A DNA stretch of 38,315 nt, taken from contig NZ_LAJX01000027.1 in the NCBI RefSeq assembly GCF_000963695.1, positions 1 through 38,315 of the forward strand, written 5' to 3'. Under the pieces are notes generated by a model, which was not told the DNA's origin, did not search any database, and worked only from the letters and a program-made list of their open reading frames with translations. Shown piece after piece: positions 1 through 38,315 of this stretch. The translations under genes and the position numbers were made by a program. This stretch comes from Methylocucumis oryzae. Its GTDB lineage: Bacteria > Pseudomonadota > Gammaproteobacteria > Methylococcales > Methylomonadaceae. How positions within the stretch are numbered: the first letter of the stretch is position 1; each line of letters begins with the position of its first letter.

Positions 1-800
1 CAGAATTATCGCGGCGACTGATAAATCAAAATACAAAAAAGGCGATATATTGTGGATTGACCCAGAATTTTTTGAATTACAACAAGGGACGGGCAAATCC
101 AAAATTGTGCTTTACGATAAAATTTATTATGCGGTGGGTTGTTATTCATCGCGCGGTTACCGCGAGTTTAAAACAACGGGTGACTATCAAAATGATGTCG
201 CTGCATTCATGTTTATCCCTATCGGAAAAAAATCAGAAAAACGTTGGTATTTCTGAACGAGAGGTCATTAATTACCCTCAAGAGCCAATCGTTGGTGAAA
301 CAATAGATTTAGCGACTTTTTATATTGGCAATGAAGTGTTTGCTTTTACGGCGCATGATGTCTTAGAAGCTGTCGATGTTTCGTTATTAAATTACTTACC
401 CGGTGTAAAATCTTATATTTTAGGCAGTGTTATTTATTCCGATAACAGCCCTAATGGGCATGGCGAGCATGTGCCCATTATCGTTATCGATGGCAAAATC
501 TTAACTCAAACTAAGCCGGTTCAAAATAATAGGGAAAAGTTAACAGGCGAAATTATTGTGGTGCGCACCAAAAAAGGCTTGATAGGCTTACTCGTTGATG
601 CGCTAGATGCTATTCCCACTTTTGAAAAAGGGCAAATGCGCAAATTAAGTGAGCTATTGCGTAGCGACGGAGGTTACATCAAAGCGTTGGTTAATATTCA
701 AGACAGTAGCGTACCCGGTAAAATGCTGGTTGTGCTTGATCAAGACTTAATCCTATCAGCTGTCCGAAAAGAACAGCCGGTAATGGATTTAGAGTACTAA
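1..800 (+). CDS. Chemotaxis protein with Cache-like region and C-terminal CheW domain (5' partial, frameshifted)
   Basis: The reading frame is already open at the first bases, so the N-terminus lies outside the window. The first ~80 visible residues (WIDPEFFELQQGTGK, then YYAVGCYSSRGYREF) look like the end of a Cache-type sensory domain. The rest, from about base 290, is a CheW-like domain (IDLATFYIGNEVFAF, then IVVRTKKGLIGLLVDALDAI), the adaptor fold that couples receptors to the CheA kinase. The two parts lie in different frames; removing one A from the run at 236-241 joins them, giving a soluble protein with no membrane segment in the visible part. Role inferred: a cytoplasmic sensor/adaptor of a chemosensory array. 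Homology of the N-terminal part is by recollection of similar Cache-CheW proteins; the CheW assignment is firmer. Confidence 0.75.
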   Translation, partial: ELSRRLINQNTKKAIYCGLTQNFLNYNKGRANPKLCFTIKFIMRWVVIHRAVTASLKQRVTIKMMSLHSCLSLSEKNQKNVGISEREVINYPQEPIVGETIDLATFYIGNEVFAFTAHDVLEAVDVSLLNYLPGVKSYILGSVIYSDNSPNGHGEHVPIIVIDGKILTQTKPVQNNREKLTGEIIVVRTKKGLIGLLVDALDAIPTFEKGQMRKLSELLRSDGGYIKALVNIQDSSVPGKMLVVLDQDLILSAVRKEQPVMDLEY

Positions 801-861
801 AGAGAAATGTTCATTTATCATTTTTCGTCAGCGCCAAATGGCTAAATATCCTCGCTGAACA

Positions 862-1074
862 CTATGGCATAGCCACCGCTAACGTGATGTCCGGATATAG
901 ACCAAGACCAAGCGTGTTTCTTTTACCGTTAAACCGATAATCAAACATCCATCGCTTAACACCGTCGGTTTTAACGAGCAACGACAAACCGCCGCCATCA
1001 CTGATTTTATAATCTTTTTCCTGCGATTTGGCAGCCCTGTACGCCGTATCTTTATTGAGTTTGGTAGCCCTAAT
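862..1074 (-). pseudogene. Remnant of a P4-type tyrosine integrase (arm-type DNA-binding domain only)
   Basis: The minus strand encodes about 70 residues that match the N-terminal arm-DNA-binding domain (DUF4102) of P4-like phage and island integrases: KLNKDTAYRAAKSQEKDYKI, then SDGGGLSLLVKTDGVKRWMF, then DYRFNGKRNTLGLGLYPDIT. The frame meets a stop at 862-864, no ATG is seen at the expected start (ATT at 1072-1074), and the catalytic tyrosine-recombinase domain is absent. It sits about 170 bp beyond the 3' end of the tRNA-Leu gene and reads in the same direction, the usual position of an island integrase next to its tRNA attachment site. I infer a decayed genomic-island insertion. Confidence 0.8.
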
Positions 1075-1177
1075 GGAGTACTCCCAATTGATTTTTGGAA
1101 TACTGGATAGTCAATTTAAGTCCAGCACTCCTCTTAATACTCCTCTTTTTTCGTATTTAGCTGGATTTCATTGGACA

Positions 1178-1213
1178 ATAAAAAACCCGCTAAGCCAGAT
1201 AACTTGCGGGTTT
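1178..1213 (-). terminator. Rho-independent terminator of the secG/tRNA-Leu transcript
   Basis: An inverted repeat with arms AAACCCGC (minus strand 1213-1206) and GCGGGTTT (1190-1183) separated by 15 bases is followed on the minus strand by a run of T. It lies 34 bases beyond the tRNA 3' end, as expected for the end of the secG-tRNA transcript. Confidence 0.8.
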
Positions 1214-1246
1214 GTGTATTTCGTTGAACTTCTTAAAATGCTTATT

Positions 1247-1331
1247 TGGTACCGATGGCCGGACTCGAACCGGCATGACTTTCGTCACCACCCCCTCAAG
1301 ATGGCGTGTCTACCAATTTCACCACATCGGC
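1247..1331 (-). tRNA. leuU: tRNA-Leu(GAG)
   Basis: The minus strand folds as an 85-nt type II tRNA: acceptor GCCGATG pairs with CATCGGT, the D-arm has AAATTGGTAGACAC, the anticodon stem CCATC/GGTGG encloses TTGAGGG with anticodon GAG, a variable arm follows, then the T-arm GCCGGTTCGAGTCCGGC and an encoded CCA end. The 5' end is only 6 bases after the secG stop codon, so it is almost certainly cotranscribed with secG, as leuU is in Escherichia coli. Its 3' end probably served as the attachment site for the decayed integrase beside it. Confidence 0.96.
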
Positions 1332-1337
1332 ATATTG

Positions 1338-1829
1338 TTATTTCTGTTCAGGTTTTGCTTCTGAAGCTGGTTGTGCAACAGATTCTGAAGAAACAGCAGG
1401 TTGCTGTGCTGCCTCAGTTTTTTGTACTTCAGATGTTGCTGCAGGCGCGGTAGTTGCTGTCGGTGCGTTTGAGACTGGCGCTTCAGAAATTGGCTGAGCA
1501 GGCAATGTATTCGTTTCAGGTTGTTTATCAGGAACGGGGTTTGGAATTGTAATGCTTTGTTGCTCAGCTTCTTGGCTCATTAAATCATAATTGGTATTTT
1601 TCTTCCCATTTAAGACCGATAAACCTAAGCTAGTCATAAAAAATAAAGTGGCAAATATGGCTGTAGTTCTGGTTAAAAATGACCCTGCGCCTTGTGCGCC
1701 GAAAACAGAAGCAGAAGCACCAGCACCAAACGTTGCACCTGCGTCTGCACCCTTGCCATGCTGAATTAAGATGAGTCCTATAATACCTAAGCCTAGCAAA
1801 ACATGAATGACAATAATTATTTGGTACAT
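1338..1829 (-). CDS. secG: Preprotein translocase subunit SecG
   Basis: Inner-membrane SecG, the small subunit of the SecYEG translocon that assists SecA-driven export. The 163-residue protein starts MYQIIIVIHVLLGLGIIGLI, a first membrane helix, followed by the family signature QHGKGADAGATFGAGASASVFG, and a second membrane helix around residues 52-73 (TTAIFATLFFMTSLGLSVLNG). The C-terminal ~80 residues are a low-complexity tail rich in A, T, P, E and Q, longer than in Escherichia coli SecG (110 residues); such tails vary widely in the family. It is 13 bases after tpiA and just before tRNA-Leu, an operon arrangement common in gammaproteobacteria. Confidence 0.95.
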   Translation of the reverse strand: MYQIIIVIHVLLGLGIIGLILIQHGKGADAGATFGAGASASVFGAQGAGSFLTRTTAIFATLFFMTSLGLSVLNGKKNTNYDLMSQEAEQQSITIPNPVPDKQPETNTLPAQPISEAPVSNAPTATTAPAATSEVQKTEAAQQPAVSSESVAQPASEAKPEQK

Positions 1830-1842
1830 GTAGTTATTATTT

Positions 1843-2589
1843 TTATATTGAATTGTAGATTTTTAAAAATGAGTCGGCATCTAAAGAGGCTCCACCAATG
1901 AGACCACCATCGATGTCAGGCATAGCAAACAAGCCTTTGGCATTGTCTGGTTTAGCACTTCCGCCGTATAAAATTTGGATTTTTTCAGCAATACTTGCGT
2001 CTTTTGCTGCTATATACTGGCGAATGTGTTGATGAACCTCTTGCGCTTGTTGGTCAGTAGCGGTTTTACCCGTGCCTATTGCCCACACCGGCTCATAAGC
2101 AATAACCGCCGCACTTAAAGCATTGATGCCTGCTAGATTGATAACGGCATCTAATTGTTGCTCGACAACAGCAAAGGTTTGGTCTGCTTCGCGTTGCTCT
2201 AAGGTCTCGCCAATGCACAAAATAGGGATAAGCTGTTGTGTTTGGGCTTGGCAAAAACGCTCAGCAACGGATTGATCAGTATCACCATAATACGTGCGGC
2301 GTTCAGAGTGCCCGACTAATACATATTGGCAACCGAATTCTTTCAACATGCTGGCAGAAACTTCGCTGTATAAGCACCTGATGCTTTATCAGCAACATTT
2401 TTGTGCACCTAAGCCTAACTTAGTACCTTGAGTAAGCTCGCTTAAGCTTGGTAAATAGACAAAAGGAGCGCAAATGGCAATAGCTGCGCTATTATCACCT
2501 AAACCAGCGATGATGCTTTGCGCAAGCGCTGTCGCACTCGCGCGTGTGCCGTTCATTTTCCAATTTCCAACAACGAGAGGTTGACGCAT
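1843..2589 (-). CDS. tpiA: Triosephosphate isomerase (two frameshifts)
   Basis: Interconverts dihydroxyacetone phosphate and glyceraldehyde 3-phosphate in glycolysis and gluconeogenesis. Catalytic residues are all present: lysine in VVGNWKMN near the start, histidine in LVGHSERR, and glutamate in AYEPVWAIGTGKTA; the phosphate-binding GGSAKPDN and GLIGGASL motifs follow. The start at 2589 (MRQPLVVGNWKMN) has the ribosome-binding site AGGAG six bases upstream. Two indels break the frame: an extra T in the plus-strand run 2398-2402 and a missing C after about 2366. Correcting both restores the family stretch QNVADKASGAYTGEVSASML and a 248-residue protein, the normal length. The gene lies between glmM and secG, an arrangement seen in several gammaproteobacteria. 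Confidence 0.95.
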
Positions 2590-2643
2590 TATGACTCCTA
2601 GATGCAATAAAACTAGCTATGATATAAGGTTGGGTTTATGTGT

Positions 2644-3987
2644 TCAAGCACTTATTGCTTTTTTTACTTCATTAGCTAATTCATCAGCGCAATATTGCAC
2701 AGTCTCTTTATGCTCACCTTCAACCATAACGCGAATTAATGGCTCTGTACCTGAAGCCCTAAGCAAAACACGCCCCTGCTCACCTAGCTTAGATTCTGTA
2801 GATTTTATTGCTGCTTGCACTAATTCGTTATGCTCTAAATTTATTTTTTTTGCAGTTTTTAAATTTATGAGTACTTGCGGATATTTTTGCATACCCTTTT
2901 TTAATTCATGCAAGGTTTTTCCGCTCGTCTGAATTTCAGCAAGTACTTGCAGTGCCGCTATAATTCCATCGCCTGTTGTAGTCTTGTCTAAGCAGATAAT
3001 GTGACCGGAGTTCTCGCCCCCTAAGACACTTTGATGTTTATTAATCATCTCCATGACATAGCGGTCACCCACCTTGGCTCTGATTAATTGTATACCTAAC
3101 TGATTTAAGCTGTGCTCCATCCCTAAATTAGTCATCAGTGTACCAATAACCGGCCCTGTCATTTGCCCTGCAGCAAGCTTGGCCTTTGCAATGATATAAA
3201 TTAACTCATCACCGTCGACAACTTCACCTTTGTGATCGACCATGATGACTCTATCGCCATCACCGTCTAAAGCGATACCTAAATCAGCTTGTTGTGCTAA
3301 TACCGTTTGAACTAGCAAATCTGGTTTAGTTGCACCACAGCCGTCGTTAATATTAAGACCATTTGGTGTAGTGCCTATTGCAATAACATTGGCGCCGACT
3401 TCAGCAAATACATGTGGTGCAATGTGGTAAGTTGCGCCATGAGCGCAGTCCACCACTATTTTTAGCTTATTGAAATCAAGATTAGGCGAAATACTCGCTT
3501 TACAGAATTCTATGTAGCGCCCAGGTGCATCGACAATGCGCTTGGCTTTACCTAATTTTGATGATTCTGCCGTTGTCATCGGTAAATCTAGGTAGTATTC
3601 GATTTTTTCTTCGGTTTCATCAGGAAGTTTAGCGCCTTGACTGGAGAAAAATTTAATACCGTTATCGTAATAGGGGTTATGAGAAGCACTGATAACAATA
3701 CCGGCTTGCGCTCTTAAGGTTCTTGTTAAATAGGCAATCCCCGGCGTTGGCATAGGTCCTAACATACGCGCATTCATACCAGCAGCCGTTAAGCCCGCTT
3801 CTAATGCGGATTCAAACATATAACCTGATATTCGGGTATCTTTGCCGACTAAGATAAAATCGTGACCTTCGTTAGCAAAAACTTGACCTGCAGCCCATCC
3901 AAGTTTTAATAAGAAATCTGCGGTAATCGGATGCTCACCGACCTTCCCGCGTATACCATCGGTGCCAAAATATTTTTTTGAAGACAT
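2644..3987 (-). CDS. glmM: Phosphoglucosamine mutase GlmM
   Basis: Converts glucosamine 6-phosphate to glucosamine 1-phosphate for UDP-GlcNAc, peptidoglycan and lipopolysaccharide synthesis. The 447-residue protein is full length and uninterrupted. It begins with [11 protein letters not shown], has the active-site phosphoserine in ISASHNP (Ser102), the metal-binding loop DGDGDR, the sugar-binding GGENSGH, and the phosphate-binding C-terminal loop [15 protein letters not shown]. Upstream lies ftsH, separated by a terminator-like hairpin, so glmM may have its own promoter. In many relatives folP sits between ftsH and glmM; here it is missing. Confidence 0.97.
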
Positions 3988-4020
3988 GAAGCGTTTAAAG
4001 GGTACGAGACTAAAAACTAT

Positions 4021-4045
4021 AAAAGAGAGGTTATAGCCTCTCTTT
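4021..4045 (-). terminator. Terminator between ftsH and glmM
   Basis: A perfect inverted repeat, AAAGAGAGG and CCTCTCTTT around a six-base loop, lies 14 bases after the ftsH stop. On the minus strand it is followed by TTTATAG and more T residues, so it probably ends the ftsH transcript before glmM. Confidence 0.7.
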
Positions 4046-4058
4046 ATATACCGATGCT

Positions 4059-5988
4059 TTAATTTTGCTGAGCAGTGCTACTAAACGAAGGCTCGGCATT
4101 TTTATCATCTTTGCTTTTTAATTCCTCGTAAGACGTATCACCTTTAGGAGGCGTGTCATCCCAGTTTTGCGGAGGCCTAACAGGACGACGTGCCATTAAA
4201 TCCTCAATTTGGTCTTTATCAATAGTTTCATACTTCATTAACGCATCAGCCATCGCATGTAAGATGTCAATATTTTCTTTGATAATGCGCTCAGCACGTT
4301 CGTAGTTTCTATCGATAAACGAACGGATTTCTTCATCAATAGTATGCGATGTTTCTTCTGCAACCGACTTGTGTTGAGTAACAGAACGACCTAAGAAGAT
4401 TTCACCTTCTTCATCGCTATACGATAATGGGCCTAAACGTTGAGATAATCCCCATTTAGTCACCATATTACGCGCTAATTCGGTAGCTCGCTCTATATCG
4501 TTAGAAGCGCCTGTGCTAACTTGCTCCCAACCAAAGACCAATTCTTCTGCGATTCTACCGCCATAAAGACTAGAAATCATACTGTCTAGCTTTTGTTTAC
4601 TCGCACTATATTGGTCTTTTTCAGGTAAAAACATGGTAATACCTAATGCGCGACCACGCGGCATGATACTGACTTTATAAACTGGGTCGTGTTCTGGCGT
4701 TAAGCGACCAACAATTGCATGACCCGCTTCATGATAAGCCGTCATGCGTTTTTCTTTTTCACCCATGACCATGGTATGTCTTTCGGCACCCATGATGAGC
4801 TTGTCTTTGGCTTTTTCTAAATCATACATGCTCACTAAGCGCTTATTCATACGCGCAGCAAATAAAGCCGCTTCGTTAATTAAGTTAGCAAGATCAGCAC
4901 CGGAAAAGCCTGGTGTACCTTGTGCTATGTATTTAATTTCCACATCGTCGGAAACAGGTACTTTTTTCAAATGAACTTTTAATATTTGTTCACGCCCCCT
5001 AACGTCAGGCAAACCGACAGTCACCTGACGATCAAAAACGACCTGGACGTAACAAAGCTTTATCTAATACATCCGGTCGATTCGTCGCGGCGATTACGAT
5101 AATACCTTCATTACCCTCAAAACCGTCCATTTCAACGAGTAATTGGTTTAATGTTTGTTCGCGCTCGTCGTTGCCGCCCCCTAAACCTGCGCCACGTTGA
5201 CGACCCACAGCGTCGATTTCGTCGATAAATATGATGCAAGGCGCATGTTTTTTGGCTTGATCAAACATATCACGTACACGTGATGCACCGACACCAACAA
5301 ACATTTCAACAAAATCAGAACCAGAAATCGTGAAAAATGGCACTTTGGCTTCGCCCGCAATAGCGCGAGCTAATAAAGTTTTACCTGTGCCAGGAGGACC
5401 AATCATTAACGCGCCGCGTGGAATTTTGCCACCTAAACGCTGATATTTGGCTGGATCTTTTAAGAAATCAACCATTTCAGCGACTTCTTCTTTAGCCTCA
5501 TCGCAACCTGCAACATCAGCAAACGTCACCTTGATTTGGTCTTCTTCTAGCATTCTTGCTTTACTTTTACCAAAGCTCATAGCGCCTCGACCACCAGCGC
5601 CACCACCTTGCATTTGTCGCATAAAGAATACCCATACCGCAACCAATAACAACATGGGACCAAACGACACCAGAAGCTGCATCAGCATAGAGGGTTGTTC
5701 GGGCGGTACGGCTTTGATTTCAACGCCATTCGCTAACAAGTCATCGACTAAATGCGGGTCAGATGGCGCATAGGTTTTAAACACCTGGCCACTTTGCATC
5801 TTGCCTTTGACGATGTGCTCGTCGATAACAACTTGCTGGACTTGTCCTGTTTTTACCGCTTCGATAAATTGCGAATAAGATAATGACGAGTCTGCTCGGT
5901 CGCTTTGTGGCCCAAAGTTGTTAAACAAGGACATTAATACGACTGCGATGACAATCCACAAGACTATATTTTTTATCATGTCGTTCAA
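4059..5988 (-). CDS. ftsH: ATP-dependent zinc metalloprotease FtsH (one frameshift)
   Basis: Membrane-bound AAA+ protease that degrades misfolded membrane proteins and regulators such as LpxC. Order of features: first membrane helix ([15 protein letters not shown]), periplasmic domain, second helix ([18 protein letters not shown]), Walker A GPPGTGKT, Walker [12 protein letters not shown], the second region of homology, and zinc-binding HEAGH. An extra base in the A run 5034-5038 (plus strand) interrupts the stretch [20 protein letters not shown]; correcting it gives about 642 residues, the usual length. I prefer the TTG start at 5988, which has AGGG eight bases upstream and gives MNDMIKN; an ATG at 5979 is the alternative. 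Directly downstream of rlmE, the classic ftsJ-ftsH order. Confidence 0.96.
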
Positions 5989-6112
5989 ATTACACACCCT
6001 AAAGCTTATACAGCTACTTAAACTACTAGATTGTATCAGGTTTTTGTTGCCTGAACGTTTGTATATTGAGATAACTCAATGTGTTTTGTTTTTTATATAA
6101 GGACTTAATAAG

Positions 6113-6730
6113 TTATTTAAAGCCCTTAGCTAAAATATATACTTCGTTACTACGGGGCCTAGAAGCTTTCGGCTTTTTGATAACAACCTTATTAAACCTA
6201 CATTGTATATCTCTATGTAAATTTTCAAAGCCTGAGCCTTGAAAAGCTTTAATTAAGAAACTGCCATTTTTGACTAGCACCTCTTCTGCCATCGCTAAGG
6301 CCAATTCGGCTAAATAGACTGATCGCGCTTGATCGGTATCTTTATTACCGCTCATATTCGGCGCCATATCAGACATAATTAAGTTTATTGCTGAATTGTC
6401 AAGTATTGCATATAAATTCTGTAAGACCTCTTCTTCAGTGAAGTCCCCTTGAATAATATCTACCCCGGCAATTGCTTCCATTGGCAAAATATCTAGGGCT
6501 ATAAGTTTACTGTTTTTATCCAATAATTGCCTAGCATATTGTGACCAACCACCCGGAGCAGCACCTAAATCGACGATGTTCATATTAGGCTTTATTAGTT
6601 GCTCTTTGTCTTGAATTTCTTTTAGTTTATAGACAGCACGCGAACGATAGCCCTGTGCCTGGGCCATTTTGACATATTCATCGTCGAAATGCTCTTTTAG
6701 CCAAAGATGGCTGCTTTTACTTCTTGCCAT
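6113..6730 (-). CDS. rlmE: 23S rRNA (uridine-2'-O)-methyltransferase RlmE (FtsJ/RrmJ)
   Basis: Methylates the 2'-O of U2552 in the A-loop of 23S rRNA, a late step of 50S assembly. The 205-residue protein has the SAM-binding motif VDLGAAPGGWSQ, the second acidic motif ALDILPM, IIQGDF, and the MSDMAPNMSGNKDTD motif; the K-D-K-E catalytic set can be placed at the lysine of YRSRAVYKLKEI, the aspartate of SDMAPN, the lysine of LIKAFQG and the glutamate of RSNEVYILAKGFK. Length matches Escherichia coli RlmE (209). It is divergent from yhbY with 39 bases between starts, the conserved arrangement. Confidence 0.96.
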   Translation of the reverse strand: MARSKSSHLWLKEHFDDEYVKMAQAQGYRSRAVYKLKEIQDKEQLIKPNMNIVDLGAAPGGWSQYARQLLDKNSKLIALDILPMEAIAGVDIIQGDFTEEEVLQNLYAILDNSAINLIMSDMAPNMSGNKDTDQARSVYLAELALAMAEEVLVKNGSFLIKAFQGSGFENLHRDIQCRFNKVVIKKPKASRPRSNEVYILAKGFK

Positions 6731-6769
6731 GCTGCGGTATAGTGCTCAGGTTTTTGTGATAGGAATTTT

Positions 6770-7036
6770 ATGGAAATAATAGACAAGAAAAAGCTAAAAG
6801 CCGATGCGCATGGGTTAAAACCGGTTGTGTTAATTGGTCATGCAGGTTTAACCGATGCCGTGCTAGCTGAAATCGAAGCTGCTTTAGCTTATCATGAATT
6901 GATTAAGGTTAAGATACGGGCAGAACGCGAGGAACGCAAGCAAATGACAGAAATGATGGTTCAGCGTACTGGCTCAGCGCTCATTCAAACTATAGGGCAA
7001 ATGACTGTTTTATACAAACGCAACCCTAATAAGTAA
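6770..7036 (+). CDS. yhbY: YhbY-family RNA-binding protein (CRM domain)
   Basis: Small 88-residue CRM-domain (CRS1-YhbY) protein that associates with pre-50S ribosomal particles. The sequence begins with KKLKADAHGLKPVVLIGHAG, followed by TDAVLAEIEAALAYHELIKV; the GxxG-like loop and basic VKIRAEREERKQM are typical. The ribosome-binding site AGGA lies five bases before the ATG. It diverges from rlmE, and a strong terminator follows the stop codon, so it appears monocistronic. Confidence 0.93.
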   Translation: MEIIDKKKLKADAHGLKPVVLIGHAGLTDAVLAEIEAALAYHELIKVKIRAEREERKQMTEMMVQRTGSALIQTIGQMTVLYKRNPNK

Positions 7037-7039
7037 CCT

Positions 7040-7076
7040 AACTTGCGCAAGACAAGCTGTTTTGCGCAAGTTTTTG
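7040..7076 (+). terminator. Rho-independent terminator after yhbY
   Basis: Perfect 11-bp inverted repeat AACTTGCGCAA (7040-7050) and TTGCGCAAGTT (7062-7072), ending in a run of five T (7071-7075). It fills the short space between the convergent yhbY and greA genes; the T tract is only on the plus strand, so it mainly serves yhbY. Confidence 0.9.
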
Positions 7077-7081
7077 TCTAA

Positions 7082-7559
7082 TTAAACGTATTCTATCGAA
7101 ATGATTTCGTATTCAGTATTGCCAGCCGGTGCCTTTACGGTAACCACATCGCCCGTCTCTTTTCCAATTAACGCACGCGCAATAGGTGAACCAACAGAAA
7201 TTCTACCTTCTTTTATGTTAGCTTCGTCTTCTCCAACAATTTGATATTGTACAGTTTTCTCAGTGTCTAAATCTTCAATAACTACTGTCGCACCAAATAC
7301 GACTTTACCATTGGCATCTAATTTTGTGACATCAATAATTTGAGCGTTTTGATAATTTCGCCTCGATTTCTGCAATACGACCTTCAGCAAAACTTTGTTG
7401 CTCACGCGCCGCATGATATTCAGCATTTTCTTTTAAATCACCGTGCTCGCGCGCAGATGCGATAGCCGCAATAATGCGGGGACGTACAACTGTCTTAAGT
7501 TCTTCTAACTCCGCTCTTAGCTTTTCTGCGCCTGTCACGGTTAAAGGTGTTTTACTCAT
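7082..7559 (-). CDS. greA: Transcription elongation factor GreA (one frameshift)
   Basis: Binds the RNA polymerase secondary channel and stimulates cleavage of backtracked transcripts. The N-terminal coiled coil is clear ([18 protein letters not shown], then [20 protein letters not shown] with the conserved acidic tip D and E residues), and the C-terminal FKBP-like domain ends [18 protein letters not shown]. An extra base in the plus-strand T run 7347-7350 splits the domains at [15 protein letters not shown]; removing it gives exactly 158 residues, as in Escherichia coli. The start at 7559 has AGGAG upstream. It follows carB by 32 bases and is probably the last gene of the carA..carB-greA transcription unit. 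Confidence 0.96.
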
Positions 7560-7591
7560 TGATTACCACTCCTCTTATTCTTTCTTCCTAA

Positions 7592-10500
7592 TTAATTCAA
7601 ACTGTTATGTAACTCTTGCAAACAATTGACATTGCCCGCCTCTAATTCGCCTAACGCATAACAAGCGGCTTTTGCACCTGCCATTGTTGTGTAATACGAC
7701 ACGCGATGCTGTAAAGCCTCTCTGCGCATAGTAAATGAATCTGAAATGGCTTTTTTACCTTCGGTGGTATTGATAATTAATTGAATTTGGCCGTTTTTTA
7801 TCATATCCACGGTATTAGGTCGACCTTCATAAACTTTATAAACTAATTCACAAGGTATACCGGCTTCTTTAAGAATTTTAGCGGTACCACCTGTGGCAAC
7901 TATTTGATAATTTTTAGCGATTAACATTCTAGCAATTTCAGGCGCTTTAGTTTTATCGGCATCACGAATGCTAAATAATACTTTTCCGCTATGGTCTAGT
8001 TTTACTCCGGCAGCACGTTGCGATTTAGCAAACGCTTCACCAAAGGTTTTGCCCACCCCCATAACTTCGCCTGTTGACTTCATTTCAGGCCCTAGTAATG
8101 GGTCGACACCTGGGAATTTAACAAAAGGAAACACCGCTTCTTTAACTGAAAAATAAGGTGGAATGCGCTCCTTAGTGACGCCTTGTTGTGTTAACGATTG
8201 ACCCACCATCACTAATGCGGCAATTTTAGCTAAAGGATACCCAGTTGCTTTAGACACGAATGGCGCTGTTCTTGACGCTCTAGGGTTAACCTCAAGCACA
8301 TAAATATCATCGCCTTGAACCGCAAATTGCGTATTCATTAAACCTTTAACACCTAATGCTTTGGCGAGTTTGACAACTTGCTCGCGTACCCTATCCTGAA
8401 TATGCTGAGATAACTCGTAAGGCGGTAATGAGCAAGCAGAATCACCCGAATGCACACCGGCTTGTTCAATATGCTCCATTAAGCCGCCGATTAACAACTG
8501 CTCACCATCGTAAATCGCGTCTACATCCATCTCAACAGCATCGTCTAAGAAACGGTCTAATAACACAGGTGAGTCATTAGACACACTAACCGCTTCTTTC
8601 ATATAACGCTGCAAACCCTCTTCACTAAAAACGATTTCCATTGCTCTACCGCCTAAGACATAAGAAGGCCTTACTACTAATGGATAGCCCAGTTCTTTAG
8701 CGGCCGATAAGGCTTGTTCAACCGAACGCGCCGTGCGGTTAGGTGGTTGTTTTAATTCTAAACGCTCAATAAGCTTTTGAAAACGCTCACGATCTTCAGC
8801 TAAATCAATAGAATCGGGCGATGTACCAATAATCGGCACGCCTGCCGCTTCTAAAGCACGCGCGAGTTTTAACGGCGTTTGGCCACCATATTGCACAATT
8901 ACGCCTTTAGGTTGTTCTAAGTGAACAATTTCTAAAACATCTTCTAAAGTCAGCGATTCAAAGTATAAGCGGTCAGACGTATCAAAATCCGTCGAAACAG
9001 TTTCTGGGTTGCAATTCACCATAATCGTTTCGTAGCCATTCTCGCGTAACGCAAGCGCAGCATGGACACAACAATAATCAAATTCTATACCTTGACCAAT
9101 CCGGTTAGGGCCACCACCTAAGATAATAATTTTTTCTCTAGTAGTAACATTCGCTTCGCACTCTTGGTCATACGTCGAATATAAATATGCCGTATCCGAA
9201 GAAAATTCTGCCGCACAAGAATCAATGCGCTTATAGACTGGGCGTATGCCGTTTTGATGCCGAATACTACGCACTTCATTTTCTGATGCGTTTAATAACT
9301 TAGCCAACCGAATATCGGAAAAACCTTTGCGTTTAAGCTTAAATAACTCATCTTTGCTTAACATCGATAAGGTTTTGGTCGATAACGCTTTTTCACTGCT
9401 AACCAAATCATCGATTTGCGCTAAAAACCAAGGATCAATTTTACAAATCTCATGCACTTCCGTTACGCTCATGCCCGCGCGAAACGCATCGGCAACATAA
9501 CGTAACCGGTCTGGCCCTGGATGACGGATTTCCCGCGTGATGATTTCTACCGCATCTTCGCTTTGCAAATCTATGATTTCATCTAAACCGCTAATGCCAA
9601 TTTCCAAACCACGTAACGCTTTTTGTAGCGACTCTTGGAAATTACGGCCTATCGCCATAATTTCACCCACCGACTTCATTTGTGTCGTTAAGCGATTATC
9701 GGCTTGCGGGAATTTTTCAAACGTAAACCTAGGCACTTTAGTAACGACATAGTCAATACTAGGCTCAAATGAGGCAGGGGTTAAACCACCGGTAATTTCG
9801 TTTTTCAACTCATCTAACGTAAAGCCAACGGCCAATTTAGCGGCTACTTTGGCAATAGGAAACCCGGTCGCTTTTGATGCTAATGCTGACGAGCGCGATA
9901 CGCGTGGATTCATTTCAATAACGATTAAACGGCCGTTTTCAGGGTTAATTGCGACTTGTACGTTAGAGCCACCCGTATCGACACCAATCTCACGTAACAC
10001 AGCTACTGCCACATTGCGTAAGATTTGATATTCCTTATCAGTTAAGGTTTGTGCCGGTGCTACGGTAATAGAATCACCGGTATGCACACCCATAGGGTCA
10101 AAATTTTTCTATCGAACAGACAATAATGCAGTTATCGTTTTTATCCCTAACCACTTCCATTTCGTATTCTTTCCAACCTAATACAGATTCTTCAATCAGT
10201 AACTCGTTGGTAGGCGACAACTCTAAACCGCGCTCGCAAATCTCAATAAACTCTTCCCGGTTATAGGCAATACCGCCGCCGCTGCCACCCATAGTAAACG
10301 ATGGTCTAATAACCGTTGGGTAACCGACTTCTTTTTGTGCCGCTAGCGCCTCTTCCATAGAATGCGCAATTTTAGATTTTGCCACTTCAAAACCTATGCG
10401 GCGCATCGCATCGTTAAATAATTGCCTATCTTCGGCTTTATTAATCGCTTCCTTAGTCGCACCTATCATTTCCACGCCGTATTTTGCTAATACGCCGTGC

Positions 10501-10811
10501 TTATCTAAGGCTAACGCACAATTCAGCGCAGTTTGTCCGCCCATCGTCGGCAATATGGCGTCAGGACGTTCTTTTTCAATAATTTTTTCAACGGTTTGCC
10601 AATCTATAGGCTCGATATACACCGCATCCGCCATATCGGGATCGGTCATAATCGTCGCCGGATTGGAATTCACCAAAATCACGCGATAACCTTCTTCGCG
10701 TAACGCTTTACAGGCTTGAGTGCCAGAGTAATCGAATTCACAGGCTTGGCCTATCACGATAGGGCCAGCGCCTAATAATAAGATGGATTTTATGTCGGTT
10801 CTTTTGGGCAT
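7592..10811 (-). CDS. carB: Carbamoyl-phosphate synthase large subunit (one frameshift)
   Basis: Makes carbamoyl phosphate from bicarbonate, ATP and ammonia supplied by CarA, for pyrimidine and arginine synthesis. Both homologous ATP-grasp halves are present ([20 protein letters not shown] near the start; [20 protein letters not shown] in the second half), and the C-terminal MGS-like allosteric domain contains [10 protein letters not shown] and [13 protein letters not shown]. An extra base in the run 10104-10108 breaks [17 protein letters not shown]; restoring it gives 1072 residues, matching Escherichia coli CarB. I place the start at 10811 ([11 protein letters not shown]), with GAAGAG just upstream, rather than the longer frame. 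Unusually it is preceded by a RelE-type toxin gene whose stop overlaps this leader, not by carA. Confidence 0.97.
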
Positions 10812-10818
10812 ATTCTCT

Positions 10819-11104
10819 TCAAAAGTTAATATTTTTTCTATTGTCGGCATTACGATAGACTGTTTTTCGTTCTCGCTTTCCTACAGCAATAACGATAACA
10901 AGCAATTCGTTATTGCGAACCTCGTACACTAAACGATAACCCACACTGCGTAATTTTATTTTGTAACGATCTTTGCCAATAGGCCGATGGAACACAAGGA
11001 TTTTCCAGCCGCTCTACCAGTTTTTCCTTAAACTGTTCGCGTATCGTGTTATCAAGTTTACGCCATTCCTTGAGTGCGAGCGGGTGAAATGCTAGTGAGT
11101 ACAT
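10819..11104 (-). CDS. RelE/ParE-family mRNA interferase toxin (one frameshift)
   Basis: The N-terminal half ([20 protein letters not shown], then [15 protein letters not shown]) and the C-terminal half ([20 protein letters not shown], then [18 protein letters not shown]) are a clear RelE toxin, but are in different frames. One extra base near 10980-10998 joins them, giving about 94 residues, the standard size. The RelE catalytic set is visible: the arginine of GYRLVY and the arginine and tyrosine of [11 protein letters not shown]. RelE toxins cleave mRNA in the ribosomal A site. The antitoxin gene lies 49 bases upstream. The restored stop (10819-10821) is 7 bases before the carB ATG and overlaps its ribosome-binding region, so toxin and carB translation may be coupled. 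Read without correction the protein ends early at 10910 in a non-homologous tail. Confidence 0.85.
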
Positions 11105-11153
11105 AGTAAGCCATGAATGAATTTATCAGACATTGATTGGCTACATAGCGTGA

Positions 11154-11363
11154 TTATAAATCATCCAGAGAGACAGCGATAAATGCCCTACCATCGTTCA
11201 TACGAGTACTCGCTAAGGCATTCAACTCATTATTTTCGCGTTGCTCTTCGTCACGATAAAGCTTTAACGCCTCAGCTAATACTTGTTCGATACTTTGTTG
11301 CTGGGTTTGTGCGAGAGCGGTAAGCGTTTGCTCAGTTTCAGCATCAAGGTTAAGGATTAGCAT
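11154..11363 (-). CDS. Putative RelB-type antitoxin (ribbon-helix-helix-like)
   Basis: A 69-residue protein with the N-terminal pattern MLILNLDAETEQTLTALAQT followed by QSIEQVLAEALKLYRDEE, which resembles a short ribbon-helix-helix dimerisation/DNA-binding fold, and an acidic C-terminal tail ending FIAVSLDDL that would wrap the toxin. The assignment rests mainly on its place just upstream of the RelE-family toxin gene, the normal antitoxin-first order. Such antitoxins neutralise the toxin and repress their own promoter. The family within RelB/CopG/VapB-type antitoxins is not certain from sequence alone. Confidence 0.7.
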   Translation of the reverse strand: MLILNLDAETEQTLTALAQTQQQSIEQVLAEALKLYRDEEQRENNELNALASTRMNDGRAFIAVSLDDL

Positions 11364-11444
11364 AGTTTTGGCTCTGTTGATAATGGTTGAAAAATGGTTT
11401 TGAGAAACGCAAGCCGGTTGTTCTCGTTTTTTTCCAGCTTACTA

Positions 11445-11475
11445 AAAGTGTTGCTATGTAGCAAAGCTTTTAGGC
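11445..11475 (-). other. Hairpin at the end of the unknown gene, before the toxin-antitoxin module
   Basis: The palindrome TTGCTA-CA-TAGCAA, flanked by pairing AAAAG and CTTTT, spans the stop of the unknown gene. It could be a weak terminator (T residues fall within the right arm, not after it) or an operator for the antitoxin; no strong T tract follows. Confidence 0.4.
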
Positions 11476-11868
11476 CGATTTGATTTGTGCGAGCAAACCA
11501 TTAATTGCTTTTTTAACTTCGGATGAAGAAAAAATCTCTTTTAGCGCTTGTTCCAATTTGTCTTGATTATCAGCATCTTTATATTCTCCTCTTCTATCCT
11601 CAATTTTTAAGGGGTACAAATCAAAATCATGACTAATTGTAAGAACATGGAAACAATAATTATTAAGAGCAGGAGCAGTAATATCAAATTCTATACTGAA
11701 GTTGTCGCCATATGGAGTCCGAATCGTTCTTTGTTCTACACTACCCACTAACAACCCTTGAGTCCTTTTCTCTAATTCCTGCCCCAGTTCTTTTAAAACA
11801 GCTAAAGGCGGTTTAACAGTGATTTCTGTATCAATGACACCATCAAAAATCGAGCTTAAATTGGACAT
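11470..11868 (-). CDS. Protein of unknown function, paired with the EEP enzyme
   Basis: I do not recognise this 132-residue protein. It is soluble, with no signal peptide or membrane segment, mixed alpha/beta in appearance, and ends in a lysine/alanine-rich helix (SSEVKKAINGLLAQIKSA). A central stretch TIRTPYGDNFSIEFDITAPA looks like beta strands. Its ATG follows directly on the stop codon of the EEP gene and its ribosome-binding site GGAGG (in TTGGAGGTCATTAA) lies inside the end of that gene, so the two are translationally coupled and probably work together, for example as enzyme and partner or inhibitor. Function not inferred further. Confidence 0.8.
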   Translation of the reverse strand: MSNLSSIFDGVIDTEITVKPPLAVLKELGQELEKRTQGLLVGSVEQRTIRTPYGDNFSIEFDITAPALNNYCFHVLTISHDFDLYPLKIEDRRGEYKDADNQDKLEQALKEIFSSSEVKKAINGLLAQIKSA

Positions 11869-12690
11869 TTAATGACCTCCAAGTAGTAAAGACATGTCAA
11901 GTTTTATCATTAACGGTAAGTGATCGGAAAATTGACTAGCTGGCTTTCCACGCTCGACAAGACTCTTATCAGCAATTTGGTCAATAACCACTAAAGCATC
12001 CGATTTAAAACTAGCTAGCAATGATGGTCGCAGTAAAACCTGATCTAACGTATGCCAAAAAGGGTCAATCATGGTCGGTGATTTATGAAAGTAAGTACCA
12101 GGACTGCCGATGGAATCATCACCTAACCGACTCCACATCGGATTATAAAAATATTTTCTATCCATCCCTTGCACGGTACGGCTTTGCTTTAACGCAATCT
12201 GTTTATCCATCACGGCATGAAATCCTTCGGCGCTAACCATACCTGTTTCAAATGGATTCATATTAAAATCCCCTATGACTAATGTGCGGGTATGTCCTTG
12301 CTTAAGCTCTTGCTTGTCAATCTCATTTGCTATTCTGGTTGCGATAGCCGCCTGTTCGCGCTCATCCATGCGTAATTTACTAGGCAAATGCACAGCGACG
12401 AGCAGTAACTCAATACCAAAAGGATGAGTGATTTTTCTAATCACTCCCCATGAATCATCATATACTGGCTCGAACTTATGAAAGCGAGTAAAAAAGGAAA
12501 TTTTGCTGGATTGCCTAGACGGCGGCACGATAAAGATTCTATGAGTTTTCTTATTTAGAATGGGCAATAGCTGAATATCCGATAAAACATTTTCCGCTAA
12601 AACGAATATATCAACATCATAGCAATCACATAGCCATTTAATTTCATCAACAAGCGCTTTTCTGTTGATGTTCCAAAACAACAGTTTCAT
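11869..12690 (-). CDS. Endonuclease/exonuclease/phosphatase (EEP) superfamily protein
   Basis: A 273-residue cytosolic metal-dependent phosphoesterase with the complete EEP motif series: LLFWNIN (metal/phosphate Asn), FVLAENV (metal-binding Glu), VAVHLPSK (His), VIGDFNMNP (Asp and Asn), and FSDHLPLMIKL (Asp-His pair). The substrate (DNA, RNA, phosphoinositide or other) cannot be told from sequence. It begins 18 bases after carA and is immediately followed by the unknown gene, so it is inserted within the carAB transcription unit. Its start ATG at 12690 gives MKLLFWNINRKALVDEIK, with the first motif very near the N-terminus, as in short stand-alone EEP enzymes. Confidence 0.85.
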   Translation of the reverse strand: MKLLFWNINRKALVDEIKWLCDCYDVDIFVLAENVLSDIQLLPILNKKTHRIFIVPPSRQSSKISFFTRFHKFEPVYDDSWGVIRKITHPFGIELLLVAVHLPSKLRMDEREQAAIATRIANEIDKQELKQGHTRTLVIGDFNMNPFETGMVSAEGFHAVMDKQIALKQSRTVQGMDRKYFYNPMWSRLGDDSIGSPGTYFHKSPTMIDPFWHTLDQVLLRPSLLASFKSDALVVIDQIADKSLVERGKPASQFSDHLPLMIKLDMSLLLGGH

Positions 12691-12708
12691 CGCTTAATAC
12701 ATGCGAAC

Positions 12709-13827
12709 TTAAGTCATCATCGCCACAAACCCATCAAACAACCCTTCCACATCATGCGGCCCTGGGCTCGCTTCTGGATGACCTTGAAAGCTGAACGCAG
12801 GTACATCAGTGCGCTTAATACCTTGTAAACTACCGTCAAATAACGAGCGATGCGTCGCGATAAGGTTTGCGGGCAAACTGGCTTCGTTGACGGCAAAGCC
12901 ATGGTTTTGGCTACTAATCATGACGCGGCCTGTTGCAATATCAATCACGGGGTGATTCGCACCGTGATGACCAAACTTCATTTTCTCAGTTTGCGCACCG
13001 CTGGCTAAAGCCAATAATTGATGACCTAAACAAATACCAAACACAGGGATTTGTTCAGTTAACAAGGTTTTAATGGCGTTAATCGCATAATCACAAGGCT
13101 CTGGATCGCCAGGACCATTGGATAAAAAGATACCATCTGGCTTTAAGGCTAACACCTCATCGGCTGAAGTGGTTGCAGGCACCACGGTAACACGGCAACC
13201 ACGATTGACTAATAACCGTAAAATATTGCGTTTAACGCCAAAATCATAAGCGACGACATGTTTGCTTAACTGTTCGGCTGGTTTATGACCTTGTTCTAAC
13301 GACCACGTATTTTCCCGCCATTCATAACGCGTATGAGTGGTGACTTCTTTCGCTAAATCCAGCCCTTTTAAACCGGCAAAGCCATCAATCGCTTGTAGTG
13401 CTAGCCCTTGATCAAGCGTGTCGCCTGCGATAATACATCCACGTTGCGCACCTTTGTCGCGTAACAGCCGTGTTAATCGGCGTGTGTCTATATCGGCAAT
13501 CGCCACTACACGGTTAGCGCTTAAATAATCCGATAAGCTTTGTTGGCAACGCCAATTGCTAGCTAATAACGGCAAATCACGAATCACTAAGCCCGCCGCA
13601 TAGACTTGACTAGACTCATTGTCTTCTGAGTTTGTACCAACATTACCTATATGCGGATAGGTTAGCGTTACTATTTGTTTGGCATACGACGGATCACTCA
13701 ATATCTCTTGATAACCCGTCATTGCGGTATTAAATACCACTTCGCCGACACTTAAGCCGTCTATACCTATGGAGACTCCAGAAAATACAGAGCCATCTTC
13801 TAATACTAATAAAGCCGATTTAGCCAA
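12709..13827 (-). CDS. carA: Carbamoyl-phosphate synthase small subunit (glutamine amidotransferase)
   Basis: Hydrolyses glutamine and channels ammonia to CarB. The N-terminal CarA domain ([48 protein letters not shown]) and the class I glutamine amidotransferase domain ([15 protein letters not shown], catalytic Cys in [13 protein letters not shown], catalytic His and Glu in [15 protein letters not shown]) are intact. The best start is TTG at 13827 (residues [12 protein letters not shown], as in relatives), with GAGG six bases upstream; this gives 372 residues. A near-perfect hairpin lies in its leader. CarA is followed not by carB but by an EEP enzyme, an unknown protein and a toxin-antitoxin pair, carB coming 1.9 kb later. 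Confidence 0.96.
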
Positions 13828-13849
13828 ACACCACCTCAAATATGCAAAA

Positions 13850-13882
13850 CGGGATGAGCTCTGAACGAGCGCATCCCGTTAT
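13850..13882 (-). promoter_or_regulatory. Hairpin in the carA leader
   Basis: The minus strand carries AACGGGATGCGCTC, a five-base loop, then GAGCTCATCCCGTT: a 14-bp stem with one mismatch, followed by TTTGCATA and then the carA ribosome-binding site about 12 bases on. It resembles an attenuator or intrinsic terminator in the 5' leader. carA is known to be pyrimidine- and arginine-controlled in other bacteria; a link here is inference. Confidence 0.5.
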
Positions 13883-13960
13883 CAATTCCAAAACTGAAGG
13901 AATTTTACGAAATTATCGCGTCTTGGTCATTAAGAATTTCGCCTAATTTTGGCTATGCAC

Positions 13961-14100
13961 TTTAGACGGGACAATCCCAAGTAGGGACAGGGCATTTAGA
14001 GCGTAGGTGTTGGCAGCAGGGATGCTGCCACTAAGCCTACAGGGATGTATTTACGGCGTCCTGCGCTCTGAATGCTCTGTCCCTACTTAAGTTGGTAGCC
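13961..14100. repeat. Palindromic intergenic repeat, copy 1
   Basis: Terminal arms of 29 bp (13979-14007 and 14060-14088) match as inverted repeats at 26 of 29 positions; both contain GTAGGGACAG. The interior holds the hairpin GGCAGCAGGGATGCTGCC and the conserved block GCCTACAGGGATGTATTTAC. This copy has an extra insertion (CGGGACAATCCCAAGT) near its left end that extends the palindrome. The element ends with GTTGGTAGCC, as in copies 2 and 4. It lies between ylqF and carA. No ORF is inside, so it must be moved by enzymes encoded elsewhere. Confidence 0.85.
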
Positions 14101-14106
14101 CTAATT

Positions 14107-15037
14107 CTAATGCGTTGCCTTTGCTTTTTGCCGCCATTGTGCTTTTCGCTGTTGTTTTAGCGCAGCTTTTTCAGCGCGAATACACTCTAACTCAGTTAAT
14201 TCGGTAGCCATCATAGCAGGTGTTTCTAGGCTTATCGCACCTAAATGCCCGCTACGAAATTCCGTGAGTAAGAGTTTGGCGGCTTTATCAATATCGACAA
14301 GACCACCAGAGCGCAAGCAGCCACGTCGCTTACCTATCATAATGAGTAATTCTTGGCCATTTGCGGGGCGTTCTGCCAAAGCATAACGCTGGCTGAGCAA
14401 TTCAGGATAGTGTTGCCATAAATAATCCGTCGCAAACAACGCAACATCGTCATGACTTATCGCGGTATCTTTAATGGCCCCAGTAACCGCCAATCGATAC
14501 GCGCTGTTTTTATTTTCCAAGTTAGGCCATAACATGCCTGGCGAATCATGCAAAATAAACTGCGGGTTAATTTCTATGCGTTGCAGCATCTTAGTTATCG
14601 CCGGTTCATTGCCGGTTTTAGCGATAACCCGTCCCGCAAGTAAATTGATTAGCGTGGATTTTCCAACATTCGGAATACCCACGACTAGCGCATGAGTCAC
14701 ATGACTCGCTTTATCACTGGCCGCTAGTTTTTGGCATAAACCGGGGATTAAGCGAATTTTTTCTAGCTGGGTGTTATGCGTGGTTAGCGTTTTTACATTT
14801 TGCGCCGTCTCGAAAAAAATCTTGCCACTGCTGAGTAAAGTCAGGGTCGGCTAAATCACATTTGTGCAACAGTTTTAAACAAGGCTTATCAGCACGAATG
14901 GCGTGTAAGAGTGGATTTTGGCTGCTAAACGGAATTCGAGCATCGAGAATCTCAATAACCACGTCAATTTTAGGCAAAACCTCTTTAATCTCTTTACCGG
15001 CTTTATGCATGTGGCCGGGATACCATTGGATAGACAT
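14107..15037 (-). CDS. ylqF: Ribosome biogenesis GTPase YlqF/RbgA (one frameshift)
   Basis: Circularly permuted GTPase of the YlqF/YawG family, acting in late 50S assembly. In order: [20 protein letters not shown] at the N-terminus, [18 protein letters not shown], the G4-like motif LLHKCDL (HKCD instead of the usual NKxD), the P-loop GIPNVGKST, the switch region GNEPAITK, and G3 DSPGML. An extra base in the plus-strand A run 14813-14819 breaks the frame at [15 protein letters not shown]; correcting it gives about 309 residues, the normal length. The C-terminus ends in a lysine/arginine-rich helix. It is divergent from yfbR with 90 bases between the chosen starts. Confidence 0.92.
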
Positions 15038-15127
15038 ACGCTGATTAACACTTAAAAGTCAAAACTGATGCGAGTATAGTAAGGGTTTTAAGCACTTTAC
15101 GCGATGATTATGGCAATAACACAACCT

Positions 15128-15728
15128 ATGACGGCAATAACCAGTAGTTTTTATGCCTATTTAACCCGACTACGCTGGATTAAGCGCTGGGGCTTAAAAA
15201 CGCAATGCGCATGAAGAAAATGTCATGGAACATAGCTGGGAAGTAGCGGTTATCGCACATACTCTGGCATTAATTAAAAATCGCTACTTTAATGGCGAGG
15301 TTGATGCGAATGCGATTGCTACGGCTGCGTTATATCACGACATTACCGAAGTCATTACCGGAGACTTACCAACGCCTATCAAATATCACTCCGATGCCAT
15401 ATGTAAGGCCTATAAACAAATAGAGCAACAAGCAGAGCATGAGTTGTTAGCGTTATTACCTGAGCAATTACGCGCTGATTTCGATGCGCTGGTACGGCAA
15501 GAACAATTACCGGAAGCCTATAAACAAATCATCAAAGCCGCCGATAAAATATCAGCTTATTTAAAATGCCAAGCGGAATTAAAAGCCGGTAATCAAGAAT
15601 TTGAATTAGCCGCCGAGCAGTTAGCCACGCTGATCACTCAATCAGAACAGCCGGAAGTTGTTTTTTTTATGCAAGCCTTTGCACCCAGTTGCGGCTTAAC
15701 CTTAGATGGTTTAATGAAAACGTATTAG
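15128..15728 (+). CDS. yfbR: 5'-deoxynucleotidase YfbR, HD superfamily (one frameshift)
   Basis: HD-domain phosphohydrolase that dephosphorylates deoxynucleoside 5'-monophosphates. Motifs: MEHSWEVAVIAHTLALIKNR (His of the metal site), ALYHDITEVITGDLPTPIKY (HD pair), and ADKISAYLKCQAELKAGN (distal Asp). The first part, SSFYAYLTRLRWIKRWGLK, is in another frame; removing one A from the run 15196-15200 restores KRNAHEENVMEHSWEV and a 199-residue protein, the same length as Escherichia coli YfbR, from the ATG at 15128. Earlier in-frame ATGs at 15104 and 15110 are possible; none has a strong ribosome-binding site. Confidence 0.92.
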
Positions 15729-15755
15729 CCTTTGTTTAGTAACTAAAAATAATAC

Positions 15756-17203
15756 ATGATGGAACAAAATACCTCTGAACCTATAGCGGAACCCAGTTCA
15801 TTTGACGATTGGCTCACTACGCTAGCCGAATATAAGATGCCTATCTTTTTCAACACCGCGCAACGCGTCCATGCGGTTATGAGCGATGAAAGAAAAGGCA
15901 CCTTGGAACTGGCTTCCGTTATTCTGCAAGACCCTAATCTCACGTTAAAATTACTGAAAGTCAGCAACAGCGCGTACTACAATCCTAATCGGCATAAAAT
16001 GGTCACCGTATCACGCGCTATTATTAATTTAGGCTCAGAAGTGATTCGTGAAATCACATTACTCTGCTCCTTCTTAGAATCGATTGAATCCTCTGTTAAT
16101 AAGGAACAAGCCGCTGAAGAAATTGCCTTAGCCGTACACGCAGCGTTTCAAGCGAAAGCCTTGGCAATTGCATTACGCGACCCATCGCCTGAAGAGGTTT
16201 TTGTCGCTACATTGTTAAATAATATTGGCAAAATTTCGTTTTGGTGTTATAGCGGCGAACCCGGTGAGAAAATTCAAAAACTGCTTCGTTTAGGCTATAG
16301 CAAAGAAGACGCCGAAAAAAAAACACTAGGCTTTAAACTCGCTGACTTATCACAACCTTTAAGCAAAATTTGGAAATTAGGTGGCTTAATTGAAGACGCT
16401 ACAGACAAGTTTCCTTTAAAGAAAAATCCCAGAGCTGAATTAGTTGATTTAGGCTATGAGCTTACGCAAGCCATTAGGACCGGATTAGATTCTAAAGCCT
16501 ATCAACTATGTACCAAAAAATAGCGAGTTTGTTAAATCAACCGGAAACAGCTATCACCGAACGCGTGTTAGGTTATGCTAAACAAGCGCAAGAGATTGTT
16601 AAACACTTCGGACTGAATAATTTTGTCGTATTGGACGAAACTGACGGATCGAGTGAACCGGATGTATCGCCGTTAGCCGAAAAACGTCAACTACAAATGC
16701 AAATTTCGCAAGAAATCGCCGCCATGATTAATGAGCACATTGATATCAATATGTTGTTAGAAACTATACTAGAAGGGATAAGTCGGTGTATAGGCATGGA
16801 TAGAGTGTTATTCGCCTTACTGTCGGCAAATAAAGCCACACTCAATGAAAAAATGTCTATTGGCTGGCGCAAAACCATGACCGCTAAGCTATCTTTTATC
16901 GTAACAGCGACACCGCCTAGCTTATTTTTTCGCGCCTTGTCAGCCTCGAATGCCGTTTGGGTCAACCCTAAGACGCAACCCGAATGGTATTCATTAAGTG
17001 ACAGTAACGCATTAGGCAAAAACGAATGTTTTATTATGCCTATTTACTCCAGCGGTAAAGCCACAGGCCTGATTTATGCCGATAGAGCTTATGGCAGCAG
17101 CAGTCACTTAACAGAAAATGATTTTGAAATATTTCAATTTTTAACCGAGCAAGCAAGCATTGGTTTATCGGCTTTTCGTAAACAAAGTGGTAGAGAGTCG
17201 TGA
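15756..17203 (+). CDS. HDOD-GAF signalling protein (one frameshift)
   Basis: An HDOD domain (residues about 15-250; ERKGTLELASVILQDPNLTL, LLKVSNSAYYNP, AIINLGSEVIREITLLCSFL) followed by a GAF domain (about 310-475; ISRCIGMDRVLFALLSANKA, ECFIMPIYSSGKATGLIYAD). HDOD domains are HD-like but non-catalytic and are common in bacterial signalling; GAF domains bind small ligands. The frame is broken at a run of six A (16515-16520); adding one A joins YQLCTKK to IASLLNQPETAITERVLGYA, giving about 482 residues. I treat it as one gene, since the GAF part alone lacks a ribosome-binding site and the linker reads naturally. It overlaps the start of the next gene by one base (TGATG). Confidence 0.85.
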
Positions 17204-17679
17204 TGAAAGTCAATAAAAATCAACAATCTAACGCAGAAAGTCCGGAAATTGCCGCTATGTTAGATGCAACCGCATGGACACATGAGTTTTCCTGGTCACA
17301 ATTACTCGTTTTAAGCCATTATTTTGAATTATGCCAGATACCCGCATCATGTCTTATCTATGATGAAGGCGACGCGGGTGATGCCATGGCACTGTTAATA
17401 AAAGGCTTAGCTGAAATCAGCAAGCAAGGTAAAACACTCGCGCAATTAAAACCCGGTCGAACGTTTGGGGAAATGTCATTGCTAGATGGCCAACCGCGTT
17501 CAGCATCGGTTATTGCGGTAAAAGAGTGTTTGTACTTGAAAATGACCCGTAGCCATTTCAATGCGTTAATTCAAGAACACCCGGCCTTAGCCGTAAAATT
17601 GTTACTTAAAATTGGCGGCTTGCTAAGTCAGGCTTTGCGTCTAACCAGCGGCCAATTGTGTGAAACTTTAATCGATTAA
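17203..17679 (+). CDS. Cyclic nucleotide-binding domain protein
   Basis: A single cNMP-binding beta-roll: IYDEGDAGDAMALLIKGLAE, then KQGKTLAQLKPGRTFGEMSL, then LDGQPRSASVIAVKECLYLK, the last containing the FGE..L......RSA phosphate-binding-cassette pattern of Crp-like proteins, with no C-terminal helix-turn-helix, so it is not itself a transcription factor. The start ATG at 17203 overlaps the previous stop, indicating coupled translation with the HDOD-GAF gene and probably a shared pathway. The ligand (cAMP, cGMP or none) cannot be settled by eye. Confidence 0.88.
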   Translation: MKVNKNQQSNAESPEIAAMLDATAWTHEFSWSQLLVLSHYFELCQIPASCLIYDEGDAGDAMALLIKGLAEISKQGKTLAQLKPGRTFGEMSLLDGQPRSASVIAVKECLYLKMTRSHFNALIQEHPALAVKLLLKIGGLLSQALRLTSGQLCETLID

Positions 17680-17698
17680 CTCACTTCTCACGCAGCTT

Positions 17699-17832
17699 GG
17701 CTACACACTTTAGCAGGGACAGGGTATTTAGGGTGCAGGTGTTGGCAGCAGGGATGCTGCCGCCAAGCCTACAGGGATGTATTTACGGCGTCCTGCACCC
17801 TAAATATCCTGTCCCGCTTTACGTTGGTAGCC
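17699..17832. repeat. Palindromic intergenic repeat, copy 2
   Basis: The same element as copy 1: arms at 17712-17739 and 17792-17818 are near-perfect inverted repeats (CAGGGTATTTAGGGTGCAGG on the left), the interior has GGCAGCAGGGATGCTGCC and CCTACAGGGATGTATTTACG, and the flanks are CACTTTAGCAGGGACAGG and GTTGGTAGCCTG. It lies 20 bases after the cyclic nucleotide-binding gene and could act as a transcription barrier there. Confidence 0.85.
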
Positions 17833-17918
17833 TGTAGCTTGGCTGCAATCAGATTGTTACACATCCAGGCTTATCTTAGAGCCACCTCTTGTCATTTACA
17901 TCCCCATCCAAACTAAAA

Positions 17919-17991
17919 ACATAGTTTATAAGCGCACCCGTCATCTCTACCGAGGACGGGCGTGCAAAGCTATGTCTCTGATTAGGTGCGC
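17919..17991. other. Long imperfect hairpin in the gap before the GTPase gene
   Basis: ACATAGTTT (17919-17927) pairs with AAAGCTATGT (17966-17975, one bulge), and inside it GCGCACCCGTC (17932-17942) pairs with GACGGGCGTGC (17955-17965) with one mismatch and one G-U. An alternative pairing joins GCGCACC (17932-17938) with GGTGCGC (17985-17991). The two folds are mutually exclusive, which could suit a structured leader, but no known RNA family is recognised. The rest of 17833-18129 shows only AT-rich sequence. Confidence 0.45.
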
Positions 17992-18051
17992 CTTAGCAAT
18001 TGAATATACTGACAATGACTACGGTTTTAATTTAAACATATAAATTAAAAA

Positions 18052-18078
18052 TAGACATATCATCATTTTCGGTATATT
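18052..18078 (+). promoter_or_regulatory. Possible promoter of the GTPase/roadblock genes
   Basis: TATATT (18073-18078) with TAGACA 15 bases upstream, about 50 bases before the start codon of the GTPase gene, in a very AT-rich stretch. Spacing is short of the ideal 17, so this is only a candidate. Confidence 0.3.
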
Positions 18079-18129
18079 ATTTAACCATGATTTGAGAGTG
18101 AATTAATTTTCTGAACAAGGTGGATGGTT

Positions 18130-19185
18130 ATGAACATTAACAATAATTTTGGCAGGTCAGCCTTTAAACAAAATGCCTATTGATTATTTGGCTCATACCG
18201 CTAGTCATTTGCCTTTAATGGAGTCTACTGTGCGGCCGATTCAAATTGCTATTTTAGGATTTAATGATGACTATGAGCAGCTTAGAATGAACAGTCTATT
18301 TGCTCATGCTAAGCGCTGGCAACAACCCTGGGAAATTGTCAGCGAACCGGAAAAAGCCGATTTCTTACTTGTTGCTGCCGATGCCGCACAAGACTTAACC
18401 TCATGGCTAGGTTTTCAAGACCGCTTTTATCATGATCACATTATTGCCTATACTAACTACAATTTTGAGCAGACGCGTTGGTTTTTAAAAAAGACCTTTT
18501 GGTGGAGCTGCGCCATCAGCGCTGGAATTTACCATTTTACTGAAAGAAATCTCAAAGACATGGGCTAAAACACCACCTGCAAGAACGCCGAAAAATAGTG
18601 TCAACGATGACACGCTTCAAGTTAACGTTAGTAAGAAAAAACCATTTGATTGGCGCGAGCGCTTAAAGATTTTAATCGTTGGCAGTGTAGGCTCTGGCAA
18701 AACAACTGCAATAAAAACATTAAGCGATGGGGATGTTGTCTCAACAGAAGCTGCGCCTAGCGACCATAACCAACACCTTAAAAAGACAACAACGGTTGCC
18801 ATGGACTTTGGTACGCTCAATTTAAGCAATGAAACACAGCTTTTAGTTTATGGCGCACCCGGTCAAACGTCGTTTCGACTTCATGAGCGGGATTCTAATT
18901 AAAAACTCATTGGGAATCATAATTTTAGTTAACAATGAAAACTCTAATGTGTTAACTGAATTAAATTACTATTTGGATACCCATAAAGAATTTTTGCGCA
19001 ACAATTATGCCGTTATCGGCGTCACACATAATGACCTTAAGCCGACACCGTCATTAAATGAGTATGCAAAATTTATCGAAGCCAGAGGAGAATCTTGGCC
19101 GGTATTAAAAGTCGACGCGCGCAGCCGCGACGATATGATGAAATTAGTTAATCAATTGCTGGCGCAAACGATTCGACTAGGTTAA
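18130..19185 (+). CDS. Novel N-terminal domain fused to an MglA-like small GTPase (three frameshifts)
   Basis: The C-terminal half is a small Ras-like GTPase of the bacterial MglA type: P-loop IVGSVGSGKTTAIKTL, switch II VYGAPGQTRFDFMSGI after frame repair, and the NKxD-like VTHNDLKPTP. The N-terminal ~130 residues (IQIAILGFNDDYEQLRMNSL, ADFLLVAADAAQDLTSWLG, HDHIIAYTNYNFEQTRWFLK) are an alpha/beta domain I do not recognise. Three single-base insertions (T run 18147-18150, A run 18487-18492, and near 18870) break the frame; repairing them gives one 350-residue protein with the natural join RPFGGAAPSALEFTILLKEI. ATG 18130 has AAGGTGG upstream. The roadblock gene just downstream is the expected partner: in Myxococcus MglB is the GTPase-activating protein of MglA. 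Inferred role: a GTP-dependent polarity or motility switch. Confidence 0.75.
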
Positions 19186-19269
19186 CAAATCACGTTTTAT
19201 CATGCTTAGCAGCCGCTACGAGTATGATATTTTTTGTCAGCGGCACATTCGTTTTATAAGGAGTAAGTT

Positions 19270-19629
19270 ATGGCAGCAACAGTAGAAGCATTAAAAAAAT
19301 TGGATGGCTTTATCGCCGCAGCGTTAGTCGATTCCAGCAGCGGCATGATGCTAGAATCCATCGTAGTAGGTAGTTTCCCCATTGAAATTGCCGCAGCAGC
19401 CAATACCGAAGTATTACAGACTAAATTGAAAGCGATGGATGCGATTGATTTAGGTGACGACCATATCGAAGATATTTTAATTAGCTTAGGCACGCAATAC
19501 CATTTACTCCGTCCATTATCGTCAAACCGTGAAATCTTTATTTATGTTGCGCTCGATAGAAGCCGAGCTAACTTAGCAATGGCACGCTTAGAAACAAAAA
19601 AAATCGAAGCCAGCATTAAGCGCATTTAG
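19270..19629 (+). CDS. Roadblock/LC7-domain protein (MglB-like)
   Basis: A 119-residue roadblock/LC7 fold: ALKKLDGFIAAALVDSSSGM (first helix and strands), MLESIVVGSFPIEIAAAANT, DDHIEDILISLGTQYHLLRP, and IFIYVALDRSRANLAMARLE. Such proteins dimerise and bind or activate Ras-like GTPases. The ATG has a good AAGGAG site. It lies 84 bases after the MglA-like GTPase, so the two form an MglAB-type pair. It is shorter than Myxococcus MglB and lacks its C-terminal extension, so it may act as a scaffold or regulator rather than a full activating protein. Confidence 0.88.
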   Translation: MAATVEALKKLDGFIAAALVDSSSGMMLESIVVGSFPIEIAAAANTEVLQTKLKAMDAIDLGDDHIEDILISLGTQYHLLRPLSSNREIFIYVALDRSRANLAMARLETKKIEASIKRI

Positions 19630-19737
19630 TACTGACGCATCAATGCAATAAATAAAAACCATGCCAGATAGCAACGGCGCGGTTAGATGTAAAAGTGGCG
19701 GCGAGCATTAACTGATTAATTCTCACCAAAAACACCT

Positions 19738-19786
19738 CAGGTAAAAATGTTTGAACCGATATGAAACGTTTTTTACCTGGGTTTTT
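19738..19786 (+). terminator. Terminator after the roadblock gene
   Basis: CAGGTAAAAATGTTT (19738-19752) pairs with AAACGTTTTTTACCTG (19764-19779) with minor bulges, and is followed by GGGTTTTT. It lies about 110 bases after the roadblock stop codon. Confidence 0.65.
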
Positions 19787-19979
19787 GAAGCAGGTTTTTA
19801 CATCAATAGAACATAGCTGATAGAATACTAAAAACCTACTGTCAAACTAGGAATTTAATATCATAACGCAAAATAACCTTTAGGTTTTAAGTTATGCTAA
19901 AACTTCTTGGCTTGATGACTTGAAATGAAGGCATATCGGATATAATAACTCGCTTTTTAACAAGTCGAATCGTAGCACT

Positions 19980-20048
19980 CACCTCCCCTTTTTGAAAAAG
20001 CGGGATTGAGGGGGACATAGACTCTCCCCTCTTTTTCAAAGCGGAGTA
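19980..20048. repeat. Purine/pyrimidine-biased inverted repeat (REP-like)
   Basis: Two facing copies of a C/T-rich and G/A-rich block: CTCCCCTTTTTGAAAAAGCG followed by GGATTGAGGGGG, then CTCCCCTCTTTTTCAAAGCG. It resembles dispersed REP-type repeats of the form TCCCCCTTTTTCAAAGGGGGA known from many bacteria. The rest of the gap 19787-20143 shows nothing I can identify. Confidence 0.5.
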
Positions 20049-20143
20049 CTGAATGATTACGTCGAGTTCGGATTTTGAGTCAGCGCGGAGTAGGTTTTGC
20101 CTAGCATCTCCGTTTATTATGCTCTCTATTTTTGGCAACTAAC

Positions 20144-20743
20144 ATGAATACTCTAAATAATTCAAATTCAGACGAGTTTTTATCAACCCGTCAAGCAGCT
20201 GCAAGGCTAGGCGTAGCACTGTCAACAGTTCAGGCCTGGGTTGAAACGGGTTTATTGCCAGCATGGAAAACGGCCGGTGGTCATAGAAGAATTGCGGCAA
20301 CAGCGGTTGAGGCTTTACGCAATCGACAACAAGCTGTGCTCGGCTCAGGCCCTATACCGGGTAAGCTTAAAATTTTAGTCGTTGAAGATGAGCCAGTACA
20401 ACGCGAACTTTATCGTCAGCATTTTAGCGACTGGAATCTACCGGTCAGCTTATTAATCGCTGAAGATGGTTTCGATGGTCTAATCTATATTGGCAGACAC
20501 TCACCTGATGTCATTATTACCGATTTGGCAATGCCGGAATTAGATGGTTTTAAGATGATTAGGCGCTTAAACTCGCTAAATTCTCTCCATAAACCCACCA
20601 TCATTGTGGTAAGCGGCTTGTCTGCGCAAGAAATCGACGCCCAAGGCGGCTTACCTGATAATATCCCCGTTTACCCGAAGCCTATTCCGTTTGTTGCATT
20701 GAGATTGCTCATTGAGCATTTGGCAAAAACGCCCTGGTATTGA
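20144..20743 (+). CDS. Response regulator with N-terminal MerR/excisionase-type helix-turn-helix
   Basis: Residues ~10-60 are a MerR/excisionase-like DNA-binding domain (FLSTRQAAARLGVALSTVQA, WVETGLLPAWKTAGGHRRI); residues ~75-195 are a receiver (KILVVEDEPVQRELYRQHFS), with phosphoacceptor Asp127 in ITDLAMPELDG, the conserved Ser in VVSG and Lys in YPKP. This is the reverse of the usual receiver-then-output order. The start ATG at 20144 (MNTLNNSNSDEF) has no strong ribosome-binding site. It stands next to the GTPase/roadblock genes and a receiver-HPt protein, suggesting a phosphorelay; its DNA target is unknown. Confidence 0.88.
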   Translation: MNTLNNSNSDEFLSTRQAAARLGVALSTVQAWVETGLLPAWKTAGGHRRIAATAVEALRNRQQAVLGSGPIPGKLKILVVEDEPVQRELYRQHFSDWNLPVSLLIAEDGFDGLIYIGRHSPDVIITDLAMPELDGFKMIRRLNSLNSLHKPTIIVVSGLSAQEIDAQGGLPDNIPVYPKPIPFVALRLLIEHLAKTPWY

Positions 20744-20817
20744 TGCATTTTCTTCATAACGTATCATGACGCGCCACCTTTCATCACTCAGCTGTCTAGC
20801 ACACAAACAAGCCGCAA

Positions 20818-22365
20818 ATGCAAAACACGTCAGCAAAAACTCGTATTTTAGTCGCTGAAGATAATCCGGCTAATCAGGCCGTGTTGCGCATGCAACTCGC
20901 TGTATTAAATTATGAAGTGGACATAGCTGACGATGGGAATAGCGCGTTAGAAAAATGGCGTTTAGGTCAATATGCATTAATTCTGGCTGATAAACACATG
21001 CCTGGCATGGATGGCTTGGAGCTGACTAAATCCATCCGAGCATTAGAGCGAGAGCGGCAATCTCATATTCCTATCATTGCTATTACTGCCGTTCAATATG
21101 CCGATGAATTAAACACCTGCCTAGCCGCCGGTATGGACGATGTGCTGATAAAGCCGATAGAAATGTCGGCGTTGCGTAGCATGCTTAAGCGTTGGTTAAC
21201 TAGTGAAACAAAGGAAATAGAACCTGTTCAAACCCAAACTAACACGCGATTAAATTCTGACCTTTTAGATATTGAGTATCTAAAAGCATCTGTTGGCATA
21301 CTTGATGAGACGCGTTTAACCGCGCTAATTGAATTGTTTGTGACAACGGCTGAGCGCGATATTGCGTCATGTTACCTTGCACTGGAACAACATCATACTC
21401 AGCCGGTTGCATTATATATGCATAAGCTGAAATCATCAGCGCGCGCTGTAGGTGCAAAACGCTTTGCTACCGTTGCGCAAACGCTAGAACTACAAGCAAA
21501 ACTCAATCATCTAGCTCCGTCATTGCAATTACTGCAAGAATTAACGGCAATACTGACTGAGATTAAAAACGCGCTAAGCAACAATCTTGCTTTCCAACCT
21601 GAAATAACTAGCGTAACTCCATCTGACACACCCACGCAAACAACGCCTGCAATAAAATTGGCGCAATTAATGGTGTGCTACGAACCTGCTATTGAACTCC
21701 CTTCTCGTCACCCGCATAGTATTACCGCTAAGCTTACTGGCTTTGAACAACCTGAATTAACTACTTATTGCGAACTCATTCAGTTAGCCAGTCATCAAGG
21801 CTTATCATCAGCTATATTTGAGATTTTATTGACTAAAGCGTTATTAGAGACCGTTAAATGGTCACGACAAGGATACCGGCTAAACTTGGAGCTATTAATA
21901 TCTGCAAATTGGCTTAACAACAGAACATTACCGGATACTATCTTTGCGACATTACAAGCGCTAGGGGTTTCTGCAAAACAACTTGTTTTCGTCGTGCTTG
22001 CCGATGAGCCGGTTGTAGATTTTGCTATTGCCTTAGAAGTTATCAATCGCTTACAACTTAAAGGCGCTGGATTTGCGTTACAAGATATGGGGATTACTGA
22101 GCTAACCCTTTGCTATTTACAGCGAATGCCTGTGCAATACCTAAAGCTCAAGTCTGATAGCATTGCAATGCTAACTCAGCATGATAATACACACGCCTTA
22201 TTGGATGTTTTAAACCGACTAAATCCTGTTCTAAGCGCCGTAGCCATATCTAATCAACAGCAATTCATGGACTGCTTAAAGCTAAACTGCCAATTTGTGC
22301 AAGGAACATTCATCGCTCCATCCATGGACAGCCCGCAACTGCTTGCTTGGTTAGCGCAGCATTAG
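20818..22365 (+). CDS. Receiver-HPt-degenerate EAL protein
   Basis: A 515-residue signalling protein. Residues ~9-128 are a receiver (RILVAEDNPANQAVLRMQLA; phosphoacceptor Asp58 in LILADKHMPGMDG; Lys in DVLIKPIE). Residues ~150-245 are an HPt domain with phosphoacceptor His202 in LYMHKLKSSARAVGA. Residues ~275-513 resemble an EAL domain in layout (MVCYEPAIEL, LNLELLISANWLN, GFALQDMGITELTLCYLQRM, PVQYLKLK), but the EAL motif and the acidic DDFG metal site are lost, so it is very unlikely to hydrolyse cyclic di-GMP and may only bind a partner or nucleotide. It could pass phosphate to or from the upstream HTH-receiver regulator. The palindromic repeat begins at its stop codon. Confidence 0.87.
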   Translation: MQNTSAKTRILVAEDNPANQAVLRMQLAVLNYEVDIADDGNSALEKWRLGQYALILADKHMPGMDGLELTKSIRALERERQSHIPIIAITAVQYADELNTCLAAGMDDVLIKPIEMSALRSMLKRWLTSETKEIEPVQTQTNTRLNSDLLDIEYLKASVGILDETRLTALIELFVTTAERDIASCYLALEQHHTQPVALYMHKLKSSARAVGAKRFATVAQTLELQAKLNHLAPSLQLLQELTAILTEIKNALSNNLAFQPEITSVTPSDTPTQTTPAIKLAQLMVCYEPAIELPSRHPHSITAKLTGFEQPELTTYCELIQLASHQGLSSAIFEILLTKALLETVKWSRQGYRLNLELLISANWLNNRTLPDTIFATLQALGVSAKQLVFVVLADEPVVDFAIALEVINRLQLKGAGFALQDMGITELTLCYLQRMPVQYLKLKSDSIAMLTQHDNTHALLDVLNRLNPVLSAVAISNQQQFMDCLKLNCQFVQGTFIAPSMDSPQLLAWLAQH

Positions 22366-22575
22366 TAGGGACAGGATATTCAGAGAAGCAGAAAACTGCT
22401 CCTCGACAATAGCTCCTGCATTGCTCTGCATCCTGCAGCCGTGCGTTTTCTGCATTCACCACATCCTTGTAGCTTCAGGTGTTGGCTGCAGGGATGCTGC
22501 CGCCAAGCCTACAGGGATGTATTCACGGCGTCCCGCACTTCTGAATACCCTGTCCCGACTTACGTTACGAACCAC
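22364..22575. repeat. Palindromic intergenic repeat, copy 3 (compound)
   Basis: Starts at the stop codon of the previous gene with AGTAGGGACAGGATATTCAG and ends with CTGAATACCCTGTCCCGACT. The conserved interior (GTTGGCTGCAGGGATGCTGC, then CCTACAGGGATGTATTCACG) is present, but about 75 extra bases near the left arm (22389-22472) form a second hairpin whose ends are GCAGAAAAC and GTTTTCTGC. It may be two elements merged. Confidence 0.8.
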
Positions 22576-22580
22576 ACTGA

Positions 22581-24679
22581 TTAGCGTATTCTATTTTCAA
22601 ATACAATAACGCTTTTAAGCGATACCCGATAACTAGCTGTGACTGGGGTTTGCTGCTCTACAGGCACAATATCAAAAGGGCTAGCTTTAGCTGTATCAAC
22701 TGCTAAACACCACTGCTTGCCTGAAATCTCGGGCAGTGCAATGGTTTTCTCGCCATCATCCATATTTAACACCACATGAAGATCAGGCTCATCTTCATCA
22801 AGCCCCGCTAAAGTAAAAATGAGCGTTCGGTTGTCTGAATCATACCAATTCAATTCCCGCTCAGGCGTTGCATCATGCCAAGTAATATCTTTTAAGGTTT
22901 TGCCTTCGTCGGGCATACCGGTTAGAAAGCGTCTACGCATTAATGTAGGGTGACGTTTACGCAGCGCTATCATTAATTGTACGAAACGAAAAATATCTGC
23001 GTTTGCTTCCACCATTTGCCAATTAAGCCAAGATAACTCATTGTCTTGGCAATAACCGTTATTATTGCCGCGTTGGGTATGCAAAAACTCGTCACCCGCT
23101 AGCAACATAGGCACGCCTTGACTTAATAATAAAATGGTAAATACATTTTTGGCTAATTGTCTGCGTAAACGTAGCGTTTCTTGATGCTCTGTTTCACCTT
23201 CAAAACCGCAATTAAAACTTAAGTTGTTATTACAACCGTCGCGATTATTCTCGCCATTCGCTTCGTTATGTTTAAACGTTGTAACTAAATAAATCGTATA
23301 GCGTAAAACCGTCATGACAAGTAACGAAATTAATACCGCTAATTGGCAAGCGGTCTTGTGATTGATATAAATCACTGCTACCGCAGATACGAGTGGCGAC
23401 TTCTCGGATAATCCCTTTATCGCCTCGAACAAAACGACGGATAATGTCACGATAACGACCATTCCATTCGCCCCAGCGATAGCCTGGAAAACTACCCACT
23501 TGATACAACCCGGCCGCATCCCACGCCTCAGCGATTAACTTGGTTTTTTGTAATTGCTCAGACAACTCTATACCCCAAAGCACCGGTGGATTATGCAACA
23601 CTTCGCCGCCCTCGCCCCTGGCTAACGCACTAGCCAAGTCAAATCTAAAGCCATCAACATGCATTTCTCTGACCCAGTATTCCAGGCAACTAATAATAAA
23701 ACGTGATACCAGCGGGTGATTAGCGTTTACCGTATTGCCACAGCCGGTAAAAATCTAAAAATATGGATTTGTCATGATGATCTAATAAGTAAAAAATTTC
23801 GCCAATAATACCTTTGAAATTAATTAAGGGTCCTGTTGCCCCTGCCTCGGCAGTGTGGTTAAAAACCACATCTAAAATGATAGCAATCCCCGCTTTATGC
23901 AAAGCTTTAACTAAATCTCGAAACTCACGAATATGCGTGCCTTGTTCAGGGGTAACGCAAAAACCTGGATGAGGACTGAAATAACTGTGCGTACTATAGC
24001 CCCAATAATTTTTTAAGCCTAAATCTGCGGTATGGCTAGGAACATCTTGCTCATCAAACGCCATAATAGGCAGTAACTCAACGTGAGTAATGCCTAATGA
24101 TTTTAAATAAGGAATTTTTTCGATTAAACCGGCAAATGTACCCGGATTTTTGACTTGCGCAGACGGATGCCGGGTAAAACCACCTACGTGTAATTCATAA
24201 ATAATGGCTTTTTCGCTACGGATATTAAGCAACTGGTCCCCTTCCCAGTCGTAGCTATCATCAACAACCATCGCGCGCATCGCTGTTTTGCCATTATCAC
24301 CAGGCAAACAGGCAGCACCTCTATGCCAACGCTTATTGCTTACAGCGCGCGCATAAGGGTCTAGCAAATGTTTTTCCTTATCGAAACGCAAACCCGTTTC
24401 CTTAGGCTGGTTTAAGCCGTCTAAGCGCCAGCAGTACCAAGTCCCCACAGGTAAATCAACGACATAAACATGCCAAGAAAAGAAGGTTCGATGAGTTTGC
24501 TTATTAAGTTTAATAACCTGGAACGGTTGCTCGCATTCTGAGCTAGTGAATAATAACAATTCCACAGCCGTCGCATGATGGCTAAAAATCGAAAAATTAA
24601 CGCCATGCCCATTGAGTTTGACACCCAAAGGATAAGGCGAACCAGGTTTAAGTTTATAGTGTGACCTTTGCATTTCCAT
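22581..24679 (-). CDS. glgX: Glycogen debranching enzyme GlgX (isoamylase-type, two frameshifts)
   Basis: GH13 debranching enzyme that hydrolyses alpha-1,6 branches of glycogen. It has an N-terminal CBM48-like domain (PYPLGVKLNGHGVNFSIFSH), then the GH13 barrel: IILDVVFNHTAEAG, nucleophile Asp in VDGFRFDLASAL, acid/base Glu in LIAEAWDAAGLYQVG, and the transition-state-stabilising His-Asp of VTCHDGFTLYDL. Two extra bases (A runs 23749-23753 and 23274-23276 on the plus strand) break the frame at LDFTGCGNTVNANHP and at the segment just before KHNEANGENNRDG. Repaired length is about 698 residues, normal for GlgX. It is divergent from the DUF4912/GH57 genes and surely belongs with them in alpha-glucan metabolism. 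Confidence 0.93.
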
Positions 24680-24912
24680 ATTACGCTCGTACAGAATTAG
24701 TAAAATATTATGTTTGCAGCGGTTGATGTCAATAATCCTGAAAGAGAGATTAAACCCATTTTTACAAATTAATGATTATGGGCGTTAGAGACTAAAATGC
24801 CTTGCAAAAAAAAGTGCCAAAGGATACAGTCTTCAATAGTCGGGTTTTTGATGGATTACCCCTGATTTATTACGGAGTGGTCAACAGCTGCGCATGGCAT
24901 TAAATCTGTTTT
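24680..24912. other. Gap between glgX and repeat copy 4
   Basis: The space holds the start region of glgX. I see no gene or convincing terminator in it, and no clear promoter beyond AT-rich sequence. Confidence 0.4.
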
Positions 24913-25048
24913 GTGGCTACGCACTTTAGCAGGGACAGGGTATTAAGGTGTAGGTGTTGGCAGCAGGGATGCTGCCGCCAAGCCTACAGGGATGTATTTA
25001 CGGCGTCCTGCGCCCTGAATACCCTGTTCCGCTTTGCGTTGGTAGCCT
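24913..25048. repeat. Palindromic intergenic repeat, copy 4
   Basis: Almost the same as copy 2: flank GCACTTTAGCAGGGACAGGG, interior GTTGGCAGCAGGGATGCTGC and CCTACAGGGATGTATTTACG, right arm GCCCTGAATACCCTGTTCCG, and the tail GTTGGTAGCCTG. It sits between the divergent glgX and DUF4912 genes. Confidence 0.85.
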
Positions 25049-25096
25049 GTTTTGTTTATCAATTCTCCGTAAAACAACTAGCGATGGTTTAGAAAC

Positions 25097-25906
25097 GTGA
25101 AAAAATTTTCCCGCTTTGGGTATGATACCCAAATTACTTTGTCATCGGAAGAACTCTTTGAAATAAGTCAAGAAATTGCTTTCAATTACTCACCAAAGAG
25201 AATTGGTTTGTTTTCTAGTTTTGACGAACATAAAACATTATCGAATCAAAACAAAATACCCAATAAAACGTTTAGCAGCCAATATTCTAATACCCGCTTG
25301 ACCATGCAAGAAATTTTAAATATCAATCAAGAAGTTAGATTAAATTACACACCTGACGCTGATGAATCGCTGCCTGACGTATTGCTACTTCCAGTCGATC
25401 CTTTTCATATTTATGCGTATTGGTCAGTCATGACAACACAAGCACCTCAAGCTCACCCCTTACATTTACGGGTATATTGGCATCCTGATGGGACATTAAC
25501 AACGGCAAAACACATTTGGTTTGATATACCTTTAAACACCGAAAAAAATAGACAACAACTGCGTGTGCCTTTGTCGGGCGAATATTACTCTGCGGCAGTC
25601 GGTTCACTTGACGCCAATGCCCATTTTATTCAGCTTGCGCACTCAAACACGGTACAAGTACCTCATATCAAACCGGTATCTAATGAAAGCTTCATAGATG
25701 ACTCACGCCCTGTTGATGAAAAGGTCTACGATGAATGCATAATGATTAATTATTTACCGCTTACCGACAGCCATGAGCGCAACGTTCAATTATTTTTATC
25801 AGCTCTAGCACAGTTTAAGAGCGTAAATGATGATGGCATTTATGCGGTTCCCCCTATAACATCATCTTATAAATCCAACAGTTTGGCATCAGCGCTAATA
25901 AGGTAG
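25097..25906 (+). CDS. DUF4912 domain protein
   Basis: The central part LLLPVDPFHIYAYWSVMTTQ and QLRVPLSGEYYSAAVGSLDA match DUF4912, a beta-rich domain usually encoded next to GH57 branching enzymes, as here. The N-terminal ~90 residues contain two related segments (LSSEELFEISQEIAFNYSPK and LTMQEILNINQEVRLNYTPD), an internal duplication that I read as a docking motif. No signal peptide or membrane segment. It begins with GTG and ends six bases before the GH57 gene, so the two are cotranscribed. Role unknown; probably in glycogen synthesis or carbohydrate binding. Confidence 0.82.
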   Translation: MKKFSRFGYDTQITLSSEELFEISQEIAFNYSPKRIGLFSSFDEHKTLSNQNKIPNKTFSSQYSNTRLTMQEILNINQEVRLNYTPDADESLPDVLLLPVDPFHIYAYWSVMTTQAPQAHPLHLRVYWHPDGTLTTAKHIWFDIPLNTEKNRQQLRVPLSGEYYSAAVGSLDANAHFIQLAHSNTVQVPHIKPVSNESFIDDSRPVDEKVYDECIMINYLPLTDSHERNVQLFLSALAQFKSVNDDGIYAVPPITSSYKSNSLASALIR

Positions 25907-25912
25907 CCATCA

Positions 25913-27515
25913 ATGAGCCAAGGCCAACTCTGTCTGGTGCTTCATGCCCATTTGCCTTATGTTAGGCATCCTGAATATGACAGTTTTTTTGAAGAAAACT
26001 GGTTATTTGAGGCAATGACAGAATGTTATATTCCGTTACTCGGTGTTTTAAACCGTTTACAACACGAGCGGGTGCGTTATCGTCTGACGTTATCGCTATC
26101 GCCGACACTTATTACGATGTGGCGCGATGAATTACTGCAGCAACGTTATTTACGCTATTTACATAACTTAATCGAGTTAAGCGATAAAGAAATTCGCAGA
26201 ACTCGACATGACCGTGCGCATCAAGCGTTAGCACGGTTGTATCGGCGTTATTATCAGCACACATTAACCTTGTATCGAGAGCAATATGCATGCGATTTGC
26301 TTAATGCGTTCTTATCGCACCAAAAAATGGGACAGTTAGAATTGCTCACAACGGCTGCAACGCATGGTTTTTTACCATTGCTTAGCGCCAGTGAAACCGC
26401 AGTAAGAAATCAAATTGATGTGGGTATTGACACATTTAACCAACATGTTGGTTTTGTTCCTAAAGGCTTTTGGTTGCCTGAATGCGGTTATTATCCTGGC
26501 TTAGAACGTTTTTTTAAGCGATGCTGGCATAGAATACTTTTTCACCGATAGCCATAGTTTTACTTATGCCAGAACGCCCGCTAAAGACGGCGTTTACGCC
26601 CCTTTGCGCTGTCCGAATGGTGTTGTTGCGTTTGCACGTGACCCTGAATCCTCTCGGCAAGTATGGAGCGCTCAAGAAGGCTATCCAGGCGATGAAGATT
26701 ATCGCGAATATTACAGCGATATTGGTTTTGAACTGGAGTTAGATTATTTAGCACCTTACTTATTGGCGGATAAAACCCGCGTCAATACGGGTATTAAATA
26801 CCGACGCATTACCGGTCATGAATGCGCTAAAGAACTCTATGCACCTAGAAAAGCCTATACCAAAGCCGTGTTACATAGCGCCGATTTTATTAAGCAACGC
26901 CAACAGCAATGCCAACGCTTAGGTAACGAAACGACCAAACCACCTTTAATTGTCGCACCTTATGATGCCGAATTATTTGGGCATTGGTGGTTTGAAGGGC
27001 CCGTGTGGTTAGAACATGTCTTAAGAAATGCTGCAAAACCGGATAGTTCGATTAGCACCGTGACGCCTAGCGATTATTTAACTCAGCATTCGGATTTACA
27101 AACCTCTATCCCTTCGGCTTCTACTTGGGGTGAACACGGTTATTTTAGTTATTGGATTAATGACAGCAATGACTGGATTTACCCTCATTTATACCAAGCC
27201 AGTGCAAAAATGGAAAAATTTGTGCTTGAATTACAAGGATTAAGTTTAACGCCATTACAAGAGCGAGCATTAAATCAAGCGGTGCGCTCCATATTATTAG
27301 CTCAGGCGTCGGATTGGCCGTTTATCATGAAATCGGGCACCACTAAGGATTACGCAACTAAGCGAGTCACTGATCACTTAGCCAGATTTAATTATCTCTA
27401 TGAGAGCGTACGCAGTGGTCGTATTAACGAACGTTACTTGACCGCCTTAGAAATCATGGATAACATTTTTCCAGCGCTTGATTTTCGAGATTATTGCTCT
27501 CTCGCCAGCGATTAG
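25913..27515 (+). CDS. GH57 1,4-alpha-glucan branching enzyme (DUF1957 type, one frameshift)
   Basis: Glycoside hydrolase family 57 branching enzyme, making alpha-1,6 branches in glycogen. Motifs: LCLVLHAHLPYVRHPE, GFWLPECGYYPGLER (catalytic Glu), FAYDPE-like FARDPESSRQVWS, IVAPYDAELFGHWWFEGP (catalytic Asp), and STWGEHGYFSYWINDSNDW. An extra T in the run 26509-26515 breaks the frame at LERFLSDAGIEYFFTDSHSF; repair gives about 533 residues, as usual. GH57 branching enzymes are cytosolic and unrelated to GH13 GlgB. It lies between DUF4912 and the CBM21-EEP gene on the same strand. Confidence 0.93.
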
Positions 27516-27627
27516 GTTAAATAATTTAAAATCATAAACTTACCTTATGCTGAGTCACGTTGTTTCAGCGTTATTTCACACTGCGCCGTTTGACGTTAAT
27601 GGCCAAACAGCTACTTTAGGAGTCGCC

Positions 27628-29157
27628 ATGCCCGAAATTCAACTGTTATATGTCATTAACGTGATGAATCGTAAAAAAAGCTATGTACAACAAGAGCTGA
27701 CGTTTTATCTATTGATTGAAAATTTAGGCTTTCATAAGTCAGTCGATATTTTATGGAGCGGAGAAGATGGTGTTCAGCAAACATTAACGGCGACGTTCCA
27801 TTGTAGTAAAAATGCTACGCACGAGTTTTGGTGCGCTAAGACGCTGATAAAATTAGATAATGAGCAATCTTTGGCAGGTAATATCGAATTTGTCTGCCGC
27901 TATCGCGTAAACAACACAGACTACATTGCTAACGATAATGGCAAACCTTATCGTAGCGAAGCCGATTCTGGCCTCAGGCTGTTTGTTGACACCCCTGTTT
28001 TTCATATCGATTACACGCCTACAATTGCCAATAAACAAAATTTCTTACCCATCACGGTTGCGGTGTCTAGCACGTTACCGATTAACCAAGTCACCGTGCA
28101 TTGGACCACCGATAATTGGCTGACTACGCGTAAAACCCAATGCCTGTTTAAACACCGTTACTGGGATAAAGAGCATAACAGTAATGCGCGCAATCCTAAT
28201 CAATACCACGTATCTATTTGGCATACTTGGCTTAGATTAGGACAGACATTTCGGATTCATTACTGTATATCGGCAGAAACCACTCAAGAAGAGCTGGTTT
28301 ATTGGGATAATAATGACGGAGCTAATTACACATTAGCGCATGAGCCACTTAAAGTCATGATATTGAATTTACATTGTTATCAAGAAGACAACCAGGACGC
28401 TAAATTAACCCAAATAGCCAAAGCCATTGATGAACTAGACGTCGATGTAGTGTGTTTTCAAGAAGTCGCCGAGCCTTGGAATAACGGCGATGGCGATTGG
28501 GAGCAAAATGCCGCTAAATTGATTAATCAACGCTTACCCACACCTTACCATGTTGCTAATGATTTTTCTCATTTGGGCTTTGAGCGTTACCGTGAGGGCG
28601 TTGCCCTACTCAGTCGGTACCCCATTATTCATAGCGAAGCGCGTTATGTCTCAGATAGCGAGGACACCTATAATATCCACTCACGTAAAGTCGTGATGGC
28701 ACAAATTGATATACCTCATATCGGTTTTGTTAATTTCTTCACCGCCCATTTAAGTTGGCCAGAAAATGGCTTTGCTAACCAATTTAACCGGTTAAATGAC
28801 TGGGCAAGCGCGTTACACCAAGCGCCTGTCGTAGCGTCGCTGCTGTGTGGAGATTTTAATATTGCGCAAACATCAGATAGCTACCAGCAGGTAATTGAGC
28901 AATATCAGTATATCGATCAATATGCCCAAGCTAATACAGACAATCCATTACCTTATGGGCCTATCACTCATCCTTACCGACAAATAAACCCAGCCACAGA
29001 CTATAGAATTGATTACATTTTTGCCCATCCATTAAGCGAGCTTGCCGCAACGCAAGCTTATAAAGTATTTACTGAACGTGATTATGGACGCGTGTCCGAT
29101 CATTACGGTTATTTTTTCGTTTTTGAACCCTTAAGCCTGAAAGTCAAAAAGTGCTAG
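27628..29157 (+). CDS. Two CBM21-like domains fused to an EEP phosphoesterase
   Basis: Residues ~5-115 and ~140-245 are two beta-sandwich domains that look like family 21 starch/glycogen-binding modules (LTFYLLIENLGFHKSVDILW; IEFVCRYRVNN; and for the second VTVHWTTDNWLTTRKT and the hallmark VYWDNNDGANY). The C-terminal ~260 residues are an EEP catalytic domain: VMILNLHCY (Asn), VVCFQEVAEPW (Glu), FTAHLSWP (His), LLCGDFNI (Asp, Asn) and RVSDHYGYFFVFEP (Asp-His). The combination suggests a phosphoesterase targeted to glycogen granules. I prefer the ATG at 27628 with GGAG five bases upstream; a longer frame from 27547 has no site. Cotranscribed with the GH57 enzyme. Confidence 0.82.
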   Translation: MPEIQLLYVINVMNRKKSYVQQELTFYLLIENLGFHKSVDILWSGEDGVQQTLTATFHCSKNATHEFWCAKTLIKLDNEQSLAGNIEFVCRYRVNNTDYIANDNGKPYRSEADSGLRLFVDTPVFHIDYTPTIANKQNFLPITVAVSSTLPINQVTVHWTTDNWLTTRKTQCLFKHRYWDKEHNSNARNPNQYHVSIWHTWLRLGQTFRIHYCISAETTQEELVYWDNNDGANYTLAHEPLKVMILNLHCYQEDNQDAKLTQIAKAIDELDVDVVCFQEVAEPWNNGDGDWEQNAAKLINQRLPTPYHVANDFSHLGFERYREGVALLSRYPIIHSEARYVSDSEDTYNIHSRKVVMAQIDIPHIGFVNFFTAHLSWPENGFANQFNRLNDWASALHQAPVVASLLCGDFNIAQTSDSYQQVIEQYQYIDQYAQANTDNPLPYGPITHPYRQINPATDYRIDYIFAHPLSELAATQAYKVFTERDYGRVSDHYGYFFVFEPLSLKVKKC

Positions 29158-29240
29158 TAATGGCGATTTAGAGTCACCTAAAAACTAAGTACTCATAGCA
29201 AAACGGTATGGTGCTGTTTAGGGAATTATAGGGAGTAAGC

Positions 29241-30837
29241 ATGCAACCGGCAGAACATTATGCAACACCAGTGCACGGCCAATTAGGTGGTTTTTTCTCA
29301 CGTAGCAACGACTTAAAAGAAAGCTTTTCCGTGCGCTGGGGTAAAATTGATTTCCATGTCCATCATGGCATACAAGCCAATGTTAAAGTTATTTTACGCG
29401 TTTACCGCTCAAACGATATTATCGAGACTTATATCATCGATACCGACGCCTATGAAGAGCAATGGAATTACCATAAACGCAGTACGCGAGACTTCTTTAT
29501 TCTGCCAAACTCAGCCCAATTAGGGCCTATTCTGTGTATTAAATTCAGTTACTTAATCCACTTAAACGAACACTCGATACCATCACAGCATGAGTATTTG
29601 TTTATGGATTACCAACAAATTCAAAATGAGCATCCGCAATCACGCAATATTAACAGCGATTGGACCTCGATTAATCGGTATAAAGCCTATGAGTTGAATG
29701 CAGGCCAGTTGCAAGCAGACGTCGATTGGATGAACCACCATTATGAATCGTTAAAATTAACGCCTAAATTTACTAAAGGGCAACAATATCACCCTTACCA
29801 TCCTAAGCGTTATCTCCACGAGCATATTGATAAAGTGATACGCAGCAAACACGCCCATCCTGACCGACTATGTACAATAAAAGTAAGCGTTGATTGCATC
29901 GATGACACCGATTTTGTCAGCCATTTAATCCATGCGCATCACCAAGGCGTACTAGTTCAGTGCATTGTCGATTGGCGAAAAATGACGCTTACCAATAGCC
30001 AAAATTATGCTCGTTTAAAATATGCCAAAGTTGAATTAATCGGTGTATTTTGCACGCCTAAGCATCATCTCATTGAAGTATTACCTGATATGCATACTAA
30101 ATTTGTCATCTTTAACCATGAAGATTGCATTTTAGGCTCATTTAACATCACATTTGACCGCTGGTGGGCTAATTGGGAATCAGGCATGACATTTCATTCC
30201 GAAGGGATGTGCAGGCTTCTGGATAATATTTTTCAAAGCCAACGCGGTGGTGTGATTCAGCGTTATGGCATAGACCCATTAAGCCACTTCAATGTGTTAT
30301 ACACGTTTTGGTCGACATGTCATGTTAAATGGCAAATTGTACCGACCGCACCATGCGATTTTGGCAGAAATTCATCGCGCCAAACATTCGATTAAACTCG
30401 CTTTATTTTTAATCGGTGAATTACGAGGCGATCATCATGACAGTGTCATTGATGCGTTAATCCATGCCCATAGACGAGGTGTTTATGTACATATTTTGTT
30501 TAACGGTCACTTAGCACGCCAAGGCATGGTGGGCGAACCTAGACCGATGGCTGAAGAATTAAAGCGCCCGCTATTACCGGCTGTACAATGGCTAAAAGAT
30601 AGCGGTATTCGTGTAGGTTTGTTATATGGTCAAGACGACCATGTTGTCCCCTATTCTCCCCTGCATTCTAAATACTGTGTTATAGACGATAATATTGTGT
30701 TAGAAGGCAGTTTTAATTGGTATAACACATCGGTGTTTTCGCACGATTTACTCGTCATTGCCCATAATCGCAAAACAGCCGAACCTTATTTGTTTGAATT
30801 TGAGCAGATGCAGCGGTTATTTAGGATTTATTATTGA
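29241..30837 (+). CDS. Phospholipase D-family protein with two HKD motifs (one frameshift)
   Basis: Two HKD phosphodiesterase half-sites: MHTKFVIFNHEDCILGSFNI and LHSKYCVIDDNIVLEGSFNW, both with the His and Lys spaced as in the PLD superfamily. The N-terminal ~150 residues (FFSRSNDLKESFSVRWGKID, NVKVILRVYRSNDIIETYII) are beta-rich and unrecognised; a divergent carbohydrate-binding module is possible given the neighbour. An extra T in the run 30306-30309 splits the second half; repair joins SHFNVLYT to FGRHVMLNGKLYR and gives about 531 residues. There is no signal peptide. The start has GGGAG six bases upstream. Substrate unknown: lipids, nucleic acids or a phosphorylated polysaccharide. Confidence 0.85.
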
Positions 30838-30966
30838 TGACATGCTCGTGTGAAACCAAGTGAATAGCTCATGTGGTTTAATCAATTAACCATGAGAAAT
30901 TAGTGGCTATCGACTTTAGCTAACACTATCGATATGATGATGCTTAGCAAGTATCCATGAATTTTT

Positions 30967-31980
30967 GTGTTCAACTACCCTGCTTCTCTCATGTCACGTT
31001 GGCTTAAATCGTTTTCAATCACGTTGTTTAGCATCGTTGCTTTCGCCACATTTATCAGTGTTAATGGCGTGCAATATGTATTCGCTTATCTAGGTAATGA
31101 ATTTGCTAATCCGTTACCTGACTTATCAGAATTTCAGATTACACCCGAACGCCATTTTGACGAATGTACGAGTCAGCCTATCACGGTAATGACCTATAAC
31201 GTCGAATATGGTTCTCAGTTCATAGAAGACATGGCGGCTACGTTTCGTCATGGCGATACTGGCGGCGCATTACCGTGGTCAACACGCGCCCCCGAAATAC
31301 GCGAACGCATTGCTAGTTATGCGCCACATTTAATTGGCTTACAAGAAACACACACCAACGAAGATATTCATAACATCGTGTCGCCCAACGATTATACGCT
31401 AGTTAGCTATCATCGCGGTACCTTCCAATACGGTGATGCCGCTTTATTGTTTAGAAAAGATAAATTCAACCTATTGACCAGTGGTCAGTTATGGTTGGGA
31501 CCGCAGCCAGATTTACCCATGAGTTTTGGCTTTAAACGACTGGCTATGGTTAGATACGCCAACTGGGCATTATTAAAAGAAAAAAACTCACACTTTCAAT
31601 TTTATTTGTTAATACGCACTTTTGATAACGCGTCTGCGAATAAAGAACCTAGCGCCGACTTATTCAGGGAACGTATTAGCGCTTTAGCAAGAGGCATCCC
31701 TATTATTGTCACCGGCGATTTTAACAGCACCGCAACAACTGAGCGCTACCAAAAAATTTTAGGTAACGAACCACAATTATTGTTTAATGCCTTCTCACTG
31801 AGCCATGCCGTCGCAACTATGCCTGAGTTACACCCTGACCAGCGCATAGACCATATTCTGGCAGGCGGCCCTTGCCAAATCAGTTCAGACTTATGGTTTA
31901 TCGACACCCGCCCACTAGCTAATGGCCAGCGCATGTCTGACCATGATGCCATTATTGCTAGATTACAGTTTAAGCCCTAG
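30967..31980 (+). CDS. Membrane-anchored EEP phosphoesterase (compensating indels)
   Basis: The N-terminus has one hydrophobic segment (FSITLFSIVAFATFISV), an anchor or uncleaved signal, so the enzyme is probably periplasmic. The EEP motifs follow: VMTYNVEYGS, LIGLQETHTNED, IIVTGDFNST and MSDHDAIIARL. The His motif NTHFD is masked: a missing T in the run 31600-31603 and an extra T at 31620-31623 shift the frame for about 20 bases; correcting them gives FQFLFVNTHFDNASANKE. The present start is GTG at 30967; an extra T just after ATG 30957 may hide a longer start, MNFVFNYPASLM. It is 129 bases after the PLD gene on the same strand. Confidence 0.8.
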   Translation: MFNYPASLMSRWLKSFSITLFSIVAFATFISVNGVQYVFAYLGNEFANPLPDLSEFQITPERHFDECTSQPITVMTYNVEYGSQFIEDMAATFRHGDTGGALPWSTRAPEIRERIASYAPHLIGLQETHTNEDIHNIVSPNDYTLVSYHRGTFQYGDAALLFRKDKFNLLTSGQLWLGPQPDLPMSFGFKRLAMVRYANWALLKEKNSHFQFYLLIRTFDNASANKEPSADLFRERISALARGIPIIVTGDFNSTATTERYQKILGNEPQLLFNAFSLSHAVATMPELHPDQRIDHILAGGPCQISSDLWFIDTRPLANGQRMSDHDAIIARLQFKP

Positions 31981-32078
31981 GCGGTCACGACCATTAAGCT
32001 TAATCTGATTTTCGGAATGCAAAACTTCCTTGCACCGGTTAAGCACTGTACAAAGCAAGCGTTGTACTCCAAGATGAC

Positions 32079-33677
32079 TTAACTAGTAAGCATTCTTGCT
32101 AACGGCGTATTAGCCTCTATACATAAACGCGCATCGCTATCGCCGTTTTGACATAATGCAATCACTTCACGTAGCTGTTTATTAACCTCGCCATGCTCGA
32201 TAATCGCCGCATTCATCAAATCTGCAATCTCTTTTTCTAACAAGCTAAGCGCTTGATGCAGACCTTTTTTGCAAACCTTTTAGCGCGCTTTTCCTCAATG
32301 ACGGCTGCATTTTCTTCAAGATAAAATAAGGCGTTATCCACGTTAACGCGATTAGCAAGCTGCTATGCACTGCAAAATCAACCCCTAGATAAGGTGTGTT
32401 CATCACATTACTATGGTAATAGCCAATAAACACTTGGCTACCTACCAGGCCATCGCCGACAGCGGTAATATAATTTCACAGATACGCATGGTTTTTAAAA
32501 AAACGCGTTGTAGCGCATTACCAGGATTAGCTAAAGCTTGTCTGACTGCCAATTCGGTTTGGCTTTGAATAATTTTGGCGGCTTTATCGCGTATCACAGC
32601 CAAGCGGGTTTTAAAAGGCTGAATGGGTATGCCTTGATGGTCGATATTAAGAATTAATTCATCCAGCGTATCGTTAAAACGGGTTTGCGCCCAATCATCC
32701 CATAGCGTTAAGCCATTAGGTGCTGCATGAGTGATTAAATCCGCCGCATGTTGTGCATAATAAACGGCTGTTTGTTGTAAGGGCCAAGAGAAGCCTTGTT
32801 GCAACTGAGTACAGGCTTCTTGCCATTGATGTTGCCACAAACGCGGTAATTGCTGGCAGGTTTGTTCGCTGCCTAATGTCTGTAATTGTGAGTTTAGCTT
32901 TTGCTTAAGCTCTTGTTTGCGCAATTGTTGATTGCGGCATTCTAATTGCTCCAATACATGCGTTGTCGCAAGTGAGCCTATCGTTTCCTCTAATTTACAA
33001 AACTCATCATGTGCTCTATCGTCCAAGCAAACCGTTTTAAAAATTATCGGTTCAAAAAAACCTGCTTTATGTAACTGCTGACGAAAATCGTCGTGTTGCT
33101 CAATTAAGCCCCTATCCCACTGATTTAATACGAATAGCCAAGCATGTCTCGCCCCTTCTGCCAACAATAAACGCCAGGCTTTTTCATCGCGGTAACGCTC
33201 AGGACTGACCACATAAACCAGCACATCAATATGCGGTAACCATTGCAACACTAATTGCTTATTACTTTGTTCAGTCGTATCAAAATCTGGCATATCCATC
33301 CAGATAATGTTTTTCTTGGCTTCTTCTTCGTGTTGGGCGATTTTGATTTGCGTGATAGGCAGTTGTTCGGGTAGATTTTGAATCGCAACGCTTTGGTGAT
33401 GGTACAACGTAACCTCTCGCGACGTAGGGCGCTCTATACCGGTTCTAGCAATAGCTTTACCCGCTAAGCGATTTAATAAGCTACTTTTACCTACGCCGCT
33501 GCCACCTAAAAAAGCAACAATTAATGGCCGTGCGCCATTATTAAACAGAGTTTCAGGTGTTCTTAAATCGGTTTCGATTAACTGCTTAGCCGTCTCTTGG
33601 TTAATCCACCCTAGGGCTGCCGCGTGTTCGGCCCATGTCTTAGCCTTTTCCACCAATTCAGAGTATGCGTAAGCCAT
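32079..33677 (-). CDS. Large GTPase, downstream member of a pair (two frameshifts)
   Basis: GTPase with P-loop LGGSGVGKSSLLNRLAGKA, a G3-like MDMPDFDTTEQ, and G4 in LNQWDRG. A long, Gln/Leu-rich helical part follows. The C-terminus has two hydrophobic segments (MRICEIILPLSAMAW and FAVHSSLLIALTWITPYFIL), so it may be membrane-associated, as in dynamin-like or ribosome-associated GTPase families. A missing G near 32445 and an extra base in the run 32265-32270 break the tail; repair adds LPLSAMAWVGSQVFIGYYHS and a helical end, making about 532 residues. The gene starts inside the end of the next-listed GTPase gene (20-bp overlap), so both are translated together. No specific function is recognised. 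Confidence 0.75.
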
Positions 33678-35412
33678 GTCGTTTCTCAGTTAAGTGTTTC
33701 TCAGCAAGCTGTTGCTCAAACGCTTTTAATTGTTCAGTAGAAATATTGAAATGCATAGTAGCGGGTATTCGCTCCGGCAAGCTCAGCAGTTTTTTCGCCA
33801 TGTGTTCTATAAAAAGCTTTTGTTTAACGTGATGAAGTTGTTGTTGTTTTAATTGCATTTCTAGTTTATGAATAAACCCACCTATCGCGCTTTCGGTTAA
33901 CAATGACGTCACCGTCAACATAGCAGGTGCAATGACTAAATCATGTACCCCTATACCTCCTGTATGTAACGTTAATGCAATCACTGCGGCATCCGCAGTC
34001 ACCCGGGTCGCTCTCAAGCTATTTAAGACAACGGGTTGCTCTTGTAATTTATCGTACAATTGATGTGCCGTTTTTTCTACATCACGCTGAAATTCAATAT
34101 GATAATTCCTAGCAGCAAGACTAAACTCGGTTAATAAATCGACTCGAATACTACGCACTAAGCTACTAAATTCCTTACTCCAAAAACCGGTCTTAGTGCG
34201 TTCAGCATTGTCCAAGATGTTATCTTGCAACTGAATCAACAAATGCTCCGCCAACCGATTGAGTAACACAACTTCCTGACTGGTATCGGCTAAATGCGCG
34301 GGCTTCTTAGCATATTTCATTAATTGCTTAATAGGCCACACCAATACTTTCCTAGCACCGGTTAATAGCCCTGCTAGGCCAGGAATTTCAAGCAATGTTA
34401 ATAACTCAGCTAACGCTTGCTGAAAGGTTTCATAATGCTGCGGGTGGTCTAAAAATTCCCGCTGATAGCTTTGCAAGGCTTGTTTTACCAAACCATCAAT
34501 CAGTTGTTGCCACTCAGAGAGCGCCTGCAGCTCCTCGTTAACAGGTTCAAGCCAACCTGGGGAATATTTTTGTACTAAGCTTAGCTCATATTGATTATGC
34601 TTACGCGCATTGATGTTAACGCTTAAGCGCGTCAACAAAGACCGGTTAATCTCCGGCCAAATAGGCAATCCACCCAGTTTTTGATAACTCAACAAAATCG
34701 TTTCAGGATAGGCATCACTGCGCACTTGTCGCCATTTTTCCTGTAAAGAACGCAATAAAATGTCTTCTGAGCCTTCGCTGATTTTATTTAAACAAATAAA
34801 CGTAGGCTGGTGTAAGTCTTCTAATAGCGCCATCATGTCCCAAACGCTTTGATCAGCATATTTTTCTTTACTAACAACCAAAATTACTACATCAGCTAGC
34901 GCTATCGTTCTTAACACGCCCTCACGATACGTCTGCGAATCTATGGAATCAAAATCAGGCGTATCCCATAACACACAAGCCGGTAAATAAGGTGAATGCC
35001 CTGCCACATCAGTTAAGGCATAACAATCAAACCGATGTTTAGGCAAAGCCGATACCTCTAAACACTGAAACCTGCCGAAAAAGCGCTGTAAACTTTGATT
35101 ATCCGCCTTGTTCACAAGATGGCAAAATCCTTGCGCATGGACAGTATAACCGGCCAATGGGCTGACGCCGGCCATATCACTATTCAATAGCACATTCACT
35201 ACCGAACTTTTCCCAACTTGGGTAGGCCCAATAATGGCAATTTGTAACACCGGTTGATTTTTTACTTGCGTTAACTCACCTTTGCGGATAAATGCTTCAG
35301 TAAGATGAAGCTGATCTATTCGTTGTACGCACCGCTGACGTCCAGCCTCATCGACTTGCTGAGCTAATAACGCTTGGTAACGCTGTTTTAATAATTGGAT
35401 AAATTCCAGCAT
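33658..35412 (-). CDS. Large GTPase, upstream member of a pair
   Basis: A 584-residue GTPase: P-loop IIGPTQVGKSSVVNVLLNSD, G3 WDTPDFDSIDSQT, and G4 CLNKISEGS. The G domain (residues ~55-265) is followed by a long helical region and, near residues 465-520, hydrophobic stretches (ADAAVIALTLHTGGIGVHDL, VIAPAMLTVTSLL), a layout reminiscent of bacterial dynamin-like proteins that remodel or contact membranes. No frameshift. It overlaps the next GTPase gene by 20 bases and shares the DTPDFD-type G3 with it, so the pair probably forms a heteromer. The exact family is unclear to me. Confidence 0.8.
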   Translation of the reverse strand: MLEFIQLLKQRYQALLAQQVDEAGRQRCVQRIDQLHLTEAFIRKGELTQVKNQPVLQIAIIGPTQVGKSSVVNVLLNSDMAGVSPLAGYTVHAQGFCHLVNKADNQSLQRFFGRFQCLEVSALPKHRFDCYALTDVAGHSPYLPACVLWDTPDFDSIDSQTYREGVLRTIALADVVILVVSKEKYADQSVWDMMALLEDLHQPTFICLNKISEGSEDILLRSLQEKWRQVRSDAYPETILLSYQKLGGLPIWPEINRSLLTRLSVNINARKHNQYELSLVQKYSPGWLEPVNEELQALSEWQQLIDGLVKQALQSYQREFLDHPQHYETFQQALAELLTLLEIPGLAGLLTGARKVLVWPIKQLMKYAKKPAHLADTSQEVVLLNRLAEHLLIQLQDNILDNAERTKTGFWSKEFSSLVRSIRVDLLTEFSLAARNYHIEFQRDVEKTAHQLYDKLQEQPVVLNSLRATRVTADAAVIALTLHTGGIGVHDLVIAPAMLTVTSLLTESAIGGFIHKLEMQLKQQQLHHVKQKLFIEHMAKKLLSLPERIPATMHFNISTEQLKAFEQQLAEKHLTEKRHGLRIL

Positions 35413-35527
35413 TGTTGTAGCTCAGAGTATAATAACAGACCTTTTTACTGCGTTTGGTAAATAGGATTGCGTGACGAGAATAACAATAAATAACATAGAC
35501 CTGCAAGAAAACATCGAGGTTATCCCT

Positions 35528-35929
35528 ATGAAAAAAATATCTATAATGCTGATGATTGCCAGCCTGGCGTTTTTAACCGCTTGCAATAACGGCCAAAAAA
35601 TCAACGGACACACAAGCAAAACAGCGTTTAAATCGGTAAAAATACTAAAAAATCGCTTATTACCTGAAAACCGTATCGAATTTGAAGTTGCTTTTTGGAC
35701 GATTCGCGATGACATTAAAGACGACAAACAATTTTTATCTACTGTTGATGGCAAAACCCCGGAAGAAATCATAGCGATAGCAAAAGAGATTTACCAACAA
35801 CGCAAAACTGCGGGTGTTCAAGAATATACCCAGTACAAAACCTGGGAAGAAATGATTACTCGATTTGGTCGCGAACGACTTGAACAAGACAATCGTAAAT
35901 CTACTAAAAAAGAAAGTAGCCAGGAGTAA
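35528..35929 (+). CDS. Small lipoprotein (DUF6694-like)
   Basis: A 133-residue protein with a type II signal peptide, MKKISIMLMIASLAFLTAC (lipobox LTAC), so its cysteine is lipidated and it is anchored in a membrane. The mature part, VAFWTIRDDIKDDKQFL and DGKTPEEIIAIAKEI, resembles a small lipoprotein family (DUF6694) in my memory; function unknown. The C-terminus is charged. The ATG at 35528 has GAGG eight bases upstream; a longer reading from 35471 would put the signal peptide inside the protein and is less likely. Confidence 0.82.
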   Translation: MKKISIMLMIASLAFLTACNNGQKINGHTSKTAFKSVKILKNRLLPENRIEFEVAFWTIRDDIKDDKQFLSTVDGKTPEEIIAIAKEIYQQRKTAGVQEYTQYKTWEEMITRFGRERLEQDNRKSTKKESSQE

Positions 35930-36236
35930 AACCGTTATCGAACTGTTTAATTCTATACCATTTAGAACCAGCAGTAGAGCTATTAGGTTTCACGATAAAA
36001 GTTAGCTTATTTATCATGCTGCTAACTTTAAAGACGCCAAATCTAATTATTGCAATGACTAAACAACACCGGTTTTTGCTAAGATTTTGGCATCGATATT
36101 GCTTTTAAAATAAGTAAACCACTGCTCATCTAACTTATTTTTAGTATGTTGCTAACGTTATCCTTAGAATCAGACTTGAAATACTTGCCTAATAGCATTA
36201 TGTTAGTAAGCATAAAGTTCTTTTTGCGCGAGTACC
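35930..36236. other. Gap before clpS with one stem-loop
   Basis: AAAGTTAGC (35998-36006) pairs perfectly with GCTAACTTT (36021-36029) but no T tract follows on either strand, so it is not a clear terminator. I see no gene here. Confidence 0.4.
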
Positions 36237-36563
36237 ATGTCTGATTTTAACCCGAATAAAGATAATCATGATGATGGCTTAGCCATACAAGAGGCTAAGC
36301 CAAAACTAAAAATACCGCCTTTGTACAAAGTCATTTTATTAAATGATGATTTTACGCCTATGGACTTTGTCGTTGAGGTATTAATGGTATTTTTTGCTAT
36401 GTCTGAGGAACTTGCAACCCATGTTATGTTACAAATCCATACTCAGGGCGTTGGCGTTTGCGGCACTTATACCAAAGATGTTGCCGAAACCAAGGTCGTG
36501 ATTGTTAATGAATACTCGCGCGAACATCAACATCCGTTATTATGTTCGATGGAAGCTGTTTAG
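36237..36563 (+). CDS. clpS: ATP-dependent Clp protease adaptor ClpS
   Basis: Adaptor that binds N-degron substrates and delivers them to ClpAP. The core is canonical: [20 protein letters not shown], then [27 protein letters not shown], and [20 protein letters not shown], ending LLCSMEAV. The NDD and the following D/H residues form the N-degron pocket. At 108 residues it matches the usual size. The clpA start codon is 12 bases after its stop, the standard clpS-clpA operon. Confidence 0.96.
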
Positions 36564-36575
36564 TTTGGAGCATTT

Positions 36576-38315
36576 ATGTTAAGTAAAGAGTTAGAAGTCA
36601 CATTAAACAATGCGTTTAAAAATGCCCATGATAAACGCCATGAATTTATTACTGTCGAACATTTGCTATTAGCCTTGTTGGATAATGCTTCTTCTGAGGC
36701 GGTTCTAAAGGCCTGTGGTTGTAATATAAAACTACTACGCGGCCAATTGACCCAGTTTATTGATGAAACTATTTCATTAATTCCACAAGGAATTCAGCGC
36801 GAAACTCAACCTACTCTTGGTTTTCAACGAGTATTGCAGCGAGCCGTGTTTCATGTTCAAGCCTCTGATAAAAAAGAAGTCACTGGCGCTAATTTATTAG
36901 TAGCACTGTTTAGCGAGCAAGACTCTCATGCGGTTTATTTGCTCAATAAACAAGACATTTCTCGATTAGATGTCGTTAACTACTTAGCACACGGTATTTC
37001 TAAAACAGATCAAGAACATCCGATGCAACAAGAACGGCAAGCCGAACAAAGTGGCTCAGAAACCGATTCCGGTAGCCCATTAGAAAAATATGCGACTAAT
37101 TTGAATGAAGAAGCTCTGCAAGGCCGTATAGACCCATTAATTGGTCGTGATCTGGAAATCGAACGCACAATACAAACATTATGTCGGCGCCGTAAAAACA
37201 ATCCGCTATTAGTCGGTGAAGCCGGTGTTGGCAAAACAGCGATTGCTGAAGGATTAGCCAAAAAAATTGTTGAAGCAAATGTGCCGGATATTTTGAAAAA
37301 CAGCGTCATTTATTCATTGGATTTAGGCGCATTAGTAGCGGGAACTAAATACCGAGGTGATTTTGAAAAACGTCTAAAAGCGCTCGTCAATCAGCTTAAA
37401 AAAGAACCTGATGCCATTTTGTTTATTGATGAAATTCATACCATTATTGGCGCTGGCTCAGCCTCAGGCGGTGTTATGGATGCCTCGAATTTACTAAAAC
37501 CCGCGTTAGCATCTGGTCAATTGCGTTGCATAGGCTCAACGACGTATCAGGAATACCGTAGCGTATTTGAAAAAGATCATGCGTTAGCAAGACGCTTCCA
37601 AAAAATCGACGTCCTAGAGCCATCGGTTGCGGACACCATATTAATTTTAAAGGGCTTAAAATCCCGCTTTGAAGAGCATCACGATGTCAAATATTCCTCA
37701 GAAGCTTTGCGCTTGGCGGCAGAATTATCAGATCGCTATATAACAGACAGGCATTTACCCGATAAAGCTATCGATGTCATTGACGAAGCTGGCGCCAAAC
37801 AGCGCATGACCTCTGAAGCTGAGCGTAAACAAATTATCGATAGCGAAGAAATTGAAGAAATTGTTTCTAAGATTGCCCGCGTACCGGCTAAATCTGTCTC
37901 TTCTAACGATATTGATAAACTCGCTAGTTTAGAAAAGAACTTAAAAATGCTAGTCTTTGGCCAAGACGAAGCAATAAGCGCTCTCGCCTCAGCAATCAAA
38001 CTATCACGCGCTGGTTTACGCGACCATCAAAAAACGATTGGCTCATTTTTATTCGCAGGGCCTACCGGCGTAGGCAAAACGGAAGTGACGCGCCAATTGG
38101 CTAAGATTTTGGGTGTTGAATTAATCCGCTTCGATATGTCTGAATACATGGAACGACACACCGTCTCGCGTTTAATTGGCGCACCTCCAGGATACATCGG
38201 TTTTGATCAAGGTGGATTATTGACTGAACAAGTCACTAAACATCCCCACGCGGTATTGTTATTAGACGAATTGGAAAAAGCTCACCCTGATGTGTTCAAC
38301 TTGTTATTACAAGTC
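36576..38315 (+). CDS. clpA: ATP-dependent Clp protease ATP-binding subunit ClpA (3' partial)
   Basis: AAA+ unfoldase that feeds ClpP. The frame is open for 580 codons from the ATG at 36576 to the window end, with no frameshift. Order: N-terminal Clp_N repeats ([33 protein letters not shown]), first AAA+ domain with Walker [14 protein letters not shown], Walker [15 protein letters not shown], and [20 protein letters not shown]; then second AAA+ domain Walker [34 protein letters not shown] and [16 protein letters not shown], where the window ends. TTTGGAG precedes the start. About 170-180 residues should be missing. Confidence 0.97.

Follow-up and report, generated by a model that had tools for sequence, protein, structure and literature searches.

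A polypeptide of the methanotroph Methylocucumis oryzae (Methylomonadaceae) joins two CBM21 starch-binding modules to an EEP catalytic domain, and its gene stands among glycogen genes and is co-inherited with a gene for a PLD-like protein. The two proteins are read here, with a probability of roughly 45%, as a pair of cytoplasmic phosphoesterases, accessory to glycogen metabolism, whose most likely role would be to take away phosphate groups that would otherwise hinder branching. The DNA studied, hereafter the window, is the complete contig NZ_LAJX01000027.1 of 38,315 nt from assembly GCF_000963695.1, the relevant features of which are compiled in Table 1. Pfam located the DUF4912, GH57, CBM21-EEP, PLD and second EEP genes on the forward strand and glgX on the reverse strand, at the places given in a preliminary description of this DNA, whereas the start of the CBM21-EEP gene had to be corrected from 27547 to 27628, where most relatives begin.

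Table 1. Features of the window around the CBM21-EEP gene
Feature	Position	Strand	Basis
CBM21-CBM21-EEP protein (central to the finding), 509 aa	27628..29154	+	Pfam CBM21 and EEP above cut-offs; 41-row alignment
First CBM21 module, residues 1-118, Rhizopus-SBD-like	27628..27981	+	profile match to 2djm, E 3.5e-7
Second CBM21 module, PPP1R3-like with intact binding motif, residues 119-238	27982..28341	+	profile match to PPP1R3C, E 6.1e-10
EEP catalytic domain	28345..29154	+	PF03372, 64.8 bits, cut-off 24.5
Two-HKD PLD-like protein, partner gene, ORFs 29241-30395 / 30292-30837	29241..30837	+	two PLDc_2 stretches
DUF4912 protein, precedes GH57	25097..25906	+	PF16258, 50 bits
GH57 alpha-1,4-glucan branching enzyme, ORFs 25913-26551 / 26604-27515	25913..27515	+	PF03065 and PF09210
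glgX debranching enzyme, divergent, three pieces (frame breaks)	22581..24679	-	Pfam; whole relative in L072
Membrane-type second EEP protein	30967..31980	+	EEP domain

Binding modules and catalytic domain

Over the whole protein, CBM21 (PF03370) scores 58 bits in two stretches, the Pfam gathering cut-off being 28.9; scored alone, the second module reaches 44 bits and the first, with 27.3 bits, lies slightly below the cut-off. Thus the N-terminal domains, on whose nature the preliminary description had made its reading depend, are CBM21 by profile. The AF2 model of the protein has a pLDDT of 88.5. Conservation was counted in a 41-row alignment of CBM21-EEP proteins, and equivalence to site I of the Rhizopus oryzae glucoamylase SBD (RoSBD; W47, Y94, N96, N101) was read by eye from profile alignments, in which Y83 was not placed. 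On this reading, the second module keeps W164 in 41/41, W226 in 40/41, N228 in 39/41 and N233 in 40/41 rows, and the window's protein has all four. The first module keeps W50 (39/41), W100 (37/41), N102 (39/41) and N107 (39/41), of which the window's protein has lost three, with Q, I and P replacing W50, W100 and N107, and retains N102; elsewhere, three losses occur in L089 and one each in L070, L073, L078 and L082.

The motif YWDNNDGANY sits, as first described, immediately ahead of an EEP domain with intact catalytic residues. N247, E279, H374, D409, N411, D462, S490, D491 and H492, corresponding to the catalytic N, E, H, D/N, D and SDH residues of the EEP superfamily, are all present in the window's protein, the first six being kept in 41/41 rows and the last three in all 40 rows that reach them. 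The nearest solved structure is 3teb (Foldseek E 1.1e-17). Only CBM21 and EEP pass curated cut-offs, and no dual-specificity phosphatase domain was found. Inspection of the alignments by eye revealed neither an apparent signal peptide nor a membrane anchor in the CBM21-EEP or the PLD-like protein.

Distribution, gene order and the PLD-like partner

After removal of four weak or EEP-only rows, 129 of the 201 methanotroph genomes of the window's family contain CBM21-EEP; among 398 Pseudomonadota genomes drawn, CBM21 was seen in no others. CBM21-EEP and PLD occur together in 126 of the 201 genomes, CBM21-EEP alone in 3, PLD alone in 6 and neither in 66; in four genomes (G089, G094, G159, G195), both are present though far apart. 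The neighbourhood likewise recurs in other genomes, the second point on which the preliminary description had made its reading depend: the PLD-like gene lies directly downstream in 46/52 loci with room, and directly upstream are found GH57 (29/53 loci with room) or glgA (15/53), the latter preceded by glgB in all 15 cases. The DUF4912 gene before GH57 is also found again in related loci. A glycogen gene is located on 48 of 60 CBM21-EEP loci; none was seen on eight whose flank extends 5 kb or more to one side, and four further loci are too short. According to two lists compared by eye, glgA is present in 125/129 genomes with CBM21-EEP; as it is also found in 64/72 genomes lacking it, CBM21-EEP is not required for glycogen. 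On the CBM21-EEP tree, in which support for the backbone is weak (of 38 inner branches, 15 stay open, and the bootstrap did not settle), the GH57 and glgA contexts cluster, with 2 changes each compared to shuffled means of 9.1 and 9.2. Two loci carry other names, L069 being labelled Rhodoferax and L077 beta proteobacterium, and may represent mis-binned methanotroph contigs.

Of the two HxKx4D..GSxN motifs characteristic of the PLD superfamily, the PLD alignment contains both HxK and GSFN motifs, the first featuring N at the D position. The structure predicted for the PLD-like protein is poor (pLDDT 64.5). Its N-terminus forms a beta-rich domain of about 150 aa without known relatives: by sequence, no PDB entry matched up to E 10, and matches to four Pfam families came from a single one of the 23 members each, the best with E 0.039. 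The idea that this domain is a further carbohydrate-binding module found no support, hhalign to both CBM21 profiles giving a probability of about 1% or less. In G027, a 1042-aa open frame had suggested that PLD and CBM21-EEP are fused; this was dismissed, as the coordinates put the two genes in different frames. The branching enzyme features both a GH57 and a BE_C domain; its relative in L072 does not reach the equivalog cut-offs of NCBIfam, which are narrow (Thermus, Thermococcales; e.g., 329.7 vs 920).

Proposed phosphate removal and competing explanations

According to the favoured explanation, the CBM21-EEP protein would dock on glycogen via its two starch-binding modules, and the metal-dependent EEP domain would hydrolyse phosphoesters that the polymer carries; most likely, these are phosphate monoesters which enter during synthesis and would impede the branching enzyme encoded nearby. 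The PLD-like partner would share this target and may open phosphodiesters in a first step, after which the EEP domain would remove the leftover monoester. The combination of two CBM21 modules with an EEP domain, the glycogen-gene neighbours, the co-occurrence with PLD even when unlinked, the presence of glgA in nearly all carriers and the lack of an apparent signal peptide argue for this explanation. Likewise, 4c1r, titled mannosyl-6-phosphatase, ranks fifth among the folds nearest to the EEP domain. On the other hand, the title of 3teb names no substrate and nSMase, TDP2 and nocturnin score about equal to 4c1r, which counts against this explanation, as do the eight loci on which no glycogen gene was seen and the closer similarity of the PLD-like protein to the nucleases MitoPLD and Nuc and to the defence protein DrmC than to any sugar phosphodiesterase among the matches shown. 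EEP-only paralogues from the same genome (C42) and others were discarded as a clue to the substrate, as their neighbours (cytochrome/PSD protein, histidine kinase, PPK2, M20 peptidase, T2SSE, ThiI-like and others) differ between the four stretches scanned out of six. As the N-terminal domains are CBM21 and the neighbourhood recurs, the initially proposed glycogen-targeted system cleaving phosphoesters is well supported as an anatomy; it may act on phosphate, lipid or nucleic acid.

Weak matches of the EEP domain to exonuclease III models (0.0015) and its similarity to TDP2 folds could also indicate a pair of nucleases tethered to glycogen, in which CBM21 parks an EEP nuclease together with a Nuc/MitoPLD/DrmC-like enzyme for nucleic-acid turnover or defence. 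The PLD profile indeed matches MitoPLD (4.5e-5) and Nuc (9e-4), and the L072 partner matches DrmC of DISARM in NCBIfam (2.4e-9) and DrmC (3.2e-9, 34.8 bits) and MkoC (1.9e-8) in PADLOC. These defence models offer one hint for the earlier idea that the system guards the storage polymer, but the NCBIfam score of 37.1 bits is far below the equivalog cut-off of 133. Moreover, of nine proteins encoded within or next to the cluster, PADLOC matched only the PLD-like one and, weakly, a neighbour in L040 (VakA, 3.2e-4), leaving CBM21-EEP without a match; as it is glycogen genes that recur beside the pair, most of the family retains both genes and PLD and EEP names span many substrates, a nuclease function is considered unlikely. 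Similarly doubtful is a role as scaffold or regulator, in which CBM21 would bring the activity to a protein or small-molecule phosphoester near the particle instead of the polymer. It would agree with the second module being closest to PPP1R3C/B, a targeting module, and with a response-regulator/Hpt/EAL gene at 20818-22365 of the window; this gene, however, does not recur (one partial match, in L010, among the matches listed in related loci), and EEP enzymes are not known to act as protein phosphatases. Even less probable is an action of both enzymes on phospholipids at membrane-associated glycogen. Methanotrophs feature dense internal membranes, and fold matches to nSMase (8j2f, 5uvg) and, from the poor model, phospholipase D (7e0m) were obtained, but these are superfamily-level matches and neither protein shows a membrane anchor by eye.

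A chance adjacency of unrelated genes in a poor assembly might be suspected from the frame breaks of GH57, PLD (near 30292-30395) and glgX in the window. All three are whole in L072, where glgX reaches the TIGR02100 cut-off. Since ftsH (4059-5024 / 5032-5997) and carB (7592-10093 / 10098-10850) also appear broken, as seen from Pfam domains split over adjacent ORFs of the window, the breaks most likely reflect base-calling or assembly errors, and decay of the cluster was rejected as the likelier cause. Chance is ruled out for the CBM21-EEP/PLD/glycogen part, because curated cut-offs are passed and the protein recurs in 60 loci, with the same gene order in dozens of other genomes; as an account of the whole cluster it is highly improbable. 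Only the second EEP gene is a case of chance adjacency; it had been counted as a member of the system and was dropped, as it is not found again next to the cluster (60 related loci without a match at E 1e-8). Relatives of this gene occur in 18/151 family genomes, its own included; by eye, the other 17 comprise 11 with the gene on a contig apart from CBM21-EEP, G089 with 45 kb between it and PLD, and 5 without CBM21-EEP.

Relation to known systems

No published description of the CBM21-EEP architecture was found in the open-access library searched. Laforin (CBM20-DSP) and SEX4 (DSP and CBM, the latter labelled CBM21 in PMC2714694) likewise unite a glucan-binding module and a phosphate-releasing domain in one polypeptide linked to glycogen or starch, the phosphoesterase activity here being predicted. 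They employ a cysteine DSP, whereas CBM21-EEP features a metal-dependent EEP domain of unrelated fold, is bacterial, carries two CBM21 modules and is paired with a PLD-like enzyme. CBM21-EEP may be an equivalent, in bacteria, of laforin, the glycogen phosphatase of humans. It is tentatively proposed that methanotrophs of the Methylomonadaceae type have evolved a system of their own for editing glycogen phosphate, consisting of a CBM21-EEP glucan phosphatase convergent with laforin/SEX4 and a phosphodiesterase of the PLD type dedicated to this task.

The glycogen-targeting subunits of the PPP1R3 group have no catalytic activity themselves but recruit PP1. PPP1R3B/C, to which the second module is closest, share CBM21 with a WDNNxGxNY-type motif; in CBM21-EEP, an enzyme is fused to it. 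The first module is closest to RoSBD (2djm/2v8m), of which W47, Y94, N96, N101 and K34, named in PMC3398936, have equivalents in most relatives. RoSBD belongs to a secreted hydrolase, whereas CBM21-EEP is a predicted phosphoesterase without apparent signal peptide. Among EEP structures, the matched chain of 3TEB (Leptotrichia buccalis) shares the fold and has no CBM; 4C1R (Bt3783), by its entry name a glycan-phosphate monoesterase, also lacks a CBM and is distant (profile E 0.054). PLD6/MitoPLD (Zucchini), the Nuc endonuclease, DrmC and bacterial PLD, the best profile matches of the partner, share its HKD motifs; the partner differs by its two HKD halves and the N-terminal domain described above.

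The removal of phosphate from glycogen is studied since its failure underlies Lafora disease. In PMC13011383, glucan phosphate is stated to reduce the affinity of branching enzymes, prokaryotic ones included, in keeping with the favoured explanation, and bacterial glycogen phosphorylation is treated as an open question in 2025; a 2009 paper judged a bacterial glucan phosphatase unlikely (PMC2714694). If the favoured explanation holds, bacterial glycogen would carry functionally relevant phosphoesters, and the gene pair would allow a direct test of this question in culturable methanotrophs. One of these, Methylobacter tundripaludum SV96, has the cluster (locus L048) and, according to PMC10030640, two branching-enzyme genes with opposite temperature responses.

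Conservation of the gene pair beside glycogen genes

The system formed by the CBM21-EEP protein (two CBM21 modules and an EEP domain) and the two-HKD PLD-like protein is real and conserved. In the window, the gene order and the divergent glgX are present as the preliminary description had stated (Table). The start of CBM21-EEP is set at 27628 instead of 27547, because most relatives begin at that methionine. Its reading frame is open, and GH57, PLD and glgX are each split into two or three frames, all three being unbroken in the Methylovulum-like relative L072. These breaks are probably due to sequencing error in an assembly with indel errors (4.58 Mb, 389 contigs, completeness 88.6%; the window is contig C190), since the housekeeping genes ftsH and carB look split likewise, with Pfam domains ending between adjacent ORFs.

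Table. Features of the window and their positions
Feature	Position	Strand	Remark
ftsH	4059-5997		seemingly two ORFs
carB	7592-10850		seemingly two ORFs
Third EEP-domain gene	11869-12690	-	29.1 bits (cut-off 24.5)
carA-like gene	12709-13839
glgX	within 22581-31980	-	three frames; followed by DUF4912
DUF4912	within 22581-31980	+	followed by GH57
GH57 branching enzyme	within 22581-31980	+	followed by CBM21-EEP
CBM21-CBM21-EEP	27628-29154	+	followed by PLD-like
PLD-like	29241-30837	+	followed by second EEP
Membrane-type (second) EEP	30967-31980	+
Two GTPase genes	32442-35412	-	20-base overlap

Recurrence of this neighbourhood was likewise seen among 60 related loci. PLD lies within 1 kb downstream of CBM21-EEP in 46 of them, is absent there in six (L050, L054, L060, L078, L085, L086) and has no room in eight. 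Glycogen genes (one or more of GH57, DUF4912, GlgA, GlgB, GlgC-like and GlgX) occur on 48 loci; of the others, eight have 5 kb or more of flank on one side and four are short. The nearest glycogen gene upstream, counted on the same strand within 1.5 kb, is GH57 in 29 loci and glgA in 15, with none in nine and no room in seven; glgB also occurs on all 15 loci with upstream glgA. Two arrangements occur: DUF4912-GH57-CBM21EEP-PLD, often with glgX or glgA/glgB/glgC close by, and [PGM-like, glgC-like]<- ->glgB-glgA-CBM21EEP-PLD, where the genes taken to be glgC and PGM were assigned by length and place. In both, a branching enzyme, of the unrelated kinds GH57 or GH13, stands at most two genes from the pair. 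The GH57 and glgA contexts are clustered, not scattered, on the tree of the 41-row CBM21-EEP alignment, the backbone of which is poorly resolved.

According to the record labels, the relatives are gamma-proteobacterial methanotrophs, mostly Methylobacter, Methylovulum, Methyloglobulus, Methylicorpusculum, Crenothrix or Methylococcaceae; we take their family to be Methylomonadaceae (GTDB name). The search of 201 family genomes yielded 133 matches to CBM21-EEP, of which 129 were retained after removal of G150 (EEP part only) and, by E-value, G152, G166 and G123 (2.8e-36, 1.2e-16, 6.3e-5); at least two of the 129 hold a partial gene (G133, G145). PLD occurs in 132 genomes (E 1e-30). Both genes are present in 126, CBM21-EEP only in three, PLD only in six and neither in 66 (Fisher p 7e-42, which ignores shared ancestry and is no true probability). 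All three CBM21-EEP-only genes (G032, G076 and G180, locus L020) have a contig end next to them downstream, so PLD may be merely absent from those assemblies. In G089, G094, G159 and G195 both genes are retained although 17 kb to 1.6 Mb of the same contig separates them. The pair is accessory and no requirement, because glgA, found in 189 of the 201 genomes, occurs in 64/72 without CBM21-EEP as well as in 125/129 with it.

In the genomes sampled, the system is nearly restricted to the family. In an order-level draw 61 of 151 genomes matched CBM21-EEP: 60 belong to the family and match over all or almost all of the length, whereas the remaining genome, of another family, matches in the EEP part only. 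CBM21 was found in one of 398 Pseudomonadota genomes, the window's own, which was the sole family member among the genomes listed, and in none of 14 prokaryote control genomes. The PLD profile gave full-length cover, in two pieces, only in the own genome among 274 of the class, eight others showing short weak HKD matches. Three records with other labels, SAR324 (L078), Rhodoferax (L069) and beta proteobacterium (L077), carry both genes too; the last two may be methanotroph contigs that were binned wrongly. In the SAR324-labelled MAG they lie about 7.6 kb apart (10061-11560 and 19208-20389); its PLD runs off the contig end and has the lowest identity among the 60 loci (62-65%), and with the label of another phylum this may reflect transfer or mis-binning.

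Glucan-binding modules and EEP domain

The N-terminal domains, previously described as CBM21-like, proved to be CBM21 by profile: the bit scores of the whole protein, 58.0 for CBM21 and 64.8 for EEP, are both at least twice the curated Pfam cut-offs. Profiles of 17 rows each connect module 2 with PPP1R3C (E 6.1e-10) and PPP1R3B (E 1.5e-7), and module 1 with the Rhizopus glucoamylase starch-binding domain (E 3.5e-7) and PPP1R3 proteins (E 1.3e-4 to 7.6e-4); the modules also resemble each other (hhalign E 5.5e-7). The RoSBD ligand residues W47, Y94, N96 and N101 (PMC3398936) correspond, in profile alignments compared by eye, to W50, W100, N102 and N107 of module 1 (conserved in 39, 37, 39 and 39 of 41 rows) and to W164, W226, N228 and N233 of module 2 (41, 40, 39 and 40 of 41). 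The window's module 1 is without three of these four site-I residues, and its module 2 keeps all. Other losses in module 1 concern L089 (three) and L070, L073, L078 and L082 (one each). The structure model is of high confidence (pLDDT 88.5, pTM 0.83); all 50 Foldseek matches listed were EEP structures, none being an independent fold match for the CBM21 modules.

In the EEP domain, N247, E279, H374, D409, N411 and D462 are invariant in 41/41 rows, and S490-D491-H492 in all 40 reaching that part. Among solved structures, profile comparison places 3teb first (E 1.1e-32), followed by 3g6s (6.6e-4) and 4ruw (0.009); PDE12, ANGEL2, 4c1r (titled mannosyl-6-phosphatase), 3mpr, nocturnin and sphingomyelinase match at E 0.03 to 0.2. 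The top Foldseek matches are 3teb, 4ruw, neutral sphingomyelinase, Bt3783 and TDP2. The domain is therefore an intact EEP enzyme, with its substrate class left undecided by both comparisons. Bt3783 is a precedent for an EEP enzyme acting on a glycan phosphomonoester.

Predicted reaction and alternative reading

The sequences thus show a phosphoesterase that is intact and carries two glucan-binding modules, together with a constant HKD partner and glycogen genes on either side or nearby. The link to glycogen is strong, and a phosphoesterase reaction is predicted from sequence. CBM21-EEP would bind glycogen and then cleave a phosphoester on the polymer. Removal of phosphate is preferred because the protein shares the plan of laforin and SEX4, an alpha-glucan module and a phosphate-cleaving domain in one protein (PMC2714694), because glucan phosphate decreases branching-enzyme affinity in vitro, prokaryotic enzymes included (PMC13011383), and because either arrangement has a branching-enzyme gene close to the pair. 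CBM21-EEP resembles a laforin-type enzyme by anatomy, yet it is no laforin, as only CBM21 and EEP, and no DSP domain, score above the curated cut-offs. The PLD-like partner might open diesters first, a guess consistent with the PLD family.

This partner is more conserved than CBM21-EEP (mean column identity 84% vs 63%). It consists of two HxK...GSFN halves, with N instead of D in the first, and a beta-rich N-terminal domain of ~150 residues (local pLDDT about 85, whole model only 64.5), for which no match to CBM21 profiles, nor by sequence to Pfam or PDB, was found. In profile searches of solved structures, MitoPLD and Nuc come out closest to it. A glycogen-tethered nuclease or defence pair would accord with matches of the L072 copy (9377-10969) to the DISARM protein DrmC (NCBIfam E 2.4e-9, 37 bits vs a curated cut-off of 133; PADLOC 3.2e-9) and to MkoC (PADLOC 1.9e-8); these matches are superfamily-level. 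PADLOC returned no match for CBM21-EEP nor for six of seven other proteins submitted, the seventh, an L040 neighbour, matching VakA at 3.2e-4.

The system is apparently undescribed. PMC2714694 states that both domains were joined in no bacterial or archaeal protein and regards a bacterial glucan phosphatase as unlikely; the first 300,000 characters of the review PMC11046441 mention neither CBM21 nor glucan phosphatase. The open-access literature searched, partly judged by titles and abstract starts and with most subscription papers outside it, contained no description of the system. The genome of Methylobacter tundripaludum SV96, with two branching-enzyme genes of opposite temperature response (PMC10030640), includes the cluster (L048); that paper uses neither the word endonuclease nor the word phospholipase.

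Further EEP genes and neighbours

The second EEP gene, which the preliminary description had counted in the cluster, is taken to be a bystander: none of the 60 loci has a relative of it at E 1e-8, and it lies mostly elsewhere in genomes that carry it. Relatives occur in 18/151 family genomes, the own included, 11 of them in the window's genus. Among the other 17, 11 carry it and CBM21-EEP on different contigs and five are without CBM21-EEP (by eye); in G089 it lies 45 kb from PLD. Its hydrophobic N-terminal segment (by eye) suggests that it would face another compartment.

Besides, an EEP-only paralogue (G000:C42:17212-18039; L002, L114), 37% identical and common in family genomes, adjoins a gene for a CBM_2-bearing PSD/cytochrome protein in the window's own genome and a PPK2 polyphosphate kinase gene in G103 (L115 5410-7208). 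The third EEP-domain gene of the window sits between the carA-like gene and carB (10850-7592), seemingly an unusual place. The two neighbouring GTPase genes show MMR_HSR1 and weak dynamin matches.
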